This document shows, piece by piece, positions 1 to 64,000 of a stretch of 64,000 bases of DNA (positions within the stretch are counted from its first letter, which is position 1; every line of letters starts with the position of its first letter). The notes beneath the pieces were generated by a model, which worked only from the letters and a program-made list of their open reading frames with translations, searched no databases and was not told the DNA's origin. This stretch comes from Arenicola marina (lineage: Eukaryota; Annelida; Polychaeta; Arenicolidae): assembly GCA_964019135.1 (NCBI GenBank), contig OZ025255.1, positions 26,513,708 to 26,577,707 on the forward strand. Direction: 5' to 3'. Position numbers and translations under genes: made by a program.

Positions 1-280
1 CAACAATTCTGAGAAACAATAATATTTTTATAAATGACTGGAAACAAGATGCATACATTACTACTACTGGTACACCTGTAATTTCTAAAATTCTTAAATT
101 GCCAACTAGCAAACCAGTTACTGTAAAAGAGAAAAAAAATCAAGTACCAGTACTAGTATTCCGGCATCTCTCATTGTTCTGGGTAAATCAATAAAAGCTA
201 GGTTTTTCCTTCTAAAGTACCAGTAGGCAGTACATGTATTACTTGAATTGCATGCCCTGCATAAAATTGTATTTTGCCAG

Positions 281-3200
281 GTTGTATCACTCCGCTCTGT
301 GGTGAAGAGATGCAGAGTCCAAGTGGTCCATAAGCTTACACACAACATCAAGTGCTATAAGAAAAGAAGGTGTGTACGCATGATAATTTTTGTTTTAGTC
401 ATCTATCATTGATTACTTGAATGTACAACTATTTTATAAATGGGTAACCGTCAAATTCACCTGCAAGTACCAGGTCAAGGAAGTGGCTTATTCTATCTAT
501 CTGTATATGGTACAGTGAAACCTCCATAAACAGATTGTTCTTGGCACCATAATGGAGCAATTACACGCACGATAATTGAGCTATATATATGCGATTCATA
601 GAGATTTTCACCTTTTAAATGTTCCAGAACCTAAAAGAAAAATCTGTGTCATCAAGGCAAGATATGTTGTTGTATGGATGATGTCAGATAATATGTGTGC
701 ATGCAAAATATTATGAGGAGGTATAAACTGGTATCATAGTACCGGTAACTGGTGTTGTTTGCTTACTGATTATTATACGGCCCATATGTTGTGAAATGTC
801 GTGAAATGAGGTTTGCATCATTTGCAGGGGCCCTGACGACCAGGTTAAAGCGTTCCTGAGAAAGGCTGACAGAGTTGCGGCAGAGATTACTGCACTAAAG
901 GTCCATTCCTGCCTGCTCTGATCGCAAACAGTATAAACTTATATGCTGTGCTCAACTGTGGTATCATGCAAAGAATGATAGAGACACATGTCGGGTCATA
1001 TATGTGTGAATTGGTTTCCACATCAACCATATGTTTTCGCGCACTAGAAAAGGCAACAATTTTTGTTTTGTCGTTTGATCTTACGGTTCTTAACTATTGA
1101 TATGTATTGTTATTTAGTTAATGTAGAATGCAGTGTTTGGGATTTGAACACATAATTTAATGTGTCAATATATCTTTGCAGACACTTGAGAATGATAGGA
1201 TCTCCAAGTTTGCCCTTGCAAACACCAGGCCGTTGGAAAGTATCACAGACAAGGTAACCATCTGTTGTAAACGGTGAATGACTACATCTTGTAGTCTGGT
1301 ACCATCAAGTGGGATTTTATCTCACATTAATATGATAAAACCCAACCCAGATGAGTCACTGTCAAGGAATCTGTGTTGTGACATTGAGTTTAATACCAGT
1401 CAGCTTGTGACTTGGATGAGGACGCGTCCTGATTGGTTATGGGGGAGAAATCAGGGCATATCGCTAAGCTTCCTGCTAGAGAACAGTCTAGTCTATTCAT
1501 TCAAGGCATTGAGCAATTTAGGGAGAGGGTGGGTGGTAGAAAAGATGGTGGTGTAGTCCCGGCTTGGTATGTTGTCAATTGCAAACTAAATGCAGTCTCA
1601 TTTTCGTCCCCAATATGGGCCATGATTCAATGGAATTGATGAAGCCGTTTCTCTGTTCTCGCTTTCCCTTTCGCTTTCGCTCTCGCTCTGATTCACGTTT
1701 GATGTTGTTTCCCCCCCCCAGGATACCCCCCAGGAGAGAGTGCTCGTGCGCCTGGCTACCCACAAGGTGCTGAAGGAACGGGTGGACAAGTGGCGCCGGG
1801 AACACGACGACTGGAAGTCGCTGGCGGCCTTCCTCCTCTACAAAAACACAGGCCGCAGAATCAAGAAAAAGAAGTCTAAGAACGCAAAGAGCCTGACGTC
1901 CGGTCGGCCCGAAAACGCCAAGGGCAAATTGGAAGTGAAATCTGGTGGGGGTGATTCGGGCGGGGATGCGGTCGAAAGTAGAGGAAGCGACAATGAGGTG
2001 GAGATTGAAGAGGGGAGGAGTGGCGACGTAACGTTAAGTCAAAGAGAAAATGGCAGCGGTGGTGGCTCCTCTGGTAGCAATAGTGGCTACGATTCTGATT
2101 CAGAGGGAGGTGAACTTGACAGTGAGGTTTCGTCGGATTTGCCGTCCGTTACGTTCTCGGGCAAAGTCGCAGTGGCATCAACTACGCAGTCTAGGTCAGC
2201 TCCTAGCAAAGCTGGAGTTACATCAAAGGTGCAACCCGACATCAGGACGAGCAAAGCTAGAGTTACATCAAAGGTGCAACCCGACATTCGGACCAGCAAA
2301 GTCGCAGTTTTATCGAAGGTGAAATCCAAAGTTACCAAAGGGGAAGGGGCAGTGATAGCCAAGGTACAGCCAAAAATGGCTCCTACCGAAACTCAATTTG
2401 CATTCGAGATGCATTCCAAAAAGACCCCGAGCGACGCTTCTCCGAAGGAAACCCCAGCGAAGGCGACAACAGAGCCCCCATCATCTGTTCAACCCCCGTC
2501 TATCAAGGCGGCGCCCGTAAACCCGGAAATGGTGGTGAAAAAGTTTTCCTTGGATGACCTAGGCGAGGAGGATGAGGTGACATTTCTATTCACAACGAAC
2601 GCGACGGAGCAGGAAATTGGCGGGAAAGCACCGGACGCCGCTGGCGCTGACGTTGCGGTGTCGTCTGCTGCGAGGAAGAAACGCCGGGATGCGTTCTTCA
2701 TGGGTGGAGAGGATGGAAGCAGCAGCGACGCTTCGGCCGCAGCGGACGACGGCCTTGCGGAAGACCAGGAAGTGGACGCTACCATGTCACGTGGGAGAGA
2801 TCTTATGCAGAGCGCCTTCGTGGGTAGCCTAGCAGACAGCAAGCAGGCCTCGGGAGAGAAACGATTCAAGAACCCGTGAGTGTTTGACGTCCAGATACAT
2901 ACTATGCTGGCAAGAAGTATGTACGAGGATTAACAACACTGCTTCAATGTGGCATTTATGTTAAATCTCCCGTTTCAAATTGACTTAGTTGCGACGCGTT
3001 ATCACGATAACATTTGAATTGTAATCTACTAATATATAAGATTTTCTGTAATCTTAAATGAACGTAATCACCCCATGCCTGCACATTTTAAAACTCATGC
3101 CGCTTAATCCCGCAACGTGGGCTACAGATTAAGCTTGTCCTCCCGACGATACAACACAAATGTTACCCCTGTTACTGTATCACTGGGCCACCTGAGAGCC

Positions 3201-4126
3201 TAACGGCACGTGGATCGATGGTTCGAGCCCCGCTGTGGCCATGTCTGTGTGGTCGCAGGATAACGATCCCATGTCTTTCTTCGCAAAGATTAGGGGGTTA
3301 CCCCCGGGGACATGGCTTCATCCTCCCTTCCTTCTACCATTGACGCGATATAACCGAACGTGGTTAAAACGTCGTGAATATACAACCAACCAACCTGTAT
3401 CCCTGCTTCGGGGTCTATTGCAGTATGTGTTTACATTGACAAGGCGTTACTTTGTGTTCTCGGTAGACTGAGCACCAGTGGTCCCATGGCGAAGAAACCA
3501 AAGCCCTCTTCCAGCGACCCCAAGAGCACAGGTGAGTACCGTGTTGCGCGGTCTGCTTGCCCTATTTGCCGCCACGATTATTGCAATACATGTGAGTAAC
3601 ACGTGAGCTATATTTAACTAACAGTAAAGGACGATCTGTGGCTCTAGACGGGGGACTTGCCTTGGTATGGTAGACGGCATGCCATCTCTCCTTACCACAA
3701 TTACAAGAGGGATGTCCGCTATCTTTTAGAAATATTATATATATCTATATATACGCAACACCGTAATATGTCATACGGCATTGTCTTTATGGCATTATCT
3801 TTATGGCACTATGATTAGCTTCCTGCAGGGTAACAGGGAAGACAGATATATTGGTTTACATGTACATAGAAATATGTTAAGATATTGTCCTTCTGCGTTT
3901 ACCATCACCTTATTTTCGATCGTAAGATTATTATTGATGGCTTTGAAGGATCGCCTCCTTATACAGTAACAACTGATTTGACAATAACTTCACAGGAGCG
4001 GATAAGACAACCCCGGCGTCCTCGAAAGAACTGCATCCCTCTTGGGAAGCGAGTAGACTGCGTAAGCTGCAACAGTCTTCGATCCGTGTCTTCGAAGGCA
4101 AGAAAAAGACTTTTGATGACGACTGA
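281..4126 (+). CDS. SRFBP1: SRFBP1/BUD22-like protein, 5'-partial, six exons
   Basis: Serum-response-factor-binding protein 1 / BUD22 family; in yeast and mammals these nuclear proteins are linked to 40S ribosome biogenesis and, in mammals, to SRF. Exons 281-369, 828-900, 1182-1253, 1722-2875, 3467-3531 and 3996-4126 join in phase (527 residues plus stop) with GT-AG junctions throughout. The N-terminal stretch [19 protein letters not shown] and the later [18 protein letters not shown] match the conserved BUD22/SRFBP1 N-terminal helices. The middle (exon 4) is low-complexity Ser/Glu/Lys-rich. The C-terminus, [16 protein letters not shown] then [13 protein letters not shown], is the family's signature tail, which fixes the identity. 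The donor after 900 (GTCCAT) is weak. The first coding exon should supply only about a dozen residues and was not found in 1-280; it is probably outside the window. The TGA directly after exon 4 (2877-2879) is read only if intron 4 is retained. Confidence 0.88.
2215..2304 (+). repeat. 45-bp coding tandem duplication in SRFBP1-like exon 4
   Basis: Two 45-bp units (2215-2259, 2260-2304) and a decayed third encode [30 protein letters not shown] and [15 protein letters not shown]. The unit is a multiple of three, so the frame is kept. It lies in the disordered Lys/Ser-rich middle of the protein. Confidence 0.85.
3160..3396 (+). mobile_element. tRNA-derived SINE in SRFBP1-like intron 4
   Basis: The copy has a B-box-like GGTTCGAGCCCCGC, a conserved body (TGGCCATGTCTGTGTGGTCG, then GGGGTTACCCCCGGG) and a tail ending in CCAACCAACC. 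The same body recurs at 37060-37222 (minus), 37262-37560 and 57855-58108, so it is a dispersed family. The tRNA head is degraded here compared with the 57855 copy. Confidence 0.75.
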
Positions 4127-4297
4127 TGTGCTTGGTTTGAACTCATCCTGTGGCCCGTCTCAGCGCTGGGGAAGCACTTGCCGTCGAACTACGAATAATA
4201 TTAAAGACTATCGGATGTTCCAAGCGACTGTTTTGGGCGTTTGTCGCAAAAGGGGGCACGAAATACTACTTGAAATACGTAGCTTGTAATGCTGCAA

Positions 4298-4303
4298 AAT
4301 AAA
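4298..4303 (+). terminator. Poly(A) signal of the SRFBP1-like gene
   Basis: AATAAA lies 172 bases after the stop codon at 4124-4126. It is the first canonical signal downstream and would give a short 3' UTR. Confidence 0.55.
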
Positions 4304-4690
4304 ATACCTGATACTGAAGATCTAATGTTTTTCTGCGTTTGACCGTTTTTGGTCACTTTATGTGGCTGAGAGATCCCATTAGAAGGGAGCTTGGCGTGCA
4401 CGTAAAGCCAGCCGGTAACTAATAAAAGTGGATGTGCAGGGATCAATAACTGGTTCTCTCTGGTATGGACTAGAGCTCAACAGATATATAAGTCACCAAT
4501 TCGCGTTTGTGGTGCGTCTTTGCATACAACCAAACTTCAAGGGTAACATGTTTGCCTGTTTTCATCAAGTGTTTGCCTTTAGGTGACGTCCATTCATTTT
4601 TGCATCACTTCCACATTTTGCTGCCCAAATGTGCGGTTTAGTCCCCCTTTCTCACGCGGTCTGAATTAACATATCCGTTCGATCGACGCT
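4304..4690. other. Intergenic, no gene seen
   Basis: Sequence between the SRFBP1-like 3' end and the 22-bp minisatellite. Only short random frames are present. Confidence 0.5.
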
Positions 4691-7254
4691 CTAAAACCCA
4701 CCTCTCACCGCCCCCAGACCCACTTCTCACCACCCCCAGACCCACCCACTTTTCACCGCCCCCAGACCCACCTCCCACCGCTCCCAGACCCACCCAACTC
4801 TCACCGCCCCCAGACCCACCTCTCACCACCCCCAGACCCACCTCTCACCCCCCCCCCCCAGAGCCACTTCTCACCGCCCCCAGACCCACCGCTCACCACC
4901 CACAGACCGACCGCTCACCACCCCCAGACCCACCTCTCACCATCACCAGACCCACCTCTCACCCCCCAGAGCCACTTCTCACCGCCCCCAGACCCGCCGC
5001 TCACCACCCCCGACGCACCTCTCACCAGCCCCAGACCCACCGCTCACCACCCCCAGACCCACCTCTCACCATCCCTAGACCCACCTCTCACCATCCCCAA
5101 ACCCACCCTCCTCTCACTATCCCCAGACCGACCCACCTCTCACCATCCCCAGACCCACCCACCTCTCACCCCCCAGACCCACCTCTCACCGCCCCCAGAC
5201 CTTCCTCACACCACGTCCGGACCCACCTCTTACCACCTCCAGACCCACCTGTCACCACCCCCAGATCCACCTTTCACTACCCCCAGACCCACCTCTCACC
5301 ACCCACAGACCCAACTCTCACCACCCCCAGACTCACCTCTCACCATCCCTAGAGCCACCTCTCACCACCCTCAGACCCACCCACCTCTCACCATCCCCAG
5401 ACCCACCCACCTCTCACCACCCACAGACCCAACTCTCACCACCCCCAGACTCACCTCTCACCATCCCTAGAGCCACCTCTCACCACCCTCAGACCCACCC
5501 ACCTCTCACCATCCCCAGACCCACCCACCTCTCACCACCCACAGACGCACCTCTCACCACCCGCAGACCCTCCTCTCACCACTCCCACACCCACCTCTCA
5601 CCACCCCTAGACCCACCTCTTCCATCCCCAGACCCACACCTCTCACCAACCCCAGACCCACCTCTCACCACCCCTATACCTTTCTCTCCCATCCCCAGAC
5701 CCACACACCTCCCACCAACCCCAGACCCACCTCTCACCTCCCCCACCTCTCACCACCCCAGCCCCACCTCTTACCGCCCCCAGACCCACCTCTCGCCACC
5801 CCCAGACACACCTCTCACCGCGCCCACACCCACCTTTCACCACCTCAGACCCACCTCTAACCGCCGCCGGACCCACCTCTCACCACCCCCAGACCCACGT
5901 CTCACCGCCCTCAGACCCACCTCTCACCGCCCCCAGACCCACCGCTCACCACCCCCAGACCCACCTCTCACCGCACCCAGACCCACCTCTCACCATCCCC
6001 AGACCCACCTCTCACCACCCCCAGACCCGCCTCTCACTCCCCCAGAGCCACTTCTCACCCCCACCAGACCCGCCGCTCACCACCCTCGACCCACCTCTCA
6101 CCATCCCCAGACCCACCTCCCACCGCCCCCAGACCCACCGCTCACCACCCCCAGACCCACCTCTCATCACCTCCAGACCCACCTCTCACCATCCTCAGAC
6201 CCACCCACCTCTCACCATCCCCAGACCCACCCACCTCTCACCATCCCCAGACCCACCCACCTCTCACCACCCACAGAGGCACCGCTCACCACCCACAGAC
6301 CCACCTCTCACCACCCCCAGACCCACCTCTGACCATCCCCAGACCCACCGCTCACCACCCCCAGACCCACCTCTCACCGCACCCAGACCCACCTCCCACC
6401 GCCCCCAGACCCACCGCTTACCACCCCCAGACCCACCTCTGACCATCCCTAGACCCACCTCTCACCATCCTCAGACCCACCCACCTCTCACCATCCACAG
6501 ACCCACCGCTCGCCACCCCCAGACCCAATTTTCACCATCCCCAGACCCACCTCACACCACACCCAGACCCACCTCTCACCCTCCCCCCCCCCCCCCGAGC
6601 CACTTCTCACCGCCCTCAGACCCACCGCTCACCACCTCCAGACCCACCTCTTACCGCCCCCAGACCCACCTCTCACCATCCCCGGACCCACCTCTCACCG
6701 CCCCCGGACCCACCTCCCACCACCCTCCAGACCCACCTCTCACCACCCTGAGACACACCCACCTCTCACTCCCCCAGACCAACCTCTCACCGCCCCCAGA
6801 CCCACATCTCACCATCCCCAGACCCACCTCTCACCACCCCCCAGACCCACCTCTCACCACCCTGAGACCCACCCACCTCTCACCCCCCTAGACCCACCTC
6901 TCACCGCCCCCAGACCTACCTCTCACCGCCCCAGACCCACCTCTCACCACCCCCAGACCCACCTCTTCCCACCCCCAGCCCCACCTTTCACCTTCCCCAG
7001 ACCCACCTCTCACCGCCCGCAGACCCACCACTCACCACGCCTAGACCCACCTCTCACCACCCCCAGACCCACCTCTCGATCACCACCACTTCTCACCGCC
7101 CCCAGACCCACCTCTCACCACCCCCAGACCCACCTCTCGATCACCACCACTTCTCACCGCCCCCAGACCCACCTCTCAATATCCCCAGACCCACTTCTGA
7201 CCGCCGCCAGACCCACCTCTCACCGCCCCCAAACCGACCTCTCACCGTCGCCTT
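4691..7254. repeat. 22-bp minisatellite, about 115 copies
   Basis: The unit reads CCACCTCTCACC then GCCCCCAGAC, repeated for about 2.56 kb. It has many point variants and inserted CCCA steps, and blocks such as 5290-5410 and 5410-5530 that repeat as larger units. The opposite strand is G-rich (GGTGAGAGGTGGG) and could form G-quadruplexes. The Gly/Val/Trp-rich frames across it are repeat artefacts. A short outpost of the same unit is at 9580-9715. Confidence 0.95.
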
Positions 7255-7690
7255 AACGTTGTTTGCTTTGCCTGAAAGCCGGACGTAACGATCTTTCCGT
7301 ATCCTAAGATTTACATATATCGCCCATCTCCTATGTATAGATAGATAGTTTATTGGTAACTTCAGGCACCAGGCCCCTCGTACAAATACAGAACACAAAA
7401 ATAACATGCAACCGACTACAACAAACTTAGTTAATCTCCTATGTATATATATACATGTACACCATGTTGAAACGAAAGGAAACGGAACTTTAACACCTCT
7501 CCAACCACCCACCCCCCTCAAACACACACCCTGGCTCTCCTCCACCCCCTTCCTCCATCTCTTCCTCCACCCCCACCCCGCTCCCCATAGTGCCACTGGA
7601 TCACTCCCCCAACAGCTATCAAGGCTCTGGTCGTACAACCACGTGACATACCCTCGGCAGAGCCGTTTCCCCGCGCAGAGCTCCGTTGCA
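7255..7690 (-). repeat. Dispersed repeat, copy 1
   Basis: The reverse complement matches 35679-36225 over several blocks: GATCCAGTGGCACTATGGGG, the stretch around TTCCGTTTCCTTTCGTTTCA, and GTTACGTCCGGCTTTCAGG. It is interrupted by a small retroposon at 7340-7433. No coding capacity or element class was recognised. Confidence 0.7.
7326..7447 (-). mobile_element. 5'-truncated retroposon with 14-bp target-site duplication
   Basis: ATCTCCTATGTATA occurs at 7326-7339 and 7434-7447, flanking a 94-bp insert. On the minus strand the insert ends with AATAAACTATCTATC, a typical 3' tail of a LINE or SINE with a short microsatellite terminus. The related repeat at about 36085-36110 has the same target without the insert, which gives an empty-site control. 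Confidence 0.75.
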
Positions 7691-7720
7691 CCGTTGGGCC
7701 GCAGTAGCGGTCGACCTGGG

Positions 7721-7875
7721 CATGAGCGCTCGACTCCATAATATATTCGAGGACCCCGCCCGCCATACAATACCTAATATACATACTTTTATGTATATTA
7801 GGTATTTTTTTATGTATATTAGGTATTGTATGGCGGGCGGGGTCCGTGAATATATTATGGAGTCGAGCGCTCATG
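7721..7875. repeat. Large palindrome, 64-bp arms with 27-bp loop
   Basis: The left arm 7721-7784 (from CATGAGCGCTCGACTCC to ATACCTAATATACAT) is the reverse complement of 7812-7875 apart from about two mismatches. The loop holds another copy of TGTATATTAGGTAT. It may be a foldback element or the product of an inverted duplication. Confidence 0.85.
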
Positions 7876-8073
7876 GACCTGGGGGACTTGTCAGTCGGAC
7901 GGACATACGTGGTATTTGGGGCGTGAGGGCCGAAGCGCACGGATGTGACCAGGCAACACGTGTGTCTTAACTTGTGCCTAACAGTCGGGCAGAAAACAAT
8001 ATACGAACTTAAGTAGTACTTTATTCGGGAGAAAAGTTGTTGACGTTTTGTCGTTTTTCTTCCACGGATCGAG

Positions 8074-8352
8074 ATGTCTGGTAAAGGCGGTCGCGAAGTT
8101 TCAGTAACTGGAGGAGCCGAATCGAGGAGCCCGATCAGCAGTGACACAACCCGTTCGATAAAGAGGATACGCAGTGAAGGGTCAGAACGCATCGATAGGC
8201 GTACAGAGACCACTTCCCACAACCCCAACCAAGGGACAACGACACAACGTCGCACTGACACCCACACGGTCACCAACCCTGACGGCAGCAGGCAGACTGT
8301 ATCCATAACGTGCATCCAAAAAGGGCCCCCAACAGACCAGCCCAAGAAATGA
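8074..8352 (+). CDS. Hypothetical 92-residue polar protein
   Basis: The ATG at 8074 opens a 92-codon frame beginning MSGKGGREVSVTGG. The product is rich in Ser, Thr, Arg and Asp, with no hydrophobic segment and no recognisable domain. The MSGKGG start recalls H4/H2A histones, but nothing after it resembles a histone fold. No TATA box or poly(A) signal stands out. It could be a real small gene, an exon, or chance; the overlapping 294-codon minus frame (7518-8402) runs through the palindrome and is not credible. Confidence 0.25.
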   Translation: MSGKGGREVSVTGGAESRSPISSDTTRSIKRIRSEGSERIDRRTETTSHNPNQGTTTQRRTDTHTVTNPDGSRQTVSITCIQKGPPTDQPKK

Positions 8353-9440
8353 ATGATGGAGAAATACATCCAGAACACTGTTTCGATATCGTCCAAAACC
8401 AACGTCGATTCAGCCGTTTAAAGTTAAGGATTATTACTCCGGAAATGTGTGTCCACTTGTGATGACGCATTAAAATCCGATTGATTATAGCTCTATTGAT
8501 TCAGAAGTTGTCTCTGTATCTATGTTGTACTTGTGTGTGATGCTCCGATCTCTTCCCGCAGTGATTGCTGAGGTTAAGGTAACATTCTGGTCATTAATTA
8601 TTTCCATCCATTTGACTGCAGCAAGTAGTCATATTCATTCTGGGCCAGTGATCTGCTCAGGGTGAATAAGGAGCCAGTACGGCTGCTCATGAAGCATGGT
8701 CAATATATCTCTCACACACTGCCGTGAAAATAATGCTAATGTAACACAGCTGGCAGGTTACAGTTAGGGCCCCAGAGTGGCTTTTTCGACACGGCGACAC
8801 GGCGATTTTTAAAATCGACAACGCGACATTGGGGTTGTCTTAGAATCGACATGGACCTATTCTTAAAATCGACACGCGACATGGTTATCCCCCCTCAGGG
8901 GCCCTGATGTTTTGCGTGAGTTTAGGTAGTGAGGCGGATTCAACGGCGGTCGAGCGTTAAAAAACCCGATTAGGTCAGTCAGTAGAGCATCGGACTTCCA
9001 ACAGTAACATGGAAACTGTGCCCAGTCTCTTTATTTACGACAATTACGTGATTTGTGTTTCGTCATCGTCCGCGTCCATCATCCGTCATGTCCTTCACTT
9101 CAATGTGGAAGCTGTCATGGCAGGGCGAAGGGTGCCACAACCTGTCTTGTCACTACAATATTCCGTAACGAAATATACTAGCAATTTCGCCAACAAAATT
9201 TAACGACAGTAGTAACGACTATAGGATGGCGTTAACTTGATTTATTATTTTCCGCACAAACAAGAATTAGAGATAAGTATGTGCACATGATTTCGACCAA
9301 TGACCAGAGCGGAATGATTTCTGCATTGATAATATAATGGGCGTTGAATAAAGATATGACCAAATAAATTTAGCTAATTTAAAGATAAATATAACATTTA
9401 TACATATGTTTTATTATTTGTAGATATGTTCAAATGCTCT
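8353..9440. other. Intergenic with a tRNA-Lys-like 5' half
   Basis: Around 8963-9002, AACCCGATTAGGTCAGTCAG and then TAGAGCATCGGACTT resemble a tRNA-Lys 5' half with an A box. No matching 3' half or B box follows, so it is a fragment or SINE head and not a tRNA gene. Around 8790-8890 the motif CGACACGCGACA occurs; it recurs at about 57671 and 63008. No gene seen. Confidence 0.45.
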
Positions 9441-9895
9441 TGCCACCTACAGGACTTAGTGGCGCTCTTTCTCCTATAAATCGAAAAGGAAAGACATAAC
9501 GGTACACTTTTAGAATTAACAATCTGCCCTATATGCGAACAAGACCAGATAGATGTTATTGATGATGAATTTCACCTCTCATTACCGCCAGACCCACCCA
9601 CCTCGCACCGCCCCCAGACCCACCTCTCACCGTCCCCAGACCCACCTCTCACCGCCCCCAGACCCACCTCTCACCGCCCCCAGACCCACCTCTCACCGCC
9701 TCCACACCCACCTGAATGTTCCTCTGTTGTGCATATGACCTTGAGCTAAGGAAGGAACTATAGACAGTACATATTGGAAACAACCAACCTTTAAATTAAA
9801 TTTATTTCCTTCTAATGTCTTCACATGGTTCTCCGACGAAACTTGTCTCGTTATATATTTAAAGCCATGAAAAAGTTTAAAGAGTTTAAATGACT
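9440..9895 (+). pseudogene. LINE ORF2 C-terminal fragment, split by a minisatellite
   Basis: Frames around 9490-9570 give ERHNGTLLELTICPICEQ then IDVIDDEFH, the CxxC...DE.H zinc-knuckle pattern that follows the reverse transcriptase in several LINE clades. After the minisatellite (9580-9715) the coding resumes in broken frames and ends with KAMKKFKEFK and a stop near 9891. A reverse-oriented relative lies at 22336-23615. Confidence 0.6.
9580..9715. repeat. Outpost of the 22-bp minisatellite inside a LINE
   Basis: About six units of the same CCACCTCTCACC/GCCCCCAGAC repeat as 4691-7254. The related LINE copy near 23460-23480 lacks the array. The junction keeps TTTCAC next to CTCTC, which matches the minisatellite unit. 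Confidence 0.85.
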
Positions 9896-10069
9896 TGCAA
9901 TTCATGATTTTAATATATTTCAATGTAGCCCATCGGTAACCTAAGCTTAACTATAAATTGCACATGTTTTTGGAATATTATGTTACGTTTCTATGTACTT
10001 TGGGGCTGATGGCTTTGAATTCTCAATGGTCGCACATATACACATACACGGTCTCCCACTCACGGAGCA

Positions 10070-10716
10070 GTAAAAATTACCCGTTCCCGGCCAAGTTGGC
10101 TATGCTGCGAGTAAAAATTATCCGTTCCCGGCCAAGTAGGCTATGCTGCGCGTAAAAATTACCCGTTCCCGGCCAAGTTGGCTATGCTGCGAGTAAAAAT
10201 TGCCCGTTACTGGCCAAGTTGGCTATGCTGCGAGTAAAAATTACCCGTTCCCGGCCAAGTAGGCTATGCTGCGCGTAAAAATTACCCGTTCCCGGCCAAG
10301 TTGGCTATGCTTCGAGTAAAAATTACCCGTTCCCGGCCAAGTAGGCTATGCTGCGCGTAAAAATTACCCGTTCCCGGCCAAGTTGGCTATGCTGCGAGTA
10401 AAAATTACCCGTTTCTGGCCAAGTTGGCTATGCTGCGAGTAAAAATTACCCGTTCCCGGCCAAGTAGGCTATGCATCGCGTAAAAATTACCCGTTCCCGG
10501 CCAAGTTGGCTATGCTTCGAGTAAAAATTACCCGTTCCCGGCCAAGTAGGCTATGCTGCGCGTAAAAATTACCCGTTCCCGGCCAAGTTGGCTATGCTGC
10601 GAGTAAAAATTACCCGTTACTGGCCAAGTTGGCTATGCTGCGAGTAAAACTTACCCGTTACCGGCCATGTAATTCATAGGCTATGCGACGAGTAAAGATT
10701 ACCCGTTACCGGCCAA
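10070..10716. repeat. 41-bp satellite with 82-bp alternation
   Basis: About 16 units of GTAAAAATTACCCGTTCCCG followed by GCCAAGTTGGCTATGCTGCGA. Units alternate between GTTGG...GCGAG and GTAGG...GCGCG forms, so the later amplification unit was probably the 82-bp dimer. Units become more divergent at the right end. Confidence 0.95.
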
Positions 10717-11899
10717 GTAGCTCTCGGCCGGTGTTCCAAACCTGGTTGAACGTTTCTAAACGCGACTAGGGGGACATTATGATATAAAGCAAAATCCAGC
10801 CATTGGCCAACAACCAGGCACGTAAACAGCACCGCGCCATACAAGTCTAAGAAAAAAAAAATTGTGCACCAAAAACCAAGCTGGAACGAAGACAACTGCG
10901 CATGACAAACCAACCTCGAACAAATCACGGCATCAGGAGGTCCGTGTATATACCGTCCAATAGTTTTTCGTTTTTAAAACGATCATAAAAAAAACGAAAA
11001 ACAAACCAACAATCGTTTTTCGTTTACCGAAACATAATTCAAAAAATTAAAATTGATCCTTGATACCGTGTTCCGTCTTCCTCAGTCAAGACAAACAAAA
11101 GTAAATAAAAAAGTACTACCATATACCGTTTCAATACAGAATCAAATACACGGTCGCGTAATGGGCCCGTCTATATAGCGTCCAATCGTTTTTCTTTTTT
11201 AAAATGATCATAAGAAAAACAAAAAACGATCCAACAATCATTTTTCATTTTCAGTTTGGCAACATAGAAGACGAATTATCCCAAAGGTAATCCCAGAGGT
11301 AAACCAAAAGGTAAACCGAACGCGCATTGCAGACTCATTACATAGGTATACCTCCCGACCGTTCAAAACAGCAAGGAACATTCGAGAGAGGATGGCAGTT
11401 GATTAAATAGTGATGGACTACTAGGCTGGTTCCCTTGCCCCATAATGCACCAGACTTGACCAGTGTGAACATTGGCAAATACGGCGTAGCCCTATCGGCA
11501 AGCCCGGAATAGGTTGAGTATATTGGGCGGCACACCCGTCCTGGCCTAAAGAAATGCACCCATTGTGTTGCGCCGCGGCGCGCCAGGCTAACCGCGCTGC
11601 TAACAGGGCGGGTGGCGGCCTGTAATCGGTTATAATATGCATTATATATACATACTTACATAACATGTAGTGCTTTTTTTTAGTTTGCGACCTGTCTGTC
11701 TTTGGTTAAATAACGGTGCAGAAATCTGAAACAAACAAACAAGTAGGCGTAAGGCTGACTATAAATGGACGATATAAGCCTAACTTTATTGCCATGGATC
11801 CACCCTCAAGTACGTAAAACGCCACACGAATGAACACTATGAACAAAGAACGATTACTGCCAACCCGACAAGGAGCAGTTTTATTAAACCGGTGGCGGA
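10717..11899. other. Intergenic with a pair of AT-rich repeats
   Basis: 10940-11035 and 11166-11255 are diverged direct copies. Each holds an inverted motif (GTTTTTCGTTTTT / AAAAACGAAAAAC) preceded by TATATA-C/G-CGTCCAAT. No supported gene in the stretch. Confidence 0.6.
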
Positions 11900-14800
11900 T
11901 CCAGAGTGGGGGTGGCAGTGGCGGACATCGACAGACCTGGGGGTGGCAGTGGCGGACATCGACAGATCTGGGGGTGGCAGTGGCGGACATCGACAGACCT
12001 GGAGGTGGCAGTGGCGGACCACGACAGACCTGGGGGTGGCAGTGGCGAACATCGACAGACATGGGGGTGGCAGTGGCGGACATCGACAGACCTAGGGGTG
12101 GCAGTGGCGGACATCGACAGACCTGGGGATGGCAGTGGCGGACATCGACAGACCTGGGGGTGGCAGTGGCGGACATCGACAGACCTGGGGGTGGCAGTGG
12201 CGGACATCGACAGATCTGGGGGTGGCAGTGGCGGACATCGACAGACCTGGAGGTGGCAGTGGCGGACCACGACAGACCTGGGGGTGGCAGTGGCGAACAT
12301 CGACAGACATGGGGGTGGCAGTGGCGGACATCGACAGACCTAGGGGTGGCAGTGGCGGACATCGACAGACCTGGGGATGGCAGTGGCGGACATCGACAGA
12401 CCTGGGGGTGGCAGTGGCGGACATCGACAGACCTGGGGGTGGCAGTGGCGGACATCGACAGACCTGGGGGTGGCAGTGGCGGACATCGACAGATCTGGAG
12501 GTGGCAGTGGCGGACATCGACAGACCTGGGGGTGGCAGTGGCGGACATCGACAGACCTGAGGGTGGCAGTGGCGGACATCGACAGACCTGGGGGTGGCAG
12601 TGGCGGACATCGACAGACCGGGGGGTGGCAGTGGCGGACATCGACAGACCTGGGGGTGGCAGTGGCGGACATCGACAGACCAGGGGGTGGCAGTGGCGGA
12701 CATCGACATACCTGGGGGTAGCAGTGGCGGACATCGACAGACCTGGGGGTGGCAGTGGCGGACATCGACAGATCTGGAGGTGGCAGTGGCGGACATCGAC
12801 AGACCTGGGGGTGGCAGTGGCGGACATCGACAGACCTGGGGGTGGCAGTGGCGGACATCGACAGACCTGGGGGTGGCAGTGGCGAACATCGACAGACCTG
12901 GGGGTGGCAGTGGCGGACATCGACAGACCTGGGGGTGGCAGTGGCGGACATCGACAGACCTGGGGGTGGCAGTGGCGGACATCGACAGACCTGGGGGTGG
13001 CAGTGGCGAACATCGACAGACCTGGGGGTGGCAGTGGCGGACATCGACAGACCTGGGGGTGGCAGTGGCGGACATCGACAGACCTGGGGGTGGCAGTGGC
13101 GAACATCGACAGACATGGGGGTGGCAGTGGCGGACATCGACAGACCTCGGGGTGGCAGTGGCGGACATCGACAGACCTGGGGGTGGCAGTGGCGGACATC
13201 GACAGACCTGGGGGTGGCAGTGGCGGACATCGACAGACCTGGGGGTGGCAGTGGCGAACATCGACAGACCTGGGGGTGGCAGTGGCGGACATCGACAGAC
13301 CTGGGGGTGGCAGTGGCGGACATCGACAGACCTGGGGGTGGCAGTGGCGGACATCGACATACCTGGGGGTAGCAGTGACGGACATCGACAGACCTGGGGG
13401 TGGCAGTGGCGGACATCGACAGACCTGGGGGTGGCAGTGGCGGACATCGACAGACCTGGGGGTAGCAGTGGCGGACATCGACAGACCTGGGGGTGGCAGT
13501 GGCGGACATCGACAGACCTGGAGGTGGCAGTGGCGGACCACGACAGACCTGGGGGTGGCAGTGGCGGACATCGACAGACCTGGTGGTGGCAGTGGCGGAC
13601 ATCGACAGACCTCGGGGTGGCAGTGGCGGACATCGACAGACCTGGGGGTGGCAGTGGCGGACATCGACAGACCTGGGGGTGGCAATGGCGGACATCGACA
13701 GACCTGGGGGTGGCAGTGGCGGACATCGACAGACCTGGGGGTGGCAGTGGTGGCCATAGACAGACCTGGGGGTGGCAGTGGCGCAAATCGACAGACCTGG
13801 GGGTGGCAGTGGCGAACATCGACAGACCTGGGGGTGGCAGTGGCGGACATCGACAGACCTGGGGGTGGCAGTGGCGGACATCGACAGACCTGGGGGTGGC
13901 AGTGGCGGACATCGACAGACCTGGGGGTGGCAGTTGCGGACATCGACAGACCTGGGGCTGGCAGTGGCGGACATCGACAGACGTGGGGGTGGCAGTTGCG
14001 GACATCGACAGACCTGGGGGTGGCAGTGGCGGACATCGACAGACCTGGGGGTGGCAGTGGCGGACATCGACAGACCTGGGGGTGGCAGTGGCGAACATCG
14101 ACAGACCTGGGGGTGGCAGTGGCGGACATCGACAGACCTGGGGGTGGCAGTGGCGGACATCGACAGACCTGGGGGTGGCAGTGGCGGACATCGACAGACC
14201 TGGGGGTGGCAGTGGCGGACATCGACAGACCTGGGGGTGGCAGTGGCGGACATCGACAGACCTGGGGGTGGCAGTGGCGGACATCGACAGACCTGGGGGT
14301 GGCAGTGGCGGACATCGACAGACCTGGGGGTGGCAGTGGCGGGCATCGACAGACCTGGGGGTGGCAGTGGCGAACATCGACAGACATGGGGGTGGCAGTG
14401 GCCGACATCGACAGACCTAGGGGTGGCAGTGGCGGACATCGACAGACCTGGGGATGGCAGTGGCGGACATCGACAGACCTGGGGGTGGCAGTGGCGGACA
14501 TCGACAGACCTGGGGGTGGCAGTGGCGGACATCGACAGACCTGGGGGTGGCAGTGGCGGACATCGACAGATCTGGAGGTGGCAGTGGCGGACATCGACAG
14601 ACCTGGGGGTGGCAGTGGCGCACATCGACAGACCTGGGGGTGGCAGTGGCGGACATCGACAGACCTGGGGGTGGCAGTGGCGGACATCGACAGACCGGGG
14701 GGTGGCAGTGGCGGACATCGACAGACCTGGGGGTGGCAGTGGCGGACATCGACAGACCTGGGGGTGGCAGTGGCGGACATCGACATACCTGGGGGTAGCA

Positions 14801-17690
14801 GTGGCGGACATCGACAGACCTGGGGGTGGCAGTGGCGGACATCGACAGATCTGGAGGTGGCAGTGGCGGACATCGACAGACCTGGGGCTGGCAGTGGCGG
14901 ACATCGACAGACCTGGGGGTGGCAGTGGCGGACATCGACAGACCTGGGGGTGGCAGTGGCGAACATCGACAGACCTGGGGGTGGCAGTGGCGAACATCGA
15001 CAGACATGGGGGTGGCAGTGGCGGACATCGACAGACCTAGGGGTGGCAGTGGCGGACATCGACAGACCTGGGGATGGCAGTGGCGGACATCGACAGACCT
15101 GGGGGTGGCAGTGGCGGACATCGACAGACCTGGGGGTGGCAGTGGCGGACATCGACAGACCTGGGGGTGGCAGTGGCGGACATCGACAGATCTGGAGGTG
15201 GCAGTGGCGGACATCGACAGACCTGGGGGTGGCAGTGGCGGACATCGACAGACCTGGGGGTGGCAGTGGCGGACATCGACAGACCTGGGGGTGGCAGTGG
15301 CGGACATCGACAGACCGGGGGGTGGCAGTGGCGGACATCGACAGACCTGGGGGTGGCAGTGGCGGACATCGACAGACCTGGGGGTGGCAGTGGCGGACAT
15401 CGACATACCTGGGGGTAGCAGTGGCGGACATCGACAGACCTGGGGGTGGCAGTGGCGGACATCGACAGATCTGGAGGTGGCAGTGGCGGACATCGACAGA
15501 CCTGGGGCTGGCAGTGGCGGACATCGACAGACCTGGGGGTGGCAGTGGCGGACATCGACAGACCTGGGGGTGGCAGTGGCGAACATCGACAGACCTGGGG
15601 GTGGCAGTGGCGGACATCGACAGACCTGGGGGTGGCAGTGGCGGACATCGACAGACCTGGGGGTGGCAGTGGCGGACATCGACAGACCTGGGGGTGGCAG
15701 TGGCGAACATCGACAGACCTGGGGGTGGCAGTGGCGGACATCGACAGACCTGGGGGTGGCAGTGGCGGACATCGACAGACCTGGGGGTGGCAGTGGCGAA
15801 CATCGACAGACATGGGGGTGGCAGTGGCGGACATCGACAGACCTCGGGGTGGCAGTGGCGGACATCGACAGTCCTGGGGGTGGCAGTGGCGGACATCGAC
15901 AGACCTGGGGGTGGCAGTGGCGGACATCGACAGACCTGGGGGTGGCAGTGGCGAACATCGACAGACCTGGGGGTGGCAGTGGCGGACATCGACAGACCTG
16001 GGGGTGGCAGTGGCGGACATCGACAGACCTGGGGGTGGCAGTGGCGGACATCGACATACCTGGGGGTAGCAGTGACGGACATCGACAGACCTGGGGGTGG
16101 CAGTGGCGGACATCGACAGACCTGGGGGTGGCAGTGGCGGACATCGACAGACCTGGGGGTGGCAGTGGCGAACATCGACAGACAGGGGGGTGGCAGTGGC
16201 GGACATCGACAGACCTAGGGGTGGCAGTGGCGGACATCGACAGACCTGGGGGTGGCAGTGGCGGACATCGACAGACCTGGGGGTGGCAGTGGCGGTCATC
16301 GACAGACCTGGGGGTGGCAGTGGCGGACATCGACAGACCTGGGGGTGGCAGTGGCGGACATCGACAGATCTGGAGGTTGCAGTGGCGGACATCGACAGAC
16401 CTGGGAGTGGCAGTGGCGGACATCGACAGACCTGGGGGTGGCAGTGGCGGACATCGACAGACCTGGAGGTGGCAGTGGCGGACATCGACAGACCTGGGGC
16501 TGGCAGTGGCGGACATCGACAGACCTGGGGGTGGCAGTGGCGGACATCGACAGACCTGGGGGTGGCAGTGGCGGACATCGACAGACCTGGGGTGGCAGTG
16601 GCGGACATCGACAGACCTGGAGGTGGCAGTGGCGGACCACGACAGACCTGGGGGTGGCAGTGGCGGACATCGACAGACCTGGGGGTGGCAGTGGCGAACA
16701 TCGACAGACATGGGGGTGGCAGTGGCGGACATCGACAGACCTAGGGGTGGCAGTGGCGGACATCGACAGACCTGGGGATGGCAGTGGCGGACATCGACAG
16801 ACCTGGGGGTGGCAGTGGCGGACATCGACAGACCTGGGGGTGGCAGTGGCGGACATCGACAGACCTGGGGGTGGCAGTGGCGGACATCGACAGATCTGGA
16901 GGTGGCAGTGGCGGACATCGACAGACCTGGGGGTGGCAGTGGCGGACATCGACAGACCTGGGGGTGGCAGTGGCGGACATCGACAGACCTGGGGGTAGCA
17001 GTGGCGGACATCGACAGACCTGGGGGTGGCAGTGGCGGACATCGACAGACCTGGGGTGGCAGTGGCGGACATCGACAGACCTGGGGGTGGCAGTGGCGGA
17101 CATCGACAGACCTGGGGGTGGCAGTGGCGGACATCGACATACCTGGGGGTAGCAGTGGCGGACATCGACAGACCTGGGGGTGGCAGTGGCGGACATCGAC
17201 AGACCTGGGGGTGGCAGTGGCGGACATCGACAGACCTGGGGGTGGCAGTGGCGAACATCGACAGACATGGGGGTGGCAGTGGCGGACATCGACAGACCTA
17301 GGGGTGGCAGTGGCGGACATCGACAGACCTGGGGATGGCAGTGGCGGACATCGACAGACCTGGGGGTAGCAGTGGCGGACATCGACAGACCTGGGGGTGG
17401 CAGTGGCGGACATCGAGAGACCTGGGGGTGGCAGTGGCGGACCTCGCAAGATCTGGAGGTGGCAGTGGCGGACATCGACAGACCTGGGGGTGGCAGTGGC
17501 GGACATCGACAGACCTGGGGGTGGCAGTGGCGGACATCGACAGACCTGGGGGTGGCAGTGGCGGACATCGACAGACCTGGGGGTGGCAGTGGCGGACATC
17601 GACAGACCTGGGGGTGGCAGTGGCGGACATCGACAGACCTGGGGTGGCAGTGGCGGACATCGATAGACCTGGGGGCGTCAAGGTCCCTGT
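11900..17690. repeat. 31-bp satellite, about 186 copies, 5.8 kb
   Basis: Unit GGCGGACATCGACAGACCTG followed by GGGGTGGCAGT. It has no stop in any frame on either strand, so frames of 1462 (plus) and 1489 (minus) codons span it. Because 31 is not a multiple of three, each predicted protein cycles through all three frames with a 31-residue period. Rare variants mark higher-order structure: the ACATGGGG variant sits at 12061, 12309, 13115, 14386, 15006 and 15812, at spacings of 248, 806, 1271, 620 and 806 bp, all multiples of 31. A few 30-bp units occur near 16590 and 17050. I do not consider it coding. Confidence 0.97.
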
Positions 17691-18011
17691 AATGGAAACT
17701 TTTTCTACCTGTATATTGCTATATTTATATGAGTACGCATTTAGCAAATTAGCACACATTGTATATTGGCGGCTCTTTAGAGATAATTTCGTACCAGGTG
17801 GAAGGGTCTGCCAGGGCGAGCTCTGGTTAGAGAAAAAGAAGGAGGCTTCTGTCTGTACAAAAGTGCATTTTCTCTGCAAAAGCTAGTTCAGTCTTTCCAA
17901 AAGTCATTTTGTCTACGAAAAACACTTTTGTAGGGACAAAAGTTGATTCTGTCTACAAAATCCACTTTTCCAAAATACACAAACTTCAAGAACTGAAATT
18001 TTACCATCAAT
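17691..18011. other. Intergenic, no gene seen
   Basis: Right flank of the satellite. A degenerate run with TTTTGTCTACAAAA-like motifs lies at 17855-17970. Confidence 0.4.
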
Positions 18012-18620
18012 ATGTTAATAATATACTTCCACCCAGCCCGGACGTTTTCAAGGATATCCGACATACCTCACCACAACACTAGACAAAGGAACAATTTCCA
18101 AACTAAGAAAACCAAACATACATTTGCCCATCATTGCCTGAGGTACTTAATGCCAGAAATCATGAATAACACCCCACAAATTATATTAAGTAAAACTACA
18201 ACTCATACTCTAAAAGGATTCACACAGTATATCAAAAAGAACATCATCGAAACATACGCCTATGAATGTACCATACAGAACTGCTATGTTTGTTCACAAC
18301 ATGTTTAGCTATAATGTGACACATATAGAGAAGCCTTACGTTAAATGCCTTATGTTAATTGATTTGCGGTTGCTCATTTATCTTTCGTTATTTCTCTCAT
18401 ACCTCATCGCATAAAACTAAACTTTCATTTCTTTTTTTGAGGTGGGTTCCATGCCAGCGACATTTATGTCTTAATGGGACTCCTCGGCCAATGCCACTTT
18501 GTACCAGGTATTAGTGTAACATTATTTTGTTCTCATATATGCGTTTCTTTTCATTATCATGTACTTTTTATTATCATGTACTCCTTGAAACACGGCATTG
18601 GTGAAATAAATGATATTCTC
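18012..18620 (+). pseudogene. LINE 3' end (ORF2 C-terminus plus 3' UTR)
   Basis: The frame to 18308 contains HNTRQRNNFQTKKTKHTFAH, CLRYLMPEIMNNTPQ and a final NCYVC. This is the usual sequence after the reverse transcriptase in some LINEs (HNTR...N..P...H.FA...RY..P...N..P). A 3' UTR-like stretch ends with AAATAAATGATATTCTCTCTCTC at about 18605-18628. It is 5'-truncated. Confidence 0.6.
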
Positions 18621-18628
18621 TCTCTCTC

Positions 18629-20160
18629 ATGTTGCAGAAATCTTTGATTCCATAGATGACTCTTATTGGGTATACCAAACATTGTTAAAGAAGGTAGTGG
18701 ATATTCACGCTCCTATTAAACAGAGGATTGTCAAGCATAATCGTGTCCCGTACATGAATGATGAACTAAGGAGATCCATGAATGTAAAAAATTTGCTACG
18801 ACGTGTGCTTTACAAAGAACATTCGCTAATAAATTGGGAACAGTATCGCAAACATCAAAACCATGCAACAAAACTGTTTAAGAAAAGCGTGCGGCACTAT
18901 GTAAAGTATAAATGTATTGGCCAAAAAGATTGGAAGCATGTTTGGTCTGTGGTGAAACCACTCATCTCTAGCAAATGTACAAGCAAAGGTGATTCTATAG
19001 CTCTCAAGATGATGTATTGTCAATGAACCAGACAAAGTAGGCAATATCTCCAATGATTACTTCGTAAATATCACCAGTGAGATAGGGGAACCAGATCCCA
19101 TCCATGATGTAAATGACGCTGAGATTATCACAGCGAAACATGCCTCGCATACACATGTACAATGGGTAGGGGATAATTATAGAAATGGGAAATATTTTTC
19201 TTTCGCCTCAGTTGATTCGCATGTGGTGTTAAACAAATGAAAGGGGCTGAATGCAAAAAAATATCTGGGCTGGGATGCTCTACCACCCAAATAAGTCAAG
19301 ATAAGTGCAGAGCATCTATGTCAGCCACTCACAGGACTCATAAATAACTCAATAGCTCAATCAGATGTCCTAAAATTAGCCGAAGTTTCACCAATTTTAA
19401 AGAAAGGTAACTCGATGGACAAAAGCAACTACCGCGTAATAAGCGTACTACTATGTTTATCAAAAATATACGAAATTATCTTAATTGATCAGCTAACCGA
19501 GTACTTCGAACCCATTTTATCGCCTCCAGTCTCTGCTACAGGAAGGTATATAGCTGCCAAAATGTGTTAACCGATTTTATTGAAAACTGTAAGTTGCATG
19601 TTGATAACAGATTTATTACAGGATCTATTATAACAGATTTATCAAAAGCTTTTGATTGTCTGCCATATGGACTATTAGTCAATAAATTAAATCCCTAATG
19701 TGCACGATTTAAAATCTTGCACATTAGTAGCAAATTATTTTCAAAACAGGAAACAGCGAAGTTATGCAATAAGGAAGCGTTGATTTGACCTTAATGAAAG
19801 GAGCTCCTCATGGGTCTTTCTTTGGCTCATTGGCTCATTTGCTTTCAATATATTGATTTATGATCTCGTCAAAAGTAGGGAGGGTAACGAGCAGAGTGAC
19901 CTGTCCAACTATGCCGATGACAACACCGTTTCCTGCTACGGTCAAAGTATTGAGAGCGTTACGGACAGTGTTGAAAACGTGGCGTCCAAACTGATGGACT
20001 GGTTTCAGGAAAATTACAAGAAAGCCAACCCATCTAAATTCCAGTATATATTATTTGGGACTAAGCCCACAAGTGAAACGCAAAATGTCCACGTTGGGGA
20101 TGATGTCATAAGTTTTGTTAGTTGTGTCAAGCTACTTTTTTAGCTTGACACAACTAACAA
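18629..20160 (+). pseudogene. Degenerate LINE reverse transcriptase
   Basis: Broken frames keep the order of a non-LTR ORF2. First comes a pre-RT linker (18629-19020, with WEQYRKHQNHATKLFKKSVR), then ISVLLCLSKIYE near 19440 and motif A as LSKAFDCLPYGLLVNKLN near 19640. Next are a motif-B-like KGAPHGSFFGSFAFNI near 19800 and the catalytic loop NYADDNT at about 19907. Stops and frameshifts (first near 19024) show it is dead. It ends in a perfect hairpin at 20115-20160. Confidence 0.75.
20115..20160. repeat. Perfect 20-bp-arm hairpin
   Basis: TTGTTAGTTGTGTCAAGCTA at 20115-20134 is followed by CTTTTT and its exact reverse complement at 20141-20160. Confidence 0.95.
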
Positions 20161-22335
20161 TGTTGCCCACATAAATCTCCCTACACCACTGACTTGATCA
20201 GCCGCATACTGTTATTAGGTTTACCATATGTCGGGCCACATGATCAAAGTTTTCATTGGAACTAGCTTCATATTCTGTTCCTTGAAGTGTCAAGTACTAT
20301 GTATTACGTTCCCTACTGTAATTAGTTTTTTCCTGGAATCAAAGATTTTAGTATCGGTATCGGTGCTATAGATTACGCAGCAGTCCGTGTGGTTGTCTTG
20401 CTTGACGGCGGACTGTGTCCCATACTGCTGTGAGGCTGGTAATCGTCCTAAAAATTCTTCGGTGATCGTGTGATCCTACTCCTACTTCACTTGCCGTATC
20501 TTCAATATACCAGACCGGAGAAGATGTGGTAACATGGCCGTTACCTAACCACCCCCGTGACGTCATCATGTTGAGCTGGCAAATCGCACGCTTACGACTC
20601 CTCCTGTGTGTGACGTCAGCGCGTATGGCATGTAAATTACGGTTATTTACCCTAATGGCTCAGACCACAAGTCGTTATGGCGAGTCAAGCATCGATTGCC
20701 ATTTGTTACCAGACCTATTCCTTCTGAAGCTTTCAGCCCATATCTAGCCTTTCACAAAAATTGATATCAACGGTCTTTGACACTGTTCGATAAGCCAACA
20801 GGCAACCCCATGCCACAAAGCAACCATGCCAGAGCTGTCTGATAAACGACATGCCTACAACTGTGTAGGATCTCCATTAGCGCTATCCATTAAATGACCA
20901 CAACCCCCCCCCCCCCCCCCCCCACCATGCACTCACCCACGCGCTTCTAAATCTCGGGATATGTTTCGCGGAAATATTGACTTAAGACACGCCCCCCGAG
21001 GACTATTTTGTGTTCTTTCTCCTTCGAGCTTTTTTTTTCTAATTAGAAGCGACCCATTCCTCACCCGAAACGTATCTACAGCTCTCTATTTTTCTGCTTA
21101 ATGGAAACAGAAATAATACTCATTAATAGTGGCAGTGCCCTCGTGTTGTCTTGGCGACCGCCGAGATTCTGCATGGGTGCCCTCTACTTTGGCGGAGTGG
21201 TATTGAGATTGTCCCAACACGACGTCGTACGAAGGTAGAACCGGTCGCCACCACGCCCCCCCCCCCCCACACCCCAATGGTTGTAAAACGCGGAACCTCT
21301 CCAAATGGGTCGATATCTATAGTGGACGCGAAGTGACGAAATAAAATGATCTCGTAGACGGCGCGACGTGCCATGGGTTTCCCGTAACGCGAGCCGGTAA
21401 GGGTGGGGTGGGGTGGTGGTGGAGGGGGGGAGGGGCAGGGAGGCTAGACTGTCAATTAATTGTCTTGACCATAAATATGGACCTGCATATCCCCGATACC
21501 AATCCAACCGCATGTTTACAAGTCCCAAACTAACTGCAAATGTCATGAGCGATCGACGCGCGTGGCAATTGACTGTGGAGAGTGGGTTTTCGTGTTCCCG
21601 CCATCTGGGCATCCACTTAGCCAAGGCCTCGCCGTTTCACTCTGAAAACGCGAGAGATCGTGGGACTGCCATTAGTGAAAGGTGATTTTGGCCATCCACA
21701 TCGCGAGCTCTCCGAGTTGACATCGCAGGAGGAGAATAGAGGCGGTGGCGGATAATCACTGCTTGGAATCACATCGTTCTACCATTTTATCACCGAAGCT
21801 GTTTCAATTTTATCCACGGAGACAAGTGATAAGAATCTTTATGGTGGGATTGCTGGATCATTTGTGTTACATTTCAGGAATATTTTATGAAATAATACAG
21901 TTTGATGATTGATTATATTAATAACTATAATCTATACGATACGTTTTGGAACGCTGAATGTTTGTGCCATATAGATTAATAAACCAGTATACCTTGATAA
22001 TACTTTAATTTAACTTTAACTCATATAGGATCTTTTCACGCGCAGAATTTATAATTGAAATCGCGTATTTATATGTTTTATGCATAAGCACAGACGTGTA
22101 GAGCTGTTCAATATTAATGATTGAATTATTTCGATCATTTGGTATGTCTCACGTGAAATGTTTACTTTCTATTGCACTACGTAATCACAAGTAAAACATG
22201 CTTTTGTTCACTTTTTAGCCTAATGTTGCTCTACAGAAATTAAGTTGATGGCTTCGTGAATGGGAGAGCATGTGTGTCTGTCTGATTTTATTGAGAATTC
22301 AAGACCATCAGGCTTAAAGTACATAGAAACATAAG
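20161..22335. other. Intergenic, no gene seen
   Basis: Contains poly(C) near 20907-20923, another C run near 21257 and G-rich DNA at 21403-21440. Overlapping frames at 21098-21685 on both strands show no domain, Kozak or splice support. Confidence 0.45.
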
Positions 22336-23615
22336 TAAATATTCCAAAAACATGTGCAATTGATACTTAAGCTTAGATTACCGATGGGTTACATTGAAAC
22401 TATAAAAATAATGAATTGCAAGTCATTTAGACTTAGACGTGAAATATTCACGTTTTTTTCCATGGCTATAAATATATAGCAAGACAAATTTCGTAGGAGA
22501 ATCCTTTAAAGACATTAAGGTAAGCTACCCATAATAGCAAGGTAAAAGAACTCTGTATTTGTGATTATTTTATGAAAGTATACCCAATTACCCACCTGCT
22601 GAAGTTTTAGGATACTTTACCGTCCCGTTTAAAAAAAAATTCATTTTCCAAGTATACCCCCATTTCACAAAATGACAAAAACTTGACACCTACCACGAAT
22701 ATGTAATTTTGCTACCATTCAGCTCAATATTAAGTCATTATCATCAGTAATAGCTCTTTGGAAAGCTTAAACCTAGTGCAATGCAGGAATGTATCAAAAA
22801 TGTAAATAGTAGCCACAAAAAATAACAGAATGGTAATAATAAAGTGTAATTATGCAAATCATGACAGTTTTTGCCAAAATTCGAAATCGCCACCTTCACA
22901 AAATTGGCTATAGTTTCATCAAAAATTAAAATCTTGACACCAAACCACTTTTAAAAACTTCTAAAAACATCGTTTTTGTAATGCAAATAAAGAAAGAAAA
23001 AGGTAGACGTGCAAATTTCCCAAGAAACACGCCCTAAAGCTTAAAAATCTTATTTCACGAATATTTTTTGGCTCAGCTTATGTCACACCAGTTATCAGTA
23101 ATGTACGCGTTGTGTTCACATTTTAATAAATCTGGTTAATAGATATAATGGTCTTCGATATAATTTACGAGTTAGAGATTCCCGAGTTTACCGAGGTCTT
23201 TTGTAAATCGCCGAAGCTTACTATACGATGGTCTATTCATTTTACCTATGTCACCACTTCATTTGCTGTGTTTTATTCGTGCTTCATTAAAAATCTCAGG
23301 GCTACAGCCCACCGATGTTTGCCGATGTTTACCGAGGTCTGCTCAAAATCGCCGAGGCTTATGGGTAGCTTACCTTAAGGTCACTAATTTTTAAACGGTT
23401 GGATGTTTCCCCTATGTACTTTCTGTAGTATCTTAGCTCAAGGTAATATGCGCAACAGAGGAAAGTGAAATTTATCTTCAATAAAATCTATCTGGTCTTG
23501 TTCGCATATAGGACAGATTGTTAATTCTAAAAGTGTACCATTATATCTTTCCTTTTCGATTTCTAGGACAGAGAGCTTTAGTAAGTCGCATAGATGGCAA
23601 ACTTGAAAACTGTTG
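22336..23615 (-). pseudogene. LINE fragment interrupted by a TTAA-flanked TIR element
   Basis: 22336-22518 plus 23375-23615 align as the reverse complement of the LINE fragment at 9440-9960 (shared TCTGGTCTTGTTCGCATATA and ATTCCAAAAACATGTGCAAT). The two halves are separated by an 856-bp inserted element. Confidence 0.7.
22515..23378. mobile_element. Non-autonomous TIR transposon (MITE-like) with TTAA target duplication
   Basis: TTAA at 22515-22518 and 23375-23378 flank 856 bp that begin GGTAAGCTACCCATAA and end with its exact reverse complement TTATGGGTAGCTTACC. The interior is AT-rich and non-coding, with two copies of a TTTACCGAGGTCT...AATCGCCGA motif near 23188 and 23328. TTAA duplication is characteristic of the piggyBac superfamily; assignment to it is inference from target choice alone. 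The uninterrupted LINE relative at 9440-9960 supplies the empty site. Confidence 0.85.
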
Positions 23616-24502
23616 TGAATGGAAAAATGACGTGTTTAAGTTTTGAATCTATAAGTATGCAATATATACCAGGGTATGTTGACAAGACCCCTTTTTTTCC
23701 AAGACGTTTCATCACCTGTAAGAAAGTGTGGGTTTCTTGCGTACTACGTCATCAGGATTCAGACATTGCTGCCGTCTATGTTGTACAGAGTTAACATTCA
23801 AGCAGGCAGACAAGATGTCTTGGACGAAAACAGTAAACCTATGCATGAAGCAGAACAGCTTTAAGATAATGCATTAATATGCTATGATAAATACACCATA
23901 CAATAAAAATATGTTTAAACCAAGTACACCATATCATGCAGTAATTTGGTATGATATCTAAAAAAGGCATACATCTAAAAAGGAGTTAACATTGATAAGA
24001 TTTGACAATGTATCCAATATAGATTTTTTTTCAACAAAATTTCGAGTCAAATCGTTTTCATTCCATTCTCCACCAAACCAAAAGCTGGACAAGTGTACTT
24101 GAAATATTCAAAAAGTTATACCTTATTGACATTTTGGTTTGCATCATGGCGTCCTGGCCTTGCTATGGTTACGGTAAAGGTGATTGTTTACTAATAAAAT
24201 TGCGCCAATATTCCGCAAACACAAAATTGCAAGCGTAGTTTTATCCTCAACAGGTTTACGTTAAAAATCTCTATTAATCTTAAGTTTCACCTAAACGATT
24301 GTACACAAGAATATTTACCGAAGTGGGTAGGCCTATTTTTAACCCCTCGCCCCCACCCATCCATCAAACTTTTCCCAAAAGTGTACGCCGGCCCTGCGTT
24401 TTAAAGAGTGCAAAATGCTGTATTAATCATTGTATGCCTATGTATACAGTTTACGACTGGTTACTTCTGTTTCCAATCTTGCCGTTCGATCAGCCTGGAG
24501 CC
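23616..24502. other. Intergenic, upstream of the PAN-like gene
   Basis: AT-rich, with no domain-bearing frame. It should contain the promoter of the gene starting at 24503, but no clear TATA box was identified. Confidence 0.4.
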
Positions 24503-27500
24503 ATGACGTCATTGCTGACGTTGACTGTCCGCGCCGCGCTGCTCCAATCCCTGCTCTACCTCCACCAACACCTCGCCGTCCTCGCGCAGACCATAACGCT
24601 GACCAGCTACCACTTCCGGGCGACCAGTCAGTCTCGCCTGGACTTGAGCTCACTGTGTGGCGTGTCCTTCGCAGCAAGGACTCGAATTCAGTGCGCCTCT
24701 CGCTGCGCAGCCATCGCCGAGTGTTCCGCATTCGGATACGATGACGTCACACCGAGCAGCAGCTGTCACGCCCTTTGGCTGGGTCCCGGATGTACGCCAA
24801 ACTCCTACACCCCTCACGCCGACGTCCGGTACTTCAGCAAAGGTAATTTAATGGATGGCACACGTCGCACTTAAAGGTGCTGTTACAACACATGCATTGT
24901 ATGACGTGAAAGGGTTTGCTGAGCACATAGTGAGCCTCATTGACACGCCACGGAGCACAATGATGCCTGGTAATAGACCGATCCATACTCCGACACTAAG
25001 TCCCGCCCACGCTTGAGTCCTTCTTCTTTAGTCATGAGTATGTAATTGACATCCATAGCAAATGGTAGGTACAAGTGAGAAGTACTCATCTCTGAAACTG
25101 ATAATGCAGTGACAGGCTGCTTTGTTTGTCCGATTTGTTTGTCCGACCTAACGCACGTGGAAGAGCTTTGTGCGGCACATGATTGGATAAAAGCAGCAGT
25201 GACGTCAGTGAATGAATGACAGCCTGGATCGATCTATTGGTCGGGCATTCACCCACACCGGTGCGCATGTTTACCATTTGTCGTAATGGCAGCTATAAAG
25301 ATATTGTTGCAAGCAAAAAGTGTAAACATGCGACCATCCGACGTAAAAGCACTATTAATTTCTAAAATAGCCTCTGTCTTCCAGTCAGACTGCTTGTCAC
25401 CCGGACGCACGCTGCGACCCGTTTATCTCCAATCCTAATACTAAGTCCCGAGGACATCTCACGCAACTTCGTAATGTTGGTAGCAACGTAAGAGTGCCAT
25501 GACATTTTGTATAAATGTTAGATGAGTTAAGGAGAGGGACATACCATAATCTATATCCAGAATTGGTCGCTTTCGGTACTTTATTGCACCACTTAATTAA
25601 ATACATGAGAGAGGCGGTCGTGTTGCCAGATCACGAAGAATAAATTTCTTTATTCCCAGGTCACGAGAACTCCCCGCACACAAAGGAAGGGCGGATACAT
25701 AATATAAATTTCTCGATTTCCCGATTCACTGTTATCTACATTTAACATTCCCAGTTCACGATTATTGAAAATCCTTGATCACGACGGTCGGGTCATACCT
25801 TATTGCCAGTTCTTAAAGAATTAGTTTCCTCATTCCCAGTTCACGGTAAAATGAAAAGTCCATTCTCAAGGAACCGAAATACCCCTTGCCCCCCCCCCCC
25901 ACCCCCCTTCTAGCTGACTCACCCTCCTCCACAGTGAGGAAGGAGTATGCGTCAGACAACTGATGGTGTGATGACTCTATGTGAATATAGAAAGTAAGGT
26001 TTATTTATTATGTTGTACTGTAGGCTACCGGCCTCTGGTACATTAGATACGCACACAACAGGCATACACTGTACATACAGACAATTTGAAAACAAAAAAT
26101 ATGAAATATAAAAGTCATGGGCTTCTGCAGTCCAACTCGCTGTTTCACTTCATCAAAGCCCTATTGGTAAACATCGCAATATTTCTAAAGGTGTTACCGT
26201 TCCTAGTTTCCATTTCGTGTCCGAAGTTCCATCTATTAACCGTTATGATATTCGGAGTGTATTTTAATCCTAACTGATCATATTATAATGGACAACAACA
26301 GAAAAAAATGAAACTCGTCTTCAACAGCGTTGTCGTATTTGTCCCTGCAATACCCACGTTATCACTCTTCTATTGGTTGGTTACTATATCTATTTGAAGC
26401 GGATGATTTGAACATCGGAATTTGCTCATGCTTATTCTGTACTTTCGTATATCAACAGCGGATAGGTAACGTTCAAGATTCAACAAAGTCTTGAAATTAC
26501 AATACGTTTATAATTTGAGTTTATAATGCATCTCTTTATCAAACTCTTGAAACGCGCTGTTCGTTATAGTCTCTGTTTTAGATGATACATAAACGCGTCT
26601 TCGTTCGTTTCTTTGACAAATAAGGGTATAACCCAAGCCAAATTTATATAATACTTCCTTAACTTTTGCAACCCAGCACGTTTGTCTAGAAACATGCACA
26701 TTGTGTAACATATTATACACTGACTGACTGTCGCGTATCACCCACGAGTAAAACTTTTTAACCAATATCTGATACATATTGTTATATTTTCTATGGATAG
26801 TGGATGCGCCCGCATTCTCCAAGCACTGCAAATGTTGTAGTCTTTGAACTTCCACCCAGGAGGAATTTACAATAACGGGATTGGACACATGCAATACAGT
26901 CTTGTCTTTCCTTGTCCCAGATTTCTGCGCCGTAGGTTAATATGGGTAAAATAATTTTATGAAACATATGAATTAGGGCAACTGGAATAGGTACTCGACA
27001 CCTTTAGACCATTTAAGGCGAGACGAGATCACAAGACCTACATATGTATAATATAAGGGGTTACTTTCGTCTGTTGTCCTCCAAAAGAAAAATGTGTCAT
27101 TTGCCCTTAAACCGCCACGGTTTCAGAAGACCATGACATTTGCTGACGTTGCAACCTGCCCACAGCGTCGGCACAGTCAATTTGGATCTTGGATTCTTAC
27201 GCCCCCTCTTCACAATATAGGTTTTTTTTATTTATCTCACTGTCAAAGCGATGAAATTAAGGTGTTCGGGTACATAATTATACCTGTGATCTATGTAGCT
27301 CTAGCGAAAAACCCTTTCCCTCATATATGATATAGACATAGACCTCCTTAATGGAATAATAAACTACGCCACGACATGTGGCCCACTTTACTGACACAAG
27401 TTTCTATTTCTTGTCCCCAAGGTTTGTCCACCGCCCCCACCCACACCATAACACCCCCGAGTACGGAAGCAGATTCCCGATCGACTACGGAAGCAGATTC

Positions 27501-27873
27501 CCGATCGACTACGGAAGCAGATTCTCAGCCGACAACGGCAAGTTCCCAGCCTGCATTATGCGGCGAACGTCTCCATGACTACCCGGAGATGGCAACCCCT
27601 AGCGGCTGGATGATGTGTTACGCCTTGTCGACGGACTCGCCAGATGTCGCCACCACACAATGCGGAGATCTTCTCATCGACCTGGGCCAGGGAACGTATC
27701 CCACGCAAAAAGAGCTTCTGGATGCTGGGGGCAACTTCGGCTGCTTCAAGACCTCCAACGGTATCACTGGTGTTAATCCCACCTACGCGTGCCTGGACAA
27801 CTATCAGCAGACGACTTATATCGCCACGTGCAGCTCATGTAACGGAATGGGCGTCTGCATCAGATTACCGTAA
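24503..27873 (+). CDS. Secreted PAN/Apple-like protein with Ser/Thr stalk, two exons
   Basis: Exons 24503-24842 and 27422-27873 join in phase 1 across a GT-AG intron (263 residues). Residues 1 to about 28 form a hydrophobic signal peptide. Cysteines at about 52, 64, 68, 74, 88 and 97, with CASRC..IAEC.AFGY between them, match the six-cysteine spacing of PAN/Apple domains, which bind proteins or carbohydrates outside the cell. Residues 127-148 are three 8-residue STTEADSR-type repeats (24-bp units in DNA), a probable O-glycosylated stalk. From C160 onward is a second cysteine-rich domain of about 100 residues that I do not recognise, ending NGMGVCIRLP. No transmembrane segment or GPI signal is seen, so it is likely secreted. 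The intron holds a minus-strand LINE fragment. The ATG at 24503 is chosen because it directly precedes the signal peptide. Confidence 0.7.
26500..26995 (-). pseudogene. LINE ORF2 C-terminal fragment in the PAN-like gene intron
   Basis: Minus-strand frames give PILTYGAEIWDKERQ, then TFAVLGECGR after a frameshift, then VHVSRQTCWVAKVKEVLYKFGLG. These are typical post-RT sequences of LINEs (LLYG.EIWG...; AVLGE.GR.P; NW...V...L...GF). Dead and 5'-truncated. Confidence 0.6.
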
Positions 27874-30796
27874 TAATACCCGATGCGACCATACAGCACA
27901 GCATTTGAAGAAGAAAAACAATCGATTAAGGAAACAGATCGGACAGCAAACCGATTGCTATAGCTATGTGTGGTGTATTAATAATGTACGAGCAATATAC
28001 AAGCAGCTAAACGGCACAGACCTGTAACGATTCGCCGCAACCCATGGAGCACGACATTACATGTTGTGCTTGCGTGTTGTAATTAAGGCCCATATGATCT
28101 ATTTGAGTATGGTTAACAGCTTATATATTGCACACATATTTCTGATAGATATAGTCAGAACCGCCCAAGACCCACACTGCTTTTCTGCTTCAGTCTAGCT
28201 CAGATACTTTTATGAGCGTGACGTCACTGGAAAGAAGTGCAGAAGGTTGGTGGAATCTACCTGTACGTGTCTACTCAAATTGGAAATAATCAAAATCGTG
28301 ACAGATAAAGAAATATAACAGAGATGGTCAAGCAATCTTGGGAAATGGATTCTGATGTCCTCACTCATATCGCTCACATTATCGCTCACGCTCTGTTATC
28401 CTACAGGCTCTGGCCTCTTCCTTGTTATTTATTCGCAAAATAGATTGTATTCCTGTCATATATAATAGGCGGATCCAAGGGGGATGGGGGGGGGGGGGGG
28501 TTGTCCAGGATGCTTGGGTCGCTGTTTTTTGTGTTTTTCAATGGTAACTTGTCGCCATCTAAGTCATATTTGTACTGGGCCCGCGCATATTATGTTGTGG
28601 AGCCTACCTTTGGTCGCCTCCGGTCGAAAGATTTTCGAATCCAAAATGGACCTCCTCCACATTTGCAAAATCCTGGATCGGCGCCTGACATATGCTAGGG
28701 TGATAACAAGTATGAGTGCAGCCCCCGCGCTATCACCACGAGATCGGTTCTTCACAGTTCATTATTTTAGCTTCAAATGTCCCTGTGGCTGACAAAAACT
28801 GCTCGTTATGGTATACGTTACCTTTTTTATGTGTCGTCGGTACGGAAACAACAAATGTAGAAAATGTATATATAAATACGAGTTTAGTGTACTTTATTAA
28901 TTCGTTGTTTTGCGAATACGGATCAGTTGCCTTCAAATTATCAATATCGATTATATAGTGGCACAATGTCCTAATTTCGATGACGTAGTGCAAGAAAGCC
29001 ACACTGTACTACACGAGAAGCACCCGTTAATATCTTATACATAACGAACCTTAATATATCACTTCCATTCAACGTTTTTCAAATTTTCACAGGGGAAATA
29101 TTGCTTTATGTATAACGAATTTACGGTTATTTACAGACCTAATTTTACATATGACAAAGAATTGTATGTAACATACTGGAAAGAGAAATAACCCTTAGAA
29201 GTAATTTATTGTGGTCAGATCAATGCGTGGATATTTCGATCTTGAGATCAAATGGTCAATTAACGGAACCACAGGCTGGTAGCAACCATTTCCAAATTGT
29301 ATACTGAATTATTCATGGGACGAACAATGATAGAAATTAATCTCTTTTTGGGTAACTAGGTTATTGACCCGTTATTTCTAATTAGTTTTTAATTCGGACT
29401 AATTTACTGTCCAATTAATTTTGACGCAAGAATGTTTTTGAATTAACATGTATATCGTGTGCCCGTACAAATATATACCTCTACTTATCCCCATTGCAGT
29501 TTAAAGGTAGATCGCAAAATTGTAATACTTTATACATGTATCATTCACATTTTCATCTTTATTACTGTAATAAAGTTATCCTCATTTATTTAGTTTATGC
29601 AGTTAGTCTATTACTCGTAGCCAGGATTGCAATTTGGGGGGTATAAAGTTAGGTCACACTAGGATGTTTTAACTAAATTCAATTTAGTGACTACATTTAA
29701 ACAGTTTTTAGTTTATGGGGTACCCAAAACCATTTGGCACTCAAACCGTTTACAATGTTAATAACGCCATTGTTGTGGCTTAAACATAACTAAATAAGGA
29801 ATAGATGCGCGCGCACACAGAAGTCATACATAGTTGTACAAGTTAATTGAGAATACAAAGAAGTATATGCCACTTAGTCACGTCGTAAAACACGGCTTAA
29901 GCTGATATGGGGTCCTGGTAGATCTGAAATTAAGTCGTTCTCACTGCTCCCGTAATATGGCTATTTCCCTACTGATCACAACCAGAAGGCCCACAGGAAA
30001 GGATCCAGGAATTTGAAAGGGGTAAGCGGAGGGGGGAGGGGAATGTCTGTGAACAAACTCCCCTGGATCCCCCACCCCCGGATCCGCCCTTGCGTCCGAG
30101 ATATGCATAAATATATTCAAGATGAACGCTTCTCAAGGTCGGTGTATTTTTGCATACATGTCAATGAACGGTTTAAAGGCATCTGAATCTATGACTTTAT
30201 AAATTCGTCATCTGCTCACTCTGCAATTGCAAGCAGACTGACATAGTACACGCACAGATCTAGATCAGCTGCTTGATTCTCAATTACTGTCGAGTAAATA
30301 GGTCGTGCATAGAAAAGTATATGCCGTCAAGTAGTGCCTAAAATATGGTCGTATCTCAGGATTTAATTGTTACTAATTATTTCTGCCTTTGTATATATTG
30401 TTTCTTTTACTAATATTTGGCCAGGGTAATGACAAATGACATAATGATAATGAGGTACAATAAATCATGCATGCGGATGTTACGGGTGCGTGGTTGGGTC
30501 GACCTCATCACATGCTGATTCGCAGGGTCTCTGGGAATTTTTGGCGGGTTGCGCTAGGGGGGGTCATGTTCTGTTTGTTTTTTTTGGGTGTCGATTTTTC
30601 TCTGGCATGGGGTTGAAATTTTGGGATTTTCCATTATTGGTCACAGAGTATATTTCGGTATCTTCGGTACAAATGAGGTCACGTCACTTTGAAGACATGA
30701 ATTACACCATTATGACGTCAACCATCGTCATAGCAACGGCCATTGTTTTTATCCCGCTAAACCTGTCTTTCATCACTTGGTCTTTGGCTAACAAAT
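27874..30796. other. Intergenic, no gene seen
   Basis: AT-rich, with a long G run near 28487-28501. GGATCC-type motifs next to G or C runs (near 28471, 30001 and 30065-30090) resemble the ends of small hAT-like elements. No frame with a recognisable domain. Confidence 0.4.
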
Positions 30797-31551
30797 CTGC
30801 TGAATGATTTTACGATATGTTTCGGCTTTACCCAAATCGAACATGCACAGGCACCCTCAAACGTTATTAGCTACCTACTTAACCTATACAAACACTCCGA
30901 GTGGCTCTCCCGAAAACTTAAAGCTAAAGACAGGATATCCCCAACTTGGGCAATTTTTAACAATACTCTACACACCAAGATAAAAGATGACCATTTTTGT
31001 ACCCGTAATACGAAGTACGCACGGACTCTATTTAAAGATAAATGGGGCCGTAATAATTTCTTATGCCAAGTCGATAAGGACTTTAAACTAAACCATCTAG
31101 TATCGGTCAACCCATATGACCCTCCATGAACGAGACAACAGTCAACAGGCCTTTAACCTGTAGCCCACGACAACGAGGAGTCGATAATCACATCCTTCTT
31201 AACAACTTGGACCCCATAAGGTAGCTTTAAATAGCGATTTTAACCTATATATACAAAATACCAGCAGGATACGCAGGCCCAGAAATGAAGCACCCCCCCC
31301 CCACCCCTCAGCCCCCCCCCCCCTTCCAAGCACATACCCAACAGTCCCCTGATATAATAAATACGGAGAAATTATAACATGTATTACCTTTCAACCGCCC
31401 ACAACAACGGAAAAACGTGGATTCAGAATAACAGAATGCATTAATCAATAGACATTTCGATGTGACCCCGCTTTACGGCTGTTATATACTTTTATGTACC
31501 ATGTTGTCGAATTGTCGATTTGAAATAAAACACAAATACCAACAAAGACTG
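30797..31551 (+). pseudogene. LINE 3' end, copy A (5'-truncated)
   Basis: Near-identical to 31995-32728 from GCTGAATGATTTTACGATAT to the terminal CAAATACCAACAAAGACTG. It includes the ORF end (SVNPYDPP then stop) and a 3' UTR ending in AAATAAAACACAAATACC. Only a handful of substitutions separate the copies. Confidence 0.8.
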
Positions 31552-31559
31552 GTTTTCAG

Positions 31560-32728
31560 CCTTGGACCGCAGGTATCAAGGACCACAGAATAGACCGTGC
31601 TTCTTCTTTGGGGAGGCGGACCAACCTCTTGAAGATTACAAATTCACGCTACGGACACTGTATAACAACACTTTTCCCGAATGCGCGGTTCCACCAGGTG
31701 TATTGAATTGGGAAAGGGTGTTTCACACAACGTTAGACCCGGATTTAATCTTCGGGATATTTACATGAAGTCTTTGAACCGCCAATTATCGGATTTTCAA
31801 TGGAAATTATGCCATCAAACGTTAAACTGCAATAAATACCTGCGCCAGTGCAAAATCATAGATGGCCCCAATTGTCCGTTCTGTGACGACATGGTAGAAT
31901 CTATCTATCACTGCTTCACCAAATGCTGCCACTTTAAAGAATCAAAAGCCCTTTTTAAAGTGTTTTTCAAGAAACTCCTGCGCACTAGAAATCTGCTGAA
32001 TGATTTTACGATATGTTTCGGCTTTACCCAAATCGAACATGCACAGGCACCCTCAAACGTTATTAGCTACCTACTTAACCTATACAAACACTCCGAGTGG
32101 CTCTCCCGAAAACTTAAAGCTAAAGGCAGGATATCCCCAACTTGGGCAATTTTTAACAATACTCTACACACCAAGATAAAAGATGACCATTTTTGTACCC
32201 GTAATACGAAGTACGCACGGACTCTATTTAAAGATAAATGGGGCCGTAATAATTTCTTATGCCAAGTAGATAAGGACTTTAAAATAATCCATCTAGTATC
32301 GGTCAACCCATATGACCCTCCATGAACGAGACCTCAACAATCAACAGGCCTTTAACCTGTAGCCCACGGCAACGAGGCGCCGATAATCACATCCTTCTTA
32401 ACCACTAGGACCCCATAAGGTAGCTTTAAATAGCGATTTTAACCTATATATACAAAATACCAGCAGGATACGCAGGCCCAGAAATGAAGCAACCACCCCC
32501 CCCCTTCCACGCACATACCCAACAGTCCCCTGATACAATAAATACGGAGAAATTATAACATGTATTACTTTTCAGCCGCCCACAACAATGGAAAAACGTG
32601 GATTCAGAATTACAGAATGCATTAATCAATAGACATTTCGATGTGACCCCGCTTTACGGCTGTTATATACTTTTATGTACCATGTTGTCGAATTGTCGAT
32701 TTGAAATAAAACACAAATACCAACAAAG
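31560..32728 (+). pseudogene. LINE 3' end, copy B with zinc-binding RT domain
   Basis: The frame 31681-32325 contains SDFQWKLCHQTLNCNKYL, then GPNCPFCDDMVESIYHCFTKC: the CxxC...HxxxxC motif of the zf-RVT domain that follows the reverse transcriptase. A frameshift near 31750 links it to an upstream frame from 31562. The 3' tail is as in copy A. 5'-truncated. Confidence 0.8.
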
Positions 32729-34929
32729 ACTGCTGTTTTCTGGAGTAATTTCCCGATGTCATGACATGTAAGTACACTTCATCATTTTCTTACATAATCT
32801 TCTTCTTCTCTAAATCGTGTATATTGCTAGATCTAATGTAACGTCCATTATGCCATAAGTAGGCTATTATGCCGTTCCAACTATATTCTAACCTTTCAGT
32901 TGACAATTGTTTGATCATGTTGCGGAACCCTTTCATAAGAAAACAAAATGTATATAAAAAAAAATATGCTCTACGTGACTTCATAATTTCGTCGATATAA
33001 ACATGATGAAATCAAAGGTTACGTCTAAACTAAAATGAATTTTAAGTCGCCATACAATGTGTTGAAACTGCGACGTTTCATTTTTCATTTTACCATTTCT
33101 GACTGGGCCATTCCCACATTTGATGACAGTGCCCGGACTCTCGCCTACGAATACCATCGATTTATGAGGACATATTCCGGAGATATCAAATCGTTCTCAC
33201 CACGTAGCCCTTTACATCCTCCCCTTCACGCCGCCTACCATGTTATCATTAGGCGGGCGTGGTCCATTATAGATCTAGATCTCGTAATTTCCGGTGAGAT
33301 ACGGTGAAGTTTGTTTACCACGTGGGCATCATTCAATTTTTCTTTGATCGGCTATTGATCGTGGCACTGTCGGCTAGTGGCGCCGCTCTGGCGGCAATCA
33401 TTATTAGCACTGCGGTGCTGTGCAAGTAAAGAAGACGTAAAAGACCGCGGCGACATCTAGCGGCTTGAGCCAACATGAAGGGGTCAACATTGTAAAATAA
33501 AGCCACAAGATAAGTATTGTAAATTTTGCTTTAAACGTGGTGAATAAGATTTTCCGTCGAAGATGAATATCCTTTCACCATGGTCAGCTAATTATATAAT
33601 TCAAGTCGTGATGAGAGACTGTCAAAACTATATGTACAATATCCCACACCCGCACGTTATATCACACTAATTAGCAGTAAAAATCCATATGCAAATGTAG
33701 AAACCGAGCAACTCGCGGGGGGGGGGGGGGCAGAAATTGTGTTTTATAGAGCAGTTTGCCTGTCAAAAATACCCACTTTGAGCCGGTTTTAAAACGCCCG
33801 ACCGAGCGGATATAGACGGACGTATTGCAAAGTATTAAGTACCCAGGGGGAGGGGTGGGGGAGGTGGGGGGGGGGGGGCTAGACTGGGCCAAGAAACATC
33901 TCGAGACGGTGAAAAGGTATGAAAGGAAAGCCAAAACCTACAATATAGCCCGGAATCGCAATGTCAAAGTTTATCAATTGGCATACGCTCAGGTTCGAAT
34001 AATGAAGATCCAGTTAGAAGTAAACTAATGGTCGAGAAATGACATTAAGATATAAGATTTATCCAGCTTATCCAGCATAATTCAAGTCGCATAATTACTC
34101 AGCCGAGCAATGATAACGTAGATTTCTGTATAAAGAATATATCTGCTTGAGCACATATGTTCTTTCTACAGAAATCTATGTTATCATTACTTGACCGTAT
34201 GCTAAATCTGCACTGTCTATTTTGTTCCAGAGGTAGTGAATAAGACGTTGAGACAGATCTGGCATTACGACAGACCTGGACCGCACGTACGTTTGGGTGG
34301 GAGGAAGAGGCGGGGGAGGCGGTGGGGGGGGGGGGGGGGCGGTGCCAGCGCCCTTGCTAGCTAGCGTCGTCCCTGAAATCAATACACCTGTACTTGGTCT
34401 TCGACCCATTGATTTGAGATTACAGCCCGTACTTACCGCAAGGCGATACCCTGTAAGAGCGGCATAGACCCCCTACAGCGCCTAGGACCCGCCTTCGCTT
34501 TTGCACCCCCCACCCCACTACTACCGAACCGCCCCCCCCTCCCCACTTCTATGTGCCGTGTAGTTATTGACTACTCCACCTCCATTGCCCGACATTGCCC
34601 AGGACCTGCCTCGTCCAGCCCTACCCATGCAGTCCCTATAATTATGGACATAATCCACCCACGCCCCCCCCCACTCCCCCCCCCCCCTCATGTCAGCTGA
34701 TGACCAAGGGGGTATGTTTATTGCCAGACCCCCCGCGACGATGCCCGTCTAGCGTCGAGGATGCAACAAAAACGCTTATCTTTAGTTTGGATTATCTTGG
34801 GGTTAAGGTCCTTCAAGCTGTCTGAACTGTCCTTGGTTTTCGCAGTTGTGGGCAGGAATAAGTTATGTGGTAAAGGTCTTTCGGTCTGTTTAAACACCCG
34901 GCAGATAATGATGTGGGTAAATACTGCAT
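32729..34929. other. Intergenic with hairpins and homopolymer runs
   Basis: A hairpin (29-bp arms, about two mismatches) lies at 34109-34188, and a short one (CACGCCGCCTA / TAGGCGGGCGTG) near 33227-33250. G or C runs occur near 33718, 33868, 34326 and 34680. No gene seen. Confidence 0.45.
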
Positions 34930-35690
34930 TTATTATGGTGGTGTTTGAACAACCCTCGTTAAGGTACCACATGACGGTTTGAAGAGTCTGTCAAGGAATC
35001 ACATGGCTGTTTGAACAATCTTTGTCAAGGAATCACATGGCTGTTTGACCAACCTTTGTTAAGTAATCACACGGCTGTTTAAACAACCTTTGTTAAGGAA
35101 TCACATGGCTGTTTGAAATCTTTGTTAATGAATCACATGGATGTTTGAACAACCATTGTTAAGGAATACCAGAGCTGTTTGAACAACCTTTGTTAAGGAA
35201 TCAAAGAGCTGTTTGAACAACATTTGGTAAGGAATCATAGAGCTGTTTGAACAACCTTTGGTAATCAATCACAGATCTGTTTGAAGTGTTTGCTAATGAA
35301 TCACATAACTGTTTGAACAGTCTTTAAGGAATCACGTGGCTATTTGAACAGTCTTTGTCAAGGATTCAGGTAGCTGTTTGAAGTCTTTGCTAATGAATCA
35401 CATGGCTGTTTGAACAACTCTTGTTAAAGAATCTGTATGTGATCAACCTTTCTAGAGGTGCCACTCAATCAAGGTACGATCTGGTTCTCCTAACAGGTAA
35501 CCAAGGTACCACGTGCGTTTTGAGAAGCCTTTGTAAAGGTGCCAGGTGGTTTGTTTGAGTAACCATTGTGAATGTGTCACGTGGTTTGTTTGAGTAGGCT
35601 TTGTGAAGGTGTCACGTGGTTTTCTGCGTAACATTTGTGAAGGTTCCACGTTGTCGTTTGAGTAAAGGGTGTGAAGGTGCCACGTGGTTG
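34930..35690. repeat. Degenerate 32-34-bp minisatellite
   Basis: Diverged units of AATCACATGGCTGTTTGAAC followed by AACCTTTGTTAAGG to about 35445. A related form (CACGTGGTTTGTTTGAGTA) then runs at 35510-35690. It is much more diverged than the 22-, 31- and 44-bp arrays, so probably older. Confidence 0.8.
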
Positions 35691-36225
35691 TACGGCGAGA
35701 GCCCTGACCGCTTTTGTGCGTTGGCAACGGGTGCCTAGTAACCTGGTGCCTGTATCGATAAGCTGGTGCCGGTATCGATTATACGTTCGGCGGTTGGTTC
35801 TCGTTGATCAAGATTTTATGGCAGAGCGCGTGGCTTGTGGCACCAGTTATAAAGTGGAGGGGGTGGGGGGCATTGACTGGTAGACCCGCTCAGCACACAA
35901 CGAGCCTTGGTATGCCATCACCAGCCATACTGAGGGCCTGGGTGTGGGTGTGGGTGTGTGATCCAGTGGCACTATGGGGAGGGGGGAGTGGGGGGGGGGG
36001 GGGCGTGTATTGTTTGGGGGTGGGTGGGTGGTTGGAGATGTGTTAAAGTTCCGTTTCCTTTCGTTTCAACATGGTGTACGTGTATATATATACATAGGAG
36101 ATGGTCGATATATAGAAATCTTAGGATACGGAAAGATCGCCCCTGCCCCTGCCCCTGCCCCTGCCCCTGCCCCTACAGCGACCCCCCCCCCCATGTTACG
36201 TCCGGCTTTCAGGTTAAGGTGACTG
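35679..36225 (+). repeat. Dispersed repeat, copy 2
   Basis: Forward-oriented relative of 7255-7690, carrying about 240 extra bases near its left part and a (CCCCTG)n run at 36141-36172. It preserves the empty target site of the retroposon found in copy 1. Confidence 0.7.
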
Positions 36226-37059
36226 GTTTCACAATATCACACCCCGCCCCGCCCCGCTCCGCCTGTTCGAGACCTGTCCCTGCGCCCCCCGCCCGCTCTA
36301 CCCCTGTCCTCCCTATGCCTAATCCCGTCCACCCCCTTGGTATCCATTAGACAGGCGCTTCTTCTATCTCACCTGTTGTAACACGTTCTTGTCACCCTCC
36401 CCATCACTCATCTCCTCCCGACCACCCACCCGCCACTCCCTCCTTCACAACCATCACGGCGCCGTCCTCGACCTCCTCACCACCTCTAGATATGCGAGCG
36501 ACGCATTGCAGCTACAAAACGTCACCCCCACCCACCCCATCCACTGCACCTCACGCCGCCCCCTACCCACGTCGCGTGTGTTGACTCGCTGATCTATAAC
36601 CTTGTCACAGTAGTCAGTGGGGGTCTTGAGGTCTTGAGAGGCCTGAAGACATCCTGTGGGAGAGCTATGGTGTCGCCATGTGCCGTGACCGGGGTAATAA
36701 TATCATTGTGGTGATCTTTAACGGAACGATCTCACGGTATAGCAACCACTCGTCAGGTAGCAGAGACACCAGGTAAGCAAATGAATGGCTCCTTGCAGGC
36801 AAATGTGGATTGTGTGACCAGCTTAAAAGGAACATTTGTCTTGTCAATAACATTGTGTAGTCTGCACTATCGTATTTCTCTAACTCTGGCCAATGGGACG
36901 TAAAGATCACCTGCTTGCTGTCTGTTACTACGGTTCCACAATAGCAGGAAAACCATCTAGCCATACTATGATAATGACAGGCCAAACAACTCATACATCG
37001 TCAATTTCGTACTTCCGCCGTTCTTTTTATCAATCAAATTGAAACTCAAATTGAGTATG
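36226..37059. other. Intergenic, no gene seen
   Basis: C-rich low-complexity DNA at 36240-36560, then ordinary sequence without a supportable frame. Confidence 0.4.
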
Positions 37060-37222
37060 TGTTTAGCGATATCAACATGGACGTCAATAGAAGAAGGGAA
37101 GGAAGGCAAGGTTGGCAAGAGCTGAGCCATATCCCCGGGGTAACCCCTTCTATTTACGAAGAAGGGCATGGGATCTTTATCCTGCGACCATACAGACATG
37201 GCCACAGCGGGGCTCGAACCAC
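37060..37222 (-). mobile_element. tRNA-derived SINE copy, minus strand
   Basis: Reverse complement of the family body seen at 3160-3396, including GGGGTTACCCC and the B-box-like GGTTCGAGCCCCGC (as GCGGGGCTCGAACC, near 37206). Confidence 0.7.
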
Positions 37223-37261
37223 CGGGGGTGGAAGTGGGGGGGGGGGGGGAACTCGTGGTCT

Positions 37262-37560
37262 AGGAAGCGCGTCCAGTTACTATTATTTAGTGCGCTCTGC
37301 GAGGCCGGCCGATTCCATGCGGTTCGTCATTCGAATCCCACCTGCGCAAATATTTGTGTTCGTGCAGGATAATGGTCCAATATCTCTCTTCGCGAAGAGT
37401 ATGAGGTTACTCCCGTACACATGGCCTTCCCATTGATGTGATCTATATCGGTTGAAGCGTCTTTCTTAAACCAACCAACCGACCAACCAACCAACCAACC
37501 AACCAACCAACCAACCAACCGACCAACCAACCAGCCGACCAACCAACCAACCAACCCATA
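37262..37560 (+). mobile_element. Diverged tRNA-derived SINE with (CCAA)n tail
   Basis: The body is related to the 57855 copy (GGTTCGTCATTCGAATCCC, TTCGCGAAGAGTA) and is followed by about 95 bp of CCAA/CCGA repeat. It points toward the opposite-strand copy at 37060-37222 and ends 155 bp before the Mab-21-like start codon. Confidence 0.65.
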
Positions 37561-37628
37561 TCGCCTGGAGCTGTGACCGTGGGCATTCTCGGCATAAACC
37601 ACACAGACATGGTGAACCCACCTACAAA

Positions 37629-37634
37629 TATAAA
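37629..37634 (+). promoter_or_regulatory. Possible TATA box of the Mab-21/cGAS-like gene
   Basis: TATAAA in ACAAATATAAACC, 81 bases before the ATG at 37715. A splice-acceptor-like TTCTCTTCAG at about 37684-37693 is an alternative reading of the 5' end (a spliced leader exon). Confidence 0.35.
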
Positions 37635-37714
37635 CCTAGAAAGTGTGATATGGATCATAAATATTATGCATAACATGAATAAATTCTCTTCAGACGAATA
37701 TCTCACTACAAACG

Positions 37715-38956
37715 ATGAAGAAAGCACGTGGCGGTATCCAGGGGAAGACGCTTACTCGTCCACGGAAACATCGAACCGGAAATGACGCAGCTGCTGGCGT
37801 TGACAAGGTCATGGCCGATGTCTTCAACGACCATTGGTTGGTGGAATCCCCTCGGCGGGTCCAGTTCGAGAAGACATCGCTATGTCAGACCAGCTCGCTG
37901 GTGGGGCCGCTGGAGGAGTTCTACCAGGACATCGTCCGTGTCCCGGATGAGTACAGCGAGGCCACGAGGCGGTACACCGAAGAATTCCTAGGGTACTTGA
38001 CTCCGCGGGTGTCCAAGCTAGGCAACCAGGCGGGGTTAAAGGTGCTGAGGACGAAATACTCGGGTAGCATGGCGGACACGACGCAGGTTATCCTGCCTAG
38101 GGAGGTGGATGTGTTGGTGTTGTTCGACCGGAACAAGGCTCGAGTGGAGGCGGCCGACGACCCGGGGTACCGAACGGTGCCCCTGAAGGCCTTCCGGGTG
38201 GTGGAGGGTGAGCCTCCCGACGCGTGGCGCTACGGTCGCTCCCCGGATGGCCGCCATCTTTCCCCGATGGCCGTCGCCAGTAATATCTACGACCTGGTGC
38301 GACGCGCGCTCAAGCTGCACCCGAACGCCAAACTTCGGCGGTTTATGGTTGCCGACGGCAGCGCACAGATCACGGTCGATCTTACCTCCGGTCACGTGAT
38401 CAACCTGATCCCGGCGTCGTTCTCGGACGTCGATGACGCGTACCTCGTGACCAGACCCTACTCCTATGACGTCAGTCCCACGTCATCCGTCCACTGGCGG
38501 CTGTGCTTCGTCGACCGGGAAAAAACCCTTCTGGATAGCATGAACCAAGCGGACTGCGGGATGCGGCTCCAGGCCTTCAAGATCCTGAAGGCGTTGTTCC
38601 GTCTGGAGCCGACGCTTCACGGGATCAGTACGTACCACCTTCGGACGGTGTTGCTCCACACGTTGGAGAACGCCGTCGATGGCCAGCGACGGTGGCAACG
38701 CCATTCTCTGGAGCACGCATTTCTGGATCTGTGGCAGCGCCTCCTGGCGGCGATCCAGGAGAGGAGATTGCCCAACTTCTTCATGTCGTCGCATAATTTA
38801 TTTGCGGTAATGGATGAGCGACGTCTAGCTGCTCTTCAGGGCAGGATTCAATTCCTGCTCCAGAATCCGGGACAGCTTCAGCGACTCATCCGGAAGCACT
38901 CCGCAACCCAGTGTGTGGATCACGACGAGTCTGGATCAAACTCCATGGCGTCCTGA
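37715..38956 (+). CDS. Mab-21/cGAS-like nucleotidyltransferase, single exon
   Basis: 413 residues from the ATG at 37715; a second in-frame ATG at 37811 (Met33) is also possible. The N-terminal half is a Mab-21 nucleotidyltransferase core. SGSMADTTQ (G117-S118) is the GS loop, REVDVLVLF supplies the first two acids (E130, D132), and ITVDLTSG supplies the third (D222). All three metal-binding acids of cGAS-type enzymes therefore seem present, unlike many Mab-21 paralogues. The C-terminal half has the family's helical signature: [14 protein letters not shown], and [13 protein letters not shown] (the LP.YF....NL pattern). There is no zinc thumb as in vertebrate cGAS. cGAS-like receptors make cyclic dinucleotides on binding nucleic acid and signal through STING; whether this one does is inference. 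GC content is high compared with its surroundings, as expected for a coding exon. A developmental Mab-21 role is the alternative. Confidence 0.85.
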
Positions 38957-39430
38957 CGGAAGAATCACCTGAGATAATTCTCTGTGTATAATTTATTACT
39001 TAATACTTAATACTCCTGTTATGCAAATGGCAAACTGCATAAAGCCAGTAGTGCTTACGACTTACGTTGGAAATATTATCACCATTATATATACATGTAA
39101 TTTACTTCACTTGGTCGTTGGGTTTTCATTTTACTTGGTATTCCATTAGCCCGAGCGGGTAGCCACCGTAGTGAAAAGGTAATGCACCCGACTGCGGACC
39201 AAGAGGATGCGGTTTAAACCCTACATTTAGCGAGAACCTTTCATACTCTCCTCTCACAGGGTGGACCAATTTGACCTTAATGTTGACAACAGCGATCAGC
39301 GTTGGTCATAGTGTCATACATCGTCATAGAGGCAGCCGGCTCCATGCAATAACCAGTCACTTCCAAGCTTGCGACACTGGGGCATGTTTCATTCCTTCAT
39401 CCTTCATCGTCTCGGGAGGTTCCTTGGCCC

Positions 39431-39601
39431 AATTTAGCCTGTATGTGCACAAAAGTGGCCTAAAACACCAACATTCCATTCCAAGCTTGCGACACGTGGC
39501 TGGTGTTCCCGGGCACAGCATCATGGCGCTAATAGTCTTCCGATTAATGGAAATGGAATGTTGGTGTTTTTGGCCACTTTTATGCACGTGAAGGCTATAT
39601 T
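39431..39601. repeat. Foldback, about 53-bp arms with 65-bp loop
   Basis: 39431-39483 (from AATTTAGCC through AACACCAACATTCCATTCC) is the reverse complement of 39549-39601 with a few mismatches. TTCCAAGCTTGCGACAC also occurs twice as a direct repeat (near 39361 and 39480). Confidence 0.8.
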
Positions 39602-39639
39602 GAGCTAAGAAACGTCACGGGGAAGTTTGCCCCAGATGC

Positions 39640-39720
39640 AGGTGCCAGGATTCGAACCCACTACCTGTTGCTCTGCAACTCCAGCCTGCCTACCAACTGA
39701 TCTAGGGAGGCCCTACGCGG
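39640..39720 (-). mobile_element. tRNA-derived SINE head
   Basis: On the minus strand: GGGCCTCCCTAGATCAGTTG (A-box-like) and GTGGGTTCGAATCCTGGCAC (B box), at tRNA-like spacing. No acceptor-stem pairing supports a functional tRNA. Confidence 0.45.
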
Positions 39721-41869
39721 TTGGTGGAGGGCCAACTTCCAGACGCCGTGCTCTCCGAAAGGACGACCCCCTAGCCCCCACTCCCAACACACCAGCGGTC
39801 GGCAGCAATATCTAGATAACATTTACAGCAATATTGGTTATTAAAACATATGTAAAATGCCTGCGCCACCTCCCTATCCTCGTCCGCTCCCACCACGAGA
39901 CGGCACGTTGTAAAGAGGAAAAACAAAACGACAATCCTGCAGTAACGCAACTGAAGTACCGGAAACGGAAACATAGCAAACGTGATCATCACACTGATGC
40001 CGCATAGCAACCATGATGATGTCTTTCAGTTCACCCAGCGCCATTGTGATCGATCCTGCGTCAAAGCGCACTCGAGAGATGGAATAAAGCGCACAGTCGA
40101 GAGTGGACACTTGGTGCTTTTAATGCTAATAAACGAATCACACTGCAATATAAAATGCACCCATTGGCAGAAATATTGACTAAAACTCATGCTTAAAAAT
40201 ATGTTGCTCTACAAAGGGTGTGTGGGCGGGATGTGGGGGAGGAGATCTACTCCCAAAATGGAGCATTTCGGACGATTTCGGCATTCATAGCATCGTACTG
40301 CAACGTGGTATTGATTTTTTGCATTATTATGTAATATAATAGGGGAGTGGCACGAAACAAAACTAAAAGTGCTACCCCCTCACAAACTTTGCTCTTTTAA
40401 GACGAACTTTTCTTTATCACTCGATACTTGGTACGTTTTAGCGCCGCTAGGTGTCCCATGTAGGTGTCACGTGATGCTTTTTAGAGCGTGAGTACACATG
40501 CAGATCCGATAATATCATCGTGACAGAAGGGCCTGCTCAATCCGTATAACAAGAGGTGAAGAGGCGTTGATGATTATCAGTATCAACTTATAACTGAATG
40601 AGCGGAAGGAGAATACTGTCCATGGTGGTATTTGTCATGGGCCTACGCGTGATTTGAGGCTCCGGCACATAGCATTTAACTGATATAAGTATGTCAATAC
40701 AATCTCCCATAACTATTTGATCAGATCTTACTCCAATCTACTCCCAACTATATATATTTAGACCCACTAATATTCCATAGTTACTTATTAGAACAATTTC
40801 CAATACAAATACTTGTTGGTCTCATCGCTTGAACTTTGCAATTGTTGAGCCACTCACTTTCGGTTTTTCAACAGGCGAAGATCTTAATGGTTAAGCATAT
40901 TAAAAATGTTTAAGGTTAAAGCGTTGTATGTAGAGGTATATGTCACCTATGTTGGTGATAATTAGGGAACCCCGGGCGAAAAGACTGACAACGAGCTTTA
41001 AATCGGTATATGAGCCTTATCTCAACCCATCCTACTCCTACATATAGCGCGCCATCGCTTCCATATAGGGCTGTACAGTCACTGCGGGATCTTATTGACC
41101 CCACGAGACAGGGATACTTATGTTCTACGTCAATGCCTAACATCAACGGCCTGTACGTGCTGCCTACCTTCCGGTTGTTTTCCTTCACTCGCTTCATACA
41201 CAAGCTAAAGCTGTCCTTGGATGCTCAAATAACCGCTGAAGTTCTGTGCATTTCAGAATTATAACCATCCTAGTAGATTTATGTAATATATAAGTCGTTA
41301 GACAGTTGATAAGCCAGAATGCGGTTGTCTCATGAGTGACTGTCACTCTAGTGTTAGTGTCAGACGATCTAATGTGCTGCGCGGGGTTTTCCATGTCGTT
41401 TGACATAATAATCATCTTGACTCGCATGTCTACGCGTGGTATCTATGTGTAAAGGCTTGGCTCCTCATTAAGCCTTTAATTAGTTTAATTAAGCCTTTTA
41501 TTTGATAGCAATTTGGCTTGCCTTTATGAAGCCTTTAAGTAGATGTGTTATTTGGCTTGGCCTATAAACATGTAATCACACGTATACTGGATATACACTG
41601 AGAGAGTCTCAGGCAAACTGGCCAAGATCTCACCGCGCCGCTGGCCTTGCAGCTGTCCCAACATAATAAACGACGTATAGGAGGAGGTATAGGCCCGCGA
41701 GATAAGACCCAAGGTCGGATCGGGCCATGGAAGTAAGCACTTTCCATGGGCGGGTTGTTATTACGTTGATTGGCCGACAGCTGTGTGTAAGAAGGTTCCA
41801 AGGTCGCTTGTCCGGCGAAAGAGTGGTTGTATTGATCACTCAGAGGTTTTACTTCTCACTCCTAATGGT

Positions 41870-42400
41870 TTATTCTTCACTCAGCATGAGTAATGGTTCT
41901 CCAACTCTCACTCAGCACGAGTAATGGTTCTCCAACAGTAAACAGGTTCTCGCCAGAAAGGTCACGGTAACCTTGTTTATTTTTGTTAAGACGAAAATAG
42001 ATCGGGATAAACTCGTTAAAGAGCCCGGGAGGAATTTTAACTTTTGGGCGTAACATCAACATCCATCCCGTCTCTGGAGACGAGGTATTCGCCGTATTTC
42101 CGGCTGATATTGCTGATATTGCTGAGTCATAGACCGTGGGCGTGCGGGCCCTATAAAAGAGATCAGCCAGAGAGACTCGAGACCCACTCGGAAGAAGACG
42201 CTAGCCAGTCGGTCACAAAGCCATAGCCGCCACCTGCGAGTGTGCGCGCTGTTATATCATGGCGATTCTATTATATTGTATTTATGAAGAAAACTACACG
42301 GACTGAAAAATAAAGATCATGAAGTCTCTTTGCTCATTATTCCTTTAAGCCCAGACGCCGTACACGCCCTGGCACGGATCTTAAATGTCTCATAACACAA
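41870..42400 (+). promoter_or_regulatory. LTR-like module (TATA box to poly(A) signal)
   Basis: CCCTATAAAAGAG lies at about 42149-42161, and AATAAA 155 bases later at about 42309. GAGACTCGAGACCCACTC lies between them, as in the R region of LTR retrotransposons. Upstream, a 30-bp direct repeat (CAGCATGAGTAATGGTTCTC and CAGCACGAGTAATGGTTCTC, 41882-41936) could be an enhancer. No gag/pol, primer-binding site or second LTR was found, so a solo LTR or a short non-coding RNA gene are both possible. Confidence 0.35.
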
Positions 42401-43350
42401 CGAGAAGACGAGAAGTACTGGAAGATGAAATCGCGAATTATTATTAATATTTAAAAGTATAAATTGAATCCCCAATTAGTCCGCGGGGGTCAATTTTACA
42501 TATGGTTACGTAACAACGCTCCTTATATAGACTGACCATGTGAGGACAAGTGTATGCCGTTTGTCGCAGAAATGTAAACAGCGATGATTTGCCTCAAAAT
42601 ACAACGCTTCTAACAGTCTCATCTAACAGACCACATGCATTGTGCAGAGATAAATGTCTTATCTCAACTATATTATGATTTTATAGTTAGCAATGCCTGG
42701 ACCAAAGCAAACGAAAACATTGTTTCTCACTCACTCGGCCTCGCCCCGGTTCCCAACCCTCAAAACGTTGACTACAATGAGTGCGCGTCACGCAGCTGCA
42801 GCAAGGCACCAGCGTGATGCGCACTCATTCTAAGAGCACGTGTTTTTTTGTTGGATCTACACCAGAAATAGAACCAGCGAGAACTGTACAGCATGTACAT
42901 CTGTAGCATGCATTCATAACGCACGAACATAGAAAACAAATGCCTCGCTGTCAATATGCACTATACGCACTCTACACATTCTACCCACTGTACACATGCA
43001 ACGCACTCTACACATGCTACGCACTCTACAAATTCTACGCAGTCTACATACTGTACGCACTCTACATATATATCATCAGACAACATGCTCTACGACACTT
43101 GATATGATGAGAGGTGATCGAAGGTTTATGGCATGTACCTTAGCCTGACATAATATGTGCTCGGGAAATTCCTGCAGTTTCGTTTCGCTTTTTTGCTGAT
43201 TACTCGAGAGATAAGAGATTCTGATTCACTATTGCAAACATGATACCAAAAATTCCCACATTTCTATAAACAACACCCGTAGGTGTACCTTAGGTAGGCG
43301 TCGGGAGTTTGGTGTTATGTTTACCCCTTAAGATTGCCAATTTGGGGACT
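42401..43350. other. Intergenic upstream of the deaminase gene
   Basis: Contains a hairpin at 42776-42829 (18-bp arms, one mismatch: AATGAGTGCGCGTCACGC) and a loose 17-18-bp repeat (CTACGCACTCTACACATG) at 42958-43075. Confidence 0.5.
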
Positions 43351-43358
43351 ATAAAAGC
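43351..43358 (+). promoter_or_regulatory. TATA box of the AID/APOBEC-like gene
   Basis: TATAAAAG, with CCAAT nine bases upstream (43338-43342). It predicts a start near 43381 and a leader of only about 43 bases to the ATG at 43424. Confidence 0.6.
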
Positions 43359-43404
43359 GATCTCGCAGCTACAAGTCGCATACACATATCAGAACTCCTC
43401 TAGG

Positions 43405-43545
43405 ATGAGAGTCACTTTTCACGATGTCGCTGACAATGCCACAAAAGGAAGCTTTCCTGAACTCAGGCGTGCAAAATCGGTGGAAAAATACGGCAAAATC
43501 CAAGACGGTCAGGAAAGGAGTGGTTCTCTACGCCGAGACCTGTGA
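43405..43545 (+). promoter_or_regulatory. Overlapping upstream ORF
   Basis: An ATG at 43405, with A at -3, opens a 46-codon frame that overlaps the deaminase start in another frame and stops at 43545. If transcription starts at the TATA-predicted site, ribosomes meet this ATG first. Confidence 0.4.
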
Positions 43546-46500
43546 ACTCACAAGTAGGCCAGCTCCACAGCACTGCAAGGTGTTCTCCAGCGACAAGCGC
43601 CACCATGCGGAAGACAAGCTGATACAGTGGCTGAGGAAGTTGATGCAGCCCCCCACTATCAACCACACGGAAAGCACGGTTACTGTGAGTATCTGTCTGC
43701 ATCCCACGGTATTTTCGCGGCGCACGCTTGCAATACTGTTACCGCACACAATGTATCACTTATAGCAACCTACTTACATGCGTCATCTTAGATTTTTTAC
43801 ATATTACAATCAAGGCTAAAAGTATTACGAAATTATGATGCATATGTTTTATATCTCTTGGAGTCTGTAAAACAAGAATTTCAACATAAAACTGCGCGGT
43901 TTATTTATATCGCGCGCGGACGTCCTAGCCAGCGGCTATCGACATCACACAGAATACCGAAAAGCGAACAGGCGCGCAGGGATATAAAGCCGGTCACCAA
44001 CTTCTGCTCCGATGAACAAATTTACTTCTCAACGTATAGCCCACGGGCTTTCAGGATTTAAATTCAAGACAGAATATACTTATTTGACATGAAGAAGAGG
44101 TTGATAATACACATATACATATACAGAATATATTACTTTAATTATGAAATGGCTCACTAGATGGCGGCACAATATCGGTGCTGTGCTCATAACTATTAAT
44201 TTATCAGGTGAATATGGTCGCGTGGTTAAAGCGTCCTGAATAAACAACCAACCGTTGTTAGTGCGCGAATTTTCAGTTTATACACTACTCTTCGTACACT
44301 ATCTAAACAATCCGCGAGAAGTACCATTATTAGATTTTTCCATTTAGTTCCGAATAAAAAGCAGTTATTTCCTATTTTCAGTTATCTGCTTTATAAAAGG
44401 TGAAGCAAACAAAGATACCATCATGCCGTGTTCCATTTTAAACATGTTAATTAAAGCCCTATAGAGAACAGTAAGAGGCAGAAGCCTGTACAGCTGAATT
44501 GGTAGGGCCTCACGCCGGTAATCGTAGGGCGTGTGCGATTTACATGAAGCTAAAACCTGTTTAGATTACACGAAAAGAATCGAAACTGGTTTGCTTGAAA
44601 CCGTATGTACCCATAGAGCGGGTTTTACGGTTTCGGTTCAGGGGAAGTGTTGCATCGATTACACATACATCAACATAACTTAATTTTATTCTATAATTTG
44701 TGTCATTTATTGAATGCCTATTTTCATAAATGCATTTATTAAAATAAGCTGGCATAACTACAGAAGCCAATGGTCGTGATCCAAACCACTGCCTACAGTA
44801 AATTGCGCCATGTTGAGGCTGTAAATAAATGGCATGATGTGTCTGTCGTTAGGTTGGGGCACCCTTGTAAACGCTTTTAGAACTGGTTTCGGTTGAAAGT
44901 CGTTTTATCTAAACCGAGCGTCCTTAGTCTCGTGGTTCAAACCTGTATGGTGCATCAGCTTATTTTAATTTGAGTTACAACTATTTCGTCGCAGTCACAT
45001 GAAAAATGCAGTCAGGGTCATTTTTCGAAGCAAAATCCTGGAGCCGTATCTGCGACTGAAGAATGCACATCTTGGCTGTACAGCCGCTGTGCATACTTCT
45101 GTGCTGTACCGATGCCCCCCCCCCCCCCCCCCTGACGGTAGCTTATTTGCAATCATAGCAAGTCCTAATTACTTGATAACGCGCTCTCTCGATATATTTT
45201 ACTACCGTAATCACCTAATTTATAGGTTTGACTGTGATTTCACATTCCACTCCAGCGTCCGACTCATAAACTTTCATTCGCCAGTTTGTTTCCTTTGTTG
45301 GGTGGCTGTTAAGTCACTCTGCAGAATTCCTTCTAGAAATTCCTTCCAGGCCTTACAACATGTAAAATTCTTTACAGAAAATGGTGGCCTTACAAATGCA
45401 AAATTCCTTCCAGACAGTGGTGGCCTTTCAATATGTAAAAAAAACGTAAATGGTGGCATTACAAATGAATAATTCTTTGCAGGAATGGCGGCCTTATGAA
45501 GTGGCATCAGTTCCATGGCGAGTTACATGTTGGCTCTCTGCCTCACCCTGCCACGCGTGCTCAGAGAAACTATTGGCAACCATGGCGAGGAACGCAGAAT
45601 TGTCATGTAAGTCTGGATGGAATAACGTTTCACGTTATTTCTTGGTCCAAATTAACTGTTTATTAAAAGAAAGAATATATGCTTCAATAACAGGTTAACA
45701 GGCTTTTATTGTAGGAAATCACTGAAGATTGTTTCATACCTGGGTAAAAATATGGGGCCTAGTGTGGTATGCGGGATCAAGGTAGGACACTTTCATACCA
45801 GACATTGTCGCCAAACCCTCGACGGATGGGATTAAGAGGTTCGTCTGTAGCGTGGAAGCCTTTTTTGCTTTGCATTTTTTTGCCCTGGAGCTTACCTTGC
45901 GATCGTAAGTATTAACAGAGCTTACCAAACCAAACCAAGCATGAGCGACCTCATGCATGCATTTCATACTTGCCATTTTTTCCTAGGGATGTATTTGGCT
46001 AGGTATTCAGTTCACAGTTGTGTTAATTCTTCCACCGTCTTTGAAACCAGTATTATTTGGGCGATGCAAAAACAATTTGAAATATACGTGGCACTCATGT
46101 TCGTTTCCGGCGCATGCGTAGAACCAACGCCGTTACTGCTATCCTTGTTTAAGGTACATATTATCACAGTTTACATCGCGCTCGGCATTACACATTCACC
46201 ATTTCGCCACACATATAAATAACCATCCAATGAATGACGACACAATTAACAACCTTTGATACTTATTTTGCAGCGTTTCTTCGGGTGCCTAAAATTGTTG
46301 ACTTCCACGTAAAATTCGCTCGCTTGTACCAAACTCGAGGGAACATGGCGAGTGCAGGGCAAAACAGGCGTGGACTGCGGAACCTTAGTGAACGCCCGGG
46401 GGTGAGTCTATCGGCCTTGGACCCAACCGACTACGCACATCTGGGAATCTCCTTGACGTCTTCAATGGCCGCCAAACGCCACAAACAGGATACCGCCGTG

Positions 46501-46554
46501 CACTCTGATCTGTGGCAGATCCTACACCCTACCCTGGACCATGATACCACCTAA
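43424..46554 (+). CDS. AID/APOBEC-like cytidine deaminase, three exons
   Basis: Exons 43424-43684, 45483-45606 and 46274-46554 (GT-AG; phases 0 and 1) join to 221 residues; vertebrate AID is about 200. AID/APOBEC enzymes deaminate cytosine in DNA or RNA, with one zinc held by His and two Cys and a Glu as proton shuttle. Features in order: a strand KGVVLYAETCEL (about 31-42), the zinc motif HHAEDKLIQWL (H61, E63), a strand leading to SASPCHAC (C110, C113), then VDFHVKFARLYQTRG with the ARLY signature (about 144-147), RRGLRNLSERPGV (GLR-x-L) and DPTDYAHLG. Motif order and phase agreement across both junctions leave little doubt about the superfamily. Odd points: 45 residues separate HAE from PC, longer than in vertebrate AID; Ala replaces Trp in SWSPC; no signal peptide is seen. 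A cytoplasmic or nuclear location is inferred. Clade placement within AID/APOBEC-like, including the secreted invertebrate groups, is open. Confidence 0.85.
43685..45482 (+). other. Deaminase intron 1
   Basis: Contains a SINE tail fragment at 44213-44256 (GTGGTTAAAGCGTCCTGAAT then CAACCAACC), a C run at 45117-45131 and the acceptor repeats at its 3' end. The ATG frame 43858-44061 has no deaminase motif. Confidence 0.55.
45325..45500 (+). repeat. Tandem repeats of the exon-2 acceptor junction (deaminase gene)
   Basis: The last 150 bases of intron 1 contain three decayed copies of the junction: CCTTCCAG/GCCTTACAACATG ending at 45349, TTTACAG/AAAATGGTGGCC at 45376 and CTTCCAG/ACAGTGGTGGCC at 45412. 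A headless copy near 45450 and the real TTTGCAG/GAATGGCGGCC at 45482 follow. Pseudo-exonic and intronic sides are duplicated together. Confidence 0.75.
45607..46273 (+). other. Deaminase intron 2
   Basis: Contains an open segment (45987-46153) with plausible splice sites and matching phase at its start, but it lacks family motifs and its splice phase into the next exon is wrong. No other exon seen. Confidence 0.5.
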
Positions 46555-47159
46555 ATACCGTTAAACATAGACAAATATGAAATGTCGCCATAATTGGTGT
46601 AATATGTATTGTATATACTGCCCCTGAATCTTTTCTATACTTGTTGTATGTCTATTATCTACGTTTCACTTATCTTTTGCTTTTTTGTGTTGGCTAAGTC
46701 TCCAACTTACCTAATAGTATGAACATAACTTATATATTATTATATCTTTCTTTGGAATCTTGGTAAAGATGATGTATCAGTTGCTCTTTTGTTTGTTTTC
46801 CTTGTTTCCGCGTGTGTTTCTGCGTTAAAATTGACACATGAAAACTAGCCCTTCTCGTTCATCAGCAATGTGACTTTTTTTTTATTATTATATAAACATA
46901 ATTTCTATTGTAACATTGCTCTGTAAAGGAAATTATATCGCCATATAGGGTAAAGTGGTGTTTTCAGTAATTCATTATTTAATCATTTCTTATTTATTTT
47001 AAATTGACTGTATAAGCTTATGCCCAGACAGAGCTAACACTTATTTCATTTTACTTGTTCTGATTTTATTCGCCTGTCTTTATAAGTATTAAAATTGTGT
47101 ATTCGGGCGTATTATTATTCAAACATGCGATGTATTATGTAACTTGGAACTAAGTTTGG

Positions 47160-47165
47160 AATAAA
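47160..47165 (+). terminator. Possible poly(A) signal of the deaminase gene
   Basis: AATAAA 606 bases after the stop codon, after an AT-rich stretch that could be the 3' UTR. Its assignment is uncertain. Confidence 0.35.
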
Positions 47166-48156
47166 TTATAATTACATCAAAGGAACCTACAAGTCTTCGT
47201 GATTCATTTAGTTATTGCATTCGAGACTTTAAACGTTTGGATATTATATACATCGATATTATATACATCGTTTCGTTATCAAATTAGTTCAATTTCGGAA
47301 CGTAGCTAAATAACCGTGGAAAATCTGAAACCAGTTTTGGCCAACGTTCACGTATTTCCAAAAGCGGGTGATATTGATAATTTATTAAAACAGCACCACT
47401 ACAACACCAATTAGTGCCCCGTACTCATACTACTTTGCATTAATCAACAGTGTATACTGATTACTTTATTTGCAAAAGGCCACAGGCCAAAGTGCACGTA
47501 CAATGCATGTTGGTGCGTACAACCATCTTTTAGTTTCTATACTACACATGGATATGGTTATATCATGATGATACAGTACCTTGCTGACGTTCCTAGACGT
47601 ACGGCTTTGCAGGTGATTCAATTGCAATTAAATGGAATCTATTATTTGTCATGCCAAACCGGGGAAAATCAAGTTAAACATTTGGATTCCTCAAATTGCC
47701 AAAAATGCTTCTTTGGGCTCAATCACCTCAAAGAGTGTTAAAAGTAGACACCAAGCACAAAGCGTGCATCGATAGCAATTATTTAGTCGTTATGGCGAGA
47801 TCAAATAATTACTTAAGAACGGGACTGCATATTGGTGGCAATAAGTACTCAAGTATGACGTCTATAATAAACATTAACACTTGCAAATATATCGAATTGC
47901 AACAATCTTTGGCATAACATAAGTTTGACGTAACATTTAGTATATAAGTACTTACATCAATACACTCGCAGAACTAAATTTATGAACTTTACCAGCCATA
48001 GATACCATTGACTCATAACCCGCTAGCATTTATTTAATTGCAAAAGCCTTACATTTTCACACAGGCATACCTTACTATATACATTACTTTACATCACATT
48101 CATATATAAGCACACAGGCTACTTTACCACGCGGTTAAACATTGATGCCACGTAAT
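47166..48156. other. Intergenic, no gene seen
   Basis: AT-rich, with no domain-bearing frame. Confidence 0.4.
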
Positions 48157-48159
48157 ACA

Positions 48160-48531
48160 TGACTACACATCAATACAGTATTACATGGTACTGCATGATT
48201 ACAAATTACAGTAATAGATGGTACTGTATGATTACAAATCATTACAACATTACATTGTACTGCATGATTACACATCAATACAGTATTACATGGTACTGCA
48301 CGATTACACATCAATACAGTATTACATGGTACTGCATGACTACACATTAATACAGTATCACATGGTACTGCATGATTACACATCAATACAGTATTACATG
48401 GTACTGCATGATTACACATCAATACAGTATTACATGGTAGTGCATGATTACACATCAATACAGTATTACATGGTACTGCATGACTACACATTAATACAGT
48501 ATCACATGGTACTGCATGATTACACATGCAT
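48160..48531. repeat. 36-bp minisatellite
   Basis: About ten units of TACATGGTACTGCATGATTA followed by CACATCAATACAGTAT. Leftmost units are diverged; rightmost units are near-identical. Confidence 0.9.
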
Positions 48532-48675
48532 ACATTATGCAAACGATTACATTATGACATATACACAAATCACTACACAGTTGTATATTATTGCACATAG
48601 ATATATCATTATGCAGACACACATTACAACACCAAAATGAAGTTCTATACAGGCATACATACATATATTACATTA

Positions 48676-50200
48676 GCACAGAGTTCCAAACAAACATAGA
48701 TCACTACACAGTCATACATTACTACAAAATCATACATTACTACAAAGTCATACATTACTACACAGTCATACATTGTTTCACAGTGATTCCTTCCAAGACC
48801 GCGATACATTACTACACGGTCATACATTACTACAGTCATACATTACTACAGTCATACATTACAAGACAGTCATACATTACTACAGTCATACATTACTACA
48901 GTCATACAATACTACAGTCATACATTACAAAACAGTCATACATTACTACACAACATTTTCTGTTGAAATGCAAATTATATCAGGATCTACAAATAAGGTA
49001 TATATTAAAACATATTTGGGGTAGAAATGTTATTGCTGGGAGGGACATTGTTAAATTACTAAATAGTAAAGCTGTAAGTATTGTATCGGATATTAGTATT
49101 TATATATTTTTAGCTAAGCAAAGGAGACGAAGAGATTTTGTTAGACACTTAAGGGACATACCACTCATGCTGTGTTTATAAGTTTACAACTGTAAGTGAT
49201 ATGGGCCGGAGGACTTAAATCACTGGCATACATTGTTTCACAGTCATTCATTCCAGGACCACGCTACATTACTACACAGTCATACATTACTACACAGTCA
49301 TACATTACTAGTCATACATTACTACACAATCATACATTACCACACAGTCATACATTACTACAGTCATACATTACTACAGTCATACATTACTACAGTCATA
49401 CATTGCTGCAGTCATTCATTACAAGGCAGTTATGCATTACTACACAGTCACACATTACCACAGTCATACATTACTACAATCATATATTACTACACCATCA
49501 TACATTACTACGCAGTCATACATTACCACACAGTCATACATTACTACAGTCATCCATTACTACACCGTCATACATTACTACACCGTCGTACAGTGTCACA
49601 CAGTGATACATTACTACACAGTCATAACTTACTACACTGTCATACATTACTACACCGTCATACATCACCACACAGTCATACATTACTACACCGTCATACA
49701 TTACCACACAGTCATACATTACTACACAGTCATACATTACTACACCATCATACATTGTTTCGCAGTCATACATTACTACACAGTCATACATTACTACACC
49801 GTCATACATTATTAGTCATTTATTCCAAGACAGTGATACGTTACCCAACAGTTATACATTGCTAAGCTGTCATACATTACTCAGATCTCATACCTTACTC
49901 AGATGTCATACAATACTAAGCTGTCATACATTACTCAGATGTCATACAATTCTAAGCTGTCATACAATACTAAGGTGTCATACATTACTACACCATCGTA
50001 CATTACTACGCAATCATACATTACCACAGTCATACATTACTACAGTCATACATTACTATACAATCATACATTACCTAACATTCATACATTACTACACCGT
50101 CATACATTACTAGTCATACATGACTACAGTGTCATACATTACCTAACAGTCATGCATTACTACGCAATCCTACATTACCTAACAATTATACACTTCCACA
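48676..50200. repeat. 18/15-bp minisatellite with a unique insert
   Basis: Units of TACATTACTACACAGTCA and the short form TACATTACTACAGTCA. A 270-bp unique block (about 48957-49228) splits the array. CATTCCAGGACC/CCTTCCAAGACC-type junk flanks near 48781-48805 and 49243-49265 are copies of each other, so the array around the block has been duplicated. Confidence 0.9.
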
Positions 50201-50712
50201 AAGTCATATGGTACTGTAGTTACTAAACAACGCATCCATTACTGCAGTCACAGATGATATAAGTGATGTATAACAGCGCTTGTATATATAAGACAGCAGT
50301 CATACTGAACTATATCATACTATTGCATGGCCATAACCCTATGTAGAATCGATCATGGCTGAACTGAATCGACAGATGCAAGCGGCAGACATTAAAATGA
50401 CGTCATAGAACTATAGTTAACTGCTGAATGAATGACACTGTATTATCATCATAAAGGTTGCTAATTACAAACGGTACTTGATAAATACTATAAACACACA
50501 TGAAACATTTGAAGGAATACCCCTAAATGTAAATATCTTGTTTAAATGCAGTTGTGTGATGCAAATGCTGTATGAGTGACTTTAATAATTAGATTTGCAT
50601 TTCTTGGTCGCCCCCACTCCGCCATGTTGTGATAACGTTACTAGGCGATGACATATACATATAGTTACAGAAAATGGCGTGGCGACATATACGTGAGACG
50701 GTTTAGTGGCAT

Positions 50713-50975
50713 TGACGCAGGTCTAGCTTTGACGTAGGTTTAGCATTGACGTAGGTTTTACTTTGACATAGGCTTAGTTTTGACGTAGGTTTAGCTTTGA
50801 CGTAGGTTTGGCTTTGACGTAGGTCTATCTTTGACGTAAGTTTAGCTTTGACGTAGGTTTAGCATTGATATAGGTTTGACTTTGACATAGGCTTAGTTTT
50901 GACATAGGTTTAGCTTTAATGTAAGTTTTGCTTTGACATAGGCTTAGCTTTGATGTAAGGTTAGCTTTGATATCA
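50713..50975. repeat. 17-bp minisatellite
   Basis: About fifteen diverged units of CTTTGACGTAGGTTTAG. The CGTA core mutates to CATA in several units. Confidence 0.9.
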
Positions 50976-51386
50976 ATACATGTCTGCTGGACAAGGAGGT
51001 CACATTTGAGCCCACTGACAACTCGCTTCTACCTAAACCATTGTATTGTAAATCCACAACAGGCATACTTTAGACACGGCGCTGCGAGTACACTGCGGCG
51101 TAATGTCTCCAAATCCAATGGTCAATCGTCCACTCGTACTTCCTGCTGTAATTCGGTCAATTATTATATGTCTAGCGTGTCATGTCAACGTTATCGATGC
51201 TACAGTGAACCGGTCAGGACACTACGTCGCCCCCATATATTAAAATCTGAATTAGTCTGTCGATATAATTCGCTGATTCGATCTGTTATAGACTATCAGT
51301 ATTTCTTTCGGTATAACTCTTTATCATTCATGCGTTTATGCGTCTTTTAAACCCAATATTTTTCAAAGCGAGTTTGTCTTCGAATC
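50976..51386. other. 3' flank of the SLC22 gene
   Basis: Should hold the SLC22 3' UTR on the minus strand; no canonical AATAAA was recognised there. The 127-codon plus frame 50967-51350 has no domain and begins in the 17-bp repeat. Confidence 0.35.
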
Positions 51387-54300
51387 TCAGAAAGGCGTTT
51401 CGCTTTTTTCTTTGGCTGCTGTACTGTCGGCTTCCACCAAGCCTTTTCGACCCTCGGTGTTGGCGGCACCTTGGGACGTTTCGTCCCCGTTCTCCTGCCG
51501 GTGTCGCGGCTTGTATATCGGCCCACAACCCCAACCGCCCCGACCCCAGCTTTCAATCTCCTCTATGGTTTCCGGTAGGGGGCGGTTCAGAGTCTCCGGC
51601 AGGAAGAACACCCCGACGCCGGTTACCACGGCAACGATGCTAAAGACCAGCCCCGGGATCCAAGGCACGATCTTGCCCTGAAACCACGACAACAATAATA
51701 ACCATGAAAACCACATCAAGCTGTGAGTAATAGTATTATCATCATGCAAAGTTATGCGGATGGCTGTCAAAAAATGTTCATTAAGGAAACATCGCTTTCC
51801 GACCCGTTTCGATGTCGACACGGGGTAGAGAAGATATAATATGTATAATATAATATATAAATATATATACTAAATTCATAAATGGTACAATATTTAAAGT
51901 TTAAAACGAAGGAACAAGATTTCGACTTACGATATAAGAAGCGAATGGCGCGATCATTCCTCCAATTCGCCCCCAGACCGAGGCAAATCCGAACCCCAGA
52001 TTCCTAAGGACAGAATAGAAAACACCTGGCACGTGATTGAAAGGAAAGTGACACGTGTTGCGAAAATAAAATGAATTGGTCGACGAGCAGCTTTTGCCAT
52101 TCAGCTATGCTGAAACAACTTGGTCAACAATTAATTGAACTACATGTATAATGGCAATAATGTCGTGTTGAAGGCGGGGATGGCACACCTCAGGTTCGTG
52201 GGGTAGATCTCTGGGGCGTAGAGAATGGCGGTACCGAAGGCTGCAGTCATTGAGAACTTGCCAACCATCGTCAAGGTCACGATCAGGGGTACAAGACTGA
52301 CTCCCCCTTCTGCAAGGTGAAGGTCATATATATGCAAATTAGAAAGCTATTTCCTTTACAGGCACGTATGCAGGGTAGGAAAGGAACGTTCGCGAATGTT
52401 ATGAAAACACCACATGGTGAGGATTTTTGTCATTTGTCACGTACATTTAATCGAGTTGATTGATATAAATGATTTTTTTGGGTGAAGAAATTAAAAATCA
52501 TAAGCCGTTACAATTATATGCATACTTAAAATAATTTGGTTCGACTTGGAAGTTCCAGTGAGAAGATGGGGCCAGAGTGCAAACACAATTATTTCTACGG
52601 AATCCTTCATTCACCTGTTTTCTCGGGAAGGAACACATTTATGAACAATACGACGGCTGCTACCATGTGGAAAATGAAGAGCGGCCACCTCCTGCCATAC
52701 CTGGGTACAGGAAAAACAATACGATTAAAGAAATAAAACCGTTAAAGAGTAAAGAGCCTCTAGTATTTAAAATATGTCAGGCAAGATAGTTGTTATAAAA
52801 TTAACACTTTTCTTTCCCCTAATAGGCTTACACGGTGACGTTATGAGAACGCACACCCTTCGTTACGTCAAAAGGGACTTTCCTATCCAGCCAATTATTG
52901 CTTCAATGCCTTGTTTGCTATGTAATTTGTAATTTGCTATTTGCTGTCATATGGATCGCCAAAACTTCCACATGGTTTACCGACTGCATGTTGCCTGGTT
53001 ACACCATTGATTGCAGTTTAACCATAAGAACGCGTCTATCCTGCATGTGGTAAAAAATCTTCAACGAGCGAAGGCGGAATGTTATTTTTTAGCTGGTTAC
53101 CGGAATGCTTGGTAGACTGACCTTGGCTTCTTGCATTTGTCTTTTGTTCGAGGCATGACGGAACATCATTACGCATGCAACGAGTTTCTTTCTTTGCACG
53201 CTCACAGATAGCCCAAGATTGAAACCTACTCGACACAACAATATAGGAGGGGAGTGGGGGGGGGGGGGTGGGATCCTTACTTCTGCAGGACGACCACGGT
53301 GAGGGCATAGGCCGGTGCCTCTACCGCCCCACTCAGGAAGAAGTTGACGTATTTGTTCCCTGCCATGGTCGATGTGCTCAGCGACAGCCCAAAGTACACC
53401 ACGCCGCTAGCAAACCTGTAGAGACCACACGCGAAAGAAAATCAGAATACATATTAGGTCGAATATACAATGTCCTTAACAACCACTGGTAAAAATGAAA
53501 TATGAGGGACAGCACGTAAACACGATAATTTGGGGACTCTGCAACTCATGAATATTCACATATGACGTACATCATGGGCTGAATCCAAGAAAAATGGCTA
53601 CGCGATGATGAGCGGCAGATTTTGCCCAGCGAAGCCCCCTAATGGGGACAAATGGTTGGAAAATAGGGAATTGGGCGCAGGTTAGCTATAGTCCTTCATT
53701 TAGTTGTACACTTTAAAACTCCCATCGAATACAAAACGCGATACCTGCAGCAGTAACGAAATTTTGGCATTTTAGGCCAGTGTTGTGCACAGGAAGGTTA
53801 AATTCATAACAATAAATTAGTTCACATACTGTCAAAAATATAAGCTAGCGCTAAATTAGTTGACTATCCCAACTGGATTTGGTTTGTTACACTGGTTGCA
53901 AAAAGAAAAGGATTTTTAACAACGACAGATCTACTTACCAGACAGAGCACATGACAAATGTGTACAGAACTAGGGTTTTCGACCGCAGTATATCCAGACA
54001 CGTGTAGCGTCTGTGCTTCAAGACATGCTCCTGAATCCGGTCACGGCCTGGCGGCCCGCAGCAACTGAACGTCTTGTGGATTTTCGCGAAACTCGATATC
54101 TTGCCGACACTGGAATTGTAGCGATTTTTCTCCAATTTTGTCTCCACCAGAATTGTCGATTTCACCGTGACACGAGTCTCTTTCGGCGCAACGTCGCCGT
54201 CTCCGTGGTCACCCGGCCGCAGGAATATTTTGGCGGGAAACTGCACGCCGTTCGTCTTCGCAGCTTTGTGCAAGATGGCCTCTGCCTCGTCCAGCCTTCC

Positions 54301-57300
54301 GTTGGCCACGAGCCAGGGAACAGACTCTGGTAGCAACCTGTGGAATTGAAATGGAATCTAAAACAACATTGAAATGGAATCTAAAACAGCATTTCCTCGA
54401 TCAGTTATTTGGCCACATTTATAGATTTATTTATCACAGCAAAACAGACGAGGACTGAGGCCATATCACAACCTACCAGACGAGGGCTATGGTGAGGACT
54501 GGGGCGATATCACATCCTAAAAGACGAAGGCTATGGTGAGGACTGTGGCGATATCACAACCTGCCAGACGAGGACAATGGTGAGGACAGGGGTGATATCA
54601 CAACCTACCAGACGAGGGCTATGGTGAGGACTGGGGCGAGATCACAACCTACCAGACACGGACTATGGGGAGAAGGGGGCGATATCACAACCTACCAGAC
54701 GAGGGCTATGGTGAGGACTGGTGCGATATCACAACCTACCAGACGAGGGCTATGGTGAGGACTGGTGCGATATCACAACCTACCAGACGAGGGCTATGGT
54801 GAGGACTGGGGCGATATCACAACCTACCAGACGAGGGCTATGGTGAGGACTGGTGCGATATCACAACCTACCAGACGAGGGCTATGGTGAGGACTGGGGC
54901 GATATCACAACCTACCAGACGAGGGCAATGGTGAGGACTGGGGCGATATCACAACCTACCAGACGAGGGCTATGATGAGGACTGGGGCGATATCACATTC
55001 TAACAGACGAAGGCTATGGTGAGGACTGTGGCGATATCACAACCTACCAGACGAGGGCTATGGTGAGGACTGAGGCCATATCACAACCTACCAGACGAGG
55101 GCTATGGTGAGGACTGTGGCGATATCACAACCTGCCAGACGAGGACAATGGTGAGGACAGGGGTGATATCACAACCTACCAGACGAGGGCTATGGTGAGG
55201 ACTGGGGCGAGATCACAACCTACCAGACACGGACTATGGGGAGAAGGGGGCGATATCACAACCTACCAGACGAGGGCTATGGTGAGGACTGGTGCGATAT
55301 CACAACCTACCAGACGAGGGCTATGGTGAGGACTGGTGCGATATCACAACCTACCAGACGAGGGCTATGGTGAGGACTGGTGCGATATCACAACCTACCA
55401 GACGAGGGCTATGGTGAGGACTGGTGCGATATCACAACCTACCAGACGAGGGCTATGGTGAGGACTGGGGCGAGATCACAACCTACCAGACACGGACTAT
55501 GGGGAGAAGGGGGCGATATCACAACCTACCAGACGAGGGCTATGGTGAGGACTGGTGCGATATCACAACCTACCAGACGAGGGCTATGGTGAGGACTGGT
55601 GCGATATCACAACCTACCAGACGAGGGCTATGGTGAGGACTGGTGCGATATCACAACCTACCAGACGAGGGCTATGGTGAGAACTGGGGCGAGATCACAA
55701 CCTACCAGACACGGACTATGGGGAGAAGGGGGCGATATCACAACCTACCAGACGAGAGCTATGGTGAGGACTGGGGTGATATCACAACCTACCAGACGAG
55801 GGCTATGGTGAGGACTAGGGCGATATCACAACCTACCAGACGAGGGCTATGGGGAGGACTGGGGCGATATCCCTAAAATGCTAGACGAGGGCTATGGGGA
55901 GGACTGGGGTGATATCACAACCTACCAGGCAAGGGCTATGGGGAGGACTGGGACGATATCACAACTTACCAGACGAGGGCTATTGTGAAGACTGGTGCGA
56001 TATCACAACCTACCAGACAAGGGCTATGGTGAGGACTGAGGCGAGATCACAACCTACCAGACAGGGGCTATGGTGAGGACTAGGGACGATATCACAACCT
56101 ACCAGACGAGGGCTATGGTGAGGACTGAGACGATATCACAACCTACCAGACGAGGGCTATGGTGAGGAAGGTGTGAATTCATAACTTACCAGACAAGGGC
56201 TATAGTGAGGACTGGGGCGATATCACAACTTACCAGACGAGAGATATGGTGAGGACTGGGTTGATATCACAACTTACCAGACGAGGGCTATTCTGAGGAC
56301 TGGGGCGATATCACAAAATGTTAGACAAGGGCTATGGTGAGGACTGGGGTGATATCACAACCTACCGCGAGGGCTATGGTGAGGACTGGGGTGATATCAC
56401 AACCTACCGCGAGGGCTATGGTGAGGACTGGGGTGATATCACAACCTACCGCGAGGGCTATGGTGAGGACTGGGGTGATATCACAACCTACCAGCGAGGG
56501 CTATGGTGAGTACTGGGGCGAGATCACAACCTACCAGACGAGGGCTATGGTGAGGACTGGGGCGATATCACAACCTACCAGACGAGGGCTATGGTGAGGA
56601 TCGGCGGCAGTGTGACAGCCAGTTGCAGGTAGCGCCAGTGTGTGATGAGGTAGGCCATGAGAGCCAGTGCCATCCACGCTGCGGCCCAGAACAGCTCCAG
56701 GGCCGTGCCGGCGAACGTACGCTGGGGCGCCGGAAACAGCTCACACGCCATCACGATGCCAACCAGACCTGCCCCCTGGCGGAGCAAAGACGAAATATGT
56801 CGCGTTTGGAGTTGTCTAACTTTCTTGTGGCAGTGTATAGTTGGGCACAGTATGATAATCTAATCCCACCTGATACATTATCAGCTAAGATATAACATTG
56901 ACTTTATGTGATACTATAAGGCCTGATATAACACTATTAACTCAGGTATAGCACTGTAGACCCAGCTGTGGCACTATAACTTCATGCGATACTATAAAGC
57001 CTTATATATTCCTCTATGACAAATTCCTCTATTATGTCAATTATGGCATCGGAGAACCCAACAAGATAGATAGAAGACACCATGACCTTATTATCTCACG
57101 TAAACTTCTATATATATGGCACCGTATCGTCATCCATATATCCGCCATGATTCCTCTTCATTTTTCAATAACGCTGAATACATACCCCCCCCCCACACAT
57201 TCTCTGCCCCCCCCCCATTCCCCCCCCCCCACCCCTTCTTAGAGACATACCTCCCGGATGGCCCCGAGCAGGAACCGGAGGACGACGAAGGCGATGTAGG

Positions 57301-60300
57301 TAGGGGCGAAGGCGATGGCGAGCCCGACGACGATCATGGCGTACTGGCAGCCCAGGTGGACGGGCTTCCGGCCAATGCGGTCGGCCAGCGCCGTGAAGAC
57401 CACAGCGCCTACCATCACCCCGAAGTTAAACACCGATTGCGAGGTCTCCACCAGGTAGTTCTTGTCGCACACCAGGTTCCACTGGAAGAAATAGCAAAAA
57501 GAAATGCAATGAAATGAAATGTTGGGTGTTTATTCGGTGTTATGTTAACCCGCATTTGTGCACAAGATTTTATTTTTAAATTGGGTCAATAAACGCTCGG
57601 GACAAAGAAAATGGGATTCAGTGACATTTTTGATATTGCCGACATGTGACACAAATATTTTTTAATATTACCGACACGCGACACGAAAATAGTGTCATTA
57701 TTTGTGTGAAAAGGGTGTGTGAATGAAGCATCTATAGCAGGCCCAATGAGTATGCTAAGATGAGGCATCAATGGCGGCGATATTAGGGTCTTTGTACCGC
57801 TCAATGCCGTGTCTGCAACGGAATGATCACTGAACGCTCATCAGATCAACGCCGCCGGCCCGATAGCTCAGTGGGTTAGAGCGCTCGCCTTGAGTGCTCT
57901 GGCCATCTGAGAGCCTAACGGCGCGTGGATCGGTTGTGCGAACCCCGCTGTGGCCATGTCTGTGTGGTCGAAGGATAAAAATCCCCTGTCCTTCTTCGCA
58001 AAGAGTAGGGGGTTACCCCCGGGAACATGGCTCCACTATCCCTTCCTTCTGCCATTGACGCGATATGACCAAAGTGGTTAAAGCGTTCTGAATATACAAT
58101 CAATCAGATCAATGTTTGACTAAGGTCCTGGTTCATTTAGCTGGCCATGGGCTTCGAGTATGAGCTGTCGGTCTGAGCCTACAAACTACGAAGTCAATGG
58201 GTTTACAATTAAACTTTGAGGACTGGACAGGTAGACGAGGTAGGTGAGTGCACTATGGCGGTACTGTGGCGGCTTTCAAAGTGATATGAAGTTTACAATC
58301 AGAAAGAAGGGCAAGGAGCTTCAGGGATGTTCGTGTTTTGGCATCTAGGGATCTAGGGACGGGTCCAGACAATCGGGATATGGGGGGGGGGGGCGGTTTC
58401 AGGGTCGGATCCAGATATGCTGGATAGGGGGCCGTTGTTACGGTTTTCATATGTTAAATGGTATAAATTTCGGTCCTAAAAGGAGGGTGGGGCTGGGGCC
58501 GGGTCGCCCCCCCCCCCCTAAATCCGCCCCTGTCTAGGGGTTGGTGATACGTTATAGTCACACTGAGGCTCAACAACTCAGTAATTATAATGTTGGACAT
58601 GGGTGGGGAGGGGGTGCTGGGTGGAGGCGATGGGAGAGGAGGCCGGGGCGAGCGAGAGAGGGAGGGTAAGTGACTGCAAGATAAACCCGCATGATACGCA
58701 ACGCAAATCCCGTACCGCTCAACCTTTACTGCATCGTAGAAGATCCGGACAGGAAACCACGGGGGTAAGGACAAAATGACCAGTGGCTGATTGATATGGA
58801 TCCGCTCCAGCTTTTAATCCCAGTTCCAGGGCTATTTCTTCATTCTGATCTGGGACTCGACCGAGGGGATATCTGGCCTGGATGCCACTCGGGTATATGC
58901 CTAGCCTAACGGAACGGTAGAGGGGAAGGGTCACAGGTGATTGTGTACAGGCGCCTGTCGGAAGCGGAAACTCTGAGCGAGGAACCAGACAGAATATCAA
59001 ACATTTGTCGTCGCAACAATGGCGGCCTGGGAGTGATGCGTGGGCATGCGCGGTCCTCGACCAACGGGGGGAGTCAAGGAAACATGTCATTACCGGTCAA
59101 CATCCGGGTACCGATAATCGGCAAACGTTCAATAAAAGAGGATCGAGGGCCTGGGGGTTGATTGATGCCGCCGCTAGGGGGATCGATTAGGGCCAGGTAA
59201 TCGCCCTCAGTTTTGGGAGGTCGTGGTCTGGAATAATGCATGAGGGGGGCAGTCTCCAGTCACATAGTCCTATGCCAACTTTGGCCGTCGCAGACTGTCG
59301 TTTCGTTGGCATGTTTTTAAGGTGGTTATTGTAATATTGCATCATCATTGGGGTCGTGCATGTCGTAATAAACAAGTCGTAAAATATGCCCCATTTACGG
59401 CAACGGTATTAGCGAAGGTTTGATCAAAATTATAAACATTCATATTGACATTATTCGTCACGCTATGGTGGGGACTGGGGCTATATCACAACCTACGAGG
59501 CATTGTGAGCTCTGGGACAATGGTACAACCCACCAGACATAATAATTGATTGCCACTTTATTTTATTATTAGTAGTAGTATCATTAATATTATATTAATA
59601 TTGTATTATTGATGATTTCAAAATATTGCGAAAATCATGTTGTTATGTCATTGCATGATACAGAATATAAAAAAATCAGGTAATACCTGGCAAAATAATT
59701 GAAGGAAGAAATTTTGCTGAATGTTTAAATTAGAAAATATCAGTCTGCGGATGTCGCGTGCCCGCCCTTTCTTCATTATGCAGTGCTATGCCAGTTTTGC
59801 CCTCGTCTCCCAACTGAACACCACAATGTAACACCATTACCTTGTCGCCTCGTTGATTCGTTGTCTCTAAATGTCCTAGGGCACGCTACGAATTGTAGAC
59901 AATGATATTATTATTATTATTATTATTGGGTTTATATAGCGCCAAATCCGTGAATCCGTTCAAAGACGCTGTACATCGAAGTAAACCGGGTAATTGACAA
60001 AATATACAAAATTATATTAACGGTTTGGAAAAATCTTGCCCAAACGCCATACCACATGAACTATTGTTGCGTAATATATTTTTGTGTGCAATATCTTATG
60101 TATGAGACAATGGCCGCCACATGCCACCTCTGCTACTATTATTATGGCATCCACTTTGCTGAAGGTACCTTGCCTCTGTCACTATGGTGACAGCTTACCT
60201 CTGTAACTATGTTGAAGATACCTTGCCTCTGTCACTATGGTGACAGCTTACCTCTGTAACTATGATCACGGTATCTTACCTCTGTAACTACGATCACGGT

Positions 60301-63300
60301 ATCTTACCTCTGTAACTATGATCAGGGTATCTTACCTCTGTAACTACAGTGACTGTCACGATATCTTACCTCTATAACTATAGTCACAGCATCTTACCTC
60401 TGTAACTATGTTGAAGATAACTTGCCTCTGCCGCTATGGTGACATCTTACCTCTGTAACTATGGTCACGGTATCGCACCTCGGTAAGTATAGTGATTGTC
60501 ACGGTATCTTACCTCTGTAACTATAGTCGCGGTATCTTACCTCTGTAAGTATAGTGATTGTCACGGTATCTTACCTCTGTAACTATAGTCGCGGTATCTT
60601 ACCTCTGTACCTATGGTCAAGGTACCTTACCTCTGCCACTATGGTGACATCTTACCTATGTAACTATGGTGAGGGTACCTTACCTCTGTCACTATGGTGA
60701 CGACATCTTACCTCTGTAACTATAGTGGTTTCGTAGGCCGGTGTGTAGGTCCAGCCCATGTCACATGGGGTGGTGACGTTGTCAACATCGGGGTTAGCGT
60801 AGCGACTGCAACTCGCGTACACCACTTCCCCTCGCCGCGTCTCCGTCGGCAGGCTGACATTGAGGGTGCTGTTGTCATGGATACGGCAGTGGTGCTCTGG
60901 CTCTCCACCTGCATGGTATAACATACATTGACAAGTGGGGTGGCTTTACTTGGCATATTTAACGTTTGGAATACCATCCATGCATAAACATTTGAACTAT
61001 CAAAATCCAAAATCTTAAAGTAATATATCATATACATTTTATTATTACAACCCCTTCTCCTTGTCAAACAAGGCCATGTTCTCTTGAATTTAAATTCCGA
61101 AAACCCGTGGGGAATCTGGAGGGACAAATTGGTACACTGGAACAGAAAGTTCGTGGCCGACTTCTAAAATCTCTCTTTTCTCTTTGGTCATTTATCGAGA
61201 GCAGAGAAAGCCTGCGCAATTTGTGCCCTTGCATGCGTGATATGAGCGGGAAAAATCAGCCATAGTTTGATTCCGACTCTGCACGGAAGCGGGGTCGTAG
61301 GGCGAGAGACGGAATCCGGAATACAGACTTTGGACGACATCGATAGGTGGAATAATATCACGTGGCTGTGTTGATTCTAAGCTGGTTCATCAGCTGATCG
61401 CCGCGTGAGAGGACCGGGGTCATTGCCCTCCAAGGGGCATAGCCATGTCACTAGCCTGATGGCGTACTCTTACCAACATAAGCTTTCTAATTTATGGCTA
61501 TCAAGTTGGTGTCATATGACAGCACCTATTACTCGGCACAGCTGGAGACAGCGCGGTGGCCCTTGACAGATCGACAAACAGACATACCGAAATGGATAGA
61601 ATTTTATGTTCCCCGCCCGTTAGTCACTGTTTTGCTGACAAATGACATGACACTGATGCATGGTTGTGTCTGTAGCAATACGAAATTGTGTGTGTTAGTT
61701 TACTTATTAATTGAAACATAACCTTAGACCATCGTTGAGCCCGGTTCCCACGATGAAACTTTTTCGTGCAACTCGAGGCAGGCGACAGGTTTTGCCGAAA
61801 ATCTCGCCGTGTGAACGGCGCTCAAGACACGATTTAAGACGATTTAACGACCCAGGCGATGTCGCACAAAAATAGGACATGCTCTATTTTCAGGCGACAA
61901 GATCAGAGATCCGAGGTCTGGTTGGTGTCCAGGGACTGTGAGATTCCCTTAGCATGCGCCCGTTGAGAATACTGCAGAAGGTGGGCCTACCCCAAAGAAC
62001 AGATGGTCAATTTGAAGGTCAAGGTAAAATCACCTGGACAAATCTCATCGTGTGAACGGAGAATTTCAGCAGACACATATTCACCAGATATCTTCAGGAC
62101 GGCGAGTAGTATGGAAAAGTTTCATCGTGGGTACCCGGCTTTACTAACCCACATTATGATAAAAACTAGCCCATTTAATAATAATTATTTAACAATTATG
62201 TCTCCAAATACGGGAAGACCCTAATACATGCTTTGTCAACAATCTCTTGATAACAACCTGACAATCTAAATATGAAGTAGGATGGAAATTTAATAAATGT
62301 AATTGAAAATTAGCATTTTAAAGTTTGAGACCTAGTGGTTAAAGTGTTCGTGCCACGATTTTGTTTCAGAGTTAACATTGTTTGGAACATTTGTTCTAAT
62401 GGGAGTTTACAGTTTTGATTCCACGATATCACTATAAACGCGTTCGCCAAATTAGCCAAACTGAGGTCCGACGGGTTTAATTCTGGGAGCATCGCATCTG
62501 ATTCGTTATTTAGAAATTCCCCAATGGTGTCACAAGATTGACAGGTGAGCTTTGATGCAGTGGGTAGGCCCCTGTTGTCGAGGGTGTGTATTGTTCTCAT
62601 GGTTGAGTGCATTTCGTTGTCTGAGTCTCAATGTAAAAACACATGCGTTTGTATTCCCCTTTGACTTTACTTTCCTCGCTCCCAGAATTTAAATCGGTAT
62701 GTGCGAAAACAAATGAAAAAAGTATTCCCTTCTACTATTTGGGGCGTTATAGCTCGATAATATAAGCGTGGAAACACAGAAGATTAATATGAGCTAGAGT
62801 TGTTTTGGCGTGGCACCAACTGTTCAAGCAAGTACATGTTAAATTGTCTAATAATAGCTTACATGTTTAGCTCACTGATTAATTTGCTCCATGGTTAAAA
62901 GTTATTGCAATTGTCTTATTATTGAAGATGCTGTAGGAGTTATTTCTCTCTTTTCTTTAAGTCGCAAAATTAATGCTCTAGCTCTTCAGAGTGGCGTACT
63001 GATAATCCCGACACGCGACATTCGTATTTCGGACACGTAAATCACTATTTAGTGGAAAGCATGGGGCTAAACTGAGTCACACAAGCCCCCACGGGACGAT
63101 GAAGGATGAATGGGTGACACATGCCCAACATTACGTGACCGGGCCCGGATGCGAACCCACGACTGCCATGGTATGCGGTCTAGTGCACTAACCACTACAC
63201 CAGCGAGGCCCTGACCCGATGATAGGGGGGTTACAGGGTGAATACAAAAAGCATTACTAAACACGGATGCATGCACATATTATTACAACAGTATTCGAAC

Positions 63301-63732
63301 TACGCAGATTTCATGGATAAATAGTCCGATTTTCTATGCTGGGATATATACATGGATACTTTGGTCTTATGAATATTGGATATACATGGATATTTTGGTC
63401 TTATGGATCAAATGGTTAATTAACGAACTTATGACTCAGCTGCTTTCAAACGTTTCCAATTGTATAGTTAATAAAAAATATGAGCACCAATAGTAGAATT
63501 GAATATATTGTGGGATACGTACCGATAGATTTACGCTAATGGCGGTTTATGTTCACTCAGACAACAGTCTTAACTGTTGATCTGTAGGTATGACTGTGTA
63601 CTTACCGGTGAACACGATGACCATCATATGCCAGCATCCAGACACCGTGACGCTGAGACACACCAGGCAATAGCGGATCATTTGCCAGCGACCGAAGCGC
63701 CCCAAGCGAGACAAAGCCTCGTCCACCTCCAT
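51387..63732 (-). CDS. SLC22-family organic ion transporter, ten exons
   Basis: Major-facilitator organic cation/anion/carnitine transporter of the plasma membrane. Exons, 5' to 3': 63732-63606, 60908-60712, 57481-57251, 56775-56579, 54337-53939, 53415-53281, 52691-52615, 52309-52189, 52003-51931, 51677-51387. All have GT-AG sites and join in phase (615 residues). TM1 follows LSRLGRFGRWQ. Residues 43-108 are the large glycosylated extracellular loop (NST, NVS and NVT sites) ending CDMGWTY...TIVTEWNLVC. TM2-3 carry the MFS signature ALADRIGRKP. PESVPWLVANGRLDEAEAIL starts the intracellular loop, which is longer than usual (about 250-350). YAPEIYPTNLR and FLPETLNRPLPETIEEIE are SLC22 hallmarks near the C-terminus. 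The 3' half contains a hydrophilic tail of about 55 residues. Substrate class cannot be told from sequence. Introns 2 and 4 (numbered from the 5' end) carry splice-junction minisatellites. Confidence 0.92.
54470..56600 (-). repeat. 44-bp minisatellite made of the SLC22 exon-4 donor junction
   Basis: About 48 units fill most of intron 4. On the coding strand each unit contains CCTCACCATAGCCCTCGTCTG/GTAGGT: the last 21 bases of exon 4 plus its 5' splice site. Variants such as CAGACACGGACTATGGGGAG mark larger blocks (54653, 55224, 55487, 55707). A related degenerate copy lies at 59461-59530 in intron 2. Confidence 0.93.
57855..58108 (+). mobile_element. tRNA-derived SINE in SLC22 intron 2, best-preserved head
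   Basis: GGCCCGATAGCTCAGTGGGT gives an A box and GGTTGTGCGAACCCCGC a B box, followed by the family body and the tail GAATATACAATCAATCA. This copy shows the family's origin from a tRNA gene; it is antisense to SLC22. Confidence 0.8.
58340..58530. mobile_element. Possible small hAT-like MITE
   Basis: CAGGGTCGGATCCAG near 58399 and AAATCCGCCCCTG near 58518 form imperfect inverted ends of the CAGGGGCGGATCC type. Copies of TCTAGGG flank the region. Boundaries are ambiguous because a second GGGTCCAG motif lies at 58362. Confidence 0.3.
59461..59530 (-). repeat. Stray copy of the intron-4 44-bp repeat in intron 2
   Basis: CTATGGTGGGGACTGGGGCT followed by ATATCACAACCTAC matches the intron-4 unit, followed by a more decayed second unit ending CCACCAGACAT. 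Confidence 0.75.
59908..59985. repeat. (ATT)n next to a GGGTTTATATAGCGCC motif
   Basis: A short ATT microsatellite abuts TTTATATAGCGCCAAATCC. It looks like the 3' end of a retroposon, but no body was recognised. Confidence 0.35.
60166..60720 (-). repeat. About 28-bp minisatellite made of the SLC22 exon-2 donor junction
   Basis: About 20 units directly downstream of exon 2. On the coding strand each carries ACTATAGTTACAGAG/GTAAGAT, the exon-2 end plus donor, with variable spacers (ACCGTG, CACC). Confidence 0.93.
61738..62140. mobile_element. 403-bp TIR element (MITE-like) in SLC22 intron 1
   Basis: AGCCCGGTTCCCACGATGAA at 61738 is the imperfect inverted repeat of TTCATCGTGGGTACCCGGCT ending at 62140; arms are about 27 bp with three mismatches. 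Internal GTGTGAACGG occurs twice. Non-coding. No clear target duplication, so the superfamily is unknown. Confidence 0.7.
63060..63225 (-). mobile_element. tRNA-derived SINE, second family
   Basis: On the minus strand: GGCCTCGCTGGTGTAGTGGT (A box) and GTGGGTTCGCATCCGGGCCC (B box), then a body with TTCATCCTTCATCGTC, which also occurs near 39392-39408. No tRNA acceptor-stem pairing. Confidence 0.55.
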
Positions 63733-63744
63733 TCCGTCGCGTCA

Positions 63745-63757
63745 AGGTCAGAGGTCA
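63745..63757 (+). promoter_or_regulatory. Perfect DR1 nuclear-receptor element before the SLC22 start
   Basis: AGGTCA-G-AGGTCA begins 13 bases upstream of the SLC22 ATG. A third AGGTCA is at 63768-63773. DR1 sites are bound by HNF4, RXR heterodimers and COUP-TF; vertebrate SLC22 genes are known HNF4 targets. Confidence 0.5.
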
Positions 63758-64000
63758 AAAGATCGCGAGGTCAGGCGTCGCGACACGCAGCAGACGACAA
63801 ATAAACCAAAACGCTTAAAAGACGATTATCGTCTGCCGTCTATGCGCGTTTTCACCGCTACCACAACAGGGTAAAAATCCCAGAAAAAAGCTCCTTGGGG
63901 AAGGAACGATAATATGTATAATCAATGGACGAAGTTTTTGTCTTATCCGTTCCCTACTCAAGTCAAGGCCAACTGGGAATCGTGCACCATTTTATCTAGA

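Follow-up and report, generated by a model that had tools for sequence, protein, structure and literature searches.

The window, by which we mean the whole stretch of 64,000 nucleotides that was analysed, carries on its forward strand a gene in three exons, whose spliced product has 221 codons plus a stop and contains a single deaminase domain. Its features are as follows.

43350-43355 (+): putative TATA box TATAAA, about 70 bases 5' of the ATG, from sequence
43424-43684 (+): exon 1, 87 codons, ends in phase 0, donor ACT/GTGAGT
43604-43612 (+): codons of HAE61-63, candidate and likeliest zinc-ligand His and catalytic Glu by the masking test
43664-43672 (+): codons of HTE81-83, rival zinc-ligand candidate from the MAFFT alignment
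43685-45482 (+): intron 1, phase 0, GT-AG, separating the two zinc motifs
45349-45500 (+): 36-nt tandem repeat at the 3' end of intron 1
45483-45606 (+): exon 2, 41 codons plus 1 base, phase 1, donor CAT/GTAAGT
45540-45542 (+): codon of Ala107 (SASPC vs SWSPC), aligned with Trp285 of APOBEC3G
45543-45560 (+): SPCHAC 108-113, with candidate cysteine zinc ligands C110 and C113
45607-46273 (+): intron 2, phase 1, GT-AG
46274-46554 (+): exon 3, TAA stop included
46318-46329 (+): ARLY 144-147, motif in translation
46372-46380 (+): GLR 162-164, motif in translation
46429-46434 (+): DY 181-182, motif in translation
47160-47165 (+): first AATAAA 3' of the stop, putative, from sequence

Re-translation reproduced the three exons, both GT-AG introns, the frame and the 221 residues of the preliminary description, and the motifs HAE, SPC-x2-C, ARLY, GLR and DY follow one another as it had reported. 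Its exon joins stand; position 43351, with which its interval begins, lies within the TATAAA element, and the coding start is the ATG at 43424. A second TATAAA is found at 43265, and an ATTAAA at 47088 lies between the stop and the first AATAAA. The last copy of the 36-nt repeat contains the acceptor of exon 2 and the first six codons of that exon (EWRPYE). Further candidate acceptors occur upstream in the repeat, with 45350, 45378 or 45414 as first exon base.

The spliced 221-residue protein was searched against Pfam, and the curated family cut-offs were applied. All 10 families listed at E<=10 were AID/APOBEC families, with no other deaminase family among them. Six clearly exceeded their cut-offs: NAD1 (58.7 bits, E 1.1e-15, cut-off 27), APOBEC_N (52.9 bits, E 5.7e-14, cut-off 25), SNAD4 (52.4 bits, below the first two; cut-off 27), APOBEC2 (45.1 bits, cut-off 26.8), APOBEC4 (42.1 bits, cut-off 27.2) and APOBEC4_like (35.1 bits, cut-off 26.7). 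APOBEC3 reached 27 against a cut-off of 27, and APOBEC1, NAD2 and AID stayed below theirs. In the PDB, 26 of the 26 sequences matched at E<=1 were AID/APOBEC. NCBIfam returned no family for the deaminase, and among 52 candidates in the protein database no relative was found at E<=1e-3. The profile search that the preliminary description had proposed thus places the zinc motifs in AID/APOBEC and not in an unrelated fold, and its family-level claim is upheld. An identity with AID itself was rejected, as PF18767 gave 15.1 bits against a cut-off of 27.3, a weak match at residues 102-121. The data support assignment to the AID/APOBEC-like enzymes, whose family mutates DNA or RNA, and not to AID.

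The gene has relatives on the same chromosome (C8). A cluster about 16 Mb away contains three apparently intact paralogs, A, B and C, and a broken piece, D. Every match in four whole-genome deaminase searches lay on this chromosome, either in the cluster or in the window gene, and a reciprocal genome search with paralog B recovered window exon 3. Neither the SNAD4 nor the APOBEC_N search of the genome listed the exons of the window gene itself, and such searches can thus overlook isolated exons of diverged copies. Within the window, tblastn for a second deaminase copy recovered the three exons, with everything else at E 1.9 or worse. A phase-1 intron is common to the window gene and A, B and C: intron 2 matches, in position and phase, the one intron modelled in the paralogs. 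Intron 1 has no counterpart there, as A, B and C carry both zinc motifs in one exon. Unlike the paralogs, the window gene has some 17 additional residues between the HxE helix and the strand that follows it, and its loop 7 is three residues longer than theirs. The window copy is diverged from the cluster by an extra intron, about 17 residues, a longer loop 7 and, as judged from the alignment, an Ala at the position of the -1 pocket Trp.

A profile made from the window protein and A, B and C matched 40 sequences in the PDB at E<=0.001, all of them AID/APOBEC chains. When the profile of A, B and C was run against the 1161 stop-to-stop ORFs of the window (30 or more residues), it matched only those of exon 2 (8.2e-7) and exon 3 (8.6e-9); this profile is not wholly independent, because the paralogs were first found using the window protein. 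The same profile found no relative at E<=1 among 2671 candidates in the protein database, and it matched none of 60 first-order Markov windows. HxE and PCxxC are present across the whole deaminase superfamily, and this is the point in favour of an unrelated zinc deaminase acting on free nucleotides or tRNA; a chance join of exons belongs with the same alternative. The profile searches already contradict it, in that only AID/APOBEC families were listed in Pfam, the PDB lists held no other deaminase and the simulated windows gave nothing. We give it practically no credence.

The three exons do not contribute equally. Exon 2 alone matched NAD1 (2.6e-5) and APOBEC2 (6.5e-6), and exon 3 alone matched NAD1 (6.5e-6) and APOBEC4 (5.4e-6), all slightly below cut-off, and their separate matches adjoin on NAD1 at positions 72-100 and 93-142. 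Exon 1 is the weakest exon of the model. Alone it had no AID/APOBEC match in Pfam, the sole match listed being OGG_N at E 0.16. Its addition to exons 2 and 3 raised NAD1 from 50.5 to 58.7 bits (+8.2) and APOBEC_N from 40.9 to 52.9 bits (+12.0). Four in-frame splice combinations from HAE to SPC were listed, one of which is the gene model; the other three, with spacings of 43, 40 and 37, were rejected with donors GTTACT or GTATCT. Among the in-frame HxE-donor combinations listed, only exon 1 has a GTGAGT donor. The in-frame alternative that lay nearest among those tested, a first exon around HVE at 44809, was rejected, as it gave no gain over exons 2 and 3 (NAD1 50.2 bits against 50.5). Further HSE first-exon candidates were listed at 41837 and 42185.

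In the protein, HxE is followed by PCxxC (HAE61-63 and PCHAC109-113). The family spacing given in PMC5956068 is H[AVS]E-x(24-36)-PCxxC. The spacing from HAE61 is 45 and falls outside this pattern, and that from HTE83 is 25 but with a Thr outside [AVS]. Paralogs A and B conform with spacings of 28 and 27, and C has 27 but Ser for Pro. As the extra residues lie at a gene-specific intron and the family profiles match across them, we take the spacing as descriptive and not defining.

It is rather improbable that the zinc site is HTE81-83, with the upstream HAE coincidental, or that part of exon 1 is misassigned. MAFFT with default, L-INS-i and E-INS-i settings always aligned the window HTE with the HAE of A, B and C, and three profiles suffered more from masking HTE than HAE: the A/B/C profile (73.0 bits, to 67.5 and 71.1, respectively), APOBEC4_like (to 31.8 and 34.8) and APOBEC1 (25.0 bits, to 24.2 and 25.7). 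Six Pfam profiles behaved in the opposite way. Masking HAE reduced APOBEC_N from 52.9 to 42.5 bits (-10.4), NAD1 from 58.7 to 52.2 (-6.5) and APOBEC2 by 6.7, whereas masking HTE changed them by 0, -0.9 and -1.1 bits, and the loss without HAE exceeded that without HTE by 1.0, 1.4 and 1.9 bits in SNAD4, APOBEC3 and NAD2. Deletion of residues 76-92, which include HTE, raised all nine listed Pfam scores (NAD1 to 68.2) and the A/B/C profile to 80.7 bits; this counts only in part, because removal of any insertion would raise scores. Most Pfam profiles thus favour HAE61, which is probably, though not certainly, the zinc-binding HxE. The rival HTE83, like the Ala at position 107, calls for caution before the protein is taken for an active mutator.

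The preliminary description had called the gene apparently intact. This holds for the frame and the splice sites, but the Trp of SWSPC is Ala and the spacing between HAE and PC departs from the family pattern. The role of W285 in APOBEC3G is treated in PMC5875850 and PMC4009770, and the latter names W285A among changes that abolish A3G deamination (data not shown there). The window protein might therefore keep fold and zinc with little or no deaminase activity, its function then being to bind nucleic acid or a partner. The additional loop next to the active-site helix would fit this, as would the inactivity in bacterial assays of several relatives, including LaAIDL2 and APOBEC2, described in PMC5956068. 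The same source cautions that the bacterial assay may be unsuitable for enzymes of marine invertebrates, and the window protein retains ARLY, the Glu and the candidate zinc ligands. We consider such a loss of activity unlikely but credible. A decaying copy, that is, a dispersed duplicate no longer expressed or working, seems distinctly improbable. Piece D indicates that copies do decay, and the active-site Trp is lost; against this, 221 codons are open over three exons with consensus splice sites, and third codon positions are far less conserved than first and second in comparison with the paralogs. Identity between the window gene and B at positions 1, 2 and 3 was 0.46, 0.57 and 0.28, a contrast inflated by an alignment made on protein. 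For A and B, dN was 0.37 and dS 2.65.

One Hox gene of the same genome is followed by QAIKELN, a motif of UbdA type, and a second by QQIKEMN. A passage of PMC12852818 describes such Hox-linked motifs, and by them the host is a protostome, probably a spiralian. A vertebrate host was rejected, as it is contradicted by these motifs and by a CpG observed/expected ratio of 0.92 outside the main repeat arrays, and the gene does lie outside vertebrates as first described. Erythrocruorin linker domains gave four matches, at two sites on C14, as might be expected of an annelid; extracellular globins and linkers are, however, reported from ten phyla in PMC6400237, so the linkers do not single out annelids. 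The deaminase gene has a Mab-21 gene 4.5 kb upstream of it. The idea of an immune island was not relied on, because Mab-21 had no match at E<=0.1 in 70 kb around the paralog cluster. No stretch of the window matched viral contigs, and the window contains no Rfam or tRNA hit in the scans for these.

A crude Kyte-Doolittle scan gave a best 11-residue mean near the N terminus of 0.35, which points away, as far as so rough a measure goes, from a signal peptide such as marks the secreted SNAD group. With the gene model and its consensus splice sites, the family profile, the cluster on the same chromosome and the common phase-1 intron, we consider it probable, on sequence evidence, that this intact-looking gene encodes a protostome deaminase of AID/APOBEC-like type, with one domain and probably intracellular. 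H61, C110 and C113 would hold zinc, and E63 would transfer the proton as cytosine in single-stranded DNA or RNA is hydrolytically deaminated to uracil. The published invertebrate relatives suggest, by analogy, that the most likely role would be innate defence against viruses or retroelements. Given its divergence from the cluster, the specificity or rate of the window copy probably differs from that of the paralogs. A far more speculative and very unlikely extension is that in this lineage the family has divided, with a tandem cluster on one side and on the other a dispersed copy whose gained intron, new active-site loop (partly intronic repeat) and altered -1 pocket gave it a new target among nucleic acids, perhaps transcripts or immune genes of the animal itself. 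If so, a protostome would possess a dedicated editor.

The main survey of the family, by Krishnan et al. 2018 (PNAS), reportedly includes lophotrochozoans in its abstract. AID/APOBEC-like genes outside vertebrates are already known, and what is new here is a further member with unusual features. Together, the window gene and the cluster add a protostome family of at least four AID/APOBEC-like genes whose places on the chromosome are given, and which ORF-based annotation would miss because the genes are split over exons. The common intron is a marker for tracing the family, and the window copy offers a natural experiment on the SWSPC Trp and the loop beside the catalytic helix. The preliminary description overstated the weight for the origin of vertebrate AID. 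Invertebrate members have been in print since 2018, among them ones from a sea urchin and a brachiopod that show mutator activity and immune-type expression (PMC5956068), so this gene by itself does not change that origin. Its bearing is modest: the published view that these enzymes are older than the protostome-deuterostome split gains support from it but does not originate with it.

Among known systems, LaAIDL1 and LaAIDL2 of Lingula anatina and SpAIDL1-9 of the purple sea urchin are likewise invertebrate and AID/APOBEC-like, according to PMC5956068. As described there, the SpAIDLs are recognised by the pfam08210 domain, which the window protein also matches, and SpAIDL1 and 4a, with 193 and 194 residues, are of similar size. 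Published invertebrate AIDLs are multi-copy like the present family, and some urchin loci are broken by frameshifts. LaAIDL1, compared by description, has two deaminase domains against one here. The window protein has a spacing of 45, and its gene an intron between the motifs. The best profile is Pfam PF18778 NAD1 (Novel AID APOBEC clade 1), with residues 19-185 matching profile positions 11-142 of 175, but this does not resolve placement in that clade because A, B and C match APOBEC_N best. APOBEC2 (PF18772) is not the top-scoring family. The best solved relatives are structures of the APOBEC3G catalytic domain (PDB 6wma, 8h0i and others), where the best single-sequence E was 1.7e-5 for a match limited to residues 98-168. 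The strand before SPC and SPCxxC itself align with APOBEC3G, and the window protein differs from it in having Ala for Trp285 and longer loops.

The window deaminase is a real gene of the family first read for it, and is ordinary in kind; an intron, a loop and a change in the pocket are private to it. The preliminary description had joined three exons in matching phases into one 221-residue protein, and this model holds.

43424-43684, plus strand, exon 1, starting at the ATG at 43424
45483-45606, plus strand, exon 2
46274-46554, plus strand, exon 3, ending in a stop codon

The joined exons are open in frame for 221 codons plus the stop, and the intron phases are 0 and 1. Both introns are GT-AG, with the donors ACT/GTGAGT (intron 1) and CAT/GTAAGT (intron 2) and acceptors ending in TTTGCAG and TTTTGCAG, respectively. 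The gene start had been placed at 43351, which falls inside a TATAAA and has to be replaced by the ATG. The nearest AATAAA 3' of the stop is at 47160.

Membership of the AID/APOBEC family was confirmed by a profile search of the spliced protein. All ten Pfam families matched at E<=10 were AID/APOBEC families, and six were clearly above their cut-offs: NAD1 (58.7 bits), APOBEC_N (52.9), SNAD4 (52.4), APOBEC2 (45.1), APOBEC4 (42.1) and APOBEC4_like (35.1). The score of APOBEC3 was level with its cut-off; those of APOBEC1, NAD2 and AID fell short. All 26 PDB sequences matched at E<=1 were APOBECs, with APOBEC3G at the top (1.7e-5). When single exons were searched against Pfam, exons 2 and 3 each matched AID/APOBEC families slightly below cut-off and at adjoining profile positions, and exon 1 matched none of these families. 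Adding exon 1 to exons 2 and 3 raised NAD1 from 50.5 to 58.7 bits and APOBEC_N from 40.9 to 52.9 bits. A rival first exon around HVE at 44809 was rejected; with exons 2 and 3 it gave only 50.2 bits for NAD1 and 40.6 bits for APOBEC_N.

The genome (867 Mb, 762 contigs) was searched exon by exon with the window protein, SNAD4, APOBEC_N and paralog B, and the best 13, 11, 17 and 9 candidates, respectively, were scored. Every match was on C8, the contig of the window (C8:26513708-26577707), and fell either in the window gene or in a cluster of paralogs on the minus strand at 10.803-10.834 Mb.

C8:10803300-10834000, AID/APOBEC-like tandem cluster with one apparently frameshifted piece (loci L008-L011)
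10830081-10829754 and 10822174-10821888, minus strand, exons of paralog A, their pairing across 7.6 kb being inferred; APOBEC_N E-value 1.7e-14
10810924-10810612 and 10809898-10809573, minus strand, exons of paralog B; 6.3e-20
10805878-10805596 and 10803622-10803300, minus strand, exons of paralog C; 4.4e-16
about 10833.5 kb, D, a last-exon-like piece, frameshifted in appearance; a first exon was looked for and none was found

At the site of SPCxxC in the others, C reads SSCSVC. The window gene was itself found with the window protein and paralog B, and its exons were absent from the candidates listed for SNAD4 and APOBEC_N. Because of these misses, and because only the best candidates were scored exon by exon, the number of family members is a lower bound. 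Among 14 control genomes, SNAD4 gave sub-cut-off matches in two, both bacterial, and APOBEC_N matched none. Of the 1161 window ORFs of at least 30 residues, a profile of A, B and C matched two, namely exons 3 and 2; 60 simulated windows that keep the window's dinucleotide frequencies gave no match. This profile is not wholly independent of the window protein because the paralogs were first found with it; two of the three were recovered by Pfam families without it. A and B differ by a dN of 0.37 and a saturated dS of 2.65. Over aligned codons the window gene is 33% identical to B (codon positions 0.46/0.57/0.28) and 34% to A (0.42/0.58/0.30), values inflated at positions 1 and 2 by the protein-guided alignment; dS to either was not estimable.

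A, B and C are each modelled with a single phase 1 intron just past the PCxxC helix, where it follows RNAQP, NRRSP and KVVA. Intron 2 of the window gene has the same phase at the corresponding position, after RNAELS, and this common intron supports the join of exons 2 and 3. Intron 1 separates HAE from SPC; A, B and C lack an intron there and carry both motifs within one exon. A 36-nt tandem repeat lies at the 3' end of intron 1 and holds all four ATTCyTTnCAG acceptor-like sites on the plus strand of the window; the copy at 45429 lacks such a site, and the last copy provides the acceptor of the gene model as well as codons 1 to 6 of exon 2. We infer that intron 1, together with part of the extra loop, may have been gained from this repeat. 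The alternative is that the intron was lost in the ancestor of the cluster.

Exon 1 encodes two candidate zinc-binding motifs, HAE at residues 61-63 (HAE61) and HTE at 81-83 (HTE83). The spacing from HxE to PC is 45 from HAE61 and 25 from HTE83; paralogs A, B and C have 28, 27 and 27, respectively. HTE83 could instead be the HxE of the zinc site: three MAFFT modes aligned it on the HAE of the paralogs, and masking it cost more than masking HAE with the A/B/C profile, APOBEC4_like and APOBEC1. However, masking HAE cost far more with NAD1, APOBEC_N and APOBEC2 and somewhat more with SNAD4, APOBEC3 and NAD2; APOBEC4 showed hardly any difference. With residues 76-92 deleted, HTE is gone and the HAE helix directly adjoins the strand after it; in this form NAD1 rose from 58.7 to 68.2 bits and the score with the paralog profile from 73.0 to 80.7. 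Judged from these scores, HAE61 very probably binds the zinc, and the extra loop would be an insertion that follows its helix. The in-frame alternative splices listed around the loop would make it 2 to 8 residues shorter but have poor donors.

The window protein keeps the candidate zinc ligands, the Glu, and the Arg and Tyr of ARLY. In the alignment Ala107 replaces the Trp of SWSPC, where A, B and C have Tyr; at the ARLY Arg position A and B have Phe and C has Ala. The -1 pocket of APOBEC3G is lined by W285 and Y315, described as strongly conserved across A3 enzymes and AID (PMC5875850). W285A is listed among APOBEC3G changes that abolish deamination and leave DNA binding unaffected, as data not shown in that source (PMC4009770). 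Given this role of W285, Ala107 makes catalysis by the window protein the least certain step.

A single-exon Mab-21 family gene (37715-38956, plus strand, 413 aa) lies 4.5 kb upstream of the deaminase on the same strand. Its best PDB match is cGAS-like receptor 1 (2.9e-16), followed by MiD51. The protein carries GS, E-x-D and, within ITVDL, a third Asp; its activity as a nucleotidyltransferase is doubtful because the relatives P0001-P0003 lack the third Asp. Very large minisatellite arrays occupy 4650-7250, 11880-17690, 48150-50220 and 54440-56610, with units of 22/44, 31, 18/36 and 44 bp, and some arrays have strong strand skew and several open frames. A sugar/major-facilitator transporter exon lies at 57242-57529 on the minus strand (Sugar_tr 2.0e-7, MFS_1 3.9e-8); further exons to about 51390 were judged by eye alone and had no Pfam match. 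Retrotransposon remnants are at 19784-20140 and 31666-32322, both plus strand (RVT_1 reverse transcriptase 3.6e-4, sub-cut-off; zf-RVT 4.5e-6), and an ORF at 24284-24871 (plus strand) has a weak PAN domain match just under cut-off (2.8e-4). In the 48,936 window bases outside the main repeat arrays GC is 0.437 and CpG observed/expected is 0.92, unlike vertebrate genomes. Elsewhere in the genome, 26 homeodomain matches are arrayed in about 210 kb (C17:21614463-21826411), seven with an in-frame stop. Two homeodomains on C18 are followed by QQIKEMN and QAIKELN, respectively; QAIKELN fits the UbdA-type motif (PMC12852818) and QQIKEMN differs by Met for Leu. A third homeodomain is Post2-like. These features make the host most likely a protostome and, from the Lox/Post2 pattern, a spiralian. 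Erythrocruorin linker-chain matches suit an annelid and are no proof of one (PMC6400237).

No annelid member of the family appears among the literature titles listed; we make no claim of a first report. The private intron, loop and pocket change are the features worth testing. One source states that no AID/APOBEC-like gene had been found in amphioxus (PMC10354150). Such genes are known in sea urchin and the brachiopod Lingula, and oyster proteins are among the database matches; the same account describes induction of the urchin genes on challenge and mutator activity for some of the sea urchin and Lingula proteins (PMC5956068).
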